Below, in pieces: positions 1-64,000 of a stretch of 64,000 bases of DNA; the stretch's first letter is position 1, and every line of letters begins with the position of its first letter. A program made the translations under genes and the position numbers. The notes beneath the pieces were generated by a model. That model made no database searches, was not told the origin of the DNA, and saw only the letters and a program-made list of their open reading frames with translations. Origin of the DNA: an uncultured Rhodospirillaceae bacterium (GTDB lineage: Bacteria > Pseudomonadota > Alphaproteobacteria > UBA8366); assembly GCA_913043025.1 (NCBI GenBank), contig CAJWLM010000006.1, positions 93,757-157,756 of the forward strand. Direction: 5' to 3'.

Positions 1-821
1 GAATAACTTGATGGGCCATGATGCGCAAACCCAAAGAAATCAATTCCCTCTCGTGCGCCCTCATACAACGCTAAATAACCCATATTTTCAAAATGAGTTG
101 GATGGTAAAAATCAACCACCGATGCCCCTGTTTGTAGACTTGTAAAAACGGAACTCCCGGAACTGCCGGCCCACCTGGAACCCAAGCCGGGGCTTATTGA
201 TTTTTTGTCAAACGGAAGAAACTTAAATGAGATGGTGTCGTCATCAATGAAATAATTTAACGCCAGGTGCCAAACACCTAACTCTGTTGTCGATGACGGA
301 TCGCTTCCGTCCCACAAACCAAATCGATCAGAGGGAGAATGAAGCTCGAGCAATCCCATAGATATAATATCTTTGCCAAGGATTAACTCATAATCTTCGG
401 CCTCATATTTTAGCCAAGCTGCAGTTAGGTCGGCGTAACGAATTTTCCGGTAGTGCTGATTAGGCCCGTTAAACCAACCCTGCACTGTATCCTGATCCGT
501 AGATAGAGAAAAATATCCCTTCATGCCGATTGAAAACTCTTCGTTTAGACTTGCCTCCGTTTCCCCTTCAAGTCTTGGGCTAAAGATAACGTAGTCATCG
601 CGGATTGAGCTATCGTCGATTTTGGTAACAAAACCAGAAAAAGAAGCACTAGCTGTACGCTTAAAATTGGTTGCAAGATCAACGAGCACCTTATTAACTG
701 GCGCGATAATGGCTTTCTTAATTTTCGCGTCGACTTCTGGGCCAGCCTCGGCCGAGCCAATAGCTATATGAAGGCATATGCCCAAAACCATTGCAAAAAC
801 AGCTTTAACATTCTTATTCAT
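1..821 (-). CDS. Outer-membrane beta-barrel/porin-like protein, 3' end cut by window edge
   Basis: This gene is absent from the ORF track because it has no stop inside the window; I translated it by hand from an ATG at 821. About 273 codons are open to the left edge. The product begins with a classic signal peptide (MNKNVKAVFAMVLGICL, ending near AEA). A short charged helical stretch follows, then alternating hydrophobic/polar strands rich in Gly, Ser, Asp, Phe and Trp, as in outer-membrane barrels of the alginate-export/DUF1302 kind. It starts 5 bp after the RND gene stops, so it is the third gene of the 4564-to-1 operon. I infer that it forms the outer-membrane part of a route with the RND transporter and the LolA-like protein. 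The family name is a resemblance only; the reading frame is firm. Confidence 0.8.
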   Translation of the reverse strand, partial: MNKNVKAVFAMVLGICLHIAIGSAEAGPEVDAKIKKAIIAPVNKVLVDLATNFKRTASASFSGFVTKIDDSSIRDDYVIFSPRLEGETEASLNEEFSIGMKGYFSLSTDQDTVQGWFNGPNQHYRKIRYADLTAAWLKYEAEDYELILGKDIISMGLLELHSPSDRFGLWDGSDPSSTTELGVWHLALNYFIDDDTISFKFLPFDKKSISPGLGSRWAGSSGSSVFTSLQTGASVVDFYHPTHFENMGYLALYEGAREGIDFFGFAHHGPSSY

Positions 822-826
822 GAAAG

Positions 827-3661
827 TTAATCTCGAGTGCTAAGCTGCTCGCCCATATTTGCAAGCCTACCGGCCAAAATAGCACTAATATTACGGTTCA
901 AAAGAGCATGGATGCGTGGGTATGACCGCATGGCTGATGCGACGCGCTCCTGCTCCAGCATAAGTACCTTGAGAGGTTCTTTTGAATTGCCCGGAACGCG
1001 CACAGTAGCTGTCCTGGCGACATTCCCGGCATAAGCAGCTTCACCAAATATCTCTGAAGTCCCCAGCGTAGCTAATAAAGTCTCTTTACCGTCTTTTACA
1101 CCAAGCACCACCTCTGCTTTACCCGAGAGAATTACGTACATGTTTCGATCCGTGGAGCCCTGAAGAAACACGTCCTCACCAGGTTCAAACTCTTTTGCAT
1201 AAGACAGTAATATTGTTTTACGCATTTGATAAGCAGTCATGCCTTTGAACACCTCGCTATCCGCCAAAACTTGTTGATTAAGCTTAAGCGATGCAATGTC
1301 CCAAAGACTGACAAGCCTAAATCGTTTCAACAGAATGGGCGTTATTAACAAGTCTGTAATCAATGCCATCACCATCGTTACAGCACATAAAAGCCCGAAT
1401 TGTATGATGATTGTAAAATCTGATAAAAGCAACGAAAGGAAAGCAAATGCCAAAGCCAACGACGTTGACACAACCGGTATTGCTTCCACGCGTACTGCTG
1501 CTCTTGCAGCGACCGTTTGATCTGGATTAATTTTCAATTGATCATTGAAGTTCGTTAACAAATGAATGGTATCATCAATAGCTATACCTATTGCAATAAC
1601 TGATACCAAAGTTGTGCCAGCGTTGAGCGGCACCCCAAACAGTCCCATAATGCCAAACATAGTGATAACCGGTATTAGGTTAGGCACCAAAGAAACAAAG
1701 CCAGCAGTGAAAGAGGTATACAGCAAACACATTAGCACGAAAATAATAGCCACCAGTAAAATAATAGACGTGCTTTGGCTCTTGATCATTGTTTCAGCGC
1801 CATTGTTGATCAAAATGTTTTTACTCGTTATGTGATAAACTGTTTTAGGACCAAGAATTTCAGCGATTTTCTCTCTAAGGTCATCTAGGTATTCTTTTAG
1901 TTCGTAAGAATTCGATATGTTATGTCGTACCATTAGATTTGCGCGCGTGGCATCTGCGTTGATAAATCGCTCAACGTCTGGTCTCGCAAAAAGTAAGAGA
2001 TATTGTTCTGCCAATGCCCGTGTCTTCGGCATTACATAAAATGCTTTATTCCCCTGGTTCATCTCCTGATTTACGAGTTTCAAGTAATCAGCAATTGATG
2101 TGACTTTGTCATATGCGCCTTGCTGCCTCATTACATTTTGTATTTTGTCAACTTTTTGTAACCATTTCGGATCTTTAAAATCCTTACCGGAGTCTGCATT
2201 AATAGACAGGTAAAACACTTGCATCCCTGCCAAATCATTGTGCAAGGTATCAGCATCAAGCCTTACCGAATTATCTGGTTTAAAAAATGACAAAGGGTCA
2301 TTGCTTGTTTGAACTTTAGTCGCGAAGCCAGCAAAGATAGTTGCCGCTAATAAAACTACGACAACCACTCTCCGCTCATAACGCCCTCCGAGGATATCCA
2401 GGATAGACAGCACTTTTCCGGCCAGCCCACCAACATTTTCACTATCACCCTGTAATTTAGACTTACGCGGCCCAAAAAATCTCAACAATAAAGGAAGCAT
2501 TAAAATGGTTACAATTAAATTTGCCACCATCGCGTAGCCAGCGGTAATCCCGAAATGCTGGACCATTATCAGATCACTCGAGATATTTGCCATGAAGCCA
2601 ACGGCCGTGGTGAAGGAAGTTATAAAAATCGGCAGACCCACATGAACTGCCATGAAACGGACAGCATTCATCCGATTTGGAGGGTCATCTTTAGACAAAC
2701 CCTCCAAATATGCAGTTAGCATGTGAGTATCTTCTGTTGAGCCAATTACGATTACCAAAGCTGGCAAGATTGCTGTCAAAAGGTTTAAAGGTATACCGGC
2801 AAAGCCCATAAAACCTGCGGTCCACAGAATACTCATTCCGGCAGTAATTAATGGCAAACCGGCAGCAACTGGAGTCCTCAGTTGGCTCAACAATATGACC
2901 ACCAGAAGCACCGCACCAATCGGAGTAAGTAACCCGATATCGCTGAACAAACCCCTTTCAATCGCTACATTGATGCGAGGCGCCCCCATTACAAAAACAT
3001 CTTCAAATTCACCACGTATATTTTTGAGGCGATTGTTTATTTCAGCTGCTGCTTTACGATTAAAAGATGGATCTCCCTCGATATTCTGTAATGTAACCAC
3101 CACAGTCGTCTTCATTGCGTCGTCGGAAATGTAAGTCCCGCGCATTATTGGACTATAAAGCGCATCTTCGCGGGCTTTTGCTATCTCTTGAGCCGTTTCA
3201 GGAGTAGCATCCATCAATGGGTTCATGTCTAACCCATCCGGCCCCGCGCGAATATTTAATGCAGTAAACAAGCTTTCTTGTTTTTCAACGTATTTCACAT
3301 CCTCTAAACCGAACGCAAACTCTTCAATGAAGCTCAGTTTTTTCTTTGAAAATAGATTCTTATCCTTAAAATAAACAAGAACGATGTTGTCTGAACCAAA
3401 CTCGGCGACTGTCTCCTGATACGGAGCGTAGCCTGGGTCATTTTTGCTGTAAAGAATATCAAAACTGCCATCGACAGTAAGATTCAGGGCTCCAAAAACT
3501 GATATGACAGTAATGATAGCAGCTAAAAGAAAACTGACGACCGGCCTGCGAGCCCCAAAAGTCATTGCTACTTCATACCACGGCTTCTTTTTTACGTTAT
3601 TCTCGCTCTCCTCTCCACCGCTGTCATGTTGCGATAAGGATTTTACATTGCCTTCTGCCAT
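827..3661 (-). CDS. MMPL/RND-superfamily transporter with C-terminal cyclic-nucleotide-binding domain
   Basis: A 944-residue inner-membrane protein. It has one TM segment near residues 38-60, a large periplasmic loop, a TM bundle at about 240-410, a second TM and loop, and a second bundle to about 795: the duplicated 6+6 RND/MMPL topology. Charged TM motifs typical of proton-coupled RND proteins are visible in each half (STEDTHML and AIDDTIHLL). Residues from about 815 to 935 form an extra cytoplasmic cNMP-binding domain with a phosphate-binding cassette (FGEAAYAGN..RTATV) that keeps the Gly-Glu and Arg. It sits between a LolA-like carrier gene (78 bp upstream) and a porin-like gene (5 bp downstream). 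The substrate is unknown; lipids or other hydrophobic molecules fit the partners. The fused sensor domain is the odd feature. Start ATG has GGAAAA upstream. Confidence 0.9.
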   Translation of the reverse strand: MAEGNVKSLSQHDSGGEESENNVKKKPWYEVAMTFGARRPVVSFLLAAIITVISVFGALNLTVDGSFDILYSKNDPGYAPYQETVAEFGSDNIVLVYFKDKNLFSKKKLSFIEEFAFGLEDVKYVEKQESLFTALNIRAGPDGLDMNPLMDATPETAQEIAKAREDALYSPIMRGTYISDDAMKTTVVVTLQNIEGDPSFNRKAAAEINNRLKNIRGEFEDVFVMGAPRINVAIERGLFSDIGLLTPIGAVLLVVILLSQLRTPVAAGLPLITAGMSILWTAGFMGFAGIPLNLLTAILPALVIVIGSTEDTHMLTAYLEGLSKDDPPNRMNAVRFMAVHVGLPIFITSFTTAVGFMANISSDLIMVQHFGITAGYAMVANLIVTILMLPLLLRFFGPRKSKLQGDSENVGGLAGKVLSILDILGGRYERRVVVVVLLAATIFAGFATKVQTSNDPLSFFKPDNSVRLDADTLHNDLAGMQVFYLSINADSGKDFKDPKWLQKVDKIQNVMRQQGAYDKVTSIADYLKLVNQEMNQGNKAFYVMPKTRALAEQYLLLFARPDVERFINADATRANLMVRHNISNSYELKEYLDDLREKIAEILGPKTVYHITSKNILINNGAETMIKSQSTSIILLVAIIFVLMCLLYTSFTAGFVSLVPNLIPVITMFGIMGLFGVPLNAGTTLVSVIAIGIAIDDTIHLLTNFNDQLKINPDQTVAARAAVRVEAIPVVSTSLALAFAFLSLLLSDFTIIIQFGLLCAVTMVMALITDLLITPILLKRFRLVSLWDIASLKLNQQVLADSEVFKGMTAYQMRKTILLSYAKEFEPGEDVFLQGSTDRNMYVILSGKAEVVLGVKDGKETLLATLGTSEIFGEAAYAGNVARTATVRVPGNSKEPLKVLMLEQERVASAMRSYPRIHALLNRNISAILAGRLANMGEQLSTRD

Positions 3662-3739
3662 GCTGTTTTCCTATATTTAAAGAGCCAGTAAACCGTGGTC
3701 TTGGGTTACAACTACGTTTCAGAAAGAAATTTCGCCCCA

Positions 3740-4564
3740 TTAACGCGCTAGTTTGCCGGAGGTAATGGTTTTTTTTCTGAAGTTCTTTGAGGGCGCATCA
3801 GCCTCCTTGAGGCTACGCTCGACTACCTCTGTGACTGTTTTATGTTTATTCTTCAGATGTTCCATAGTTGAGAGATTTGCTCGCCATGCTTTTCCTTCAA
3901 CATTCACCCACTTGTCGGTGGTTTGACGCTTTATAAGCTTGCCTCTGCGATTGAAATAATCCGTTCTTATAATGTTAAAATGCTTCTGCCCCACCCAAAG
4001 AAGCCTGAATTTGTATCCAGTATCTTTCTTTAGCTGTTTGTCGTTAGCCATAGCTTTTACAACAAATGCATTCTCACCATTCAGCTTTTCATCTGCTTGT
4101 CTGTCGTATGAAAATTTCTCCTTAGCTTCAGACACCAGATCTTCGTAAGTGTAATCTGTGCCCATGAAGTAATTGCGTTTACCTCCTTTCGCAATTCTTT
4201 TGAGTTTTTTCCCCTGCGCAGGCAAATACAACCATTGATCATCAGCCTTACTATCATTCTGCCAAGTCAGCATAGCCGTACCTTTTATGCCAGAAGGAGA
4301 TCTGAATATTGTAAGATACCGAGTTTGGGACTTATCTTTTTCGCGTGTGAACCTCCGCACATCACGCACTTCTTTTTTGCCTGACTTGTCGACCAAGGTC
4401 ATTTTTTGTATTTCAAACTCGAAGGGTTTGTCGTGACGGGCTTCAACCTCATCCATAATTTGCCGGCCAGAAAGGCTTTTCGTGTCGGCCATAGTCACCG
4501 AGGGAAGCAATGATAAGGCAAGGCTTACGACTATCATTAATGGCGTTTGGCGTACAAGAGTCAT
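3740..4564 (-). CDS. LolA-like outer-membrane lipoprotein-sorting family protein
   Basis: Periplasmic protein of the LolA-like family often annotated outer membrane lipoprotein-sorting protein (PF17131-type). Typical features seen are the LTWQNDSKADDQWLYLP stretch, a Lys/Arg-rich KKLKRIAKGGKR segment, and GTDYTYEDL. The track begins at 4588, but the ATG at 4564 is better: it is preceded by GGAG at normal distance and opens a clean signal peptide (MTLVRQTPLMIVVSLALSLL, cleavage near TMADT). This gives 274 residues. It is first in an operon with the RND transporter and the barrel protein. Members of this family are generally found beside MMPL/RND genes and are thought to carry hydrophobic cargo across the periplasm. 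It is not the canonical LolA, so no symbol is given. Confidence 0.85.
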   Translation of the reverse strand: MTLVRQTPLMIVVSLALSLLPSVTMADTKSLSGRQIMDEVEARHDKPFEFEIQKMTLVDKSGKKEVRDVRRFTREKDKSQTRYLTIFRSPSGIKGTAMLTWQNDSKADDQWLYLPAQGKKLKRIAKGGKRNYFMGTDYTYEDLVSEAKEKFSYDRQADEKLNGENAFVVKAMANDKQLKKDTGYKFRLLWVGQKHFNIIRTDYFNRRGKLIKRQTTDKWVNVEGKAWRANLSTMEHLKNKHKTVTEVVERSLKEADAPSKNFRKKTITSGKLAR

Positions 4565-4588
4565 AACTACATCTCCAGAACAATGCAT

Positions 4589-5168
4589 AATTGAAATTCT
4601 AGACCGACAATTTTTGAAGCGGGCTAGAGATGGAGGATACGAAAAAACTAGGCCGAGAACAATGGCAGAGATGAGAAAAAAGATTTTTTTAAAGGGTGAA
4701 TAACCAATTAAAACATATACTTAATGATAAGTAATTGTTAAAATTATTTATTACTTTTACGTTTTTTTGATTGTCATAAATGGTATTCGAAAATAAAAAA
4801 CATTCCCATCCGGGATTCCTATAAATATTTATATGGTAAATACACAAATTTATTTTATAAATATTATTAAGTACATCCGCTACGCTTCATCAAATTAAAA
4901 AACACAAATAAGACAATTTTAATAAATAAAACTTACATTGGTGCTTGTGTAATGATTCAAAAATTATCAAACATTTTTTTAATGAAACGGCGAGTATATT
5001 CAAACAATCGGTCCAACTGTCTCTGCCTTTTCTGCGATCAATGCCTAGTATTGAGCGACTTGAAAAATATCTATTTTACCAGGGCTTTATTAACCTCTAT
5101 TCTCTGATTTAATAATGCTTATTCAGTGAATGTAAGCTTAACTCTCTTTTGGTGGTTACAACGGGCAA
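4589..5168. other. AT-rich intergenic region between divergent genes
   Basis: This gap separates the divergent LolA-like operon and the PsiE-like gene and must hold both promoters. It is strikingly A+T-rich, especially 4690-4970. I see no convincing gene, RNA or clear promoter consensus. The 73-aa track ORF at 4482-4703 is a shadow of the LolA-like gene. Confidence 0.5.
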
Positions 5169-5627
5169 ATGAAAAATCCTTTAGAAAAAATCATAGACAG
5201 TTTTTTTTCAGGCGGCACAGTAAATCGTCGGCTACATTGGACGACTTTAGTTAGTGAAAAGGCCCTTTTGGCTTTTATTGGCGCACTTACAATGGTTGCT
5301 GTTGGATTGGAAGTAATCAATATATGGGAAAAAAAAGAAATCCAGTTAGCAGACCTTTTTCTATTTTTCATTTACGCAGAAATTATAGGTATGATTGGAG
5401 CATTTTATGCTAGCAGTCGTATACCGGTCACACTCCCCATCATTATTGCTATCACGGCACTGTGCAGGTTGTTGATTGCTCAGGGCAAAGAAATCGAATA
5501 TTCAACACTGTTAAGTGCTGCAGCTGCTATCCTTCTATTAGCAGGAGCCGCCTACGTCATGAGTTTGAAAGACAAGTTAAGTTTGGAAAAGGAAGATTTA
5601 CGAAAAAAACGCCCTAAAAAAAAATAA
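5169..5627 (+). CDS. PsiE-like (phosphate-starvation-inducible E family) membrane protein
   Basis: A 152-residue integral membrane protein with four predicted TM helices (about 27-50, 60-82, 87-103, 113-131) and a strongly basic C-terminal tail ending in KKRPKKK. The segment LADLFLFFIYAEIIGMIGAFY is characteristic of the PsiE family (PF06146). The function of the family is not established; E. coli psiE responds to phosphate starvation and cAMP-CRP. I see no obvious Pho box upstream. It is transcribed alone, convergent with the photolyase gene. A weak A/T-rich inverted repeat (CTAAAAAA..TTTTTTAG) spans its stop. Confidence 0.8.
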   Translation: MKNPLEKIIDSFFSGGTVNRRLHWTTLVSEKALLAFIGALTMVAVGLEVINIWEKKEIQLADLFLFFIYAEIIGMIGAFYASSRIPVTLPIIIAITALCRLLIAQGKEIEYSTLLSAAAAILLLAGAAYVMSLKDKLSLEKEDLRKKRPKKK

Positions 5628-5679
5628 ATAGGTTTTTTAGTTATAGGCAAACCGCGACCAACTTTTTTTGAGCAGAGTT

Positions 5680-7176
5680 TTACGTACAGGTGTGTTTTTC
5701 AATAAAGTTTTCAGCGGCACTGAAAATAATGTGTTTACGCTCTGCTTTCATTTTTTCTAACATTTTTACTTGAAATGAAAGCCGGGGGTTTGTTTGATAA
5801 AAAGCCTTATGTTTCATGATGAACCTCCAATAAAGCCCATCCACCACATCGCACCAATCTCCCCGTTTGTAATTGCTCATTTTAAGAATGTAGTTGGAGC
5901 TGCAAGTGTATGGTTTGGTTGACATTAATCCACCATCTGCGAAAGTTGCCATACCGAACACGTTGGGCACCATTACCCAATCAGAAGCATCTATGTACAT
6001 TTCCATAAACCATTTATAAATGGCCACTGGATCAATCTCACTGAGATTCATTAAATTAGCAATCACCATCAACCTTGGAATGTGGTGGCTGTAACCGTCT
6101 TTGAGTGCTGAGTTAATACAATCGTCCAAGGGCACAATGCCAGTAGAACCATCATACCAACTATCAGCCAGACTGCGTTTGTGTTCCCAAAAGTTGCTCT
6201 TATACTGTTCATCACCCTTCATCTGATATATTCCGCGTATGAATTCCCGCCAACCCAATACCTGCCTTATGAATCCCTCTGCAGAATTGATGGGCACACC
6301 GCCTTTTTTGAAAAGCCCAAAAACCTTTTCAATAATGATATCTGGTGTAATTAAACCAATATTGAGGAATGGACTTATGCAACTGTGAAATAGAAAGTTT
6401 TCATCGACCCGCATAGCATCCTCATAAACTCCGAAGTTAGAGAGTTTATTGAGCAAGAAAAATTCTAACTGCTCCTCTACACCTCGACGTTCAACAGGAA
6501 ACCAAATATTGTCCAAACTACCGAAGTGACCGGCAAATCGTTTGTGTATTAAATCTACGACCTTATCGTGGTACTTGGACAGAGGCGGCGCGCTTGGTTG
6601 GGGAACAGAAATGTTTGCAGGGATTTTTTTCCTATTTTCCTCATCGAAAGACCATTTGTTGCCTATTGGTTCGTTACGTTGGTTAACTAATATCCCGAAT
6701 TTTTTTCTTCCAGTTTTATAGAAATTTGCGAGCCGAAATGTTTTCTTTTTTCCCTGTACTGCAATGAATTCGTCGCGAGAAAACATAAACATAGGAGAAT
6801 TAAAAAACTCAATAGCCAATCCATTGCTTCTGACCCCCCTAAGAATGGATTCTTCAAAGTTCTTATCCTCGATTTCAAAGAAATTTAGACGATCAATTCT
6901 ATTCTTTTTGGCAAAACCAAGAAGGAAGTCAACGTAGTCGAGCCCATCGTTTCTGTCTTCCAGAGAAAAATATGAGACTTTAAACCCGCTTTGCTCCAGC
7001 TCATCCCTGTATTCTCTCATTGCGCAGAGAAATAAATAAATCTTCTTTTTGTGATGTTTTTGGTAAGTGCAGAGGCCAAGGTCTTCCGCCATAAATACGT
7101 GGTTACACCCATTTGCCCGCAAAAAACAGGGATCAAACAATTGATTCCCAAGTATGACAAAAGTTTTATTTTTCAT
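5680..7176 (-). CDS. Cryptochrome/photolyase family protein (bacterial DPRP/PhrB-like type)
   Basis: A 498-residue flavoprotein of the deoxyribodipyrimidine photolyase-related (FeS-BCP, PhrB-like) type. The N-terminal domain begins KTFVILGNQLFDP (PF04244-like). The C-terminal FAD domain contains HHIPRLMVIANLMNL, WVMVPNVFGMATFADGGL and a GLYWRF end motif. Characterised members repair (6-4) photoproducts or act as light sensors and bind a [4Fe-4S] cluster through four Cys. Against A. fabrum PhrB as I remember it, most ligand positions look replaced here: the usual DYCxxC region reads NYKRGDWC, and the Cys before the helix leading to the HH motif falls on a Pro. Only the last Cys (WCDVVDG) is clearly placed. 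Whether it binds a cluster is therefore doubtful. It is transcribed alone. Confidence 0.88.
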   Translation of the reverse strand: MKNKTFVILGNQLFDPCFLRANGCNHVFMAEDLGLCTYQKHHKKKIYLFLCAMREYRDELEQSGFKVSYFSLEDRNDGLDYVDFLLGFAKKNRIDRLNFFEIEDKNFEESILRGVRSNGLAIEFFNSPMFMFSRDEFIAVQGKKKTFRLANFYKTGRKKFGILVNQRNEPIGNKWSFDEENRKKIPANISVPQPSAPPLSKYHDKVVDLIHKRFAGHFGSLDNIWFPVERRGVEEQLEFFLLNKLSNFGVYEDAMRVDENFLFHSCISPFLNIGLITPDIIIEKVFGLFKKGGVPINSAEGFIRQVLGWREFIRGIYQMKGDEQYKSNFWEHKRSLADSWYDGSTGIVPLDDCINSALKDGYSHHIPRLMVIANLMNLSEIDPVAIYKWFMEMYIDASDWVMVPNVFGMATFADGGLMSTKPYTCSSNYILKMSNYKRGDWCDVVDGLYWRFIMKHKAFYQTNPRLSFQVKMLEKMKAERKHIIFSAAENFIEKHTCT

Positions 7177-7341
7177 AACCCACGCGGTGCAATGAACACT
7201 AAAAACCCTAGAGGTAGCTTTTTTGCTGCCTTATTCAATAACAACTAATTTTGTAAGTTTGAAAGTTTTATCGGCAATAGCTTGCAAATACGCGGTTTTC
7301 CAAGCAGACCCAGACTTTATTTTTTGTCTTTATTGAAGTTT

Positions 7342-8181
7342 TTATGTAATTGGAATGTTGTTTTTTTTATAAAAATCGAAATATGTTTCGGAGTCCCATT
7401 TGTCTTGAGGAGACTTGATTCTTATTAGATTTCCCAACGGAGCATTGTCTTCTGGGACAGCTACAACATTCATATCACCTGTTCCACCAAAAATATTATC
7501 GCTAACTTTGTTTCTATTGTTAACTCTGTACCAAAAAGCAAAATGCCAATAACAAACCCAGCCGTTTTCCATAAACCAGGTCAAATATTTTTCGGTTCCC
7601 TCTATTTCTTTTTTTGCTTCCAAGTAAACTACGGGTTGGTGCTGGGTTAAAAAATTATCTCCACCTTGAACAATATTCCACTCGTGACCTTCCACATCAA
7701 TCTTCACAAATGAACATTTATTTATAGGAAATTCGTTGAGGTGTATCGCTTGTGCAGGAGTTCCATCGTTGGCTATACCAACAGACCCGTAACGTCCTGC
7801 ACCCGAATGCTCATGGTCGTTTATTAGTACCCAACCTGTTTCGGAAGATACAGCTAATGAAAATACGTCAACATTCTTGATGTTGTTGAGGACTAAATTT
7901 GCGTTCAAGCATTGTGACATCAACTGTTGAGGCTCAAAGGCATATACCTTTCCTGTTGCTCCAACCCTTTTGGACAATGATATTACTGTCGTGCCGATGT
8001 TTGCGCCGATATCTAGAACAGTGTCTCCCGGTTCAACAAACTGCGACATAATTATATTTTCGCCCTCAGACCATTCACCATACAAAGGCAAACTCTTACC
8101 GACCACGGCGTCGTTTTCAGGAAAAATCATTTTCCCATACAACGTATCTGCCACTTGTAATTTTTCTAATTTTATATTCAT
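7342..8181 (-). CDS. FkbM-family SAM-dependent methyltransferase
   Basis: A 279-residue soluble class I methyltransferase. The SAM-binding motif I is clear (VLDIGANIGTT), followed by the FEPQ motif (YAFEPQQLM) and a KIDVEGHEW segment, all hallmarks of the FkbM family. FkbM proteins O-methylate sugars, polyketides or glycans; no acceptor can be deduced. There are no glycan-synthesis genes beside it, and the flanking genes (photolyase and ZIP-like protein) are unrelated. It appears to be a single-gene unit. Confidence 0.85.
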   Translation of the reverse strand: MNIKLEKLQVADTLYGKMIFPENDAVVGKSLPLYGEWSEGENIIMSQFVEPGDTVLDIGANIGTTVISLSKRVGATGKVYAFEPQQLMSQCLNANLVLNNIKNVDVFSLAVSSETGWVLINDHEHSGAGRYGSVGIANDGTPAQAIHLNEFPINKCSFVKIDVEGHEWNIVQGGDNFLTQHQPVVYLEAKKEIEGTEKYLTWFMENGWVCYWHFAFWYRVNNRNKVSDNIFGGTGDMNVVAVPEDNAPLGNLIRIKSPQDKWDSETYFDFYKKNNIPIT

Positions 8182-8400
8182 GATTTTAACCTATCGATTG
8201 CCTCAGGAGACAGGACGATTGTTTTATGCATTAGCCTCTGGTCAATTAGATAGATTTTATACGAATTTTATGCGACTAATATTAACTTAAATATCAATTA
8301 TTTAACTGGCTTTACCTCAAGCTTACCTGATTCTCTGCTTAAACTAACAGAATTTCTCGGGGTTTAATGTTGTTGTTCAACTGAATAAGAGTGCATCATT

Positions 8401-9777
8401 ATGGATTTTCAATTTCTGGGTTGGGCCGTTTTCCTGGGTGGTCTCTCTGCAGCATCTCTTCCATTGGGCTCATTATTGGGGTTGGTCTGGACACCGAGTA
8501 ACCGCATAGTTGGGATGATGACTGCCTTTGGTGGCGGGGCGTTGCTCGCTGCACTAGGGATAGAATTAGTTGCACCAACTGCAATGGATCTCGTCAGTGC
8601 CTCAACCGCTAAGGCAAAAGATGAGGCCGCACACCATCTCGTTAATCTATTATTAGGTGCAGCCGGCGGCGGTGTTGTATTCGTAGTTCTTGACGAAATC
8701 ATAAATTCAAAAGGTGGTTTTTTAAGAAAAACATCTTCCACCATTGAATATTTCACCAACCGTAAAGCCGCACGTCGAAGAGAGATTTTAGAACACCTTT
8801 CAATAAGCGAGCTAATTCGGCACCTCCCGCTCGAAGCTGTCGAAGAGATGGTAACAAGGGTGAGTGAGAGGTCCTTCGAGGCTGATGAAATAATTTTTCA
8901 AGAAGGGGATAATGGGGATGAGGTTTTTTTCCTAGAGACGGGTAGCATAACCGTTTTACGTGATTCTCAAGAGATTGCCCTCTTGACGAGTGGCGACGTA
9001 TTGGGAGAGATAGCTCTTGTAACTGGAGCACCAAGAACCGCGGCAGCAATAGCAGCGGAAACCGCAACAGCATTTTCTCTCCCCAAAAGGGATTTTGACA
9101 CTTGGCGATCAAGATATCAAAAATTTGAGGAAGCGGCGACCTTACTATCCGCAAGCCGCCTCAAGGAGCTTCAAGCCCGTGATAGAACTAATAGCAATAC
9201 AAATGCATGGGTCGAGAGTGTAATGAATTCATCAGTGGAAACTTCTATTGTACCCACAAAATCCCAACTGAAAGAAGTTAGTGAGGAGCATGATGGGGCA
9301 CCGCTAGCTATCTGGCTCGGCATAATGCTAGACGGCATCCCCGAGAGCTTTGTAATAGGCTCTGCACTGTTAGTTGCGATCTCAACCTTGATTGCACAAA
9401 CTGGACCTGAAGCAGTCACATTAGGATCTGTAATTCCCTACACGCTCATTGCGGGGTTATTTCTGGCTAATTTTCCAGAAGCAATGAGTAGTTCTATTGG
9501 AATGAAAAAGCAGGGTTGGGGAAGTACCAGAATCCTACTTATGTGGTTGAGCCTTACGGTTATGACAAGCATCGGTGCCGGCGCAGGGTTCTGGTTCGGC
9601 GGTATGTTAGGTCACGGTGTTCTTGTATTAGTAGAAGGGTTTGCCGCAGGTGCAATGTTAACCATGATCGCCGCTGCTATGATTCCGGAGGCCATCCACC
9701 TAGGCGGAAGAAATTCGACTGGACTAGCTACACTGGTGGGATTTTTATCAGCCGTGGCGTTCAAACTTCTTGAGTAG
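8401..9777 (+). CDS. ZIP-like metal transporter with internal cyclic-nucleotide-binding domain
   Basis: A 458-residue membrane protein of unusual build. Residues 1-105 hold three TM helices like the start of a ZIP/ZupT protein. Residues about 135-255 form a CRP-type cNMP-binding domain (IIFQEGDNGDEVFFLETG, then GDVLGEIALVTGAPRTA with conserved Gly-Glu and Arg). Residues 300-458 supply the remaining TM helices with ZIP-like motifs (LDGIPESFVIG, LANFPEAMSSSIG, AAAMIPEAIH). The PE pairs are kept, but the His of the usual HNxPEG motifs are replaced by Asp and Ala, so metal specificity may differ or be lost. The nucleotide domain is inserted where ZIP proteins have their long cytoplasmic TM3-TM4 loop. 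It is transcribed alone and converges on hemG. Confidence 0.85.
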   Translation: MDFQFLGWAVFLGGLSAASLPLGSLLGLVWTPSNRIVGMMTAFGGGALLAALGIELVAPTAMDLVSASTAKAKDEAAHHLVNLLLGAAGGGVVFVVLDEIINSKGGFLRKTSSTIEYFTNRKAARRREILEHLSISELIRHLPLEAVEEMVTRVSERSFEADEIIFQEGDNGDEVFFLETGSITVLRDSQEIALLTSGDVLGEIALVTGAPRTAAAIAAETATAFSLPKRDFDTWRSRYQKFEEAATLLSASRLKELQARDRTNSNTNAWVESVMNSSVETSIVPTKSQLKEVSEEHDGAPLAIWLGIMLDGIPESFVIGSALLVAISTLIAQTGPEAVTLGSVIPYTLIAGLFLANFPEAMSSSIGMKKQGWGSTRILLMWLSLTVMTSIGAGAGFWFGGMLGHGVLVLVEGFAAGAMLTMIAAAMIPEAIHLGGRNSTGLATLVGFLSAVAFKLLE

Positions 9778-9826
9778 GCGGTTATTGGCAAAATATAATA
9801 AAAAGCAAACTACACTTTCTCTTAAA

Positions 9827-10351
9827 TTAATCTGCTCTTGAAATTAATTCGGCAAATTTTTTAACGCTTCCCCAGTTAGTGAATTCATAACACCGAGAAA
9901 CGTCAGTTGGCCCTTTAGTCAGATACATGATGAATCGTATTATATTTTTGTCTAAAAAATTGTATTTTGGATAATTCACCATCCCGGCAAATACCTCAGT
10001 AAAGTCTGGTTTCCAGCTAGTCTTCTCCAAAAATTTTATCATATATGGATTTGTGGCTGGCGTGTTTTTGTCAGGCTTGCGTGCAACAACATTTACAGAG
10101 AAAAAAAAGGTTTCTTTTTCCTCAAGAGTCTCCCTTTGTGATTTCACGAAGTCGAAAACTTCAGGCTTGTGTTTTCCATATCGAATACTGGCCCCTAACA
10201 CCACCTTATCGAAATTAGTCAATTCCAATTCGTTTGCACGGGAAATTGATGATATTTCAACATCACTACCCCCTAATTCAACCTTAATGTATTCAAGTAT
10301 CCTCTTCGTTTGTCCGTCGGTCGTCGAATAGATCATTACAATTTTAGACAT
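9827..10351 (-). CDS. hemG: HemG-type protoporphyrinogen IX dehydrogenase (flavodoxin fold)
   Basis: A 174-residue flavodoxin-like protein. The FMN phosphate loop IYSTTDGQT is at the N-terminus, followed by VVLGASIRYGKHKPEVFDFV, FFFSVNVVARKPDKNTP and GMVNYPKYNFLDKNIIRFIM. These match E. coli HemG over the whole length, including the family-specific long insert. HemG oxidises protoporphyrinogen IX to protoporphyrin IX using quinones. Most alphaproteobacteria are thought to use HemJ instead, so this gene may be acquired. It is monocistronic and divergent from the sulfur operon. No other heme gene lies in the window. Confidence 0.88.
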   Translation of the reverse strand: MSKIVMIYSTTDGQTKRILEYIKVELGGSDVEISSISRANELELTNFDKVVLGASIRYGKHKPEVFDFVKSQRETLEEKETFFFSVNVVARKPDKNTPATNPYMIKFLEKTSWKPDFTEVFAGMVNYPKYNFLDKNIIRFIMYLTKGPTDVSRCYEFTNWGSVKKFAELISRAD

Positions 10352-10435
10352 TACGTTCCTTTCCCACCCATTATTGGATGAAGTACGACGCCTCGTGTAT
10401 TTCGAATTTATTTCACAAAGGTTCAGACTACTTTT

Positions 10436-10468
10436 GAGGATAAAAGCTAATTGCTTTTTTGAATCCTC
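10436..10468. other. Stem-loop in hemG/rhodanese intergenic region
   Basis: GAGGAT pairs with ATCCTC, and inside it AAAAGC pairs with GCTTTT around a 5-base loop, with an asymmetric bulge. It lies between divergent genes, so it is not an obvious terminator for either. It could be a regulatory structure in the hemG 5' region. Confidence 0.35.
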
Positions 10469-10606
10469 TAAATAACTTTTCTAGTTACCTTGTTTAGCAG
10501 TTATCGCGTCACCTTTTAGCGTCTATACCACTTCAGAAACTCCATCATTAAGTTTACATGTGTATGTACCGATCCGAAACAGGTGTTCTTGTTAAAATAC
10601 ACGTCA

Positions 10607-10636
10607 TTGACATATCTGAAAAACATCCAATATCAA
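10607..10636 (+). promoter_or_regulatory. Sigma-70-like promoter for the rhodanese operon
   Basis: A perfect -35 TTGACA at 10607-10612 and a TATCAA -10-like box 18 bases later, about 30 bp before the ATG at 10667. The spacing is acceptable and no gene overlaps. Confidence 0.5.
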
Positions 10637-10666
10637 CGATATGAAATTTAAGTTTGGAGTAATGAT

Positions 10667-11599
10667 ATGCGTAGAGTTCTGTTAAGTTGCCTGGTATTGT
10701 TCACGCTGTGTGCAGCGGGCACACCCAGCTTCTCTGGCAATGGATCTTTCGGTCCAATCATTACCTCAGACAATTTAGAAAAACTACTTGATACTGATAA
10801 AGCTCTGATTTTAGATATACGTGGCAACAACGTTAGAGACGGATACATTCCTGGTGCAATCAGCGTCAGTTACAGTGCTTTTAGAGGCCCGAAAAGTAAC
10901 CCTGGGCAGTTAGTAACTAATGGCCATTTAACATCCTTGTTTCAAAAACTTGGTATTCATCGAGACAAACCGGTCGTAGTAGTGTTTCAAGGGAGAGATG
11001 CGACAGATTTCGGTGCTGCTGCTCGCGTATACTGGACTCTAAAGTCAGCGGGCATAACTAAAATAGCTATTTTGAATGGTGGAATGAATGATTGGATTGG
11101 TAGTGGGAGACGGGCGACAAGCGCTACTCCGTCTAAACCTAAAAAAAGCGAAATAGTAGTAACCCTCAGTGACGATTGGTTGGCAAGCCGTGACGATGTC
11201 CTAGCCGTTGTAAACGGAACTAGTAATGGAACGTTGATTGATGCAAGGCCAGAACCATTTTATGAAGGTAAAAAACAACATTCTGCCGCAGCTCGGCCGG
11301 GAACGCTGCCACGGTCTGGTATTTTCCCGCACACGCAATGGTTTCAAACCGGAGCCACGCTGCACAAGGCATCAAAAGCTGATAAAATTTTACAAGCGGC
11401 AAATTTCAAATCGGCTAAAAAAATTGTATCTTTTTGTAACACTGGTCATTGGGCTGCGACCAATTGGTTTGCTTTAAGCGAGTTAAGTGGATTGAAAGGC
11501 GTCAAACTTTATCCAGAATCAATGGTTGGTTGGTCTAATGCAGAACTGCCAATGGACAACACGCCCAGCCTTTGGCAGAATTTATTGGACAAATTCTAG
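10667..11599 (+). CDS. Secreted tandem-rhodanese sulfurtransferase
   Basis: A 310-residue protein with a signal peptide (MRRVLLSCLVLFTLCAAG, cleavage near SFSG) and two rhodanese domains. The first (about 30-150) lacks the active Cys: the loop reads VVVFQGRDATDFG. The second (about 170-300) keeps the catalytic loop FCNTGHWAATNWF, with Cys as the persulfide carrier. This inactive/active pairing is normal for thiosulfate or 3-mercaptopyruvate sulfurtransferases. The signal peptide places it in the periplasm. The ATG has GGAG 7 bases upstream. It heads an operon with a YeeE/YedE transporter and a small secreted protein, so it probably handles thiosulfate or sulfane sulfur together with them. Confidence 0.88.
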   Translation: MRRVLLSCLVLFTLCAAGTPSFSGNGSFGPIITSDNLEKLLDTDKALILDIRGNNVRDGYIPGAISVSYSAFRGPKSNPGQLVTNGHLTSLFQKLGIHRDKPVVVVFQGRDATDFGAAARVYWTLKSAGITKIAILNGGMNDWIGSGRRATSATPSKPKKSEIVVTLSDDWLASRDDVLAVVNGTSNGTLIDARPEPFYEGKKQHSAAARPGTLPRSGIFPHTQWFQTGATLHKASKADKILQAANFKSAKKIVSFCNTGHWAATNWFALSELSGLKGVKLYPESMVGWSNAELPMDNTPSLWQNLLDKF

Positions 11600-11637
11600 C
11601 GCCAGTCTACGGGCCGGTAGCTGCGGACTTTACTACT

Positions 11638-12777
11638 ATGGCCTTAAACCCATCATTTTTGTCGCAAGCACCTAGAATTATTGGTTTCACAGTAGTGCCA
11701 GCTGTTCTCGTAACAATTTCTGCTTTGTTATCATTATTTGTTGGTGTGAGATTTGGCCTGATTTTTATCCTTGGCCTTGCGCTAGGTATGACGTTTGAGG
11801 CTTTCAGGTTTGGCTTTGCAGGGCCGTGGAGAGCCACGATAATGCGTCGTGAGCCTGCAGGTTTTGTAGCGCAGTTAATTTCGATTGGTTGCGTTTCCAT
11901 CATTGCTTTTCCGTTAATTACGATAAATAGCTCTGAATTGGTAGGGGCACATGCTCCCATTGGCATAGCGATGGTCGGAGGAGCATTTTTTTTCGGTTTA
12001 AGCATGCAATTAGTACTTGGCTGCGGTTCAGGGACATTAATAAACGCAGGAAGCGGCAATACAGTTGCATTGATAGTTCTGCCATTTTTTGCAATAGGAA
12101 GCTTCGCAGGGGCGTACCACCTAGATTGGTGGATTAACTTCGGAACTACACAAGCGCTGACCCTTCCTAATCTACTCGGACCTACGTTAGGACTCGCTGT
12201 AAATCTGCTTGGCCTTTTGGCAGTCGCAATAGCTGCTCTGGTTTGGGCCCTTCCTGAGAATAGGAGGATTCCTCGCAAACTTTGGATTGCGGCACTAACA
12301 ATAGCTGTTTTGGCTGTTCTTCACTTAAGTATCTCTGGCCAACCATGGGGAGTAGTTTATGGATTGGGTTTGTGGGCCGCAAAAACTACTCAGGCTTTAA
12401 ATATTGACTTAACGAATTCAATATTTTGGTCCTCTGAAGCCCAACAAATACGACTGTCGCAAACAATATTTTCAGATGTAACGTCACTTACCAATATTGG
12501 GTTAATTCTCGGGGCGTTCGCGATCGCTAATTGGCGGGGCGATCTAAGTCGTGAACGGGCTTATCTCCCATTAGTTGGGTGGTGTACTGCAATTTTTGCG
12601 GGTTTGATGATGGGTTACTCTTCTAGGTTAGCATTTGGGTGCAACGTTGGTGCATTTTTCAGTGGAATTTCTACAGGCAGTCTACATGGCTGGGTATGGC
12701 TCATTTCTGCCTTCGTTGGATCTATTTTTGGTATTCGCCTTCGTCCACTCCTTGGTCTCGAGCAGAGAGTAGCATGA
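11638..12777 (+). CDS. YeeE/YedE (TsuA-like) sulfur-compound transporter
   Basis: A very hydrophobic protein of about 379 residues with 9-10 TM segments and the two Cys-containing repeats of the YeeE/YedE family (PF04143): LGCGSGTLINAGSGN and AFGCNVGAFFSG. In characterised TsuA these Cys relay thiosulfate through the membrane. The track starts at a TTG at 11572, inside the rhodanese gene; the first ATG in frame is 11638, 38 bp after the rhodanese stop. Neither start has a strong ribosome-binding site, so the N-terminus is uncertain by 22 residues. Its stop overlaps the ATG of the next small gene. The operon context supports import of sulfur compounds linked to the periplasmic rhodanese. Confidence 0.85.
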   Translation: MALNPSFLSQAPRIIGFTVVPAVLVTISALLSLFVGVRFGLIFILGLALGMTFEAFRFGFAGPWRATIMRREPAGFVAQLISIGCVSIIAFPLITINSSELVGAHAPIGIAMVGGAFFFGLSMQLVLGCGSGTLINAGSGNTVALIVLPFFAIGSFAGAYHLDWWINFGTTQALTLPNLLGPTLGLAVNLLGLLAVAIAALVWALPENRRIPRKLWIAALTIAVLAVLHLSISGQPWGVVYGLGLWAAKTTQALNIDLTNSIFWSSEAQQIRLSQTIFSDVTSLTNIGLILGAFAIANWRGDLSRERAYLPLVGWCTAIFAGLMMGYSSRLAFGCNVGAFFSGISTGSLHGWVWLISAFVGSIFGIRLRPLLGLEQRVA

Positions 12778-12971
12778 AAACGAGGAAGTCTATCGCCCTG
12801 ACCGCAATCGGATTTTTATTATTAATAACGGCTATGGACCTAGCAGTTAGTCAAGCTCCAAATCCGTATCTTCAACCCTCTATTATATCGTTGGGTAGCG
12901 GTAAAGCACCGTCTGGTCAATTATGCACATCGGCAGTGCGTGAAGGTTCACCGAGGTCACAATCCAATTGA
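12774..12971 (+). CDS. Small secreted protein of the rhodanese/YeeE operon
   Basis: A 65-residue protein starting at an ATG that overlaps the transporter stop by four bases (ATGA), so translation is probably coupled; the longer track ORF from 12639 is the same frame read too far upstream. It has a basic N-terminus and hydrophobic core like a signal peptide (MKTRKSIALTAIGFLLLIT), then about 40 residues with one Cys in GSGKAPSGQLCTS. I do not recognise the family. The single Cys and operon position make a periplasmic sulfur-carrying or accessory role conceivable, but that is inference. Confidence 0.65.
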   Translation: MKTRKSIALTAIGFLLLITAMDLAVSQAPNPYLQPSIISLGSGKAPSGQLCTSAVREGSPRSQSN

Positions 12972-13514
12972 GCAAATTATGAGTTCTTTAAAATCTCGGG
13001 AATATGAAAATATTTTTAAGATTGTGGAAGCTATAGTACGCCTTCATCTACGAATTATGTGCTATCCGATGTTAGCTCGGAATTGTTTTACGGAATTCAA
13101 TGACATGCGAAATTCGTATGGATATGTAAAATTACATTAAAATAGATATTTTTTTCAAAATATATAGGCTTTAGCATTAATAAATATGAACAATTTATTT
13201 GTAATTTTTTTACATTTTCATTTATTTCAAAGTAAATATTAATTTTTTATTTATAAAAAATAATTTTTATGAATTAATTCAATTTAATTATTTGTTTGTA
13301 TTGATTTAAACTTAGAAATGATCGCTGTTACATGTATAACTCGCACACGTAATTGGCCAACCTTCGTATCAAGAACCTCACTGATGTATCTTTCAGACCT
13401 ACTCAGCCAATTCCAATCATTTTTTGCTCATTTTAACGGCATTTATTTCCATGTCAGAACGGTATGTATCTTTTACACCTTCGGCAATTTATTAACAAAG
13501 AAGCGAAGTGAAAT
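12972..13514. other. Intergenic region with an extreme AT-rich core
   Basis: 543 bp between the sulfur operon and the hydrolase. About 13135-13315 is almost pure A+T. The 66-aa track ORFs here (12940-13140, 13318-13518) have no recognisable features and I do not call them. No promoter consensus or RNA stands out. Confidence 0.45.
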
Positions 13515-14813
13515 ATGAAGGATAATTTTGAACAGGCACTGATTATCGCCGTCGAAGAGTCAATGGAGCGTGCCGATCAGTTTTTCCTAGAAATAGAAGA
13601 TAAAACAAAGGATGGACCGGGTGTCACTCGTGTTGCATGGGGCGAAGGAGAACAAATAGGTCACGACATGTGCGAGGCATGGGCAAAGGAACTCGGGATG
13701 GAAATCTCAGGGGACAGTGCCGGCAACCTATATATGACATTTCCAGGCGAAGATCGCGAAGCGCCACCTTTCATAGTAGGCTCCCATATGGACACCGTGC
13801 CCTGCGGTGGCAATTATGACGGTGCCGCCGGAGTTATTTCAGGGCTTGCCGCCATTCAAGCATTTCAAGCAGCCGGCATCACTCCCGCCCAGGATACCAT
13901 TGTGATGGCAATCCGCGCCGAAGAAGCCGGCAGCTGGTTTTCAGGCCTACACGGTGGCCATCTTGGCAGTCGGGCAGCGCTGGGCCGATTTATGGAAGAT
14001 GAATTGAATACCGCCCACCACAACTATTTCGATAAATCACTCTATGAGGTGATTAAGACGGCTGGTTTTGATCCCGACGCTATTGCTAATAATCCGCCCC
14101 ATCTGAACCCGCAAAAAATTAAAGGTTATTGCGAGCTTCATATTGAACAAGGACCTATATTAATAGCTGAGAACAAACCGGTCGGTGTGGTCAGCGGCAT
14201 TCGCGGGAATCGGCGCTTTCGAAATTGCAAAGCATTAGGCGAATACAATCATGGTGGCGCCACTCCACAATCTTTCAGAAAGGACGCAGCACTGGGCGCT
14301 GCTGAATTTCTTTATAAATTTGAGCAGGTGGGTCTACAAACACTGGCCGACGGTGGCGATCTAGTTTTTAATCCCGGAATCATCCATACGGATCCCGATG
14401 TTAACGGGCTTTCCAAGGTTTGTGGTGAAGTCAATTTCACTTTGGACATGCGGAGCGAAAGTTCGGAAATATTAGACACGATGAGAAAAACGGCAGAGGG
14501 TATTGCAGCAGAAATTTCGGAACAAAGGGGCGTTAATGTCGATCTCGGGGCATTTTCGGTATCCGTGCCCGCCGCTCTCCAAAATGATGAGAAGCATCGC
14601 ATGCTAAAGGGCTGTGCCGCGATGGGCCTCGAGGCAACCAGCCTTGCCAGCGGCGGCGGTCACGATGCAGCTGAGTTTCATCACGAGGGCGTACCCTCTT
14701 CAATGATCTTTATTCGTAATGAAAATGGCAGCCATAATCCGGACGAAGCAATGGAGATGGAAGATTTTTGCGAGGGTACAAAAATCCTCGCTTGGATGAT
14801 GGCGACCGCTTAA
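13515..14813 (+). CDS. Zn-dependent M20-family hydrolase (N-carbamoyl-amino-acid hydrolase/allantoate amidohydrolase-like)
   Basis: A 432-residue amidase of the hydantoinase/carbamoylase family (M20). The metal-site motifs are in order: GSHMDTVP (His), NYDGAAG (bridging Asp), RAEEAGSW (Glu-Glu), ELHIEQGP (His), and GSHNPDEAMEM near the C-terminus. The SGGGHDAAEF segment is also typical. Family members hydrolyse N-carbamoyl amino acids, ureidoglycolate or allantoate; the exact substrate is not readable. It stands alone. Its base composition is clearly higher in G+C than its flanks (one 60-base line counted by hand was 38/60), which suggests different ancestry. There is no full-strength Shine-Dalgarno; a GAAG-containing stretch precedes the ATG. 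Confidence 0.88.
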   Translation: MKDNFEQALIIAVEESMERADQFFLEIEDKTKDGPGVTRVAWGEGEQIGHDMCEAWAKELGMEISGDSAGNLYMTFPGEDREAPPFIVGSHMDTVPCGGNYDGAAGVISGLAAIQAFQAAGITPAQDTIVMAIRAEEAGSWFSGLHGGHLGSRAALGRFMEDELNTAHHNYFDKSLYEVIKTAGFDPDAIANNPPHLNPQKIKGYCELHIEQGPILIAENKPVGVVSGIRGNRRFRNCKALGEYNHGGATPQSFRKDAALGAAEFLYKFEQVGLQTLADGGDLVFNPGIIHTDPDVNGLSKVCGEVNFTLDMRSESSEILDTMRKTAEGIAAEISEQRGVNVDLGAFSVSVPAALQNDEKHRMLKGCAAMGLEATSLASGGGHDAAEFHHEGVPSSMIFIRNENGSHNPDEAMEMEDFCEGTKILAWMMATA

Positions 14814-15180
14814 CAACAATTTGAAAGCAACTAGAACCTGCGTCACAAACCATTGACGTAACTACTTTCGGGGACAGTTCTCTCCTACCGTTCCAAAAGT
14901 GTAACGCTACATTCACTCAAGCGGAAATCTAGCGATCATTGATAAAAATCTAAAATTTGTGGAACTACTCCCACTCAGCGGTTCTAGTGGAAATATAACA
15001 ATTATTTCATAGCGTTATTTTTGCTATGTACCAATTACGTACGAAGTTGTTTTTAGAAAGAAAATCAATGACTTTCTAACTGTCTAATTTTGAACGATTC
15101 CTACCGACTCCATTTTCAAGCTACGTACTGCTCAATGTTGCCCAACTACTGCCTATTAAACCGCATGCAAGAGGCGATAT
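14814..15180. other. Intergenic region with hairpin and guaA-end-like repeat
   Basis: No gene is visible. It contains an 11-bp copy of the guaA 3' end (14967-14977, listed separately). It also has a perfect 8-bp inverted repeat, TTAGAAAG/CTTTCTAA, at 15053-15079 with an 11-base loop and no T-run. Composition is AT-rich again, unlike the hydrolase gene before it. Confidence 0.45.
14967..14977. repeat. Left copy of 11-bp direct repeat matching the guaA 3' end
   Basis: ACTCCCACTCA, identical to 16579-16589, where on the minus strand it encodes the last residues and stop region of GuaA (EWE-stop). Here the minus strand reads GAGTGGGAGTAG, again Glu-Trp-Glu-stop, without the rest of guaA. It is a candidate distal attachment-site copy. 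Confidence 0.5.
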
Positions 15181-15345
15181 TTAGGCCAACGAAGCAAATT
15201 TATCTGAAAAACAGGCTGCCTCGTCATTAGGAAACAAGTTAGGTGCAAGCTGCGTATCCTCGTCACCGCGTTCGGCGACAAGCCGCGCAACTGTCCCAGT
15301 TTCGAGATTTTCCCGCGTTATGCGCACCAATTTTTCACCTGTCAT
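15181..15345 (-). CDS. 54-aa hypothetical protein, possibly the truncated N-terminus of a larger gene
   Basis: An ATG at 15345 overlaps the mscS stop (TGATG), so it is probably translationally coupled. It encodes MTGEKLVRITRENLETG and continues to a stop at 15181, 54 residues in all. The first two thirds use G+C-rich codons like mscS. From about codon 34 (near 15243) codon use becomes AT-rich like the flanking DNA. I read this as the start of a foreign gene cut at the left edge of the G+C-rich segment and fused by chance to local sequence. No family recognised; too short for the ORF track. Confidence 0.45.
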   Translation of the reverse strand: MTGEKLVRITRENLETGTVARLVAERGDEDTQLAPNLFPNDEAACFSDKFASLA

Positions 15346-16563
15346 CAGCCGCCGTTTTCCCCTGCGCTGCCGGACCTGTCGCCCAAATGACGGACAACCC
15401 GCTGCGGGAAGGGAATGTCGATGCCATGGTCATCGAGAACGCCTTTCAGCCGTCGATTCAGGTCCCAGTAAAGATCAAAGAAATCATCGTAGCTTGCATA
15501 GGCGCGAAGCCGGACATTGATGGCGCTGTCGCCATAGCTGACAACCAGAAAGCGTGGTGCCGGATCGGCAAGCACGCGGGAATCGGCAGCCAGACTCATC
15601 AAGGCAGTCTCGGCCGTATCGAGATCGCTGTCATAGCCGATCCCGATATCCAGATCCATGCGCCGTGTGCCATAGCGCGCATGGTTAATGATGTTTGACG
15701 ACCAGATCGACGAGTTCGGAATGCTGATAAACACATTGTCAAACGTATCAATCGTCGTTGTGAACAGACCGATTTCGCGCACCGACCCCGATACACCTGC
15801 AGCCTCCACCCAGTCGCCGATCCGGAACGGCCGCAGGAACAGCAACATCAGGCCCGCGGCAACATTCGACAAGGTGCCTTGCAGCGCCAGGCCGACGGCA
15901 AGGCCGGCCGCACCCAGAACGGCAATAATCGATGTTGTCTCGACCCCGAAATTGCCAAGCGTGACGATGATGGTCAGGGTCAGGCCGGCATAGCGGACCA
16001 ATGCCGCCATAATCGGCACCAATGTCTTGTCCAGCCGGTTCAGCCGTGACAGCCATTCGCCTGTAAGCCGTGACGCCCTGCGCGACAGCCAGATGCCAAG
16101 GGCCAGCGTAAAGATAGCCGCCAGAAAATTCATACCGTAAGCCGTTGCCAGTGCCAGAAATTGCTCGATGGCAATGCTGGACACATTCAAATATGTGGCG
16201 ATATCAGTTGTCAGTTTGCCGTCCATCGTTTCCACACTCACCATTCCTGCCGGTTGCACTGGCCGCGTGGCAGGCTGTCTTGCGCTTTCGTGGCATTGTG
16301 CCACAAATGCGGGTTCGATGGGTGAAATAAAGCGTTTACAGCGTTGAATTTGTCCGCGGGTTGCACGATATAGTGCCGCGCCATGAATCTGACCGTGTCA
16401 CATTCCTGCGAAATCTTGTGCTGGAGCGTCGGCGACGCACCTCTGGCGCGTGGTGACATGGTGGCCGCTATCGGTAATTTCGATGGTGTTCATCTTGGTC
16501 ACCAGAAGGTGATAGACACAGCGCGCAAGGCAGCAGCCGAACGTGGCCAGCCGATTGGTGTGG
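15243..16563. other. G+C-rich segment of apparently foreign origin carrying mscS and gene fragments
   Basis: By hand counts of single 60-base lines, this stretch runs about 50-65% G+C, against about 40% in adjacent guaA. It holds one complete gene (mscS) and what look like cut genes at both ends: a 54-aa ORF on the left and ribF on the right. It lies between two 11-bp copies of the guaA 3' end. I see no integrase or transposase. It may be a decayed island, illegitimate recombination or an assembly chimera. Boundaries are approximate. Confidence 0.55.
15345..16226 (-). CDS. mscS: MscS-family small-conductance mechanosensitive channel
   Basis: An inner-membrane channel with three TM helices followed by the MscS pore and beta domain. 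The pore-lining TM3 is Gly/Ala-rich (VLGAAGLAVGLALQGTLSNVAAGL), then LLFLRPFRIGDWVEA, REIGLFTTTI and IPNSSIWSSNIIN, all canonical. It releases solutes on hypo-osmotic shock. The track ORF runs to a GTG at 16304 inside a GTGGCA-TTG-TGCCAC palindrome; ATGs at 16244 and 16226 are more likely, and 16226 has GGA just upstream. The chosen start gives 293 residues, a usual MscS length. It is divergent from a truncated ribF. Its G+C-rich composition differs sharply from the surrounding DNA. Confidence 0.88.
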   Translation of the reverse strand: MDGKLTTDIATYLNVSSIAIEQFLALATAYGMNFLAAIFTLALGIWLSRRASRLTGEWLSRLNRLDKTLVPIMAALVRYAGLTLTIIVTLGNFGVETTSIIAVLGAAGLAVGLALQGTLSNVAAGLMLLFLRPFRIGDWVEAAGVSGSVREIGLFTTTIDTFDNVFISIPNSSIWSSNIINHARYGTRRMDLDIGIGYDSDLDTAETALMSLAADSRVLADPAPRFLVVSYGDSAINVRLRAYASYDDFFDLYWDLNRRLKGVLDDHGIDIPFPQRVVRHLGDRSGSAGENGG

Positions 16564-16571
16564 AGAAATAA
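16383..16571 (+). pseudogene. ribF: Truncated ribF (riboflavin kinase/FAD synthetase), 5' fragment only
   Basis: About 60 codons match the N-terminus of RibF: MVAAIGNFDGVHLGHQKVI, including the HxGH nucleotidyltransferase motif, then KAAAERGQPIGV. A complete RibF has about 310 residues. The reading frame stops two codons after GQPIGV, right where base composition falls and just 6 bp before the guaA stop. The whole kinase domain and most of the adenylyltransferase domain are missing, so it cannot be functional. A working ribF must lie elsewhere in the genome. Confidence 0.8.
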
Positions 16572-16576
16572 ATGAG

Positions 16577-18130
16577 TCACTCCCACTCAATAGTCCCTGG
16601 AGGCTTGGATGTAGAATCGTAAGTTACTCGATTGATACCCTTCACCTCATTTATGATTCTAGTCGAAACGTGAGACAGAAAATCATGTTCAAAGGGATAA
16701 AAATCGGCCGTCATCCCGTCAGTCGATGTAACAGCTCGAAGCGCACAAGCGTACTCGTAGCTGCGAGCATCACCCATCACACCAACTGTTTTGACGGGAA
16801 GCAGGACGGCGAAAGCCTGCCAAATTTTATCATAAAGCCCAGCCTTACGGATTTCATCAAGGTATATTGCATCAGCTTGCCGTAACGTATCTAACTTTTC
16901 TTTGGTTATAGATTGACCCGGGATACGTATAGCGAGGCCTGGCCCCGGAAATGGGTGCCTTGCAATAGCAGCTTCCGGCATACCTAGCTCTCGCCCTAGA
17001 GCACGAACTTCGTCCTTAAAGAGATCGCGTAAGGGCTCCACTAATTTCATATTCATGCGATCGGGTAGCCCACCAACATTGTGGTGAGACTTAATTGTTA
17101 CGCTTGGTCCACCATCAAATGAGACAGATTCAATAACGTCGGGATATAGAGTGCCTTGGGCAAGAAATGCAGCTCCTCCAAGCTTTTTTGCCTCCTCTTC
17201 GAATACATCAATAAAAAGGCCGCCAATGATTTTCCGTTTAATTTCCGGGTCAATCACATTTGCTAATTGGCCCAAGAAAAGATCGCTAGCATCACGATGC
17301 ACCAGTGAAATACTGAAGTGATCGCGAAACATCGAAACTACATCGTTAGCTTCATTCAAACGCATGAACCCGTGGTCAACAAGAATGCAAGTGAGTTGTT
17401 CCCCAATCGCCTCATTTAGAAGCACGGCTACAACCGACGAGTCGACGCCACCAGAAAGACCGCAAATAACTCGCCCATCGCCGACCTGATTTTTAATTCG
17501 TGTCGTTACCTCTGACCTGAAGGATGCCATTGACCAATCACCGCTACATCCTGCAATGTTGTGCGTGAAATTTTTCAAAAGCGCGGCTCCACCAGGCGTA
17601 TGAACAACCTCTGGATGGAATTGCACTCCGTAGTACTTGCGATTATCATCCGCAACAATCGCATTGGGAGCCCCTTCGCTAATGCCAACAGCTCTGAATC
17701 CGGGGGGCAAATGCGTAACCCGATCACCATGGCTCATCCAAACCTGGTTAGAGGTACCCACATCCCATGTGTCATCGAGTAAAGTGCATTCTTCTGAAAC
17801 TTCAACCATAGCTTTTCCGAATTCGCGATGGTCATGAGGCTCGACAACACCACCCAATTGATTACACAAAATTTGCTGACCATAACAAATGCCAAAGATT
17901 GGCAAACCACTCTCAAATACAGCCTCAGGAACCCTAGGTGCCTTATCTTGAATTACACTAGAGGGACCTCCTGAGAGAATTACGCCATTGGGCTTATAAG
18001 ACGCGAGATAGATGCGATCGACACGATTGTAAGGATGAATTTCGCAATAAACACCACTTTCACGAACTCGCCGAGCAATGAGCTGTGTAACTTGACTACC
18101 GAAATCAATTATTAAGATATTATCTGTCAT
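16577..18130 (-). CDS. guaA: GMP synthase (glutamine-hydrolysing)
   Basis: 517 residues, normal for GuaA, which aminates XMP to GMP in the cytoplasm. The N-terminal class I glutamine amidotransferase domain has the nucleophile Cys in FGICYGQQ and the His-Glu pair in FHPEVVHT. The ATP pyrophosphatase domain has the [10 protein letters not shown]-loop, and the C-terminal dimerisation domain ends in TIEWE. It is third in guaB-rsmB-guaA, a common alphaproteobacterial order, 64 bp after rsmB. Its 3' end is a known hot spot for genomic-island integration in other bacteria, which matters because atypical DNA starts immediately downstream here. Confidence 0.97.
16579..16589. repeat. Right copy of 11-bp direct repeat (guaA 3' end)
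   Basis: ACTCCCACTCA overlaps the final codons of guaA. The identical sequence is at 14967-14977, 1.6 kb away. Together they bracket the G+C-rich mscS/ribF-fragment segment and could be att-like copies. Confidence 0.5.
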
Positions 18131-18194
18131 AATTACCGTTAATAGCTGACAAAAGTTAGACTCTACAAGTTTGGAACTTAAAAGCGATTACTTG

Positions 18195-19493
18195 TCATTT
18201 AATGCGTTTAAGAACAGCTGTAAAAAAACCATCACTTCCATGATGATAGGGGGTGAGTCGCAGGTAATCTCCGCTAAATGAAAAAGAGCTACCGAAGACA
18301 GATCTCCACACATCCCCAATTGGAATGACGACAAAACTGCCCGAATCCAATAAGAATTTCTGGATTTGCTCCTCATTCTCCTTTGCGAGAAAAGAACAAG
18401 TAGCATAAATCAACTGCCCATTAAGCGCTACCAAACGTGAGGCATGTCTCAGTAATTTTCCCTGTAGACGGGTCAGTTCACTGTATCGGCTTTGAGTAAG
18501 CGTAAAGCGTCTCTCTGGGTGTCTCCGCCAAACGCCTGACCCTGTACAGGGCGCGTCTAGCAAGACTCTATCAAAGACACCCATAGAAGAAAGTTGTGAG
18601 GGATTTTGATCAGGGTTTATTATTTTTAATGTACAATTGCCCACACCTGCACGTCTAAGTCGGACTGATGCACGGTTCAGGCGATTTTGATCAATATCAC
18701 ACAGCGTGATTTTACCTTTGTTTTCCATGATTGCGGCTAAAGCAAGGCTTTTGCCTCCCGCACCTGCACATAAATCAAGAACATTCATGTACTTTTGAGC
18801 CGAGCAAAGATGTGCAATGATCTGAGAACCTTCATCCTGAATCTCAATGCAACCATTTTCAAACAATGGCAGCCGCTCAATTGATTGCGGCGACATGAGG
18901 CGTAAGCCACTGGGTGCATATTTCGTTTTTGAAACTTCAATACCCGAGGCGCCAAGGGTCTCCTCAGCGTGGCCTCGATTCATTTTGAGTTCATTAACGC
19001 GAAGATCTATGGGTGCCATCGTATTAAGCGCAGCGAGTTCCTGTTCCACGTTACCCTCAAAAACTCGCACTGCCTCATCATACAACCATCCGGGCAGGTT
19101 ACACCTGACTGCGTCCGGCTGAATTGGGGAGAGATAACCATCACCACTCTTAAGCTTTCTTAATTTTTGCATCTCGCTAGGTGTCAGAGGCTTGGGTCTA
19201 TATTTTTGCCCGTCACACCATCCAACGAGATCTTCCATGTTTGTATTCCCTGACAGTATGCTAGCAGCCAGCGTCAGCGATCGAGCCGATGTGTCTTCTC
19301 CCGTCCACCAAGCAAGTTGATAATAATTACGCAGTACCTCGTACATAAGGTTTTTTATAAAAACCCTATCCTTTGAGCCCGCATATCTTCTTTTACGAAA
19401 CCAACGCGCAAACAATCGATCTGCCGAGTGACTGCCAGATATCAGCTCATCAATTAGTTCAATGGTTTCTTGAATTCGCGCGCCTGGCGTCAT
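18195..19493 (-). CDS. RsmB/NOP-family rRNA cytosine-C5 methyltransferase
   Basis: A 432-residue SAM-dependent RNA methyltransferase. An N-terminal NusB-like/linker region precedes the Rossmann domain. Motif I is LDLCAGAGGKSLALAA. The two Cys motifs are both intact: DAPCTGSGVW (release Cys) and YATCSFLAKENEEQ (catalytic Cys). Such enzymes place m5C on 16S rRNA; the alphaproteobacterial guaB-rsmB-guaA copy is usually annotated RsmB-like but its exact target is not certain. It begins 27 bp after the guaB stop, so the three genes are probably one operon. Confidence 0.9.
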   Translation of the reverse strand: MTPGARIQETIELIDELISGSHSADRLFARWFRKRRYAGSKDRVFIKNLMYEVLRNYYQLAWWTGEDTSARSLTLAASILSGNTNMEDLVGWCDGQKYRPKPLTPSEMQKLRKLKSGDGYLSPIQPDAVRCNLPGWLYDEAVRVFEGNVEQELAALNTMAPIDLRVNELKMNRGHAEETLGASGIEVSKTKYAPSGLRLMSPQSIERLPLFENGCIEIQDEGSQIIAHLCSAQKYMNVLDLCAGAGGKSLALAAIMENKGKITLCDIDQNRLNRASVRLRRAGVGNCTLKIINPDQNPSQLSSMGVFDRVLLDAPCTGSGVWRRHPERRFTLTQSRYSELTRLQGKLLRHASRLVALNGQLIYATCSFLAKENEEQIQKFLLDSGSFVVIPIGDVWRSVFGSSFSFSGDYLRLTPYHHGSDGFFTAVLKRIK

Positions 19494-19520
19494 AACTCAA
19501 CTGGATGGTCGGAAGGTATA

Positions 19521-20993
<1,473 letters not shown>

Positions 20994-21109
20994 TTATGAG
21001 CAATTACGCGACATCATACACATTGGATTTTTTCAGCCAAGACTAATTCCACATTTGATTGGAGTTTTTTAACGTAATAAAAAAAAAGAGCTACATAACA
21101 AAATCTTTT

Positions 21110-21805
21110 TTATTCCTTTATATGCGAGCCCATCGCCACCATATACATCTCTGCAGACCGGACCCTACTTGATTTAGGTTTTGCGTGCCGCACTTTAGCA
21201 AAATCGCGTTTCAACATTTTAAGCAAGTCACGATCGGCACCACCTTGGAACACCTTGGTCACAAATGTGCCCCCCTTAACCAAACGAGGCCTTGCAAAAT
21301 CATAAGCCGCCTCAGCTAATGACATGATTCTGAGATGATCTGTAGCAGCATGCCCCGTGCTGGGAGCAGCCATGTCACTCAACACAACATCGACCTGAGT
21401 ACCAATCTTTGACTCAAGCAATGATTCTGACTGTTCACTAAAGAAATCAGCCTCTACTATATTTACGCCAACCAGAGGCTCAATCGATGCCAGATCGAGC
21501 GCTACAACCAATCCGCTTTTTCCTACACGGTCTTTTGCGACCTGGCTCCACCCTCCAGGTGCTGCTCCCAAGTCAACAACCCGCGCACCCTTTTTCAAGA
21601 ACCCAAATCGGTCATCAAGCTCCAATAATTTGAACGCTGCCCTACTACGGTAACCAAGCCGCTGTGCTTCCCTTACAAAAGGATCATTAAGTTGTCGCTG
21701 TAACCAACGAGTAGACGAGGTTTTGCGACCCCGCGCAGTTTTAACGCGAACGTGTTTGCCACGACCATAACTGCGGGTACCTTTTCCTTGTCCTTTGGGC
21801 ACCAT
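21110..21805 (-). CDS. rlmE: 23S rRNA (uridine-2'-O)-methyltransferase RlmE (FtsJ/RrmJ)
   Basis: It methylates U2552 of 23S rRNA late in 50S assembly. The FtsJ fold is clear: RLGYRSRAAFKLLELDDRFG, motif I VVDLGAAPGGWSQVA, VDVVLSDMAAPSTGH, and the KxFQG motif (FVTKVFQGG). These supply the K-D-K-E catalytic set. The track starts at 21859, overlapping ppx, but ATG 21805 (MVPKGQGKG) has AAGGGA 6 bases upstream and fits the family better; this gives 231 residues. It follows the ppx/gppA gene by 10 bp, a common alphaproteobacterial pair. Confidence 0.94.
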   Translation of the reverse strand: MVPKGQGKGTRSYGRGKHVRVKTARGRKTSSTRWLQRQLNDPFVREAQRLGYRSRAAFKLLELDDRFGFLKKGARVVDLGAAPGGWSQVAKDRVGKSGLVVALDLASIEPLVGVNIVEADFFSEQSESLLESKIGTQVDVVLSDMAAPSTGHAATDHLRIMSLAEAAYDFARPRLVKGGTFVTKVFQGGADRDLLKMLKRDFAKVRHAKPKSSRVRSAEMYMVAMGSHIKE

Positions 21806-21815
21806 TAATGTCCCT

Positions 21816-22874
21816 TTATTTATTGCCAGGTTTGTCCAAAGAACCGCAATGCACTTCACGATCTGCCCCAGCCATCAATTCGCGCAGAATCCCCTCGCGA
21901 ATACCTCGATCAGCCACGCGAAGTTTTCCAACTGGCCAACGCCTGCACATTGCCTCTAGCACCGCACAGCCAAAGATTACCAATTCGGCCCTATCTTTAC
22001 CGATACAAGGTACTTTTGATCGTGTGCTGATGTCCATGCGGCGCAGGTCATTACAGAGTTTACGTATCGCTGCGAAGGTGAGAGTGGCACCATCAACCCG
22101 TTTACGATCATAATACTTCAAATTTTTTTCAATACCGGCAAGCGTTGTGACTGTTCCGGAAGTGCCAACCATTTGCACCTGTCCAGCGATAGCGTGCTCA
22201 GAAATATCATGAGAGGCGCAAAATGCAGAAAGCTGTTCTCCAACTTCATCTATGATCTGTTGATACAATTTTGGATGAAGTGTTTCGGCACCATATTTTT
22301 CACTCAGTGTAACCACTCCAAACGGTACCGAAGTTGTTTCACATGGTAAATCTTCTTGACTGTCGAGTGAAAGCCACGCCACCTGCGTGCTGCCGCCACC
22401 AATATCAAACACCACTGCAAAGGGCTCCGGCCCATTGAGGAGAGCACGACAACCAGAAACGGCAAGTCTAGCCTCTTCTCTTTGAGTTATAACCTCGATG
22501 TTTATTCCAGTACGCTCCAAGACATCATCAAAGAATTTTTGCGCATTTGTAGCGCGCCTACAGGCTTCAGTCGCGACGCTACGAAAGCGATTGACACTAT
22601 GTCGCCTCATTTTTTTTTCACATATTTCCAGCGCACACAGAGTACGTTTCATCGCTTGTTCAGTGAGCTCGTTGCCTGACCCAAGCCCTTCACCAAGCCT
22701 CACTGGTTTTGAAAAGGAATCAATCACATGGAACCCATTTTTATTGGGCCTCGCCACTAATAAACGACAGTTGTTGGTCCCGAGGTCTAGCGCCGCAAAA
22801 GTTTGACCCCATCGGCCATCCTGCAGTTTAAGATACCCTTCGCGTGGTTTTCGCATTGGAGCGTATCTTGCCAT
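21816..22874 (-). CDS. Ppx/GppA-family exopolyphosphatase/pppGpp phosphatase
   Basis: A 352-residue ASKHA-fold phosphatase. The first phosphate loop is AALDLGTNNCRLLVARP and the second is FDIGGGSTQVAW, with the FRSVATEACRRATN segment also typical. The family hydrolyses polyphosphate or pppGpp; the two activities cannot be told apart here. It is shorter than E. coli Ppx (about 510) and lacks the C-terminal HD-like extension, as is common in alphaproteobacteria. ATG 22874 is preferred over the TTG at 22892 because GGGGGGA lies 8 bases before it. It is co-transcribed with rlmE. Confidence 0.92.
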   Translation of the reverse strand: MARYAPMRKPREGYLKLQDGRWGQTFAALDLGTNNCRLLVARPNKNGFHVIDSFSKPVRLGEGLGSGNELTEQAMKRTLCALEICEKKMRRHSVNRFRSVATEACRRATNAQKFFDDVLERTGINIEVITQREEARLAVSGCRALLNGPEPFAVVFDIGGGSTQVAWLSLDSQEDLPCETTSVPFGVVTLSEKYGAETLHPKLYQQIIDEVGEQLSAFCASHDISEHAIAGQVQMVGTSGTVTTLAGIEKNLKYYDRKRVDGATLTFAAIRKLCNDLRRMDISTRSKVPCIGKDRAELVIFGCAVLEAMCRRWPVGKLRVADRGIREGILRELMAGADREVHCGSLDKPGNK

Positions 22875-23128
22875 AAATATTCCCCCCACCAAGACATTGA
22901 CGTCCGGTGGTACTTTTACCTTTTGCTGTCATCTTATCTTAAATGAGCTGCATTTCCATAAACTTTGTGTCCCCAAATTTCTTCTTAGGCAAAAAATATA
23001 AATTGAGTACGAATTAATATTTCATATTATTTGATTTCACTAATATATTATTGTCATCACGCCAGTAAGTTTTGCCGCTTTAAAAGTACTGATAACTTCA
23101 AACTCTTCCGCGCCTTGGGCAATCTAAA

Positions 23129-23770
23129 ATGACTGAGACACCCATCTTTGACGATGATTTTCGATGCCAGTTAAATGAATTGTTAACTTGGCGGCGAGAT
23201 GTCAGGGAATTCAGCGTCGAACCTCTACCGGGAGAAATTGCAGAGAAATTAATTTCCGCAGCTTGTCTTGCTCCGTCAGTTGGTTTGAGTGAACCATGGC
23301 GGTTTGTAATTGTTGAAGATCCCGCCCGAAGATCGGCGTTACGATGCAATTTTGAGGAAGCGAATAAAGATGCACTTAGCGATTATACCGGTGATAGGGC
23401 ACAATTATACGCAAACCTGAAACTTTCAGGCATGAACACAGCGCCTCTACAAATAGCAGTATTCGCAGATCAGCATACGATACAGGGACATGGTCTTGGA
23501 CGCCAAACTATGCCAGAAACCGCGGCATACTCGGTGGTAACTGCTATTCACACTATTTGGATCACTGCGAGATCTGAAGGGCTGGGTTTGGGTTGGGTGT
23601 CTATTCTTGACAAAACTCGCGTAAATGAGGATTTGGAGGTTTCACAGGATTGGCAGTTTATCGCCTATCTGTGTATTGGCTTACCGATAACGAGCTCATC
23701 TACCCCAGCGCTGGAAAAATCTAAATGGGAACAAAGGGGAAAAGTGCCAAACTTTATTTTTCGGCGCTAG
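23129..23770 (+). CDS. bluB: 5,6-dimethylbenzimidazole synthase BluB
   Basis: A 213-residue flavin-destructase of the nitroreductase fold, which splits reduced FMN to make the lower ligand of vitamin B12. Diagnostic stretches are RRDVREF near the N-terminus, APSVGLSEPWRFV, and GHGLGRQTMPETAAYSVV. The length is normal. No other cobalamin genes are adjacent and I see no cobalamin riboswitch upstream. The start is the ATG at 23129 in a short leader after an AT-rich region. Confidence 0.93.
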   Translation: MTETPIFDDDFRCQLNELLTWRRDVREFSVEPLPGEIAEKLISAACLAPSVGLSEPWRFVIVEDPARRSALRCNFEEANKDALSDYTGDRAQLYANLKLSGMNTAPLQIAVFADQHTIQGHGLGRQTMPETAAYSVVTAIHTIWITARSEGLGLGWVSILDKTRVNEDLEVSQDWQFIAYLCIGLPITSSSTPALEKSKWEQRGKVPNFIFRR

Positions 23771-24048
23771 TTTTTAACACAGGCAGAAAGAATAGGATGG
23801 TCGTCATTCTCTCACTTGCAAGGGACCTTTTATTCTTCTGGAGATATCAACCACAATGCCAAATTAAAAGCTCACTGGACATCAAAAAATATCTTCCCCG
23901 AAGCACCTAACAAGTTGTAACTACCCCTAGCCTGTTCGTTTGGCTGAAACAAAGATTGAATGCCGAAACCCATTTGCATAGCAAAAACACAAAATGAAAG
24001 ATCTTTTAAAATGTTAAAGGTAAGTCATTAACCATTAGAGAGAATTTC

Positions 24049-25026
24049 ATGGCGATTGATACACACGCCCACTTTATTCCGCAGGCTATGCTTGAGGACC
24101 TTCGTAATCGGATTTCTGATTTTCCCAATATAGACCTAGTCGAACAATCCGGCAGTTTCCAACTCGCTTTTGCTGGAGGAAGCCCGAGCCGCCCTATCAT
24201 GGGGCGACTGCGCGAAACTGAAGACCGCAATGCCTGGATGAAACAAAATGGATTAGATGTTCAAATTACTGGCGGTTGGGTCGATGCATTTGGCAACCAG
24301 CTGCCTGCTGATGAAGGAGCAGAGTGGGCGCGCTACTGTAACAAATGGCTGATCAAGACATGTGGAATGGGTTCTGGCATCATACCGCTAGCTATTCTCC
24401 CAACGCAAAGTGGTAAGCACGCGGCAGAGGTAATGCAAGATGCATTAGATGATGGCTTTAAAGGCTTCATGATTGGTGCCCAAACAAAAGGTGTTGGGGG
24501 CACGCTAGATGATCCTGATCTCGATCCTTTTTGGACGAAGGCCCATGAAACAGGTGCCGTTATTTTAGTGCACCCCGTTTTTGACGCGTCGGACCCTCGA
24601 GTACTAGATTTTGACATGGTAAATGCCGTCTCAAGAATCAATGATCAGACAATTGCGCTGGCACGGATCCTTTTCACTGGGCATTTAACTAAATATTCTG
24701 GCGCGAAAGTTATCGCTTCAACAGGTGGTGCGGCATTGCCATATGCACTCGGTAGATTGATTCGAAACTTTAAGGCTCACCCCGGCAAATATTCCGACCC
24801 AAGGGAGGGCTTCTCGCAACTTTATTTTGACAGCATAGTTTTCGAACCAGAAGTTTTAGATTTTCTTGTTGCGCGGGTCGGGGCTGAGAGAGTGCTGCTT
24901 GGCTCGGATTGGCCGTTTCCTATTGGAGACTTAGAGCCATGTGAAGTTGTAAAAAAATCATCATTAAGCTTAAACAGCAAAGCACGAGTTCTAGAGACAA
25001 ATGCGCAAACTTTATTCGGACTTTAA
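24049..25026 (+). CDS. Amidohydrolase-family (ACMSD-like) metal-dependent hydrolase/decarboxylase
   Basis: A 325-residue TIM-barrel amidohydrolase (Amidohydro_2 type). The N-terminal metal motif is DTHAHFIP (His6, His8), VLVHPVF supplies a later His, and LGSDWPFPIGD near residue 290 carries the conserved metal-binding Asp. This is the layout of ACMSD, gamma-resorcylate decarboxylase and related enzymes acting on aromatic or dicarboxylic acids. The substrate is not deducible. It opens the catabolic cluster running to 35752. ATG 24049 follows a GAGAGA stretch. Confidence 0.85.
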   Translation: MAIDTHAHFIPQAMLEDLRNRISDFPNIDLVEQSGSFQLAFAGGSPSRPIMGRLRETEDRNAWMKQNGLDVQITGGWVDAFGNQLPADEGAEWARYCNKWLIKTCGMGSGIIPLAILPTQSGKHAAEVMQDALDDGFKGFMIGAQTKGVGGTLDDPDLDPFWTKAHETGAVILVHPVFDASDPRVLDFDMVNAVSRINDQTIALARILFTGHLTKYSGAKVIASTGGAALPYALGRLIRNFKAHPGKYSDPREGFSQLYFDSIVFEPEVLDFLVARVGAERVLLGSDWPFPIGDLEPCEVVKKSSLSLNSKARVLETNAQTLFGL

Positions 25027-25254
25027 TGACCTCGGAACATTACTTGTTAAAATATCCTTCGACACAGGAAGTATATTGGGTTCCATATCAAAACCCCCAA
25101 AATACTTATTTACCTAAATGCACCGCAAACAGATTGAAATAAAGGCCCACGATATTGAATGTGCAGCATTAGTTGAACTTCATCAGCATCACAAAAATAG
25201 CCGCGCCCAGCGCTGCTATGGTCTTACCCAATGTAATGCGCCACGAGATAATCA

Positions 25255-26355
25255 ATGATAGAGGTGACCGGTGCCCGAGTTCATATCATACCCGTAAACC
25301 ACCGTGGTAATTGGGTGTTAGTGGAGGTCGAGAGCGCTGACCACCATAGGGGCTGGGGGGAAGCATCCGATAGCAAAAACGACAGCGCTTGCATTGAAGC
25401 AATTAGGCGCTGCGTCGAAGATTTAAAAGGCAAGGATATCGATCCCATCGCTACCGCCGATACGTTAATAGAAGGCGTGCCAAATGAGCGCCTTTCGCGA
25501 ACAGCACCGAGCGCAATATCACAAGCTCTCTACGATCTTTCTTGTCGCAAAGAAGGGATCTCTGTAGCAGAAAAGCTTTCCCAAGGGCATCAGATACCTA
25601 ACACCGTTAAATTCTATTGTAACATCAATCGGAAAAGCAGCAGTCGCGATCCTGCCAGTATTGCGGCCGCAGGTTGTGGGGCATTAGAGGCGGGTTGCAC
25701 CAATATAAAAATAGCACCATTCGACGAAGTCTCTCCACGACATAATCCAGCTGACGTGAAAAAGCTTGTGGGACCGGGTGTTGCCAGATTGCGAGCCCTT
25801 CGCGACGCGGTTGGAGCGCGGGCACAGCTGATGATTGACTGTCATTGGCGTTTCACAAAAGAAACAGCACCACTGCTTGCCGCAATTTGTAAAGATTTAG
25901 AAATTACTTGGATCGAAGATCCGCTCCACAATTGGGATAAGTCTGCATGCGATGAGCTGCGAGCCATATCAGGCGGCCGCATTTGTGGGGGCGAGAATTT
26001 TTACACTCATACTGAATTGGAAAATCTAGCAAAATCAGGTTGCATTGATGTTCTGATTGCTGATGTAAAATTTACCGGAGGACCCGGAAGACTAAATGAA
26101 ATTTGCAAGATGGCCGCCACTTATGGCCTCAAATTTGCCCCACATAATCCGTCTGGCCCGATTTGTACTGCGGCAAGCGCTCAGGTGACCGCCGCTAACC
26201 GCAATGCTGAAATACTAGAATATGCATTTGGAGAAGTTCCTTGGCGACTGCCATTCGCAAAGGGTGAGAATCCGTTGGGCACCGAAATTGCTGTAAAAGG
26301 ACCCGGACTAGGAATTGATATAGATTTTGATTCCCAGGGAAAACCAGCGCACTAG
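25255..26355 (+). CDS. Enolase-superfamily (mandelate racemase/muconate lactonizing type) enzyme
   Basis: A 366-residue enzyme with the N-terminal capping domain and a barrel carrying the metal ligands: Asp in MIDCHWRF, Glu in WIEDPLHN, and Glu in CGGENFY. A PHNPSGPI motif near the C-terminus resembles the acid/base His region of sugar-acid dehydratases such as galactonate dehydratase. It is therefore probably an acid-sugar dehydratase or related enzyme, which is inference. It lies between the amidohydrolase and a TauD-type dioxygenase on the same strand, with 228 bp before and 157 bp after. Confidence 0.85.
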   Translation: MIEVTGARVHIIPVNHRGNWVLVEVESADHHRGWGEASDSKNDSACIEAIRRCVEDLKGKDIDPIATADTLIEGVPNERLSRTAPSAISQALYDLSCRKEGISVAEKLSQGHQIPNTVKFYCNINRKSSSRDPASIAAAGCGALEAGCTNIKIAPFDEVSPRHNPADVKKLVGPGVARLRALRDAVGARAQLMIDCHWRFTKETAPLLAAICKDLEITWIEDPLHNWDKSACDELRAISGGRICGGENFYTHTELENLAKSGCIDVLIADVKFTGGPGRLNEICKMAATYGLKFAPHNPSGPICTAASAQVTAANRNAEILEYAFGEVPWRLPFAKGENPLGTEIAVKGPGLGIDIDFDSQGKPAH

Positions 26356-26512
26356 ACGGTTCCGGATATTCTTTGCTAGACAATTAGATAGATCAATACC
26401 TTAATTTTTGAAGATAAGCACAGCTCTTATTTTAAAAAACATCAAAGTTAATAAACGGGCCCGTGCTGTTTTGCGGTTATTCACTCTATTAATTAAAAGG
26501 GGGCAAGAAATC

Positions 26513-27370
26513 ATGGCCATGTCAATCAAACCTCTTGGCGACGGATTTGCATCAGAAGTCACCGGACTAGATCTGCGTCATACTCTTGAAGAGGACCTAA
26601 AAATCGCTCTTTACCGAACCTTTGCGGAACAATCCGTCTTAGTAATAAGGAACCAAAAATTGGAACCTACCGACTTTCTTGAATGTGCTCGCATATTCGG
26701 TAGCCCGATGATGCAAAGCCTAGAGCAGTTCCGCATTCCAGACTGCCCACTTGTTGGTTTCATCTCGAGCCAGGACAAAGGTTCGAACGGTAAAGTAATA
26801 ACGAGGGGCAGCAACTGGCACACCGATCATTCGCATACAATTCGGCCTCCAAAGGCCACTATGCTTCATGCCATCACTCTACCTAACCACGGAGGAGATA
26901 CCCAGTTTTGCTCAATGCACCTCATGTATGACGCGCTATCCGAAAAATTGAAAAAGCAAGCTGATAAAATAAATTGTCTGCATATATGGATGAGCCGTCG
27001 GTGTCCCCGCCCTATGGCTCCAGCTGAAGAGGGCTTTGATCCGCGCGTTTGGCACCCATTGGTTCGAGTAAATCCAGATACTAATCGTAAAGCAATCTAC
27101 ATCAATACCGCTAGAATAGACGATTTCCAGGGCGTTGATGCGGAGGATGGATTTGACCTTCTCGATGACTTTATGGAAATGGCCGATCAATCAACATTTG
27201 AATATCGCCATAAATGGGAAGACGGTGATGTCGTTATTTGGGATAATCGTTCGGTTCTACATCAGGCAAATGGCGATTATGGTGACGAATATCGCCACCT
27301 GTATCGCATTATAATCGAAGGGGAGCCCGTGTTGAATGCAAATGGCGAGCAGATGGAGTCAGCTGCATGA
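26513..27370 (+). CDS. TauD/TfdA-family Fe(II)/2-oxoglutarate dioxygenase (copy 1)
   Basis: A 285-residue non-heme iron oxygenase. The iron triad is visible: HxD in SNWHTDHSH (His103, Asp105) and the distal His in RSVLHQANGDYGDEYRH. The Arg of RHLYRIII fits the 2-oxoglutarate anchor. The family hydroxylates taurine, phenoxyacetates, alpha-ketoacids and other acids. The track start at 26408 is a TTG; ATG 26513 (MAMSIKPLG) has AGGGGG about 10 bases upstream and is better. Its stop overlaps the next gene (ATGA), so it is coupled with the hydroxyacid dehydrogenase. Confidence 0.88.
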   Translation: MAMSIKPLGDGFASEVTGLDLRHTLEEDLKIALYRTFAEQSVLVIRNQKLEPTDFLECARIFGSPMMQSLEQFRIPDCPLVGFISSQDKGSNGKVITRGSNWHTDHSHTIRPPKATMLHAITLPNHGGDTQFCSMHLMYDALSEKLKKQADKINCLHIWMSRRCPRPMAPAEEGFDPRVWHPLVRVNPDTNRKAIYINTARIDDFQGVDAEDGFDLLDDFMEMADQSTFEYRHKWEDGDVVIWDNRSVLHQANGDYGDEYRHLYRIIIEGEPVLNANGEQMESAA

Positions 27371-28353
27371 CCAGATATAAAATTGCCATTTTAGACGTGT
27401 GGGCCGAAGCCGTAAGAGATCAAACCCGCGCTGTTGCACCAGAAAATTTCGATTTACACTTTGCCGAAAGCTACGATGAAGATCATCAAATTAAAATAGC
27501 CCAAGTATGCGACTTTATTGTATGCGGAACTGCACCAATTTCCCGACGTTTGTTGGATGCGGCACCAAGCATTAAATTTATCCAGAAATGGGGCATAGGT
27601 TTTGATAAAGTAGATCTTGATGCCATTCGTGACCATGGTCTCGGCCTTTGCAATACAGCCGGGGCGAATAGCTCAGTTGTAGCAGAACATACAATCTTAT
27701 TGATTCTAGCAGTTTATCGCCACCTTCTTGAAATTGATGCAAGATTAAGGAATGGGGAATGGTTAGATATCAAAATTATGCTAAGAAATAATGCCTTACA
27801 GATGCGCGGTAAAACTGTTGGAATTTTGGGTTTTGGGAATATTGGCCGTGCTGTAGCACAACGCCTTATCGGCTTTGAGACAAATGTGATTTATCATGAC
27901 ATATCACGAGCAACCGGGGAAATAGAAAGTAAATTTAATTCAAACTATGTGAGCTTGGAGCGCCTTTTCAAAGAATCCGACATATTAACAATACATACGC
28001 CGTTAAATGAATCGACGCGCGATATAGTTGACGCTACATCCATAAACCAAATGAAGGATACAGCGATTATTATCAATTGTGCTCGAGGTGGTGTCTTAAA
28101 TGAAAAAGCTTTATTTGACGCGATTAAAGCAGGAAATATTCGCGGGGCCGGGATCGATGTGTGGGAACCCGAACCTACCAAGCCTGAAAATCCACTTTTT
28201 ACATTGGATAAAGTTGTCGTTACACCACACGCCGCCGGATCAGCATTCGATAACGTAGGCAATGTGTCGAAACACTGTTTTCAAAATATTCAGTTATTTT
28301 TGGATGGTAGGCCATTGCCAGAGCCTGACGTGATCATCCCGATACCCGAGTGA
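27367..28353 (+). CDS. D-2-hydroxyacid dehydrogenase family protein
   Basis: A 328-residue NAD(P)-dependent dehydrogenase. The Rossmann motif is GILGFGNIGRAVA. The catalytic Arg-Glu-His set is present as INCARGGVLNEKAL, IDVWEPEP and VTPHAAGSAF. It oxidises or reduces 2-hydroxy/2-keto acids; it resembles phosphoglycerate and hydroxypyruvate dehydrogenases, but the substrate is not known. Its ATG overlaps the stop of the dioxygenase, suggesting consecutive steps in one pathway. Confidence 0.88.
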   Translation: MTRYKIAILDVWAEAVRDQTRAVAPENFDLHFAESYDEDHQIKIAQVCDFIVCGTAPISRRLLDAAPSIKFIQKWGIGFDKVDLDAIRDHGLGLCNTAGANSSVVAEHTILLILAVYRHLLEIDARLRNGEWLDIKIMLRNNALQMRGKTVGILGFGNIGRAVAQRLIGFETNVIYHDISRATGEIESKFNSNYVSLERLFKESDILTIHTPLNESTRDIVDATSINQMKDTAIIINCARGGVLNEKALFDAIKAGNIRGAGIDVWEPEPTKPENPLFTLDKVVVTPHAAGSAFDNVGNVSKHCFQNIQLFLDGRPLPEPDVIIPIPE

Positions 28354-28463
28354 AGCCCCCGATGGTTCTCAAATAGCAAAAAAATTAATCAATATGATAA
28401 AAAAATAGGCGAATTTAATAAATACTTGTTGAAACGCGGCCAAACGCCCCCCATAATGCTGGT

Positions 28464-28498
28464 TCGGACCTTGCTTAACAAAAATAATTTTGGTCCGA
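28464..28498 (+). other. Stem-loop upstream of the ABC operon leader ORF
   Basis: TCGGACC pairs with GGTCCGA around a 21-base AT-rich loop, ending 10 bases before the small ORF at 28509. There is no T-run after it, so it is not a standard terminator. It could be a leader RNA element or protein-binding inverted repeat. Confidence 0.3.
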
Positions 28499-28508
28499 GT
28501 AGGGAGGC

Positions 28509-28685
28509 ATGTGTATACACCATCACGCAATAGTTGTGCTTGCAGCAAAATTCCTGCGCTGTATTCGGGTAGTGATGTTGCTTGGTCGGTTCATGTGCGA
28601 ACTATCGAATTACAGAAAACTCAAGATCGTTAATACGGGTTTCATGAAAAGCCCACAAATAGGTGTGCCCGTTAGCAAATGTTGA
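28509..28685 (+). CDS. Possible 58-aa leader peptide before ABC operon
   Basis: The ATG is preceded by TAGGGAGGC, a strong Shine-Dalgarno at usable distance. The peptide starts MCIHHHAIVVLAAKFLRC and ends SKC. It has three consecutive His, four Cys and a hydrophobic middle, and is too short for the ORF track. No homologue is recognised. It could be a translated leader controlling the transporter or a chance ORF. Confidence 0.3.
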   Translation: MCIHHHAIVVLAAKFLRCIRVVMLLGRFMCELSNYRKLKIVNTGFMKSPQIGVPVSKC

Positions 28686-28788
28686 CGGCATGCGCAACGA
28701 ACGCTGGCTCCACTCAATGCTTACAAGTTAGCGTTTAAAGATGCGAGACATAAAGATTATCTCGCGAACAGGGAAGGAGACATAGTTA

Positions 28789-30537
28789 ATGGCTTCGAGA
28801 AAATTATTGGCCGCTTTCGCATTAGGAACAATCCTAATCTTTGGCGGCACAGCCGCGGATACTTCAGCAAAACAGCCAGTTCGTGGCGGTACACTAAATT
28901 ACGTGGTTGGAAGTAAAATCCCATCACTCGATCTTCATCGGGAAACTACGTTCGGCGTTGTCCATCCAGTGCGGCCCTATTACAGCGTCCTCATGAGGGT
29001 CAACCCTGATAACCCACAGTCAACCACTGACTTTGTGTGTGACATTTGTACTGGCGGCATTCCAAAACCGACAGATGGAAGCAAAACCTACACATTTAAA
29101 ATTCGTAAAAATGCAAAATTTTGGAATGACTTCAAAGCCGGCGGCAAAAGCATCAATGATAAAGACTTTAACACGAAGCTGTTAGGCGGCAAAGTAACAG
29201 CAAGTGATGTCAAAAAGGTACTTGGCACTACCGTGAACGCGTATGATGTCGCGTACAACTTTAAGTTGATTATATTTCCGCCAAAGGGAGTGCCAAGCGC
29301 ACGCAAAGCTTTCTTCCGAATGGTTAAATCGGTTGAGGCAGTCGATAAAGATACCGTGGTATTTAAACTCAACTTCCCGTCAGGCGCGTTCCTGCCTGCC
29401 GTAGCACTTCCGTTTAATGGGATTTATCCGAAGGCCTTACTTGAAAAGGATCCAAATTTCTTTACTAAGAATATATACGGCTCTGGTCCTTTTATGTTTG
29501 ATGAATATTCACCCGGCTCATTCGTTAAGGGTGTTCGAAATCCGACATACCACCATGTAGGTAGCGATGGAAAACAACTGCCATATCTTGATGGGGTACG
29601 ATCAATTAGCGCTCCAAAAATGGCCATTCGTTTAAATGCAATTCGTGGTGACAGAGCTGCTATTGAATTTCGTGGATTTCCACCAAAAGCTCGTGACGAT
29701 CTCAAAAAAGCACTCGGTGATAAGATCACAGTGCAAGAGAGTAACTGGAATTGCGGGCTAATGTTTATCGGAAACCATAAACATAAATTCTTCGGAAAAC
29801 CAAAGGTTCGGCGGGCTCTCTCGTTAGCAGTCGATCGCTGGGGTGGGTCTAAGTACCTCTCCAAAATTGCTATTGTAAAAACCGTTGGGGGCATTGTTTT
29901 CCCGGGCGATCCGTTAGCTGCGACTGAAGAGGAACTCGTAAAGATTCCTGGGTTCCACAAGGATTTGAAAAAATCTCGTGCAGAAGCCAGAAAATTATTG
30001 AAGGAGGCGGGTGTGCCAGATGGTTACACCTTCAAATTCAATAACCGTGGCGTTGACCAACCCTATAAAATCGTCGGTACGTGGTTAGTCGGTCAATGGA
30101 AGAAAATCGGGTTAAACCCAAAACAGTCGGTTCAACCATCGGGGCCTTTCTATGCGTCTCTGCGAAAGAAGAAGGACTACGATGTTTCCATAGACTTTAA
30201 TTGTCAGTCCGTTATCAATCCTTTGGCAGATGTCTCAAAATACATCTCTGACGACCTTGCCGGTAATAACTACGCAAATTACCAAGACCGCGAAGCCGAC
30301 AGACTGTACGATGCCATGTTGAGAGAAGCGGATCCTGTAAAGGTAAGGAAAATGATGCGCAAGTATGAGTGGCACACACTGGCGAAGGAAGCCCACGTAG
30401 GGCCTACACCATGGTGGTATAAAATTAATCCACATCGCTCGTATGTACAAGGTTGGAAAGTTGCACCAAGTCACTACCTAAACCAAAGCCTGGAGCAAAT
30501 CTGGTGCACAGGTGGCAAGTGCAGTCATTCTAACTAA
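28789..30537 (+). CDS. ABC transporter substrate-binding protein, family 5 (peptide/nickel/opine type)
   Basis: A 582-residue periplasmic binding protein. A signal peptide (MASRKLLAAFALGTILIFGG) is followed by RGGTLNYVVGSKIPSLDLHRE, the usual SBP_bac_5 start, then the YTFKIRKNAKFWNDF segment and VRRALSLAVDR. Such proteins bind di/oligopeptides, opines, glycosides or other solutes. Strong AAGGAG before the ATG and a stable hairpin after the stop suggest higher expression than the permease genes that follow. The cluster context suggests its ligand is the compound degraded by the neighbouring enzymes. Confidence 0.92.
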   Translation: MASRKLLAAFALGTILIFGGTAADTSAKQPVRGGTLNYVVGSKIPSLDLHRETTFGVVHPVRPYYSVLMRVNPDNPQSTTDFVCDICTGGIPKPTDGSKTYTFKIRKNAKFWNDFKAGGKSINDKDFNTKLLGGKVTASDVKKVLGTTVNAYDVAYNFKLIIFPPKGVPSARKAFFRMVKSVEAVDKDTVVFKLNFPSGAFLPAVALPFNGIYPKALLEKDPNFFTKNIYGSGPFMFDEYSPGSFVKGVRNPTYHHVGSDGKQLPYLDGVRSISAPKMAIRLNAIRGDRAAIEFRGFPPKARDDLKKALGDKITVQESNWNCGLMFIGNHKHKFFGKPKVRRALSLAVDRWGGSKYLSKIAIVKTVGGIVFPGDPLAATEEELVKIPGFHKDLKKSRAEARKLLKEAGVPDGYTFKFNNRGVDQPYKIVGTWLVGQWKKIGLNPKQSVQPSGPFYASLRKKKDYDVSIDFNCQSVINPLADVSKYISDDLAGNNYANYQDREADRLYDAMLREADPVKVRKMMRKYEWHTLAKEAHVGPTPWWYKINPHRSYVQGWKVAPSHYLNQSLEQIWCTGGKCSHSN

Positions 30538-30584
30538 GCGCGTATTCATGACTTAACGATAAGCGTTTAGATGCGAAACATTAT

Positions 30585-30620
30585 TTCCGCCCGTTGCCAC
30601 AATAATGGGAACGGGCGGAA
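30585..30620 (+). terminator. Strong hairpin between binding-protein and permease genes
   Basis: A perfect 11-bp G+C-rich stem, TTCCGCCCGTT/AACGGGCGGAA, with extra CCA/TGG pairing in the loop. It is followed by a T-rich but interrupted stretch. Hairpins here commonly cause partial termination or protect the upstream mRNA, so that binding protein exceeds permease. Confidence 0.65.
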
Positions 30621-30670
30621 TGATTTATCACTTTTTGCTTTTAGTCCATTGAGTTTGCTTGGGAAATATC

Positions 30671-31642
30671 ATGTATAAATACACTGCAAAACGCATTTTA
30701 TTGATGATACCTACACTTGTTGGCGCTGCCATCTTGGTTTTTGGATTATTGCGTTTAATCCCAGGCGATGTTTGTGAACTACGGCTCGCGGGTTCAGGCA
30801 CTTATGTCGACCCGGATGCGATTAGAGATTGTCAACTTAAACTCGGAATGCTGGATCCAATATGGAAGCAATTTTATGATTTTATGATTGGCTTGTTTAC
30901 TTTTAACTTTGGCGACTCCATGTGGACCGGGCAGCCGATCACACATGAAATCAAACTCAGGTTTGCCCTTTCGCTGCAAGTTGCGATCATGGCCACCATT
31001 GTAAGTGTAGCGATTGCAATACCGATGGGCACGATATCAGCAGTAAAACAGAATACATGGCTGGATTATGTTGTCCGGGCATTCTCAATTGCTGGAATTG
31101 CAATGCCGTCTTTTTGGTTGGGTATCCTTATAATACTTGGACTGCTTATTTATACGCAGGCTTGGTTTGGTCAGCCATGGATGCCACCAATTGAATATGT
31201 TGATCCTTTCACAGATCCTATCGGTAATTTCTCGCAATTAATTTGGCCCGCGATTGCAACTGGTTATAGATATTCTGCGGTTGCTACAAGGATGATGCGT
31301 TCGGCACTGCTTGAAGTGTTACGTGAAGATTTCATACGGACTGCCCGAGCCAAGGGTATAAAAGAAAAAATAATTACACAGCGCCATGCTTGGAAGAATG
31401 CTTTGCTGCCTGTAGTTACCGTTATAGGAATAGAATTTGCCTTCTTAATGGGAGGCCTCGTAGTAACTGAGCAAGTTTTTAACTTAAATGGCTTGGGAAA
31501 ACTTTTCGTAGAATCGGTTACAAATCACGATTACACCATGACACAGGCCTTAGTGATGCTTGTTGCTACAATCTTTGTTATAACAAACTTTGTTGTGGAT
31601 CTTTGTTACGCGTGGCTGGATCCACGAATACGGTATAGTTGA
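30671..31642 (+). CDS. ABC transporter permease, DppB/OppB type
   Basis: A 323-residue inner-membrane permease with about six TM helices. The start MYKYTAKRILLMIPTLVGAA and the EAA-loop region REDFIRTARAKGIKEKI..HAWKNALLPVV are typical of the first permease of peptide/nickel ABC importers. The track start at 30659 is a TTG; ATG 30671 has GGGA 8 bases upstream. It pairs with the DppC-type permeases downstream (16-bp gap). No ATP-binding subunit gene follows. Confidence 0.92.
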   Translation: MYKYTAKRILLMIPTLVGAAILVFGLLRLIPGDVCELRLAGSGTYVDPDAIRDCQLKLGMLDPIWKQFYDFMIGLFTFNFGDSMWTGQPITHEIKLRFALSLQVAIMATIVSVAIAIPMGTISAVKQNTWLDYVVRAFSIAGIAMPSFWLGILIILGLLIYTQAWFGQPWMPPIEYVDPFTDPIGNFSQLIWPAIATGYRYSAVATRMMRSALLEVLREDFIRTARAKGIKEKIITQRHAWKNALLPVVTVIGIEFAFLMGGLVVTEQVFNLNGLGKLFVESVTNHDYTMTQALVMLVATIFVITNFVVDLCYAWLDPRIRYS

Positions 31643-31657
31643 GGGGGGAGACACACT

Positions 31658-32581
31658 ATGGCAACTGTCGATAATACTACCCTTGAAACTGAACTTGAAG
31701 AATTACGCGACTCAAGAACCTTCACGGCCAAAGCATGGGATACATTTAAAAGAATGCCCCTTGGTGCATTTGGCGCACTGGTGGTAATTTTAATGATCCT
31801 GGCAGCTATATTGGCTCCCTGGGTATCTCCTTATGACCCGGAATTGAACAACTTCGAAGCGATGCTCTCACCCCCTAGCTGGGAGTATTTACTGGGCACG
31901 GACCAATTCGGACGCGACCTTTTCACGCGAATAATTTATGGAGCTCAAACCGCACTCTTTGTTGGTTTTTCATGTGCCTTCATTGGTGCGACTGCGGGAC
32001 TGGTTCTTGGAGTTATGAGCGCTTATTTTGGTGGTACGTTTGATTTGATATTTCAAAGAATAATGGATGTTTTTTTAGCTTTTCCTTTGATAATTCTCGC
32101 GCTAGCTGTGGTCGCGACCTTTGGTACTAAAGGAATCTTTTTCGGTACGCCTTATGAAAATGTTATAATTGCTATAACAATTCCCTTCATTCCGAGATGT
32201 GCCCGGGTTGTGCGTTCGAATGCCCTTTCAATACGGGAAATTCCCTACGTGGATGCAGCACGAGCACTTGGCTTCAATCATGCTAGGATAATTTTGCGCC
32301 ATATGGTTCCTAATGTCATGGCTCCCTATTTGATAATGCTTACTGCTTTTGTAGGACAGGCCATACTTTTGGAAGCCTCACTTTCATATCTTGGTCTTGG
32401 GGTGCAAGAACCGACACCTGCGTGGGGATTGATGCTGCAGGGTGGTGCAGAAGAATACGCAGAAAGTGCACCGTGGGTGCCGATATACCCAGGACTCGCA
32501 ATAACTGTTGCAGTATTTGGATTCAATCTTTTCGGTGATGCGGTACGCGATATCCTTGACCCGAAACTTCGGCAACAATGA
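31658..32581 (+). CDS. ABC transporter permease, DppC/OppC type (copy 1)
   Basis: A 307-residue permease with an N-terminal cytoplasmic helix, one TM (about 38-58), SPYDPELNNF, LGTDQFGRDLFTRIIYGA, and the EAA loop VDAARALGFNHARIILRHMVPN. It ends GDAVRDILDPKLRQQ. Translation is supported by a GGGGGGAG site. It is followed by a close paralogue at 32649. It contains a short insert (TKGIFFGTPYEN) that the second copy lacks. Confidence 0.92.
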   Translation: MATVDNTTLETELEELRDSRTFTAKAWDTFKRMPLGAFGALVVILMILAAILAPWVSPYDPELNNFEAMLSPPSWEYLLGTDQFGRDLFTRIIYGAQTALFVGFSCAFIGATAGLVLGVMSAYFGGTFDLIFQRIMDVFLAFPLIILALAVVATFGTKGIFFGTPYENVIIAITIPFIPRCARVVRSNALSIREIPYVDAARALGFNHARIILRHMVPNVMAPYLIMLTAFVGQAILLEASLSYLGLGVQEPTPAWGLMLQGGAEEYAESAPWVPIYPGLAITVAVFGFNLFGDAVRDILDPKLRQQ

Positions 32582-32648
32582 GAAAAAACAATCAGTCCGC
32601 TGCTGTATCAACTTGGTACGGTAAGCACAGATAATTCTGAGATTGCTG

Positions 32649-33548
32649 ATGGCCGGTACAAAAAAAGAATACAAAGATATATTAGCGGAATTGGGAGACC
32701 AACGTTCTGCGTTTCGTAAAGCTGTTGATCTTGTGAGAAATCACGGACTTGGCGCTACCGGAGCAATCATCATTCTCTCAATGATGATTATGGCAGCGCT
32801 TGCAACATACCTTGCCCCTTACGACCCTGAACTCAACAATTTTGCATCCATGCATGAAGCGCCAAATGCTTCGTACTGGCTAGGAACTGATCAGTTTGGG
32901 CGGGACCTGTTATCACGTTTAATCTATGGCGCTCGAACAGCATTATTTGTCGGATTTGTCGCTGCCTTCTCTGGCGCCACCATTGGATTAGTGCTTGGGG
33001 TTACTAGTGCTTACCTTGGTGGAACATTCGACCTAGTTTTTCAGCGTTTTATTGATGTGCTGATAGCCTTTCCAACAATTATAATTGCACTCACAATGGT
33101 TGCGATCTTTGGGACCGAACTTCACCACGTAATAATCGCTATTTCTATTCCATTTATGCCTGACGCAGCCCGAATTGTTCGGTCCAATGCCCTTCAGATA
33201 CGTCAAATCGCTTTTGTTGATGCAGCACGTGCGTTAGGGTTTTCCAATAGACGGATTATTCTTCGCCACATGCTTCCAAATGTGATGGCCCCTTACCTAG
33301 TCATTCTTACCGCCAATATTGGACAAGCAATACTCCTAGAGGCGTCATTATCCTATCTTGGCTTAGGGGTCCAAGAACCTACGCCATCTTGGGGGCTTAT
33401 GTTGCAAGGGGGAGCAGAGGAGTACGCTGAAAGTGCCCCATGGATAGCATTTTTTCCTGGGCTCGCAATAACACTGGCAGTTTTTGGTTTTAATTTATTC
33501 GGAGACGCTATTCGCGACGCACTTGATCCAAAATTGCGCCAACAGTAG
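32649..33548 (+). CDS. ABC transporter permease, DppC/OppC type (copy 2, tandem paralogue)
   Basis: A 299-residue permease strikingly like its upstream neighbour from about residue 50 onward: the same LGTDQFGRDL, VDAARALGF, LEASLSYLGLGVQEPTP and QGGAEEYAESAPW segments, and a nearly identical C-terminus. The N-terminal 45 residues differ. The true start is the ATG at 32649, two codons into the track ORF (TTG-CTG-ATG). A recent tandem duplication is the simplest explanation. The two copies could form alternative heterodimers with the DppB-type protein. Confidence 0.92.
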   Translation: MAGTKKEYKDILAELGDQRSAFRKAVDLVRNHGLGATGAIIILSMMIMAALATYLAPYDPELNNFASMHEAPNASYWLGTDQFGRDLLSRLIYGARTALFVGFVAAFSGATIGLVLGVTSAYLGGTFDLVFQRFIDVLIAFPTIIIALTMVAIFGTELHHVIIAISIPFMPDAARIVRSNALQIRQIAFVDAARALGFSNRRIILRHMLPNVMAPYLVILTANIGQAILLEASLSYLGLGVQEPTPSWGLMLQGGAEEYAESAPWIAFFPGLAITLAVFGFNLFGDAIRDALDPKLRQQ

Positions 33549-33564
33549 GCAAGAATAACACACC

Positions 33565-34437
33565 TTAGGCTACGAGCCTCCCTTCTGGAACTATGTGAAT
33601 GTCCGAGGGCAGCCGAAGGGTCGTTCGTTTGAGAAGCCTATTGGACGCAGGATTAAAGGAGTCACGACGGTGCATTAGAAAGCCATTATCCCAAAGAACC
33701 ACATCACCAATATTCCAATGATGGCAGTAAACAAACTCTTTGTTTTCGGAGTGATCAACCAATTCTTTGAACAACTCATCGCTTTGAATTTTGCTCCACC
33801 CCATAATTTGAGATGCAGTACTCGGATCTAAGTACAACGATTTCAAACCGGTCACAGGGTGAGTGTTAACAAGCGGATGGATCACTGGCGGAGTTTTGTT
33901 CCTAAGCTCAGCTGACATTTTAGGCTCATCATCATATTTAGATTGGCGCACGAAATAATCATAAATAACATCCAAGCCATCGACTTTTTGTTTAATGCTA
34001 GTTGATAATCCCTGGTATGCAAGCTGGAGGTTAGCCCAGTAAGTTCGTGGCGGTTCTTTCGGCATCTCAACCATATATAGCAGGCTGCCGGTCGCCGGAA
34101 CACGGACGTAGCTCTGGTCGCAATGCCACTCTAATTCACCGGAACCCAGCCCACCTATGGATTTGCCCTGATTGTCTCTCATATTAGAAATTTGTATGAT
34201 TTCTGGCTGATTCTCAGACTTCCAATCGTCACGCACAATTTTTTCCGGATGGCCAAAATTTCTACTGAATACGACTAACTCACTCTCACACAAAGCCTGC
34301 CGTTTAAAAACCAGCACGCCTTGCTGCGATAACACTGTCGCCAATCTTCCCCTTATTCCGGGATCAAGTTTTTGCCAAAGCTCGAGATTTTCCACACACA
34401 CAGCAAACTTTCCGAGTTTGATTGTCTTAACCGTCAT
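33565..34437 (-). CDS. TauD/TfdA-family Fe(II)/2-oxoglutarate dioxygenase (copy 2)
   Basis: A 290-residue member of the same superfamily as the gene at 26513 but only distantly similar. HxD is ELEWHCDQSY (His105, Asp107), the distal His lies in NGFLMHRRDSF, and a following Arg (LLKRTTLRL) can bind 2-oxoglutarate. It is on the opposite strand to the rest of the cluster, convergent with the second DppC gene (16-bp gap) and divergent from the CoA-transferase gene. The two dioxygenases suggest two oxidative steps or two substrates. Confidence 0.88.
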   Translation of the reverse strand: MTVKTIKLGKFAVCVENLELWQKLDPGIRGRLATVLSQQGVLVFKRQALCESELVVFSRNFGHPEKIVRDDWKSENQPEIIQISNMRDNQGKSIGGLGSGELEWHCDQSYVRVPATGSLLYMVEMPKEPPRTYWANLQLAYQGLSTSIKQKVDGLDVIYDYFVRQSKYDDEPKMSAELRNKTPPVIHPLVNTHPVTGLKSLYLDPSTASQIMGWSKIQSDELFKELVDHSENKEFVYCHHWNIGDVVLWDNGFLMHRRDSFNPASNRLLKRTTLRLPSDIHIVPEGRLVA

Positions 34438-34528
34438 CTACTACCCTTCCCAAAATGGAGTGCCGAGGTTATTTATTAAAAGCTTTTATCAATTAAACGC
34501 CCAAACTAAATTTAGTAGAGAAGATTCA

Positions 34529-35752
34529 ATGTCTCATAATCAGCACGAAAATAGCACTGAAAATATGCCCCTTCACGGCATTAAAGTAGTCGACTTGGCA
34601 AATTTTCTCGCCGGGCCTATCTCATCAATGTTCCTAGCTGACTTTGGTGCAGAAGTGATCAAAGTTGAGCGACCTGGGTCGGGCGACGAAGTTCGGTATT
34701 GGGGAAATAATAAAAATGGCGTTGGTCTTATGTATAAGCTGATAAACCGTAATAAAAAATCAATTACGGCTGACCTGAGAAGCCCTACTGGTGTTGAGAT
34801 AGTTAAGCGACTGGTCAAGGATGCAGATATTGTTATAGAGAATTTTAGAAAGGGCACATTGGAAAAATGGGGTATTGGTTACGATACACTTAGCGATATT
34901 AATCCCAGCCTCATAATGGTCCGGATTACTGGATTTGGACAAACAGGACCTAACAGCCATCGCCCGGGATTTGGCACTCTGGCCGAGGGCTATGCTGGCT
35001 ACGCCTACATTACAGGGTATCCTGATCGACCACCTTTGCTTCCTGGCTTTGGTCTAGCAGACGATAGTGCCGGGTTAATGGGTGCATATTTGGCAATGAT
35101 AGCATTACAAGCCCGTCAACAAAACGGGGGCAAGGGCCAGATTGTAGACTTTGGCATATACGAGCCCCTGTTTACCCTTCTTGGCCCGCAAGTCGTCGAT
35201 TATGATCAATTAGGGATTGTACAAGAGCGAAACGGCAGTAGGTTGCCTTTTACTGCGCCACGTAACACATACCAAACAAAAGATAACAAATGGGTATCAA
35301 TATCGGGAAGCGCCCAATCTACTTTCGAACGCATGTGTGATGCATTAGAGGTTCCTGACCTTGTTAAAGACCCACGGTTTTTAGATAATAGGAAACGAAT
35401 TGAGCACGCCATAGAGTTAGACGAGGCATTGCAGACCGCAATTTCAAAATTCGACCGAGACCGATTAATTCAACTTTTCGACCAGTTTGATGCGGCCGCC
35501 GCGCCTTGTAACAATATCGCAGAGATTTTTGAAGATCCTCACTTTGCCGCTCGCGAGAACATTGTATCAATTGAAGATGCCGAGCTTGGAGGACCAATAA
35601 AAATGCAAAATGTAGTTGGAAAACTATCCAAAAATCCGGGTGCAGTCCGGCATGCGGGGCCTAAGCTTGGATCGAGTAATGCTGAAATACTGATTAACCG
35701 GTTGGGCTTTAATAGAGAGGAGCTCGAACGAGAGGGATATGACTTAGATTGA
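34529..35752 (+). CDS. CaiB/BaiF family (class III) CoA-transferase
   Basis: A 407-residue CoA-transferase. LHGIKVVDLANFLAGPISSMFLADFGAEVIKVE is the standard N-terminal signature. The catalytic Asp lies in GLADDSAGLMGA, at about residue 178 by analogy with formyl-CoA transferase. The family moves CoA between carboxylic acids. The track start at 34418 overlaps the divergent dioxygenase; ATG 34529 has an AGAGAAG site upstream and fits the family start. It completes the catabolic cluster by offering acid activation. Confidence 0.92.
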   Translation: MSHNQHENSTENMPLHGIKVVDLANFLAGPISSMFLADFGAEVIKVERPGSGDEVRYWGNNKNGVGLMYKLINRNKKSITADLRSPTGVEIVKRLVKDADIVIENFRKGTLEKWGIGYDTLSDINPSLIMVRITGFGQTGPNSHRPGFGTLAEGYAGYAYITGYPDRPPLLPGFGLADDSAGLMGAYLAMIALQARQQNGGKGQIVDFGIYEPLFTLLGPQVVDYDQLGIVQERNGSRLPFTAPRNTYQTKDNKWVSISGSAQSTFERMCDALEVPDLVKDPRFLDNRKRIEHAIELDEALQTAISKFDRDRLIQLFDQFDAAAAPCNNIAEIFEDPHFAARENIVSIEDAELGGPIKMQNVVGKLSKNPGAVRHAGPKLGSSNAEILINRLGFNREELEREGYDLD

Positions 35753-35767
35753 AGGCGCGCTTGGCCA

Positions 35768-36616
35768 TCATGGCGGTGTTTTAATATCTTGTCCGGGTTT
35801 TGTATCATCCGAATTTAGAAAACCATCGCCCTCTTGTATGTGCGCTGCCTCAGCCTCTAATCGCCTACGAGTTAAAAACGCAAATGGAATTGTTGTGATA
35901 TAAATACCAGCAACAATGCTTAGTGTGAGCCATGGATTGATAACGAGAGCAGCTACAACCAATCCGCCACAAGCCAGCACTGGTAAAACGAAGCCATGTG
36001 GCACTTTAAAACTTTTGAATGAATAAGTTGGTAAATGACTTACCATACAAATTCCCACTGTAATAATCCACACACCAACTATCCATTGTTCGCGGACAAG
36101 ACTATCGCCAAACTGAAATGTGAGCACCATGGGCAATATACACATGCACGCACCCGCCGGGGCGGGCATTCCGATAAAATAGTTGTATGCATATGGGGGT
36201 AATTCGGTGATGTTGAAGCGCGCTAAACGCAGAGCACAACAGACCGTAAAAAACAGGCCTGCAACCCAGCCATAATCACCAATATCCTGCAATGCCCACA
36301 GGTAAACAACAAACGCTGGCGCCACCCCAAAAGCAATCACATCTGATAATGAATCTAATTCAGCGCCAAACTTACTTGCAGCTTTCAAAAGTCGAGCCAT
36401 CCGCCCATCCAAGGCATCTAAGACAGCAGCAACCAATATAGCAGTAACTGCTTGCATCCACTCACTCATGATTGCAAATCGCACCGCTGTTAACCCTGCT
36501 GCGAGAGCACAAATCGTAATGAAATTCGGCACCATCCTATTTATAGTCTGGCCTTTAAGGCGCGGTATTCGACGGAAATGTCGTCGCCGGACCACCTTCT
36601 TGTGTTTCCGTGTCAT
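35768..36616 (-). CDS. pssA: CDP-diacylglycerol-serine O-phosphatidyltransferase
   Basis: A 282-residue polytopic membrane enzyme that makes phosphatidylserine from CDP-diacylglycerol and serine. The CDP-alcohol phosphotransferase motif DGxxAR(x8)GxxxDxxxD is present as DALDGRMARLLKAASKFGAE followed by LDSLSD. The N-terminus is very basic (KHKKVVRRRHFRR), then about eight TM helices follow. Its ATG overlaps the psd stop by one base (TAATG), so the two steps of phosphatidylethanolamine synthesis are coupled. Confidence 0.95.
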   Translation of the reverse strand: MTRKHKKVVRRRHFRRIPRLKGQTINRMVPNFITICALAAGLTAVRFAIMSEWMQAVTAILVAAVLDALDGRMARLLKAASKFGAELDSLSDVIAFGVAPAFVVYLWALQDIGDYGWVAGLFFTVCCALRLARFNITELPPYAYNYFIGMPAPAGACMCILPMVLTFQFGDSLVREQWIVGVWIITVGICMVSHLPTYSFKSFKVPHGFVLPVLACGGLVVAALVINPWLTLSIVAGIYITTIPFAFLTRRRLEAEAAHIQEGDGFLNSDDTKPGQDIKTPP

Positions 36617-37320
36617 TATTGTATTTTCCCTTCCCGCGCACCTCCCGCATCTTGAAGGTCAGCTATTACGGTTTCTCCCGCAACAGCCCTTTGGCCCTCA
36701 ATCACTAGAATTCTTGACTTGGCCGGCACAAAAACATCAACACGACTTCCAAACCGAATCATACCTATTCGTTCACCAGGGTTCATCTCTTGGCCCTCAT
36801 CTACCTCGCAAAGAATGCGACGTGCAATAAGGCCCGCAATCTGGACGCACCCAATCTCGACTCCGTCAGATGTCTCAAATAAAAGGCCGTGCCGTTCATT
36901 GTGTTCACTGGCCTTGTCGAGACTGGCATCAAAAAATTTTCCTGGACGGTAAGCCAAGCATTTGATTGTTCCTGCAACGGGAGCTCGGTTCACGTGAACA
37001 TCAAATACATTCATGAAAATACTAATCCTAGTCCAAGGTCCTACACCCATTGACAACTCTGGTGGCGGTTCGACATCAACTATGGCCTGTACGACACCAT
37101 CGGCAGGCGCGATCACTAGTCCGGCACCCAGCGGCGTTACTCGCTTGGGATCTCGGAAGAAAAAAACACACCATGTTGTCAGAATTATTCCAACAAATAA
37201 AAGCGGTGTCCAAATCCACGTCATAAAAAGTGTCAGAAGTACGAATATTGCGACAAAAATCCGCCCTGCCCTATGAATGGGGAATAATACAGACTTTATG
37301 GTAGCCAGGTGTATACTCAT
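36616..37320 (-). CDS. psd: Phosphatidylserine decarboxylase (short proenzyme type)
   Basis: A 234-residue proenzyme converting phosphatidylserine to phosphatidylethanolamine. It self-cleaves at a Gly-Ser to form the pyruvoyl cofactor; here the site is FGSRV at about residue 190, in GERIGMIRFGSRVDVFVP. Two TM segments lie near the N-terminus, and the NVFDVHVNRAPVAG motif is diagnostic. The short form is usual in alphaproteobacteria. It is the first gene of psd-pssA. Confidence 0.94.
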   Translation of the reverse strand: MSIHLATIKSVLFPIHRAGRIFVAIFVLLTLFMTWIWTPLLFVGIILTTWCVFFFRDPKRVTPLGAGLVIAPADGVVQAIVDVEPPPELSMGVGPWTRISIFMNVFDVHVNRAPVAGTIKCLAYRPGKFFDASLDKASEHNERHGLLFETSDGVEIGCVQIAGLIARRILCEVDEGQEMNPGERIGMIRFGSRVDVFVPAKSRILVIEGQRAVAGETVIADLQDAGGAREGKIQ

Positions 37321-37451
37321 GGCTTAATCACATCCTTCCATACAGCGGGACAGAAAAGGCATCGCAAAGCCCACTCCACTGCACATTAGTCATAGCATTA
37401 ACGATGTTTTTGCAAAAACAGTAATAATAAAAAAAAGTACCTATTGGCCAG

Positions 37452-38474
37452 CTAATTAACCTTGGGAATTTCCAAAATTTGGCCTGGGAAGATTAAGTTT
37501 GGATCTAAAACCTTTTGCTTATTAGCCTTATAGATGACCGTGTACCGTGCCCCACCCCCCAGCTCACGCCGGGCTATTCGCCAAAGGGAATTTCCCGGCT
37601 GCACTATCACAAACTCTTTTGCCTTATTTTCAGGCGGCTTTTCTACCTTTACAAATGGTACTTCGATACGCATTTTAACATCGTTTCCAAAACATTGATC
37701 AACTCGTAGGTTATGGGCACCTGGAGACAGTTTATCTTTAAGCTGAACTATCCACTCACCAGCATTATTCACCTTACCCTCTCCCAAGTTTTGGTTGTCA
37801 GCATAAATTCTAATCACGTGACCGATTTCGCCCATACCAGCCATAATCGTATTTCCTTGATCATCATAATCAACTGATTTGAATATCAATTTCCCTTTTT
37901 GAAAAGCGAACTCAGGTGTGTTGTTTTGTAAAATTCTAGCAGTGCCTTTTGGTTTGCGCGGCAGAAGCACGACCAAGGGCTCTACGTTGCTATCTCTTTC
38001 TGGAACTTTCAAAACTACTACATGATCTGCCCTGACTTTCGCTCTTCCAAGCTGCTCGCTTTCAACCCTGAGCTCAGTGTCACCTGGGGTTAGGGGCATA
38101 TCAGGAACCAGCACCCATTCACCCTGCCTATTCGCAGTAACAACGCCAATCACCTGCCTGTCATTGGAAACAGTAACTTTTGCTCCCGGTGAGGCGCGGC
38201 CAGCCAATACTGCAGATCCATCCTTTGTAATCCTTACAACATCAAATTGCGGCAACGCCATCTCCGAATTTACGGGATTTTCTTGTTGATCTGTTCCTGC
38301 TGATTCCTTGATTGGAAGTTTGACTACGCCCTTTTCACGGGGCGCACTATTCTCGACGTTCTCAACGGTGCTAACCGCCGTAAAGCGCGAATAGGCATAT
38401 ATACTGCAAATCACAGCCACGCTTATTAATACGAATAACCAAAATAGGCCTACTTTAGAGAGGGGGCGTGTCAA
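37452..38474 (-). CDS. Membrane-anchored LysM-domain protein
   Basis: A 340-residue protein with one N-terminal TM anchor (about 9-27), two Ig/BON-like beta regions (GSAVLAGRASPGAKVTVS and GHVIRIYADNQNLGEG), and a C-terminal LysM domain beginning VIVQPGNSLWRIARRELG and ending PGQILEIPK. LysM binds peptidoglycan, so it probably sits in the periplasm at the wall. The start appears to be TTG, since no upstream ATG is in frame and the TM must be included. GGAAAAG lies upstream. Its neighbour, a divergent LOG gene, is a familiar pairing in alphaproteobacteria. Confidence 0.82.
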   Translation of the reverse strand: MTRPLSKVGLFWLFVLISVAVICSIYAYSRFTAVSTVENVENSAPREKGVVKLPIKESAGTDQQENPVNSEMALPQFDVVRITKDGSAVLAGRASPGAKVTVSNDRQVIGVVTANRQGEWVLVPDMPLTPGDTELRVESEQLGRAKVRADHVVVLKVPERDSNVEPLVVLLPRKPKGTARILQNNTPEFAFQKGKLIFKSVDYDDQGNTIMAGMGEIGHVIRIYADNQNLGEGKVNNAGEWIVQLKDKLSPGAHNLRVDQCFGNDVKMRIEVPFVKVEKPPENKAKEFVIVQPGNSLWRIARRELGGGARYTVIYKANKQKVLDPNLIFPGQILEIPKVN

Positions 38475-38618
38475 TTTATTTTCTTTTCCAATAAATTATT
38501 ATTAACTGTTTTTAATAATGTATTTGTCTTTTCATAATTCAGATTTCCGATTTCTAGCCAGCACATCGAATATTGCTAATTTATAACGATCAGAACTAAA
38601 CCGTAGCGGGAGTATACC

Positions 38619-39176
38619 ATGATTGCAGTCGCAAACATTTGCATATTTTGTGGATCATCCAACGCAGTATCACAAGATTATCTTGATTATGCATCTAGGT
38701 TGGGTCGCCTTTGTGCAGACGCCAGCGTAACCGTCATTTACGGGGGTGGGTGCATAGGTCTGATGGGGGCTCTTGCTGATGGAGCAGTGGGTGCTGGCGG
38801 TGCCGTAATTGGGGTGATACCAGATTTCCTCAATAGGAAGAACATTGCACATTCTGGCATCTCGGAAATGGTAATAACTTCAGACATACATCAACGGAAA
38901 GCAAAAATGGCAGAATTGGCAGATGCTTTCGTAGTACTGCCAGGAAGCATTGGCACGCTGGAGGAAATGTTTGAGGTCTTTGCATGGAAACAGCTAAAAC
39001 GCTTTGACAAGCCTATAATATTAGCAAACGTAAATGATTATTGGACGCCAGCCCTTGATCTCCTCGACCATATGGTCAGCGAGTCTTTTTTAAGCCAACA
39101 CCATCGTAATTTATTGCATGTTGTTGACCACATAGATGCCGTTTTACCCGCCCTTGGCATTCGACCTGTCTCATAA
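38619..39176 (+). CDS. LOG-family protein (TIGR00730; cytokinin riboside phosphoribohydrolase-like)
   Basis: A 185-residue Rossmann-like protein. CIFCGSS starts the fold and YGGGCIGLMGALADG is the nucleotide-binding loop. LOG proteins cleave nucleoside 5'-monophosphates to base and ribose phosphate using a PGGxGTxxE motif. Here that motif reads PGSIGTLEE, with Ser at the second Gly (residue 110), a change worth checking. The Arg and catalytic Glu are kept. The start ATG has GGGAG upstream. Confidence 0.87.
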   Translation: MIAVANICIFCGSSNAVSQDYLDYASRLGRLCADASVTVIYGGGCIGLMGALADGAVGAGGAVIGVIPDFLNRKNIAHSGISEMVITSDIHQRKAKMAELADAFVVLPGSIGTLEEMFEVFAWKQLKRFDKPIILANVNDYWTPALDLLDHMVSESFLSQHHRNLLHVVDHIDAVLPALGIRPVS

Positions 39177-39290
39177 TAATGAATGGACTGTAAGCACAAC
39201 ACGATGCTTGTCGAAATTGACGAGCCTGCTATTGTGGGATCAAAATCGTCGTGATGAGCAATAATTTTTACAATACCGGGGAATTTCGAC

Positions 39291-41531
39291 ATGGTGGACA
39301 GTAGTTCCGAACCGAATATAGTTTACACCAAAGTAGACGAAGCGCCAGAATTAGCGAGCGCGTCCTTTTTACCAATAATCAAATCGTTTACGAAATCGGC
39401 AGATATCACAATAGGGCGTCGAGATATTTCACTTGCCGGCCGTATCCTAGCAAATTTTCCCGAAAATATTACGGATAGACAGAAACAATCAGACGATTTG
39501 AGTATTCTAGGAGGAATGGTTGAGGACGCTGGAGCCAATGTCATAAAGCTACCTAATATCAGTGCTTCTATTCCACAATTACAAGCAGCAATACTCGAAT
39601 TGCAGGAAAAGGGCTTCGATATACCCGATTATCCCGAGGATCCTAAATCTCCGGAAAAGAGAGTAATTCAGAACAAGTACAACATAGTTCTGGGTAGTGC
39701 TGTAAATCCCGTTTTACGGCAAGGAAATTCCGACCGTCGCGCACCAAACGCAGTTAAAGCTTATGCAAAGAACAACCCGCACTCCATGGGCACCTGGGAT
39801 AAGGAGTCAAAAACCGAAGTGACCTCGATGCCCGGCGATGATTTTTTTGCAAATGAAGTTTCCACAACACTCGATGCATCACAAACGGGTATGGGCCGGA
39901 TCGAATTTCAATCTACAGATGGGAGTGTCACGATACTTAAAAATGAAGTCGTCTTCGAGCTTGGCGATGTTATAGATGCAACCGTTATGAGAGCCTCACC
40001 GTTACGTTCTTTTCTTGAACACGAAATTGCAGACGCCCAGAAGAAGGGCATTTTATTCTCAATGCATGTCAAAGCGACAATGATGAAAGTTTCTGATCCC
40101 ATTATATTTGGACACACTGTCGCCGCTTATTTTAATGAGGTTTATGAAAAGCACTCTGATATTTTCCAAAAACTCGGAATTGATCCAAATAATGGCGTGG
40201 GCGACATCGCTTCGAAGGTAAAAACCCTGCCCATTGAAAAACAGAGAGAAATTGAGGCAGACCTGACATCGTGTTACGAAAAACAAGCTGATTTATATAT
40301 GGTGAATTCTGACCGGGGTATAACCAATCTACATGTACCTAGCGATGTTATCATCGATGCCTCTATGCCGGCATTGATACGTGCCGGGGGCAAAGGCTGG
40401 GACGCAAAAGGGAAACCAGTAGATACGAAATGTGTCATTCCAGATAGGAGTTATGCGGGCATATATGACGAAACCATTAATTTTTGTAAAGCTAATGGCG
40501 CCTTTGATCCAAGCACAATGGGTGGCATATCAAATGTCGGATTAATGGCACAGAAGGCAGAGGAATATGGCTCTCATCCATTTACCTTTGAGGCACCGGG
40601 ACGAGGCAACATCCGCATTATGGATGGTAATAATAACGAAATCCATTGCCACTCTGTTAATATTGGCGATATTTGGCGTATGTGCCAGACCAAAGATGCT
40701 CCAATACGTGATTGGGTGAGCTTAGGTGTTCGACGTGCCCGCGCAACTGGAGTACCTGCTGTGTTTTGGCTCAATCAAAGGCGCGCTCATGACAAACAGC
40801 TTATCAAAAAAGTCGAGAATTATCTTCGCGATCATGATACGACCGATCTTGAACTTCTTATTAAATCTCCACGAGATGCGACTCGCTTCTCTCTCGAACG
40901 TATGAAAAATGGGTTTGATACGATTTCGGTAACCGGCAACGTGTTACGAGATTATTTAACAGATTTATTCCCAATTCTAGAACTTGGTACCAGTGCAAAG
41001 ATGCTATCAATAGTGCCATTAATGAATGGTGGTGGTTTATTCGAGACAGGCGCCGGTGGCTCAGCTCCAAAACATGTACAGCAACTTGCTGAGGAAGGCC
41101 ATTTGCGGTGGGATTCGCTCGGTGAGTTCGCAGCATTAGGAGCATCGCTAGAACATTACGCTGGCTATGCAGAAAACCACGAAGCTAAAGTCCTGGCCGA
41201 TTGCTTAGACAAGGCGATTGAACAGGTTTTGATAAATGGCAAATCGCCTAGTCGCAAAGTTGGTGAGCTTGATACAAGAGGAAGTCATTTTTATTTGGCC
41301 CTCTATTGGGCAAAAGCATTGGCAGCACAAAATGATAATTCAAACCTCAAAGAGCATTTCAAAAATATCGCTGATTCCCTTACCACAAATGAAACCCAGA
41401 TTGTGGAAGAACTGAACTCTGCTCAAGGGACGAAAGTAGATCTGGGAGGTTACTTTCTTACAGATCCAGCTAAAACCGCAGTTGCGATGCGCCCTAGCGC
41501 CACATTCAATGCTATAATTGACGGCATGTGA
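39291..41531 (+). CDS. icd: Monomeric NADP-dependent isocitrate dehydrogenase
   Basis: A 746-residue protein of the monomeric (about 80 kDa) IDH type, unrelated in length to the common 45-kDa homodimer. Family stretches include [54 protein letters not shown] and [30 protein letters not shown]. It converts isocitrate to 2-oxoglutarate with NADP in the TCA cycle. It is transcribed alone. The ATG has CGGGGA 8 bases upstream. 2-Oxoglutarate is also the co-substrate of the two dioxygenases nearby, but that link is only circumstantial. Confidence 0.96.
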
Positions 41532-41592
41532 GAAAATTCCGCATCACGTAAACTTAAAATACTGTGCCATGCATCCTTGAAAACCGTCTAAG

Positions 41593-41919
41593 TCATGGTG
41601 TCGGCGCAACACATAGAAAAGTTACGCGCGCTTTGGAAACCACTGGACACTCATTCAATATAAGGTCGTGCGAAAAAATTCTAACGTTTGCGCCGGGCAG
41701 CAGACAATTCTTTTTTGCGATCTCTACTATTGTGCCTCGGTCCGTATTGTCTGCATTATAGCATATCGAGACATACTTTTGGTTTTGCAAACGAGGGAGA
41801 TATTCTGGTTCTTTAGTGATAAACGGATGTCCTCCGACATTCATTTTAGTTGTGCAACTAGCCAACATGAGAATACCTCCGACTAGCAAAATAAGCGCAC
41901 ATAACCGTTTAAAATGCAT
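41593..41919 (-). CDS. Small putative lipoprotein
   Basis: From ATG 41919 the protein has 108 residues. It carries a lipoprotein signal: MHFKRLCALILLVGGILM then the lipobox LASC. The mature part is short with three or four further Cys (SICYNAD, KKNCLL, LNECPV, TFLCVAP), perhaps disulfide-bonded. The track start at 41940 would overlap the stop of the VWA gene and add a non-signal extension, so I reject it. It follows the MoxR-VWA genes and may be in the same transcript. No family is recognised. Confidence 0.72.
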   Translation of the reverse strand: MHFKRLCALILLVGGILMLASCTTKMNVGGHPFITKEPEYLPRLQNQKYVSICYNADNTDRGTIVEIAKKNCLLPGANVRIFSHDLILNECPVVSKARVTFLCVAPTP

Positions 41920-41936
41920 AACTATTCGGCCCCCAA

Positions 41937-43112
41937 TCAACTTATCGCACGCATAGCTTCATCTAGCCCCTCAATAGTGAGAGAGTACATTCTGTTTCCC
42001 ATAATCTCACGCATAATCCTAATTGAGTCATAATAATCCCATGTTCTTCGTCCTTGGGGATTTAACCAGACAGCGCTCGGGTATGCCGATAGCAAACGTT
42101 GCATCCACACCCCGCCAGGTTCTTCATTCCAATGCTCTACACTTCCTCCAGGATACGTTATCTCATAGGGGCTCATTGTTGCATCACCTACGAATATAAC
42201 TTTGTAGTCAGACGGGTAGGAACGCAGCAATTCTAACGTAGATAGACTTTCAGAATGACGGCGCTTGTTATCGCGCCACACTCCCTCATACAAGCAATTA
42301 TGAAAATAAAAAAATTCTAAATTCTTAAATTCGCTACGCGCTGCTGAAAACAGCTCCTCGCAAACTTTTACGTGATCATCCATAGATCCGCCAGCATCCA
42401 AAAATAATAGAACCTTGACTGCATTTCGACGTTCCGGAACCATTTGTATATCGAGATAACCGCCGTTTTGCGCCGTGGACTTAATGGTTTTGGGCAAATC
42501 AAGCTCACTCGCCGCACCATCGCGGGTGAATCTCCGTAACCGCCTCAGCGCGACCTTTATATTACGAGTACCAATTTCAATGGTGTCATCGAGGTTCCTA
42601 TACTCGCGCCGGTCCCAGACCTTGACTGCACGGCGATGGCGTGATTTGTCCTGGCCGATCCGAATTCCCTGTGGATTATATCCATAGGCACCATACGGTG
42701 ACGTTCCAGCAGTACCGATCCACTTACTTCCCCCTTGGTGGCGACCTTTCTGTTGTTCAAGCCGTTTTTTCAAGGTCTCCATAAGCTTTTCAAAGCCGCC
42801 CATCCGTTCGATTTCGGCCTTTTCTTCCTCGGTTAGGTGGAGTTCTGCTAATTTCGCAAGCCATTCCTCTGGCAAAGACGTTTCTATATCCTCACTTCCA
42901 CCCTCTAAACCCTGAAAACATTGACTAAAAACACGGTCAAACCGGTCTAGGTACCTTTCATCCTTTACAAGTGCCGAACGACTAAGGTAGTAAAATTTAG
43001 TCACTTCATAACACGCTACGTTGCGGCTCATGGCCTCTAGTAGCGTCAGGTGTTCTCTCAGTGAGACGGGAATTCCAGCGTTCTTGAGCTCAAAGAAAAA
43101 TCTTATAAACAC
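41937..43112 (-). CDS. VWA-domain (CoxE-like) protein partnered with MoxR ATPase
   Basis: A 391-residue cytoplasmic protein of the CoxE-like VWA family. The C-terminal VWA domain begins VKVLLFLDAGGSMDDHVKVCEEL; the metal-ion site is the DxGGS variant of DxSxS. A Lys/Arg- and Gly-rich middle section precedes it. I prefer the GTG at 43112, with GAGG 6 bases before it, to the TTG one codon upstream. It lies directly downstream of a MoxR-type AAA+ gene. Such pairs act as chaperones for assembly or metal insertion in a target enzyme; no target is adjacent. Confidence 0.87.
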   Translation of the reverse strand: MFIRFFFELKNAGIPVSLREHLTLLEAMSRNVACYEVTKFYYLSRSALVKDERYLDRFDRVFSQCFQGLEGGSEDIETSLPEEWLAKLAELHLTEEEKAEIERMGGFEKLMETLKKRLEQQKGRHQGGSKWIGTAGTSPYGAYGYNPQGIRIGQDKSRHRRAVKVWDRREYRNLDDTIEIGTRNIKVALRRLRRFTRDGAASELDLPKTIKSTAQNGGYLDIQMVPERRNAVKVLLFLDAGGSMDDHVKVCEELFSAARSEFKNLEFFYFHNCLYEGVWRDNKRRHSESLSTLELLRSYPSDYKVIFVGDATMSPYEITYPGGSVEHWNEEPGGVWMQRLLSAYPSAVWLNPQGRRTWDYYDSIRIMREIMGNRMYSLTIEGLDEAMRAIS

Positions 43113-43219
43113 CAATAACCTCTACAACGTTTACAATATCAAATGTCAACCTGCCCTTGAAGAAACTACCTTGGCAGCAAATTCTTTATATTGTACTCGG
43201 GGAAGAGCTCCCCTTGTTT

Positions 43220-44083
43220 TTATGTCTTGCTTTTCTCTCGTCGTGCGATGAAAGCGAGTTGTTCAAATAACTGCACATCTTGCTCGTTTTTCAATAAAGC
43301 ACCATGTAACGGTGGTATTAACTTTTTTGTATCGCTGTCCCGAAGCGCATCTGCGGGTAAATCCTCTGCCAAGAGTAATTTAAGCCAATCAAGAAACTCC
43401 GAAGTTGACGGTGGTTTTTTAATACCGGGTGTATCCCGAAGTTCGTAGAAAATTTTTAATGCATCGCGGACCAAGAAACCTGTCAAATCCGGAAAATGAA
43501 CATCGATAATAGCACGCATCGTATTCTCATCGGGAAAAGATATGTAGTGAAAAAAACATCTCCGTAGAAATGCATCTGGTAATTCTTTCTCATTATTTGA
43601 TGTAATAATCACGATCGGCCTTTGTTTAGCTACAATACGTTGCTGCGTCTCGTATACAAAAAATTCCATGCGATCGAGTTCGAGAAGGAGATCATTCGGG
43701 AATTCGATATCTGCCTTATCAATTTCGTCTATCAAAAGTACCGGGCGAGCCTTTGCAGTAAATGCATCCCACAGCTTTCCACGTACTATATAGTTACTAA
43801 TCTCGTGCACTCGCTCGTCACCGAGCTGACTATCGCGGAGCCGCTTCACAGCATCATATTCATACAAGCCATGTTGAGCCTTAGTAGTTGATTTGATATG
43901 CCATTCTATAAGGGGTGCCCTGATAGAGCCAGCTACCTCGTGGGCAAGTACTGTTTTCCCTGTGCCGGGCTCTCCCTTTATGAGCAGAGGTCTTTCCAAA
44001 GTTATAGCTGCATTGACTGCCACCATGAGATCTTCCGTTGCGACGTATGTGTCTGTTCCTTGAAACTTGGTTTGTTTCTTCAT
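43220..44083 (-). CDS. MoxR-family AAA+ ATPase
   Basis: A 287-residue ATPase. Walker A is GEPGTGKT (about 37-44), Walker B is [11 protein letters not shown] (about 115-124), sensor 1 is [20 protein letters not shown] with the Arg finger. MoxR proteins work with VWA-domain partners as remodelling chaperones, and one is encoded just downstream. The ATG overlaps the alaS stop (ATGA), so the genes are probably coupled. Confidence 0.9.
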
Positions 44084-46746
44084 TTTTTTTCTGCCTTACT
44101 TAATGCGCTTTCAATATCGGCAAGGGCTTGCGCTGCCCCAGCACCAATTGGGCCACCTGTCTGCGCCATGTCAGGTCGACCACCACCTGCTTTCCCTCCG
44201 ATTGCGGATGCACCTGCACGAACCAAATTTACCGCGTCTACTCGATCCACAAGGTCTTTAGTTACCCCTACTACCAACGATGCCTTTGAGGAATTAACTC
44301 CGGCGACAGCAATGATGCCAGAGCCCACTTGGATTTTTAATGTATCGACCAGGGATTTTAATTCCTTAGCTGGAATTCCCTCTATCACTTTTGCTACGAA
44401 TTCCATTCCGTTAATAGTTTTGCTATCAGAGACACCGCCTCGTGCTTTTCCCTCTCCGACAGCTATTTTTTGGCGGAGTTGTGATAATTGCTTTTCGATT
44501 CTGCGTCGCTCCTCAAGCAACCCTGAAACGCGCTCCGGAATATCACTAGGACTTACTTTAAGCACCGTTGAGGTCTCTGTAAGCAGCTGTTCCTGCCTCG
44601 TTACATATTGTAAAGCCGCAGCACCTGTGCAGGCCTCAATCCTACGAACTCCTGCAGCAACCGCACTCTCTCCGAGAATTTTAAAGAGCCCAATGTCTCC
44701 TAACCTTTGTACGTGCGTCCCACCGCATAGTTCTCTGGAAAAGATTCGGCCTTCTGAGTCAGTGTCGCCCATTGAAACAACTCGAACTTCGCTTCCATAT
44801 TTTTCCCCAAATAACGCCAAAGCACCAGTCTCCACAGCATCATCTGGCGTCATCAGTAGTGTATTTACACATCCATTACCGCGAATTTGCTTATTAACCG
44901 ACACCTCAACTAGTCTAAGCTCATCACCTTCCACAGGTTTTTGATGGCTAAAATCAAATCGAAGGTACTCTGCCGCAACCAAGGAACCCTTTTGCATAAC
45001 ATGCACTCCCAGTGTTTCTCGGAGTGCACTATGCATCAAGTGTGTAACCGAGTGGTTAACACTTAGTTTTTTACGGCAGGCCTTATCAACCTCCAGATCG
45101 AGTACAGCACCAACAGATATTTCACCATGCACAACTTTCGCGCTATGTAGGTGCATGTCATCAAGTTTTTTCTTGGTATCAGTAACTTTTAATTTTGCAC
45201 CAAACGCCCCCATAGCAATGCCGCGATCACCCTTTTGCCCACCTGATTCAGCGTAAAAAGGTGTCTGATTCACAATGAGTGTTATTTCATCACCCTCCTT
45301 GGCAATATCGGTTGTTTCACCATCGATAATGATCGCAGAAATGATCCCCTCGGTACGCTCTGCGTCGTAGCCTAAAAACTCGGTTGGACCGATTTTCTCG
45401 CGAAGGTCAAACCAAAATGTTTCTGTTAAAACATCCCCGGATCCCATCCATGCTTTTCGGGCGGTTTCGCGCTGATTAGCCATGGCGATATCAAACCCGT
45501 TAATATCTAGTTTTTGATTTTGTCCCCGAAGAATATCTTCCGTGAGATCGCGCGGAAATCCGTATGTGTCATAAAGTTTAAAAGCTACGTCCCCCGGCAG
45601 CTGACCCCCTGAGGGTATTTGGGCTGATTCCTGATCAAGCAACTTTAAACCTCTGGCCAGCATTTCCCTAAACCGCTCTTCCTCGAATCTTAATGTTTCC
45701 CCGATCAATGCCTCAGCACGAATTAGTTCAGGGTATTGTTGCCCCATCGCCAAAACTAGGTTCGGGACTAACTTACTCATCAACGGATCCTTACAGTTTA
45801 ATAAATGAGCGTGGCGCATTGCACGTCTCATAATTCTCCGTAGAACGTAGCCTCTCCCCTCATTAGAAGGTAACACTCCATCAGCAATTAAAAAGCTGCA
45901 AGCCCGGAGGTGATCAGCAATTACCCGGTGCGAAGTTGCCGCCGCTCCGTCGGGATCTGTACCACTTGCCTTTGCAGAGGCTTCTATCAAATCGCGTAAT
46001 AAATCTATGTTATAATTATCATGTGTACCCTGAAGAACGGCAGCTATGCGTTCAAGCCCCATACCCGTGTCAATAGAAGGTCGAGGTAAGTTAATCCTCT
46101 CACCTTCAGACACCTGATCGTATTGCATAAAAACTAGATTCCAAATTTCTACAAATCGGTCTCCGTCCTCATCGGCTGTTCCGGGCGGTCCTCCCGCTAT
46201 ATGTTCCCCGTGATCATAGAATATTTCTGAACACGGTCCACATGGGCCAGTATTACCCATTGCCCAGAAATTATCCGAACTTGAGATTGGAATTATTTTA
46301 CTATCGGGAAGGCCGGTTATTTTTCGCCAAAGATTGAACGCCTCTTCATCCTCATTATATACGGTTACTAGCAAGCGTTTCTTCTCAATCCCATATTCTT
46401 TAGTTATCAACGACCAAGCACAATCAATTGCATGCTCCTTGAAATAATCGCCAAATGAAAAATTACCAAGCATTTCAAAAAATGTGTGGTGCCTAGCGGT
46501 GTGCCCAACATTTTCTAAATCGTTGTGCTTACCACCGGCACGAACACATTTCTGCGATGTTGTGGCTCTTGAAAATGTAAGTGGCTCGACACCCGTAAAT
46601 ACATTTTTAAATTGCACCATTCCTGCATTAGTAAACAACAATGTAGGATCGTTCCGCGGAACTAACGGCGAGGATTTTACAACCTCATGACCATCTTTGC
46701 GGAAAAATTCTAGAAATGCAGTTCTTATTTCGTTTGTGCTAGTCAT
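44080..46746 (-). CDS. alaS: Alanyl-tRNA synthetase
   Basis: A class II synthetase of 888 residues, normal for AlaS. The N-terminal aminoacylation domain carries [16 protein letters not shown] and [11 protein letters not shown]. The editing domain has the Zn-binding HSVTH and a later CGGTH ([14 protein letters not shown]). The C-Ala domain ends in [12 protein letters not shown]. The track adds 16 residues upstream; ATG 46746 (MTSTNEIR) fits the family and follows GAGAGAG. A nearby alternative is the ATG at 46755. Confidence 0.96.
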
Positions 46747-46897
46747 CTCTCTCATTAAACAAAAGATTCGGCATAAAAACACACACTCTGCCAAAGTCGC
46801 GTTTTAACTTGAGAAAAGCAGCCTGTCCAGCTTATCCGACCATTACTTGTAGTAACCGTAATAGAATGACTTAGCAATATCCAAATAAAATTAACAA

Positions 46898-46922
46898 TTA
46901 AAATGATTATTTGTCATTTTAA
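46898..46922 (-). terminator. AT-rich hairpin downstream of recA
   Basis: TTAAAATGA pairs with TCATTTTAA around a 7-base loop, about 60 bp after the recA stop, in a very AT-rich stretch. The stem is weak because it is AT-rich. Terminator function for recA is plausible but unproven. Confidence 0.35.
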
Positions 46923-46979
46923 TAAATAAAAATTTACTCTAACTACAAATAAAAAGTATTTTTTATTTTGTCATTTTAA

Positions 46980-48107
46980 CTATTTAATATCATTTTGTTC
47001 TATTTCTGGAAGAACTAAGCCATTGTTTTCTTGTTCTGTATCATTTTCGTCATCGTTATTGCTACCCTCAAGCATCACTTCCTTTAAAATACCAGCGTTT
47101 TCTCTAACCTGACGCTCAATATCCAATGCGATATCGGTATTTTCTGACAAAAAGGTTTTTGCATTCTCACGGCCTTGCCCAATGCGTTGATCCCCATATG
47201 AAAACCATGAACCAGACTTTTCCACAATACCTGCATTGACACCAAGGTCTAGCAATTCGCCAGTTTTTGAAATGCCCTCGCCATACATGATATCAAACTC
47301 AACAACTTTAAAAGGCGGCGCAACCTTATTCTTCACTACTTTTACACGTGTTTGATTTCCAACAATATCGTCTTTATCCTTAATTGCACCAATTCGTCTA
47401 ATGTCTAGCCGCACGCTAGAATAAAACTTGAGTGCGTTTCCTCCAGTTGTAGTTTCGGGGCTACCAAACATCACACCAATTTTCATACGGATCTGGTTTA
47501 TAAAAATTACCATAGTTTGAGAACGAGAAATTGAACCTGTTAGCTTACGAAGGGCTTGACTCATAAGCCGCGCCTGAAGGCCAACATGGGTGTCTCCCAT
47601 CTCTCCCTCTAACTCTGCCCGGGGCACCAAAGCAGCAACCGAATCCACAACTAAAACATCTATTGCGCCGGAACGTACCAACGTATCCGCAATTTCAAGT
47701 GCCTGCTCGCCTGCATCCGGTTGGGAGATAAGAAGCTCATCAAGACTCACTCCTAGCTTTTTTGCATAAGATGGATCAAGAGCGTGCTCCGCATCGAGAA
47801 ATGCACACGTTCCACCTTCTTTCTGAGCCTCAGCGAGTACATGTAATGCCAACGTTGTCTTACCAGAACTTTCAGGCCCGTAGATCTCTACAATTCGACC
47901 TTTGGGTAATCCGCCGATACCAAGAGCAATATCAAGCCCAAGCGAACCTGTTGAGACTTCCTCAATATCTACTGCCTGATCCTGTTGACCCAACTTCATG
48001 ATCGAACCTTTCCCATAGGAACGTTCAATCTGGCCTAACGCCGCTTCAAGAGCTTTTTGCTTATCCATGGTATCCTTTTCAACAAGACGCAATGCCGATT
48101 GCGACAT
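46980..48107 (-). CDS. recA: Recombinase A
   Basis: RecA directs homologous recombination and triggers LexA cleavage. Walker A is GPESSGKTT, with [20 protein letters not shown] and the L2-region [22 protein letters not shown]. The track start at 48185 is too early: ATG 48107 (MSQSALRLV) has AAGGAAAA at good distance. This gives 375 residues with an acidic C-terminal tail. An SOS box and promoter lie about 100-150 bp upstream. Confidence 0.97.
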
Positions 48108-48210
48108 GATAATTTTCCTTTCTCTTATTTCACAGCGATCTCTGACTGGCAACCTAAGCCCAATAAATGCCGAGACACTCTGCAAAGTTAAACCATCAAC
48201 TGTGAATACA

Positions 48211-48238
48211 AATGTACCTTATTTGTTCTTTCTTGCAA
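48211..48238 (-). promoter_or_regulatory. Putative recA promoter
   Basis: On the minus strand TTGCAA (-35-like) and TACATT (-10-like) are 16 bases apart. They lie directly downstream of the SOS box, so LexA bound there would cover or abut the -35. Confidence 0.45.
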
Positions 48239-48253
48239 GTTCTATTTTTGTTC
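48239..48253 (-). promoter_or_regulatory. Alphaproteobacterial SOS box (LexA operator) of recA
   Basis: GTTC-TATTTTT-GTTC is an exact match to the alphaproteobacterial LexA operator, a direct repeat GTTC-N7-GTTC (GAAC-N7-GAAC on the gene strand). A third GTTC lies 10 bases to the left (48225-48228). Position upstream of recA supports the call. Confidence 0.75.
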
Positions 48254-48487
48254 TTTTTTATAAAAAATTTGTCCAATGGAAACAATGTTGTATAGGTACT
48301 ATTTTCTAACGCAGATTTTTTGTAACCTTTTAAAAATAAAAAAATATTATTTTTAATAGTTTCCCTACCAATATGGACAAGTGAAAATTTATTTAGCATT
48401 TGAAAATTGATCACAGTATGCCATTTTCTGTTCTCGATTCTCTAAAATGGTATGGCAGACTTCCATTTGGATTTTGTAATGAGCAGC

Positions 48488-49579
48488 CTACTGGGCCAAG
48501 CCCTCCGTTTCCATCTTCCCTCTTCGGAGTCCCCAAACATAACTAATTACCTCTGCAACCGCCTGGTAATGTTCAGGGGGAACCTCATCGTCTAAATCAA
48601 CAGCTGCAAAAAGAGCTCTGGCCAATGGTGGGTTTTCGACAATCGTAATGGAATTTTCTTCCGCTATTTCGCGAATGCGTTGTGCAATCAAGTCTTGCCC
48701 CTTCGCAACGACTTTAGGAGCCTCCATTTCATCTGAGTCATATTTAAGTGCTACTGCAAAGTGAGTTGGGTTTGTGATTACTACATCTGCATCAGGAACC
48801 GCTGCCATCATGCGCTGACGAGCACGGTCCTGGCGAATTTGGCGTAATCGCTGCTTTGCGGTTGGATCACCTTCAGCTTGTTTGTGTTCTTCCTTTACTT
48901 CCTGTTTTGTCATTCTCAGTTGTTTTTTATGCCGATGACGCTGGAAAATTAAATCAGCTATTGCTATCGCTGCGAGAACAGCTATCACCGCCACTAGCAT
49001 TTTCAAAAGAGTGTCATGCAAAATAATCAAAAAATCTTGCATGGAGTAGGAGGTTAGGGAATCAAGCCCTGGGATTAGGGGCAAAACTGGAAGTGCCCCA
49101 ATAATTGCTACTATGCATATTTTTAATATTCCTTTTGCAAACTCATTAAGTTGATTGCCCGAAAAAAGCCGCTTTGCACCTTTTGTAGGGCTGATTTTTT
49201 CAAACTTAAATCCTACTGCTTTTGGAGAAAATACGGGCCCGTTTTGGATCAATGGGCCTGCAATTGCCACCAAGACGATAATCAACAAAACCCAAGCCAA
49301 TGCGCTTCCAACATTTAAAAGTGTGTTGGCAAACACTGCGAACAAATCACCTGGCTGCATTATAAACAGATGAGGAGCCTCGACAAATGGGATCAATGCG
49401 AGCTTTACACCACGCAACGCGGAGGGGAATGCAAAAGTGATTAGAAGGCTCCCTGCAAGCAACATCAACCACGTATTGATTTCCCGGCTGACGGCTATGT
49501 TGCCTCTTTCACGGGCTTCAATCAGCTTTTTCGGTGTCGGTTCTTCTGTTTTTTGAGATTCATCGGCCTGTTCGGACAT
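48488..49579 (-). CDS. flhB: Flagellar export switch protein FlhB
   Basis: 363 residues, normal for FlhB. The N-terminal half has four TM helices; the cytoplasmic half carries the self-cleavage site NPTH at 270-273 (VVITNPTHFAVALKY). The N-terminus (SEKTEEPTPKKL-like) is typical. FlhB controls the change from rod/hook to filament export. It is last in flgB-flgC-fliE-fliQ-fliR-flhB, and has a strong AAAAGGAAAG site. A paralogue of its cleaved domain is encoded at 52461. Confidence 0.96.
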   Translation of the reverse strand: MSEQADESQKTEEPTPKKLIEARERGNIAVSREINTWLMLLAGSLLITFAFPSALRGVKLALIPFVEAPHLFIMQPGDLFAVFANTLLNVGSALAWVLLIIVLVAIAGPLIQNGPVFSPKAVGFKFEKISPTKGAKRLFSGNQLNEFAKGILKICIVAIIGALPVLPLIPGLDSLTSYSMQDFLIILHDTLLKMLVAVIAVLAAIAIADLIFQRHRHKKQLRMTKQEVKEEHKQAEGDPTAKQRLRQIRQDRARQRMMAAVPDADVVITNPTHFAVALKYDSDEMEAPKVVAKGQDLIAQRIREIAEENSITIVENPPLARALFAAVDLDDEVPPEHYQAVAEVISYVWGLRRGKMETEGLAQ

Positions 49580-49609
49580 CGAACTTTCCTTTTGAGACAG
49601 ATTCTCGCG

Positions 49610-50380
49610 CTACGGCGCTAAAAAACGGCCCATATTGAATTGAAAATAATCGAGAAACCACATTAAGGCAGCTGGAAATGCTACCATCATTACAAATAGT
49701 CCGATCCAAATCTGTACAGGAAGTGCCACGAAAAAAACTGGCAGTTGTGGGTTCAATCGAGCAAGCAAACCAAGCCCAGTATAAAAAAGAATTCCAACGA
49801 ATAAAAATGGAGTAGCGATTTGGAAGCCGAGAACAAAACTGCGGGCCACAAACTGAACAAATGTTTCAGCTAGGTCTCCAAACTGCGGCACCAATCCGGG
49901 CACGAATAAACTGTAACTATCTACCACTCCCATCAACATGAGGTGATGAGTATCCGTTATAAAAATCAGCAGCAGTCCAAGTATCGACAAGAAAACCGCT
50001 GGTAATCCGCCAGTATCGGAAAGCAGTGGATTAAAAAGTAAAGCATTTGCGAAGCCCGCATAAAACCCAAGAATTGTTCCGGCTGTTGCTAACCCCGAAA
50101 TCAGCACTCTAGCGATACCACCGATAAAGAAACCGATCAGCATCTCACCGATAACAAGCATAATCAAAGAAAATGGATTAGTAGGAGCCGGGGGGAGATT
50201 TGGCTCCAAAACAGGAGCTAAAACGGCAGTTATCATCAATGCTGCCAGAAGCCTAATGCGAGCCGATATATAGACTTCGCTAAATCCTGGCATAACAGCC
50301 AGAGCAGCGCCCACTCTGGTAAAAATCAAAAAAAACGCGAAGGTCTCGGCTGGAAGAAGTTCCTGCAGATAAGGAGCCAT
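49610..50380 (-). CDS. fliR: Flagellar export protein FliR
   Basis: A 256-residue membrane protein of the export gate, with about six TM helices. The FAFFLIFTRVGAALAVMPGFSE start and the FALALF/GLLARLNPQLPVFFVALPVQIWIG region are standard. FliR assembles with FliP and FliQ into the FliPQR pore. Its gene follows fliQ by 3 bp, showing tight operon packing. Confidence 0.95.
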   Translation of the reverse strand: MAPYLQELLPAETFAFFLIFTRVGAALAVMPGFSEVYISARIRLLAALMITAVLAPVLEPNLPPAPTNPFSLIMLVIGEMLIGFFIGGIARVLISGLATAGTILGFYAGFANALLFNPLLSDTGGLPAVFLSILGLLLIFITDTHHLMLMGVVDSYSLFVPGLVPQFGDLAETFVQFVARSFVLGFQIATPFLFVGILFYTGLGLLARLNPQLPVFFVALPVQIWIGLFVMMVAFPAALMWFLDYFQFNMGRFLAP

Positions 50381-50383
50381 GTT

Positions 50384-50650
50384 TTATGAAATGCCTACTA
50401 TTCGATCGACAATTCCCTCCATATATTTAGTCATAGTTTCAAACATGAAAGGTAACAAAACGATCAAAGATACAAAAACAGCGAGGATTTTAGGGACAAA
50501 TGTAAGTGACATTTCCTGTATTGAGGTTAGAGCTTGAAATATTGCTACCGCTAACCCGACGACTAAACCAATAAGCATCACTGGCGATGCAACGGTCAGC
50601 ATAACCAAAACCGACTCTCTAGCAAATTGAAGGAATTGTGTTTCGTCCAT
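50384..50650 (-). CDS. fliQ: Flagellar export protein FliQ
   Basis: An 88-residue protein with two TM hairpin helices, the smallest FliPQR gate subunit. SPVMLIGLVVGLAVAIFQALTSIQEMSLTFVPKI is a strong family signature. The gene lies between fliE and fliR in the same operon. Confidence 0.95.
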   Translation of the reverse strand: MDETQFLQFARESVLVMLTVASPVMLIGLVVGLAVAIFQALTSIQEMSLTFVPKILAVFVSLIVLLPFMFETMTKYMEGIVDRIVGIS

Positions 50651-50677
50651 GCACCAAAAACCACATAGTCTGCACTA

Positions 50678-50986
50678 TTAAATTGGCATTCGAAGAATTT
50701 CCTGATAGGCGGTAAGCACTCTATCTCTTACCGCAACGACAGTCTGCAAAGTAGTTTGAGCATTATTGAGCGCCATAACTACATCGGTCAAATCGGCTTT
50801 CCCAGCAACTGCATCAACGGTCGCTTTTTCTGCCTCACGACTACTCTTCACCATCTGCTTGGTTGCCGAACCAACCATATCTGCAAAGGTACCAGTTTTT
50901 GGGGACTCAGGAGCTGAAATGCCTGAACCGCTGAGGTTCTGAGCTCGTTTAAAAGCATTGATTGCATCGGTCGGATTAATTGCCAT
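50678..50986 (-). CDS. fliE: Flagellar hook-basal body protein FliE
   Basis: A 102-residue protein joining the MS ring to the proximal rod. The C-terminal two thirds carry the family pattern (FADMVGSATKQMVKSSREAE, DVVMALNNAQTTLQTVVAVRDRVLTAYQEILRMPI). It has no signal peptide, as expected for a type III substrate. The ATG is preceded by AAAAGGA. Confidence 0.94.
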   Translation of the reverse strand: MAINPTDAINAFKRAQNLSGSGISAPESPKTGTFADMVGSATKQMVKSSREAEKATVDAVAGKADLTDVVMALNNAQTTLQTVVAVRDRVLTAYQEILRMPI

Positions 50987-51029
50987 TTTAATTCCTTTTC
51001 AGACTTTTACGCAGGCGCAACTCTAACAG

Positions 51030-51443
51030 TTAGCGCAACAGATCTATGGTTCGTTGAATCATGCGTTTGGACGAGTCAATCATACTTAAATTCGCTTGAT
51101 AGGAACGCTGCGCCTCACGCATATCAACCATCTCTATCAGGGTATTCACATTGGGCATCTTAATGTAACCATCTTTATCGGCAGCTGGATGATTTGGGTC
51201 AAATTGAAGTCTGAATGGACTTTTATCTTTGAATGGGCCTCTCATTTTCACTAAATCTGCCTCAAGAGTTCGATCAAAAACATTCTTAAAGGTTACAACC
51301 CTTCGACGATATGGATCATCGCCCACCTTCTCTGGGCCCGAATTAGCATTTGCCAAATTCTCGGATATAGTACGCAGTCTAGCTCCCTGCGCGCGCATGC
51401 CAGAAGCCGATACATACATCGAGGTTTTAAGATCGGAGGGCAT
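51030..51443 (-). CDS. flgC: Flagellar proximal rod protein FlgC
   Basis: 137 residues. The N-terminus SGMRAQGARLRTISENLANAN is the flagellar axial-protein motif, and the C-terminus MVDMREAQRSYQANLSMIDSSKRM is the matching helix. FlgC builds the proximal rod with FlgB, FlgF and FliE. The Shine-Dalgarno is strong (GAAGGAGAAA). It lies 25 bp after flgB. Confidence 0.95.
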   Translation of the reverse strand: MPSDLKTSMYVSASGMRAQGARLRTISENLANANSGPEKVGDDPYRRRVVTFKNVFDRTLEADLVKMRGPFKDKSPFRLQFDPNHPAADKDGYIKMPNVNTLIEMVDMREAQRSYQANLSMIDSSKRMIQRTIDLLR

Positions 51444-51468
51444 TAATTTTCTCCTTCAAGCTAAATAA

Positions 51469-51879
51469 CTATCGGCCCGCTCCACGGCCAAGCGCGATGC
51501 GGAACAACGACATATGCTTTCGATATAAACTAGTAACTAGCTGGTGGTCGCCTGCGTTTTGAGTGGATTTCAACATCTGCTCTTCAAGCACAACACTATT
51601 ACCCGACGGGTTTATCTCGTAATCTGCGTTTTCACGATTAATGCGAAAAGACTGATCAGTGCCAGAACCTTTTATGTGTCCTTCGTGTGTTCTACTTAAC
51701 GCGCTGCTAAATAACTTGTTGGAAGGCAACTTTCTAAAATCTATCTGCTTCAAATCTTGAGCTCGATAGTTAGGAGTATCGGCATTTGCGATATTCTCCG
51801 CTATCACCCTCTGCCGCTGATTTAACCAGCCCAACTTTTGTTTCATCATACGAAAAACAGGAAAATCGCCTAAATCCAT
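51469..51879 (-). CDS. flgB: Flagellar proximal rod protein FlgB
   Basis: From ATG 51879 the protein has 136 residues and begins MDLGDFPVFRMMKQKLGWL, then RQRVIAENIANADTPNYRA, the typical FlgB opening. The track start at 51978 lies upstream of the predicted sigma-54 transcription start (near 51925) and is not credible. ATG 51879 has AGAGG 7 bases before it. It is the first gene of the flgB-to-flhB operon. Confidence 0.94.
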   Translation of the reverse strand: MDLGDFPVFRMMKQKLGWLNQRQRVIAENIANADTPNYRAQDLKQIDFRKLPSNKLFSSALSRTHEGHIKGSGTDQSFRINRENADYEINPSGNSVVLEEQMLKSTQNAGDHQLVTSLYRKHMSLFRIALGRGAGR

Positions 51880-51935
51880 TTCCGCCTCTATTTGATCAAT
51901 ACTACCAAACATACACCAGCACGACTTTGACGTGC

Positions 51936-51951
51936 TGCACGACCCGTGCCA
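51936..51951 (-). promoter_or_regulatory. Sigma-54 (-24/-12) promoter of the flgB operon
   Basis: On the minus strand TGGCACGGGTCGTGCA matches the consensus TGGCACG-N4-TTGCW at all but one fixed base. Spacing of GG and GC is exactly 10 bases. It lies about 57 bp before the flgB ATG, a normal distance. Confidence 0.72.
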
Positions 51952-52460
51952 GGCCCAAAAGTAAAGTTTACCACACAACCTTGAAACGAAAATACTATAG
52001 CATACAAGGACTACGAAGTGTTTGCGCTTAATTATGCAATTATTATAAAACTTTTACAAGTATAAGGTCAAAGTTATTATTTGGTTTTATTTAATTTCTT
52101 TTAGCGAGTGTCAAACGAGGTCTGCTCATTTCACATTATTTTTTCTGCATATTCACCCCAAAAAGGTAACCAGCATTTTTACGATTCTATGTTTTTGAGG
52201 GCATTCTCCTCGTTCGCATCAATGCGTAAGTTAATTTGACAGGTTCGGAAGCCCTGCTGGCTGTATGAGAAGGTTTACGGCCAAAAGATAAATCACTGAT
52301 TTTATTGAATTATTTTTTCAATACGGCACTGGAACTGAGTTGCACCTAAATATTAAAGTTGTTTTTTAGGTCAGAGAGAAAATCTTTGTTAAGACCGCGA
52401 GCACAGGGTAGGTTGTTATTGCATGACACTTGGCCATCGCAGGCAAGACTGAGGAATATT
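51952..52460. other. Intergenic region between divergent flagellar operons
   Basis: About 500 bp with no gene. It must hold the promoter for the rightward FlhB-C-like/fliO/fliP operon, but I find no clear sigma-54 or sigma-70 match. TTGACA occurs at about 52237 without a convincing -10. A+T-rich in 52010-52130. Confidence 0.4.
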
Positions 52461-52844
52461 TTGCGTCACAAACAATCCGAGAGAAGTAAATCTAATTTCG
52501 AACCGGTAAAAAAACGCTCCGGTGCAACAAAGACTTTAAATAGGGCAAAATCTGCCGCCGCTGAAAAAGTAGCAGTTGCTCTCTCATACGATCCAAGTGA
52601 TGAGTACAGTGCTCCAGAGGTTGTAGCGACTGGTCGTGGACACATCGCAGAGCAGCTTCTTAAACTAGCTCTCGAATATGGAGTTAAAATACACGAAGAC
52701 GCCGATTTAGCAGAAATACTTCACGCACTGGACATAGGCGACGAAATACCCGTCGAAGCTTTCGTCGCTGTAGCTGAAATATTACGCTACATCTACGATA
52801 ATGAGGGCGTCCAACCACCGGAGATTGCCGCTAATGCCGAGTAA
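52461..52844 (+). CDS. FlhB C-terminal-domain-like protein (EscU/YscU/FlhB switch-like)
   Basis: The stretch VAVALSYDPSDEYSAPEVVATGRGHIAEQ lines up with FlhB residues just after the NPTH cleavage site, and ILHALDIGDEIPVEAFVAVAEILRYIY with its end. There is no membrane domain and no NPTH, so it cannot self-cleave. Such FlhB-C-like proteins (FhlB/FlhX) can partly replace the cleaved FlhB domain. The track start at 52359 is TTG with poor context; TTG 52461 has GAGGA close upstream, giving 127 residues. There is no ATG in this frame before the conserved region. It overlaps the next gene by 11 bp. Confidence 0.82.
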   Translation: MRHKQSERSKSNFEPVKKRSGATKTLNRAKSAAAEKVAVALSYDPSDEYSAPEVVATGRGHIAEQLLKLALEYGVKIHEDADLAEILHALDIGDEIPVEAFVAVAEILRYIYDNEGVQPPEIAANAE

Positions 52845-53193
52845 ATCAGACCTTCTTAATGACATAAATGCCATGGCTACCGAAGTAGGCACAGCAATGG
52901 AAAAACTTCAAGCTAATGAGATGGTAACCCTCGATGGGATCGAACCAAGGATCCGTGAAGTTATGGAGGCTGTTGCCGACTTGCCGCCTGATGACGCAGT
53001 AGAGATGCGACCCGCGCTTGTATCACTCCTCGAAAAAATGGAAACTTTTTCAAGTTCATTACAGGAAAAAATAGATCAGCTGAGAATTATGGAAGCAGAT
53101 ACATCCCAAAATCCACCTACTCCAGATTTAGAATCCACCGACATTACAGAAGACAAGAAAAATCTAGATGAAGATGTAAAGGCGAAAGATTGA
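52834..53193 (+). CDS. Hypothetical protein in the fliO-fliP operon
   Basis: A 119-residue hydrophilic, acidic protein. It starts at ATG 52834 (MPSKSDLLNDINAMATEVG), overlapping the FlhB-C-like gene by 11 bp; the track start at 52801 is less likely. Long amphipathic helices with coiled-coil character (LLNDINAMATEVGTAMEKL, LVSLLEKMETFSSSLQEKI) are followed by a disordered charged tail. No signal peptide or TM. I do not recognise a family. Position between an export-switch paralogue and fliO suggests a soluble flagellar assembly or chaperone role. Confidence 0.72.
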   Translation: MPSKSDLLNDINAMATEVGTAMEKLQANEMVTLDGIEPRIREVMEAVADLPPDDAVEMRPALVSLLEKMETFSSSLQEKIDQLRIMEADTSQNPPTPDLESTDITEDKKNLDEDVKAKD

Positions 53194-53248
53194 GAGCAAA
53201 ACACACTGCATATGACTTGGTTTCAGCTTTATCTAGAGAACAGCCTAA

Positions 53249-53605
53249 ATGATAGAATTAGACTACTCCCGGTTCGTTTTGGCACTCATGATTGTCGTGG
53301 GGCTTATCGGCATATTCGCTTTTGTGCTCCGCAGAATAGGGTTTGGCAACATAAGAACGAGCTCGAGCTCCAGACAGCAAAGGCGCCTGACAATCCAAGA
53401 AGTAGCATCCATTGATGCGCGTCGGAAGTTAGTTTTAGTCCGCAGAGACGATACTGAACACCTCGTTTTGCTTGGCCTATCACAAGATTTGCTTATCGAA
53501 AGTGGAATTCCCGTTTCTGATAGCGATAAAACCATAACAAAAAACATAAAGAGAGACAGTGCATTCAAAAGGGTGATTACAGACGTGCTGAGTAAAACAA
53601 AATGA
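53249..53605 (+). CDS. fliO: Flagellar biosynthesis protein FliO
   Basis: A 118-residue protein with one N-terminal TM (about 9-29) and a small cytoplasmic domain with LTIQEVASIDARRKLVLVRRDDTEHLVLLG, the FliO pattern. FliO helps assemble and stabilise FliP in the export gate. Its stop overlaps the fliP ATG (ATGA), as is common. Confidence 0.9.
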   Translation: MIELDYSRFVLALMIVVGLIGIFAFVLRRIGFGNIRTSSSSRQQRRLTIQEVASIDARRKLVLVRRDDTEHLVLLGLSQDLLIESGIPVSDSDKTITKNIKRDSAFKRVITDVLSKTK

Positions 53606-54390
53606 CCATGCAGTCACGCTTTCCCTATGATGACCAATTAATTCGGAAAAGTTTTAGCCTTATTGTAATCGTGGGTGTGCTGATTTTGTCCTGTAAGACG
53701 TCATTTGCACAAAACGTCACAATGGATTTTGGGCAAGGCGGTGCGGCCGCAGGTCGAATCGTGCAACTAGTGGCTCTATTAACGGTCATTACGCTGGCGC
53801 CCTCTATCTTGGTGATGGTTACATCCTTTGTCCGCATTGTTGTAGTGCTATCACTTCTACGTACTGCTCTTGGCACCCAAGGCACACCCCCCAACACAGT
53901 CATTATTAGCCTCGCGCTGTTTATGACCTTTTTCATAATGCAACCCACACTTGAGAAAGTTTACGATGATGGAATATCACCACTTATTTCTGAAAGTATT
54001 ACTGAGGAGCAAGCATTCGAACGATCTGTAGCACCGCTGCATGCATTTATGATTAGACATGTACGCGACAAAGATTTGACACTTTTTTTGGAAATGGCAA
54101 ACGTGCCAAAAGTAGAGGAACCAAAGAATACGCCACTACGTGCGCTCATTCCTGCTTATATGATATCAGAATTACGGCGTGCCTTCGAGATTGGCTTTTT
54201 AGTATTCGTACCCTTTTTAATCATCGATATGGTTGTAGCCTCAGTGCTCATGTCCATGGGCATGATGATGCTGCCTCCGGTTATGATCTCCTTACCCTTC
54301 AAACTGATTTTCTTTGTGCTAGTTGACGGCTGGTACTTGATCACAGGAAGCCTCGTAAAAAGCTTTAATATTGGTGCGCCTATTAGTTAG
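53602..54390 (+). CDS. fliP: Flagellar export protein FliP
   Basis: A 262-residue export-gate protein with a cleavable signal peptide (FSLIVIVGVLILSCKTSFAQ). LAPSILVMVTSFVRIVVVLSLLRTALGTQGTPPNTVI and the C-terminal GMMMLPPVMISLPFKLIFFVLVDGW are diagnostic. FliP forms the core of the FliPQR pore. It is the last gene of the rightward operon. Confidence 0.96.
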   Translation: MTMQSRFPYDDQLIRKSFSLIVIVGVLILSCKTSFAQNVTMDFGQGGAAAGRIVQLVALLTVITLAPSILVMVTSFVRIVVVLSLLRTALGTQGTPPNTVIISLALFMTFFIMQPTLEKVYDDGISPLISESITEEQAFERSVAPLHAFMIRHVRDKDLTLFLEMANVPKVEEPKNTPLRALIPAYMISELRRAFEIGFLVFVPFLIIDMVVASVLMSMGMMMLPPVMISLPFKLIFFVLVDGWYLITGSLVKSFNIGAPIS

Positions 54391-54438
54391 CCTCGGCAAA
54401 CTAAGCTAATTTTTTCATGTAAGTTGTTTCACTTTTCC

Positions 54439-54456
54439 CCCTTTTAAACCAAAGGG
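54439..54456 (+). terminator. Possible terminator after fliP
   Basis: CCCTTT pairs with AAAGGG around TAAACC, between the convergent fliP and TPR genes. The following T-run is weak (AAATTTTTG, a few bases on). Confidence 0.35.
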
Positions 54457-54508
54457 TGGCATTTAAATTTTTGATTATCCGTATTCTCATTATTCACTTG
54501 ATACATGC

Positions 54509-57500
54509 TCAATCAGTTTTTTTCGGCTCCCTTTTCAACAGGCGCTTTCGGTAATTGTTTAAAAAGGCTTCAAAGTTATCAATCTCTGTGATTTTTTTGG
54601 ATATGCCTTCCATGTCACCCGTCACTGTCTGACGTGGACTGGCTATATACGAAAAAGAATCACCCAAGGGACTATTTTTCATTGCAGGACCGTATAGCTC
54701 CCGCGCCAGTTTAAGCCCTTGTTCGTCTTCATCAAGACGCATCGCTACGGCCCAATTAAGGACCCTTTGCGCTCCTTTAAGGTCGTATCGGTCTGTTGTT
54801 AAAGGCTCACCTGCTAACCGCTGCAATACCTTACCTGCCTCGCGATAATTCTTGCCTCTCCAATAGATATCTGCACGCAACTGATCAGCAGCAATACTCA
54901 CATCGCCAGCAAGAAGTGCTATTGCCTCGTCATTTTTGCCGAGCTCGAACATAGCCTTAGCACGGATCCGTCGCCTATCATCTTGATTATTTTGTGACAA
55001 CCCCGGACTAAAAGTAGCCCTGAGCGTCTGAAGAGCCTCACGTGGCTTCTGATTTATCAGGTGAACGAGCGCTAACTTAGTACCTGCTTGTGACCTCTTG
55101 ACACCTTTGAGCCTAAAGCGGATGTGATGACTTAGCAGATCAGTCGCACGATCCAAAAGATCTACATCCACCAACCTGTCGGCAAGACGTCCAATCATAA
55201 AATCCCCATCCGGCCCAGCGGGCGTAAGCTCTCGGTATTCGTCAAAAATAGCCAATGATGTGAGTGGTTGTAACTTGTCCGCTTCCCCATCTAAAAAAAG
55301 TTTCCTAAAGGTTTTTGTCATTCGCTTGGCTATATCAACAGTACGTTTATTTTTGGGGAAATAGCTCATCGCAACGCGCAAGCGCAGAAGACCCTTGCTA
55401 TACTCGCCTTTATCAAGATAGTGATTTCCAAGTGTCTCTAAGACGTTCAATTCGAGCTCGTCGCCACGCCAACGATAGCGAAGCCGCTCTAGACGCTCTA
55501 TGGCCTGATCTCTCGTCACTATTTCTTGTTTTATCCCTAAATTAATTAAGGCCAATTCGCTTCGCGCTCCGCTAAACGGATCTCCACTGTCCTTAGACTG
55601 CCGCCAAAATGCCTCTGCGCTATCTAAATCGCCATTTGCCCTTGCAAGAAGTCCCAAACTATATGTGAGCCGAGCCTGATGATCCCGACGCAGCTTCTTT
55701 TCATTCTGTTTGACCAAGTCCACCCAATCTTTTGCCGACTCTGAATTAAATGAACGAAGTGCCGCCTCAATTCGCTCTAGACCAATTATGGTTTTCAATG
55801 GCTCGGGATAAGTTCTGAGCACCGTATCACTATTGCGAAAATCAGCCGATGCCTGTTTCCATTCGCCACGCTTTGCATTCAAAAAGCCACGCCAGAGTTT
55901 GGCTTCACGAAATTTGGTTAAACGCGGATCATCAAGATCCTCTCTTGCAAGAACTAGCCGATTAGAAAGCACCCGAGATGCCCCCCGCAATGCGATAAAT
56001 TCTGTTCTCAGCGTCATTTTTGGGTTGGCTCGCTCCAGAACACGAAGAATTCCCAAAGCTTCAGGCCCAAGGCCCCTAGCAAAGTAGAAACGTGCGAGGT
56101 TCAGTCGAGCCTGCTCGCGCTGCGCATCAGGCACTTCAACTACACTCAGTAAAGCTGCCTGACGTTCAGGTATAAAATCAGCCTCTCCGCCGTTTATCCA
56201 AACCTGCGGTTCGAAAAGTCTCTCGCCAAGCAATGGATCATTCCGGGTTCTATTTTCCTCAGGAGAAATGGCTGATACAAACAAACCGCCATCAGCGGCC
56301 ACGAGTATACCCCTGCCCCGCGAATTTTCTAGGCTCAATCGATCTGACAGAGGAATAAGTGCTACTCCTTGGCTTGATGCCAACACCTGAAATTCAGGAT
56401 AGATATGCTTTTCCCCTATACCCCTTCCAGGAGCCGCCATGGGCGCAACCTTTATCGAGTCACCAATGTCAGGATCCTTAATTGTAACTATGCTGTCAGC
56501 TGCAACACCAGCAAAAAGGAGCTGAGCACCCCCTCCTTCATCAGCTGTAAACTCAAGCGGTATCGGAATGTCGGGGGTGATGGGCCAGCGACCAAAATTA
56601 AGCTCCCAATTAGTGCCGATTTGGCTCACCTTAGGGTTAATTCCTGCCTTGGTTTTGAAGCGCAACACCGTGGCTTCAGTTGCAGGAACCTGTACGATAT
56701 CACTTACAAGCGATTTACCAGCTGACCTAAGAGAATCAAGCTCGAGCGGCTTTTCGCGGTCGAAAACCACCCAAACAAAATCTCCTCGCCGAAACACCGC
56801 GGCACCGACAGGTTCTGGCCAACCAAAGACAAGACTGACAGACTTTGATGGAGGTTCATTATCAACACTACTCGCTTTGTTATTAGATTTAACCGACGAC
56901 CCTGGAAATCCTTCAGCCTTATTCCTCGCAATGAGTTTAGATTGTGTTACTTGGGCTGCTTCTTTGTCTGCCTTCGGAGACAGTGAAGGTGATGATTTGG
57001 AAGCGACTTCAATCGCTGGATCCGGTAATAATTTTGGTAGTGTTTCAACCTTTGGCGTGGGAGCCGCCCGCGGCGTTATATCAGGCACCACTTTAGCTTT
57101 TACATCAGCATTTGCGCTCGGCAAGCCTACTGAGGCAGCTTTGTCATTAGCTGCCGCAGCTATGGTAGAGTTTTGAATGATCTTACTTTTGTTCGCAGTA
57201 TTTTCTAGCGGTTTTTTGGGTCTGGCCAGTGGTTTTAAACCGGAATCCTTTTTCACGCTTTTCCTATCAACCAGTTCAGGTTTTGATAAAGCCAACCCTT
57301 TCGATTCTTCTGAATTAGGCTGCGTGGAACCCCCAGGAATATTCGCCGATTCTGTGATTTTTGTATCCGAGGGTACACTTGAACCTTTTTCTTTCTTACG
57401 TGGCTCAACACGACTAATTTTTGACGGGACGATCCGCGTAGCACTCTTTTTTGCTGGAGGTTTGGGATCATAGATATCCAATATAATACGATTACCAGCA

Positions 57501-58183
57501 CGAAAACTGCGCGATGCTCGGTTTGGGGATTTCTCAACAGAGAATTCTAGTCGCCCCGCGAGATTTAAAGCGGCGGGATTCGTTATGCCTGTTGGCAAAC
57601 GTTTTTTTAGCTTGGGTAAATCAATGATAGCCTCTTGATCAAAACTAAGCGAAACCTTTGCGGGCACAGTGCGAACACGGTAGTTAATTCTACGTTTCCA
57701 ATCGAAAACCAAGCGTGTAAACCCTGTGTTGCTGCCTACCCTAACGTTAACACTAGGTCGCGCCTCAGGTTTAGAAACGGCCAGCCTCTTCGCCTCGACG
57801 TCATTCACTCCTAAACGTCTCAGGTCTAGGATAATTGAATTGCCCCGGGGGTATGTTCGAAGCTGAAATTTACCTCTCAAACCGAACCTCGCCACCCGTC
57901 CTTGGCCGGAGACTGCACCTTCAACAAGGTAATCTTTAAGCGTTATTAGTAACTGTTTTAGATCAGAATTGAACTGGCGTTCAAAACTAACAATTAAGTC
58001 GCTACCTTTTATCACCGCCTGATATTTAACCGGCAGTGGCCAATCGAAAACAATTCTTCCGAAACTTTCGCGCGCCCACCCTTGAACTGCTACTTTCTCC
58101 TGGGCTGACAACGGAGCGATCAATGTTGTTCCATAGATAGCCGCTGCATATACCACAACCCTACAAATGAGTGTGAGCCTCAT
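54509..58183 (-). CDS. Large secreted TPR protein of the flagellar/motor operon
   Basis: A 1224-residue protein with a signal peptide (LICRVVVYAAAIYGTTLIAP, cleavage near LSAQ). Residues about 30-240 contain two AMIN-like beta units (SFGRIVFDWPLPVKYQAV and TGFTRLVFDWKRRINYRV). About 240-460 is a Lys/Ser/Pro-rich disordered linker, followed by a third beta unit (SLVFGWPEPVGAAVF). From about 690 to the end is an alpha-solenoid of TPR-like repeats (ARFYFARGLGPEALGILRVL, FELGKNDEAIALLAG). AMIN units usually bind peptidoglycan. The ATG overlaps the MotB-like stop (ATGA), so a periplasmic stator or basal-body scaffold role is a reasonable inference. Confidence 0.8.
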   Translation of the reverse strand: MRLTLICRVVVYAAAIYGTTLIAPLSAQEKVAVQGWARESFGRIVFDWPLPVKYQAVIKGSDLIVSFERQFNSDLKQLLITLKDYLVEGAVSGQGRVARFGLRGKFQLRTYPRGNSIILDLRRLGVNDVEAKRLAVSKPEARPSVNVRVGSNTGFTRLVFDWKRRINYRVRTVPAKVSLSFDQEAIIDLPKLKKRLPTGITNPAALNLAGRLEFSVEKSPNRASRSFRAGNRIILDIYDPKPPAKKSATRIVPSKISRVEPRKKEKGSSVPSDTKITESANIPGGSTQPNSEESKGLALSKPELVDRKSVKKDSGLKPLARPKKPLENTANKSKIIQNSTIAAAANDKAASVGLPSANADVKAKVVPDITPRAAPTPKVETLPKLLPDPAIEVASKSSPSLSPKADKEAAQVTQSKLIARNKAEGFPGSSVKSNNKASSVDNEPPSKSVSLVFGWPEPVGAAVFRRGDFVWVVFDREKPLELDSLRSAGKSLVSDIVQVPATEATVLRFKTKAGINPKVSQIGTNWELNFGRWPITPDIPIPLEFTADEGGGAQLLFAGVAADSIVTIKDPDIGDSIKVAPMAAPGRGIGEKHIYPEFQVLASSQGVALIPLSDRLSLENSRGRGILVAADGGLFVSAISPEENRTRNDPLLGERLFEPQVWINGGEADFIPERQAALLSVVEVPDAQREQARLNLARFYFARGLGPEALGILRVLERANPKMTLRTEFIALRGASRVLSNRLVLAREDLDDPRLTKFREAKLWRGFLNAKRGEWKQASADFRNSDTVLRTYPEPLKTIIGLERIEAALRSFNSESAKDWVDLVKQNEKKLRRDHQARLTYSLGLLARANGDLDSAEAFWRQSKDSGDPFSGARSELALINLGIKQEIVTRDQAIERLERLRYRWRGDELELNVLETLGNHYLDKGEYSKGLLRLRVAMSYFPKNKRTVDIAKRMTKTFRKLFLDGEADKLQPLTSLAIFDEYRELTPAGPDGDFMIGRLADRLVDVDLLDRATDLLSHHIRFRLKGVKRSQAGTKLALVHLINQKPREALQTLRATFSPGLSQNNQDDRRRIRAKAMFELGKNDEAIALLAGDVSIAADQLRADIYWRGKNYREAGKVLQRLAGEPLTTDRYDLKGAQRVLNWAVAMRLDEDEQGLKLARELYGPAMKNSPLGDSFSYIASPRQTVTGDMEGISKKITEIDNFEAFLNNYRKRLLKREPKKTD

Positions 58184-58902
58184 CTAAAATCGCCTTTTTC
58201 GGGATGGATTATTATATCAACACGTCTCGCCAACTTATCTCGCCAACCAGAGGAGAAACGTTCAACAAGTAACTGAGAATGCGACGCACCATGCCCTAAC
58301 ACTACAAGTCTTTTGTTATAACCACTTTTTTCAAGTTCAGTTGAAACTGCCAATGCTCGGGCCAATGACAGCTTCCAATCAGACGCTAAAATCTCATTAT
58401 GATCTCCCTTCGTTGCAGTGTGCCCCTCAAGATCAATTCGATTTCCAAGTGCCGAAATCACCCCGCCCAGGTTGAATAGTATTTTCTTAGCTTGGCTGGA
58501 CAAATCAGCTTCTCCAGCCTTAAAAAGAGCTTCATCGGGTAACGACACAATCAAGGAATTTTGCAACTGGTAAACACCTGTTGTTTTCAATATTGGATCT
58601 GCCTTGAATGTCTCCTCTAATACTTCACCGAGATAACTAAGTGGCAATGCAGCTACACGCTCTCTTGAAGGTGGTGCAGTATTCCTGCCTGTAATTGGCT
58701 TCTCCTTTTCAAAAATGGTATTGGATAAAGCCAGCCCAGGGACTAATTCTTGCCATTTTTCTGATTGTAATGTTGACATGGAAAACAGCAGGACAAAAAA
58801 AGTTGTCAATATTGCAGTGAGGTCTCCGAAACTTAATAGCCATGAAGGAACCGCACCTTTTTCTTTTTTGCCGTGAACCTCAAAGTTGTTGAAGTTAACC
58901 AT
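58180..58902 (-). CDS. motB: MotB-like flagellar stator protein (OmpA-family)
   Basis: A 240-residue protein with one TM segment and a periplasmic OmpA-type peptidoglycan-binding domain. The TM reads PSWLLSFGDLTAILTTFFVLLF and keeps the ion-binding Asp (Asp27) of MotB/PomB. The OmpA core is RIDLEGHTATKGDHNE..DWKLSLARALAVSTELEKSG. It should form the stator with a MotA protein, which is not in this window. It directly abuts the second OmpA-like gene (58903) and is followed by the TPR gene. Confidence 0.82.
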   Translation of the reverse strand: MVNFNNFEVHGKKEKGAVPSWLLSFGDLTAILTTFFVLLFSMSTLQSEKWQELVPGLALSNTIFEKEKPITGRNTAPPSRERVAALPLSYLGEVLEETFKADPILKTTGVYQLQNSLIVSLPDEALFKAGEADLSSQAKKILFNLGGVISALGNRIDLEGHTATKGDHNEILASDWKLSLARALAVSTELEKSGYNKRLVVLGHGASHSQLLVERFSSGWRDKLARRVDIIIHPEKGDFR

Positions 58903-59583
58903 CTACTGCACCAGTCGTTGTAATTTGTATTTCAGCTGACCGATGCCATTTATTCCAAATTTTACTATTACCGAATTTTCTTTGCCTTTATATAATCCTA
59001 CCGAAACTCTAGATGCCGGAGCACCAAAATCTATAATTCTCTGAGCTAGCACCTCCGCACGCTTGATGGCTAATTCTGTGCCATGCTGCATTCGTGTGCT
59101 GGATTCGTCCCCAAAGCTAAAGATTAATTGAATGTAGCTCGCAAATCCTGGCGTCTCAACACCCAACGCACCTGCCGTCCGACTAAGCAAGTCGTGACGG
59201 TCGCTCCTTAGTTGTGCCTCACCGCCAAGAAAAAGTTCATTTGCTGAAAGAATGATCTGTACGTCGTTCGGCATACGCGAAGTTATGAGATTTTCTTTTT
59301 CTACAAAGCTCACCCACAAATGTGTAATTTTCGACAGAAATACATCTGGTGAAAGCACATCCCCAAAGACGGGTAAAGTAGACAGACCAGGACCATCAGA
59401 ATAATCTTTCGCTTGGAAGGTCTCTGCGAGTGAAATCAACACACCCCTGACTTTACTCTCTTCTAATTTTGCCGTGGCATTGAGAAGTATAAAAAAAGCT
59501 AGCAGCAACAGAAAAAGGCATATCAACAAGTAAGGGGCCTTGTCTTTTGGAAGAGGTAATTTCTGTTCGTAATCTCGATTCAT
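58903..59583 (-). CDS. Second MotB/OmpA-like membrane protein lacking the stator Asp
   Basis: A 226-residue protein with the same layout as its neighbour: basic N-terminus, one TM (APYLLICLFLLLLAFFILLN) and a periplasmic OmpA-like domain (ANELFLGGEAQLRSD, then TELAIKRAEVLAQRIIDFGAP). The TM has no Asp, so it cannot conduct ions as MotB does. It may pair with the MotB-like protein or act as a wall anchor. The stop codon directly abuts the next ATG. Confidence 0.75.
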   Translation of the reverse strand: MNRDYEQKLPLPKDKAPYLLICLFLLLLAFFILLNATAKLEESKVRGVLISLAETFQAKDYSDGPGLSTLPVFGDVLSPDVFLSKITHLWVSFVEKENLITSRMPNDVQIILSANELFLGGEAQLRSDRHDLLSRTAGALGVETPGFASYIQLIFSFGDESSTRMQHGTELAIKRAEVLAQRIIDFGAPASRVSVGLYKGKENSVIVKFGINGIGQLKYKLQRLVQ

Positions 59584-59628
59584 CTAAAAACCATGGCTCC
59601 GTAATGCAAAAAACAATCTGACATAAAG

Positions 59629-60015
59629 TTAAAAATCACCCACTAATTTTACTAATTTGCATTTTAATTCTGCCACATTGAAGGGTGTTTGAATGTTGGT
59701 GCAAAATCTAGCAACTGAAGGATCAGTGTTTTCAAGTTTTTTGCCTTGGCCAGTCATCAGAAAAAAGGGGGTGTCTTTCAATTTACGGTCCGTAAAAATT
59801 TGATTAATCATATCCAGTCCTCCCATGTTAAACAGGTTATCATCTGCTATAACCAAGCCGTATTTCTTACGATGTAGCATTTCCATCGCCATTTTACCGC
59901 CAAGGGATTGATCAACATTCTTAAGACCCAGCTGCTTAAGTAAATTACGAACAATCTGGAGCATTTCCAAATGATCATCGATAATTAAGATGGGCATATT
60001 CAGATCAACATTCAA
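59629..60015 (-). CDS. CheY-like single-domain response regulator
   Basis: A 128-residue receiver domain with no output domain. The acidic pair is LIIDDHLEM (Asp13, Asp14), the phospho-acceptor is Asp58 (VIADDNLFNMGGLD) and Thr88 lies in FLMTGQG. The conserved Lys before Pro-Phe is Thr here (NIQTPFN), so signalling may be altered. The start is TTG at 60015, with AGGAGG 10 bases upstream; an ATG six codons in is too far from it. Position in the fliL-fliM-to-motB operon suggests a motility role. Confidence 0.85.
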   Translation of the reverse strand: MNVDLNMPILIIDDHLEMLQIVRNLLKQLGLKNVDQSLGGKMAMEMLHRKKYGLVIADDNLFNMGGLDMINQIFTDRKLKDTPFFLMTGQGKKLENTDPSVARFCTNIQTPFNVAELKCKLVKLVGDF

Positions 60016-60109
60016 CTTCGCCGCGCCTCCTGAAGATTACAAAATTCTACCTCAAACCGCCCTGAACCCTACCTACGATCCCTCGAGCGTAATTTCGGCC
60101 AACTCTCCA

Positions 60110-60787
60110 TCATTTTGGCAAAGAAAATGGTTTCTTTTGCTCAGCTAGCTCGCGCGTTACAACACGGGCTTTCTTAACTTCCATAGCTGAAATGATCATT
60201 GCCACCTTCCGAACACTCATTTTGGCAACAACTCCCATCAAAACAGTCATATCAAGTTCATTAAAAATTCGCGCAGCATCTTTTGGTTTCATGCTCTCAT
60301 AAATTTTTACCAAATTCCGTAACCGAGCTTTTTCTTTCTCATCGGCCGCACCCAACAATGATTTAATATCCTGACGTATCTTTTTTAATTCGCCCTGCTT
60401 GGTGACTAATTTCAATTCTGCAGCTTGCAACAAACCCTCTCGACGCGTTATTTGCCGTTCCCGACGATCCAATGTCTTGCGACGTTGAGACAATTCTTGA
60501 AGTATCAAAATTTCGGAACGACTGAACTCTAAGGGGTCGATATTTTCTTCCTGACCTTTTTCGCCAGGCTGATTTGGTACAGGCGATTCTTCCCCTTTTT
60601 TTGTCTTTTTCTCACCTGATTTTTTTACCTGTGGGTCGAGCTGCGTCGTCTCTTGCGCTAGCGCTGTTTGCACTTCAATACCCCCCTCAATATCACCGAA
60701 CTCAACCCAAATGGAGCCTGCTTTTAAAGTCAGAATTAAAGTGGCAACAAAAATAAATACCGGCAACAAACGAACACGACTAAGCAT
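60110..60787 (-). CDS. MotE-like flagellar protein (MgtE-N-like domain)
   Basis: A 225-residue protein with an N-terminal TM or signal anchor (LLPVFIFVATLILTLKAG), a Lys/Glu-rich linker, a coiled coil (about 85-145, RRKTLDRRERQITRREGLL), and a C-terminal helical unit of the MgtE-N kind (YESMKPKDAARIFNELDMTVLMGVVAKM). This is the layout of alphaproteobacterial MotE, a periplasmic chaperone for the motor protein MotC in Sinorhizobium. The ATG has GAGGTGA upstream. It sits after the DUF6468-like gene. Confidence 0.85.
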   Translation of the reverse strand: MLSRVRLLPVFIFVATLILTLKAGSIWVEFGDIEGGIEVQTALAQETTQLDPQVKKSGEKKTKKGEESPVPNQPGEKGQEENIDPLEFSRSEILILQELSQRRKTLDRRERQITRREGLLQAAELKLVTKQGELKKIRQDIKSLLGAADEKEKARLRNLVKIYESMKPKDAARIFNELDMTVLMGVVAKMSVRKVAMIISAMEVKKARVVTRELAEQKKPFSLPK

Positions 60788-60791
60788 TTTT

Positions 60792-61292
60792 TCACCTCAT
60801 GCCTTCAAGAGCTTTAAGAAGGTCTGATTTTTTTTCCTGGCGCTTGCTCTCGGGGTCGATACCGTCATCCTGTTTTACGTTAAGCTCCGAAACACTCTCG
60901 TCATCTACAGCAGCGGCCAAAGGCTTATCTTGTGATCTGCCATAACTCTTTAATTGAGATCGGCGACCAGTATTAATTGCGGACTCTAACCTGTCAGCCA
61001 TTTCATTGGCTCGCTCTACCATAAATGATAATTCATCGCGCAACGTAACTGCTTTCACTACCTTTTCTTCCAATACCTCCACCGTTTCACTAGCCTTACT
61101 TTTGAGCCGCAAGATACTATCTTCAGCGCGCTCCGTGGATGCAGCGAATGTCGTCAGCAATTTCTCCAACTCAAACTTATCGTTTCTTAAATCACTGAGC
61201 TTCTCATTCAGGCGCCAAGCGTAATAAATCATCATTGCCAACATACCGACAAGCAACAACTCAAATAGGATGGAGATTTCGGGAAACATCAA
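60792..61292 (-). CDS. DUF6468-like flagellar-locus membrane protein
   Basis: A 166-residue protein with one N-terminal TM (ISILFELLLVGMLAMMIYYAW) and a long coiled coil (LNEKLSDLRNDKFELEKLL through about residue 115), then a charged tail ending KKSDLLKALEGMR. I recall this as the DUF6468 group found between fliM and motE in alphaproteobacteria; its function is unknown. It starts immediately after the fliM stop. Confidence 0.72.
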   Translation of the reverse strand: MMFPEISILFELLLVGMLAMMIYYAWRLNEKLSDLRNDKFELEKLLTTFAASTERAEDSILRLKSKASETVEVLEEKVVKAVTLRDELSFMVERANEMADRLESAINTGRRSQLKSYGRSQDKPLAAAVDDESVSELNVKQDDGIDPESKRQEKKSDLLKALEGMR

Positions 61293-62366
61293 TTACGTCT
61301 CCATATCAGTTTCAACACGAACCGCGATATTGCCATCTCTTTGTCCCATTGACGCATGGAACATCAGCAATTCACCACAATGTAGGGAAATCAAAGATTC
61401 TGGCGTCGCCTGCAATTGAAGTCGCGAACCTACCCGCCAGTTAACAACATCGTTGAGTGTGACAGTTACCTCGTCGAGAACCGCTTGCAACCCAACTTCG
61501 GTATACCAGACTTCAGTTGCCAGATGATTTTCCCATATGGGATCACGACCAAACTTTTCACCCATGAACATTTGCAGCAAAAGCTCGCGCACTGGCTCTA
61601 TCGTCGCATACGGCAGTAATAGCTCGAGATGCCCCCCACGGTCCTCCATATCAATGCGAAGTTTTGTTACAATAGCTGCATCAGTAGGTCTCGCAATCGT
61701 AGCAAAACGAGGATTTGTCTCAAGCCTGTCGAATTGAAAAGCAACTGAGCTGAGCGGATCAAAAGCCGCTGATAAATCAGTAAGGACGACCGCAAGCATG
61801 CGCTCTACTAGGTTACGCTCGATAGTGGTGTAGGGCCGCCCCTCGATCCGCATAGCTGCGGTACCCCGGCGCCCGCCCAGCAGCACATCAACAATCGAGT
61901 AAATTAGCGTACTATCAACCGTAATGAGACCAAAGTTATCCCACTCCTCCGCCTTGAAAACACCAAGCATAGCAGGGAGAGGCAATGAGTTGAGATACTC
62001 ACCAAAGCGGATCGATGTGATGCTATCGAGGCTCACCTCTACATTATCCGAGGTGAAATTGCGCAAACTTGTGGACATCATTCGCACCAAACGGTCAAAA
62101 ACCACCTCAAGCATGGGGAGCCGTTCATACGACACCATCCCACTGTCGATGATGGCCTTAATCCCCGTTTTTTGAATTGCGCTGTCGCTGCCCTCATTGA
62201 TTCCAAGGAGACTATCTATTTCATCTTGATTAAGAACTCGCGACGCAGCGTCAGGGCCATCGCTATTCCCGCTTGGCTCCTCTTTCTCTTCGCCGCCTTT
62301 TTCTTGCGCCGAAGCATCTATTTCTTGCTCGACTTCTGTCTCCAGATTTTCGTCTTCATCAGCCAT
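61293..62366 (-). CDS. fliM: Flagellar motor switch protein FliM
   Basis: 357 residues. VLNQDEIDSLLG is the N-terminal CheY-binding motif, here after an acidic leader of about 45 residues, longer than usual. The middle domain (SYERLPMLEVVFDRLVRMMSTSLR) and the C-terminal SpoA domain (LNDVVNWRVGSRLQLQATPESLISLHCGE) are normal. FliM is in the C-ring and receives the CheY signal. No fliN or fliG follows directly in this window, so the switch is split between loci. Confidence 0.95.
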   Translation of the reverse strand: MADEDENLETEVEQEIDASAQEKGGEEKEEPSGNSDGPDAASRVLNQDEIDSLLGINEGSDSAIQKTGIKAIIDSGMVSYERLPMLEVVFDRLVRMMSTSLRNFTSDNVEVSLDSITSIRFGEYLNSLPLPAMLGVFKAEEWDNFGLITVDSTLIYSIVDVLLGGRRGTAAMRIEGRPYTTIERNLVERMLAVVLTDLSAAFDPLSSVAFQFDRLETNPRFATIARPTDAAIVTKLRIDMEDRGGHLELLLPYATIEPVRELLLQMFMGEKFGRDPIWENHLATEVWYTEVGLQAVLDEVTVTLNDVVNWRVGSRLQLQATPESLISLHCGELLMFHASMGQRDGNIAVRVETDMET

Positions 62367-62453
62367 GCCATCGACCCTTCAGTTTTCCGGCCTTTCCCCA
62401 ACAATAACAGCCAAAGCTCATCCACCACTTTCAAGCATGTAGAAAGCACGCCG

Positions 62454-62960
62454 TCACTGAACTAGCATTTCCTTAAATAAAACATCTTTAATTTTTACTG
62501 GGTGTGCAGCAGCATTCACTCGTGCAAGCAACTCCTCCTTAACCCTGTACAGACCATGTGAGCCTTGCAATTCCTCGATCCGAAGCTCGCGCAGAAACAC
62601 CTGAAAGTTATCTACGATCCGCGGCATAACTTGCTCTATTCGCGTTTGATCGCTAGCTTTTTGCAACTCCAGGTTAATTCGCATTTTGAGGAAGCTTTGT
62701 TTGCGTCCTGGACCAGCACTAAGTGTCACGACCATTTCGTCTAGTTCCAAATAACTTCCGGGCTCGTCCGCTTCGGCAGGATCAGTCGCAATTTCTGTCT
62801 TCTCAGCCTCCTCGCTTGAAGCAGAACTAAACATACCAGAAAAATATGCGCCGGCTCCGCCACCTATTAACAGCACCAAAGGAACCACCACAAAAAGAAT
62901 GATTTTTTTTCCGCCTTTTTTGCCTTCAGCGCCATCAGCTAAATCGTCATCTTCGGCCAT
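62454..62960 (-). CDS. fliL: Flagellar basal body-associated protein FliL
   Basis: A 168-residue single-TM protein (IILFVVVPLVLLIGGGAGAYF, about 19-41) with a periplasmic domain carrying YLELDEMVVTLSAGPGRKQSFLKMRINLEL and the IVDNFQVFLRELRIEELQGSHGL end typical of FliL. FliL supports stator function. It is the first gene of the leftward fliL-fliM operon, 87 bp ahead of fliM. Confidence 0.93.
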   Translation of the reverse strand: MAEDDDLADGAEGKKGGKKIILFVVVPLVLLIGGGAGAYFSGMFSSASSEEAEKTEIATDPAEADEPGSYLELDEMVVTLSAGPGRKQSFLKMRINLELQKASDQTRIEQVMPRIVDNFQVFLRELRIEELQGSHGLYRVKEELLARVNAAAHPVKIKDVLFKEMLVQ

Positions 62961-63388
62961 TTACGTTTTCCTTAACGATCCTGCGAGTACTTATCATGAT
63001 ATTTACAAATAAAATCAATAATTACAAATAAAATCTTTAAAAAAACATAGTGAATGCAGTCAAATATAATAATAGTAAATGATTAGAACAGTTAAAAACA
63101 AGTCAATATAAGTGAAAAACAAATTCAAAAAATTAAATATTTTTACATGATTTTCCACTTTCATATCAAAATCATTCAACCAGCCACAGATACTTTTCCA
63201 TGTTGTGAAAGCCAATGGCGCGGCAGAAAATACCCGGCAAAGCCTGCCAGACACCGACTAATTGATTGATATAGTGAAGGATATATAATGACAAAGCATT
63301 GAAAAATAACATTAAAAATTATGGCACAAGGCATGCACCATAAATATCACGATTGGCAAACAATTAACCAAGGGTCACCAAACGCACT
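62961..63388. other. Divergent promoter region between fliL and flgF
   Basis: 428 bp with no gene. It is AT-rich in 62990-63170. A sigma-54-like promoter for flgF is at 63322-63337. I could not find a matching promoter for fliL. Confidence 0.45.
63322..63337 (+). promoter_or_regulatory. Sigma-54 (-24/-12) promoter of flgF
   Basis: TGGCACAAGGCATGCA has the invariant GG and GC exactly 10 bases apart and the full TGGCAC -24 element. It differs from the consensus TGGCACG-N4-TTGCW at two fixed bases. It lies 52 bp before the flgF ATG. Confidence 0.6.
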
Positions 63389-64000
63389 ATGGAAAACTCC
63401 ATCTACATTGCGCTTTCTAGTCAAATGGTCTTGCGGCGCCAATTGTCCATGGTGGCAAACAATTTAGCCAACGTAAATACGCCTTCATTCAAAGGCGAGC
63501 AAATGCTGTTTTCTGAGTATTTAACAGACGCAAAAAATACAACACTTGGCTCAAATGATTCAAAATACCATTTTGTTCAAGCAATTGGGAATATGCGCGA
63601 TCTTGCCGAGGGGCCAATGAACCGAACAGGTAACGAGCTCGACGTTGCTATTGATGGCGAGGGCTATTTCATCGTCAATACAGAAGAAGGCAAACGATAC
63701 ACACGCCATGGCCGATTCCAACTTAATCAAAATAATGAGCTCATTACGGCTGCGGGCCACATTGTGCAATCTGAGAACGGCGGGCCCATCACGATACCAG
63801 TCGAAGCTGTGAACATATCTATCTCAACGGATGGCACCGTGGCCAATGGTAACGAAATTATTAGTAAGTTGGCATTAGTAACCTTCGAAGATCAGCAAAA
63901 ACTCGAACGAGGGCCAAACAACTTGTATAAAACGGATCAAATTGCGAAGCCGCCGGAACGAAGCAACATTGTTCAAGGAATGCTTGAGCAGTCAAATGTC
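63389..64000 (+). CDS. flgF: Flagellar basal-body rod protein FlgF, 3' end cut by window edge
   Basis: Not in the ORF track because it runs off the right edge; translated by hand, 204 codons are open from ATG 63389. It opens MENSIYIALSSQMVLRRQL and continues MVANNLANVNTPSFKGEQ, the axial-protein motif. ELDVAIDGEGYFIVNTEEG and RYTRHGRFQLN then match FlgF/FlgG, and the short length before the C-terminal SNV motif identifies FlgF, a proximal rod protein. Only about 40 residues are missing. flgG would be expected next. Confidence 0.92.
   Translation, partial: MENSIYIALSSQMVLRRQLSMVANNLANVNTPSFKGEQMLFSEYLTDAKNTTLGSNDSKYHFVQAIGNMRDLAEGPMNRTGNELDVAIDGEGYFIVNTEEGKRYTRHGRFQLNQNNELITAAGHIVQSENGGPITIPVEAVNISISTDGTVANGNEIISKLALVTFEDQQKLERGPNNLYKTDQIAKPPERSNIVQGMLEQSNV

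Follow-up and report, generated by a model that had tools for sequence, protein, structure and literature searches.

A LolA-like/RND transporter pair with a C-terminal cyclic-nucleotide-binding domain and two alternative partners

Bacteria from several phyla encode an RND transporter that ends in a cyclic-nucleotide-binding domain (CNBD) and is paired with a LolA-like periplasmic carrier. We describe this RND-CNBD system from the window, a stretch of 64,000 nucleotides of an uncultured Rhodospirillaceae bacterium, and conclude that it is real, conserved and probably functional. Its conserved core is the pair of LolA-like and RND-CNBD genes, with two alternative outer-membrane routes, and not a three-gene set, because in about half of the relatives the barrel gene seen in the window is missing and pqiABC lies upstream instead. 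We give a probability of about 0.5 to the reading that the system is a proton-driven, cyclic-nucleotide-gated transporter of lipids from the inner to the outer membrane, whose gating, ligand, cargo and direction are those we infer below.

The analysis of open reading frames places three genes on the minus strand at the left edge of the window, all in the same direction and in the order LolA-like, MMPL/RND and barrel (Table 1). The initial annotation had proposed these genes as one operon with gaps of 78 bp (LolA-like to RND) and 5 bp (RND to barrel), and all three reading frames are present with this spacing. The LolA-like reading frame spans positions 3740 to 4588, and a start at 4564 agrees with the orthologue in a locus from the same genus (L047). 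The window edge truncates the barrel gene, whose complete form (463 aa, L007:8187-9578) extends 571 bases beyond window base 1. The three-gene set is kept in a genome of the same genus (G002), with identities of 96, 96 and 90%. Scans of the operon for promoters and terminators gave no more than was found in shuffled sequences.

Table 1. Positions in the window of the operon genes and of the main parts of the RND-CNBD protein.
Feature	Positions	Strand	Basis
LolA-like periplasmic carrier, 274 aa, Sec signal peptide	3740..4564	-	PF17131, E 1.8e-41
MMPL/RND inner-membrane transporter with C-terminal CNBD, 944 aa	827..3661	-	PF03176, E 5e-35; PF00027, E 1.1e-13
CNBD with B and C helices, residues 823-944	830..1195	-	PF00027 at 823-912
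Phosphate-binding cassette FGEAAYAGNVARTA, residues 872-885	1007..1048	-	Conservation over 76 aligned relatives
Linker from TM helix 12 to CNBD, residues 786-822, motif YQxRKxILLS	1196..1306	-	Top-residue frequency 0.57
Outer-membrane beta-barrel, first 273 of 463 aa	1..821	-	Signal peptide, C-terminal Phe, model of orthologue

The RND protein matches PF03176 in two stretches (121.5 bits, cut-off 20.5), and its AlphaFold2 model, made with 58 aligned sequences, has a mean pLDDT of 89. The model shows two helical bundles, and the protein has the two MMPL repeats and two periplasmic porter loops of the MMPL/RND family; the CNBD and two closing helices are well modelled at the C-terminus. A Foldseek search with the RND body retrieved MmpL4, MmpL5, NPC1 and HpnN, the best solved fold being MmpL4 (TM 0.81 by target). 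All these top matches are carriers of lipids or other hydrophobic molecules. Residues E310, D311 and H313 of TM4, and D696 and H700 of TM10, are invariant over the 58 sequences; in this family, the acidic residues of TM4 and TM10 act as a proton relay. The subfamily with the best match is HAE3 (TIGR00921), at 212 bits, which is below its NCBIfam cut-off of 351.9. Scores against the NCBIfam cut-offs led us to reject an identity with HpnN (88.7 vs. 751.85 and 33.3 vs. 1100) or with the sterol transporter BstA (17.2 vs. 1400). A canonical tripartite efflux system of the HAE1 type was also rejected, because the operon contains neither a membrane-fusion protein nor a TolC-type outer-membrane factor and the partner is an AlgE-type barrel.

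The LolA-like protein belongs to PF17131 (142 bits, cut-off 30), with a signal peptide that can be read from its sequence, and also matches DUF1329 weakly. It is the only match to the LolA-like family in the window genome. The barrel protein has no Pfam match, but a signal peptide and a C-terminal Phe can be read from its sequence. The AlphaFold2 model of its orthologue in Pacificispira (pLDDT 87) shows an outer-membrane beta-barrel whose nearest fold is that of AlgE (E 1e-12, TM 0.56), with an identity of 8% that makes this a resemblance of fold only.

A CRP-type domain with a GE..RTA cassette had been proposed at the C-terminus of the RND protein, and this proposal was staked, among other things, on a match to PF00027. 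The domain does match, with 51.3 bits in the window and 58-69 bits in the relatives (gathering cut-off 27.5). Across 76 aligned relatives, the key positions of the cassette are G873 (75/75), E874 (74/75), R883 (76/76) and A885 (76/76), and the residue that follows the Arg is Thr or Ser in 73 of the 76. The mean frequency of the top residue is 0.51 in the CNBD, 0.57 in both the pump and the TM12 linker, and 0.70 in the last (C) helix, as expected if the conserved linker and last helix couple the CNBD to the pump, which they may do. By sequence, the best matches among solved structures are cGMP-dependent kinases, followed by regulatory subunits of cAMP kinases and chains of the CRP family. Because of these matches and of the Thr or Ser after the Arg, cAMP cannot be claimed as the specific ligand. 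Both ends of RND proteins are cytoplasmic, which would place the CNBD on the side of the membrane where cyclic nucleotides occur.

Other CNBD proteins are encoded in the window genome and its relatives. Another membrane protein, encoded 4 kb from the operon (8401-9777, plus strand), contains an internal CNBD (PF00027, E 2e-18); its membrane part has no Pfam match and gives the impression, and only that, of a ZIP-type metal transporter. It is kept in the same-genus locus L047 and was not found in the flanks of other RND-CNBD loci. Between this gene and the operon are genes for a PsiE-family protein (5169-5627, plus strand), a photolyase-related DPRP protein (5680-7176, minus strand) and, by impression only, an FkbM-like methyltransferase (7342-8181, minus strand). 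Elsewhere in the window genome, a stand-alone CNBD protein of 154 aa is encoded directly after a gene for an ABC-transporter-like ATPase (L010:1399-1863, minus strand). Many relatives have CNBDs in reading frames of about 1030-1100 aa, and the flanks of two RND-CNBD loci encode a Ser/Thr protein kinase-like protein (L103:16534-17898, minus strand) and a polytopic membrane protein (L061:4066-5457, plus strand), each with a CNBD.

The search of genome_contigs with a profile of seven orthologues resulted in the identification of 115 relatives, of which 80 loci were kept; both search patterns are in the transporter part and not in the CNBD, and the ranking favours full-length matches. These 80 fused loci come from alpha-, gamma- (including Methylococcaceae) and zetaproteobacteria, Nitrospinota, Desulfobacterota, Myxococcota, Verrucomicrobiota/Kiritimatiellota and one Omnitrophota, and their hosts include methanotrophs, Mariprofundus and Nitrospina. 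We rejected a chance or assembly fusion of the CNBD because it is kept in 80 loci. A less biased test is given by 398 genomes of the phylum, 19 of which (including the window genome) have a match at E <= 1e-100. One of these is a fragment; in the remaining 18 the match extends over the CNBD, and in no case does it end with the RND core. In a quick tree that combined the RND cores of 77 fused and 16 unfused proteins, the latter a small set from the same class only, the fused proteins form a clade apart with a support of 100. This is consistent with, and does not prove, a single origin of the fusion.

The window RND protein groups in the tree with the copies of Methylobacter and other Methylococcaceae. 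The same bacteria provide the best matches outside the genus for each of the three window genes, while the full-length RND-CNBD gene is absent from the other searched genera of the organism's own family. Together, these sequence comparisons point to a probable transfer of the operon as one unit, and the same two observations led us to reject a restriction of the system to close relatives.

We compared the gene neighbourhoods of 82 loci (the 80 fused loci, the window and a relative from the same genus). In 76 of them, the LolA-like gene directly precedes the RND gene. A barrel gene is downstream in 32, and PqiABC is upstream in 41 (all three genes are visible in 35, and the end of the contig cuts the set in six); in none of the 82 are both immediately adjacent to the pair. 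Hence, the first part of the three-gene order in the initial annotation is conserved, whereas about half of the loci have PqiABC upstream in place of the barrel. In these loci, pqiA, pqiB and pqiC lie directly upstream of the pair, in the same direction and nearly without gaps, as confirmed with Pfam in L073 and L094. The commonest flanking families of the 80 loci are PF03886 (PqiC-type lipoprotein) and MlaD (MCE). The tree needs a single change of partner, so the exchange counts as one event and not 73. PqiA was not found in the window genome, which is therefore of the pure barrel type. Cultured relatives include Pacificispira spongiicola KN72 and Novispirillum itersonii ATCC 12639 of the barrel type and Mariprofundus sp. 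EBB-1 of the Pqi type. A single locus, L068 of Novispirillum itersonii (10724-18779), has both partners in view, with the barrel adjoining the pair and the Pqi genes a few kb downstream. Neither partner is present in the well-covered flanks of L063 and L070, nor at L057 and L077, which lack the LolA-like gene as well. Directly downstream of RND-CNBD, L063 (11015-13195) and L070 (10696-12867), both from Hyphomicrobiales, have similar genes, which probably encode the two TIR-domain proteins found among the flanking families.

Enzymes that could supply a nucleotide ligand are present in the hosts. Class III cyclases were found in 30 out of 30 sampled host genomes and in 111 out of 150 genomes of the phylum, the latter counted at a stricter E-value that all 30 host genomes also reach. 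A class III cyclase is within the flanks of 10 of the 80 loci, from nine independent lineages, when about 1.6 are expected (P about 5e-5, for loci that are not fully independent of one another). The expectation is based on 205 cyclases in about 116 Mb (the 30 host genomes) and 0.92 Mb of flanks, and doubling the background density gives P about 0.006. The linked cyclases differ in position, with 6 of the 10 on the opposite strand. The cyclase is a same-strand gene upstream of the LolA-like gene in L059, L066 and L109, and its open frame starts 48 bases after the RND gene in L062. In the window genome, four such cyclases are encoded, none of them on the contig of the operon.

The combination of an RND transporter, a LolA-superfamily protein and a barrel is of an already known kind. 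AmeABCD of Castellaniella defragrans includes an RND of the HAE3 type, a LolA-superfamily DUF1329 protein and a DUF1302 barrel (PMC6394551), and so shares with the window operon an inner-membrane RND, a periplasmic protein of this superfamily and an outer-membrane barrel. It differs in the families of the barrel and of the LolA-like protein, in its fourth gene, AmeC (COG4447), and in having no reported link to Pqi; moreover, AmeD, at 787 aa, is too short to include a CNBD, unlike the window RND (PMC6394551). We did not assign the operon to the AmeABCD type, because its barrel matches no Pfam family and there is no fourth gene close behind on that strand. TOL_3187/TOL_3188 of Thalassolituus oleivorans, linked to growth on a long-chain alkane (PMC6304351), also have MMPL and LolA-like domains followed by a gene for a porin-like barrel, but there LolA is fused to the MMPL protein and no CNBD is reported. 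HpnN and MmpL3/4/5, the top structural matches, resemble the window protein in RND fold and hydrophobic cargo and lack both a CNBD and a pair of LolA-like and barrel genes. Escherichia coli has the same order of PqiA, PqiB (MCE) and PqiC as found upstream of LolA-RND-CNBD, but its pqi operon consists of three genes only and no RND, LolA or CNBD partner is described (PMC10897342, PMC5561183); the text of the MCE survey mentions neither RND nor LolA (PMC5561183). Fusions of MFS transporters to CNBDs, which also join a secondary transporter and a CNBD but belong to another superfamily, are mentioned in a review of transporter regulation, whose passages on cyclic nucleotides or RND pumps contain no RND-CNBD fusion (PMC10710835). 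What we did not find described in the open-access literature, an absence that is not proof, is the CNBD on an RND/MMPL protein and the joint operon of Pqi, LolA and RND.

In the mechanism that we favour, the RND protein would use protons, by way of the conserved Asp and His residues of TM4 and TM10, to draw its cargo out of the inner membrane, and would pass it to the periplasmic LolA-like carrier, as suggested by the pairing of the genes. The carrier would then deliver the cargo to the AlgE-like barrel in the window organism; in the second large branch, where the exchange of genes is observed, it would work with the PqiABC bridge instead. The cargo is probably a lipid or a similar hydrophobic molecule, which we conclude mainly from the partnership with Pqi and the structural neighbours. 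cAMP or cGMP made by class III cyclases would bind the CNBD and switch the pump, on or off, through the TM12 linker. More tentatively, and with odds we put below even, LolA-RND-CNBD might be an engine under second-messenger control and driven by protons, which loads lipid routes across the envelope: it energises PqiABC in one branch and feeds a barrel that replaces the bridge in the other.

The same genes could instead provide efflux of, or tolerance to, hydrophobic compounds such as hydrocarbons, terpenes and solvents. Such a system, similar to AmeABCD, would export toxins and not the cell's own lipids, with the CNBD tying export to the catabolic state. We consider this unlikely. The hosts, among them methanotrophs, Mariprofundus and Nitrospina, are not known to share a hydrocarbon diet, no catabolic genes recur beside the loci, and half of the family shares its operon with PqiABC, which handles envelope lipids. 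Yet the LolA-like protein has its weak match to DUF1329, AmeABCD confers monoterpene tolerance and Nile Red efflux (PMC6394551), and TOL_3187/3188 rise on a C28 alkane (PMC6304351), all of which would fit efflux.

The remaining alternatives concern the role of the CNBD and the direction of transport. The domain could be a structural or oligomerisation element, or bind another ligand, in a constitutive transporter that senses no cyclic nucleotide. This is unlikely: the Arg and Ala of the cassette are invariant and the Glu nearly so over several phyla, even though the domain overall is more variable than the pump (0.51 vs. 0.57), and class III cyclases are in all sampled hosts and adjacent in some. 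Against this, some proteins have CRP-fold domains that have lost nucleotide binding, and the C-helix, the most conserved part of the tail, would also suit an oligomer contact. Uptake, in which lipids or fatty acids would cross from the outer membrane to the inner one by way of the barrel or the Pqi bridge, appears quite improbable to us. Barrel and MCE systems can serve import. The structural neighbours MmpL3, MmpL4/5 and HpnN are generally known to export from the inner membrane (see also PMC6394551), which argues against uptake, even if TOL_3187/3188 have been discussed with alkane transport (PMC6304351).

The lipid transporter that we propose bears on two unsettled questions, how lipids are delivered to the outer membrane and what powers bridges of the PqiABC type. 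The study of PqiC left the energy source of PqiA open: if PqiA is a transporter, it would have to work passively, with the help of an ATPase yet to be identified or by means of the proton motive force (PMC10897342). This makes the RND partner of particular interest, and a proton-driven RND protein whose gene shares an operon with pqiABC offers a tangible candidate for the energy source of Pqi. The invariant predicted nucleotide site suggests that a second messenger may switch the supply of lipids to the outer membrane without a change in transcription. If LolA-RND-CNBD is indeed such an engine, cyclic nucleotides would directly set the flow of lipids from the inner to the outer membrane at the protein level.
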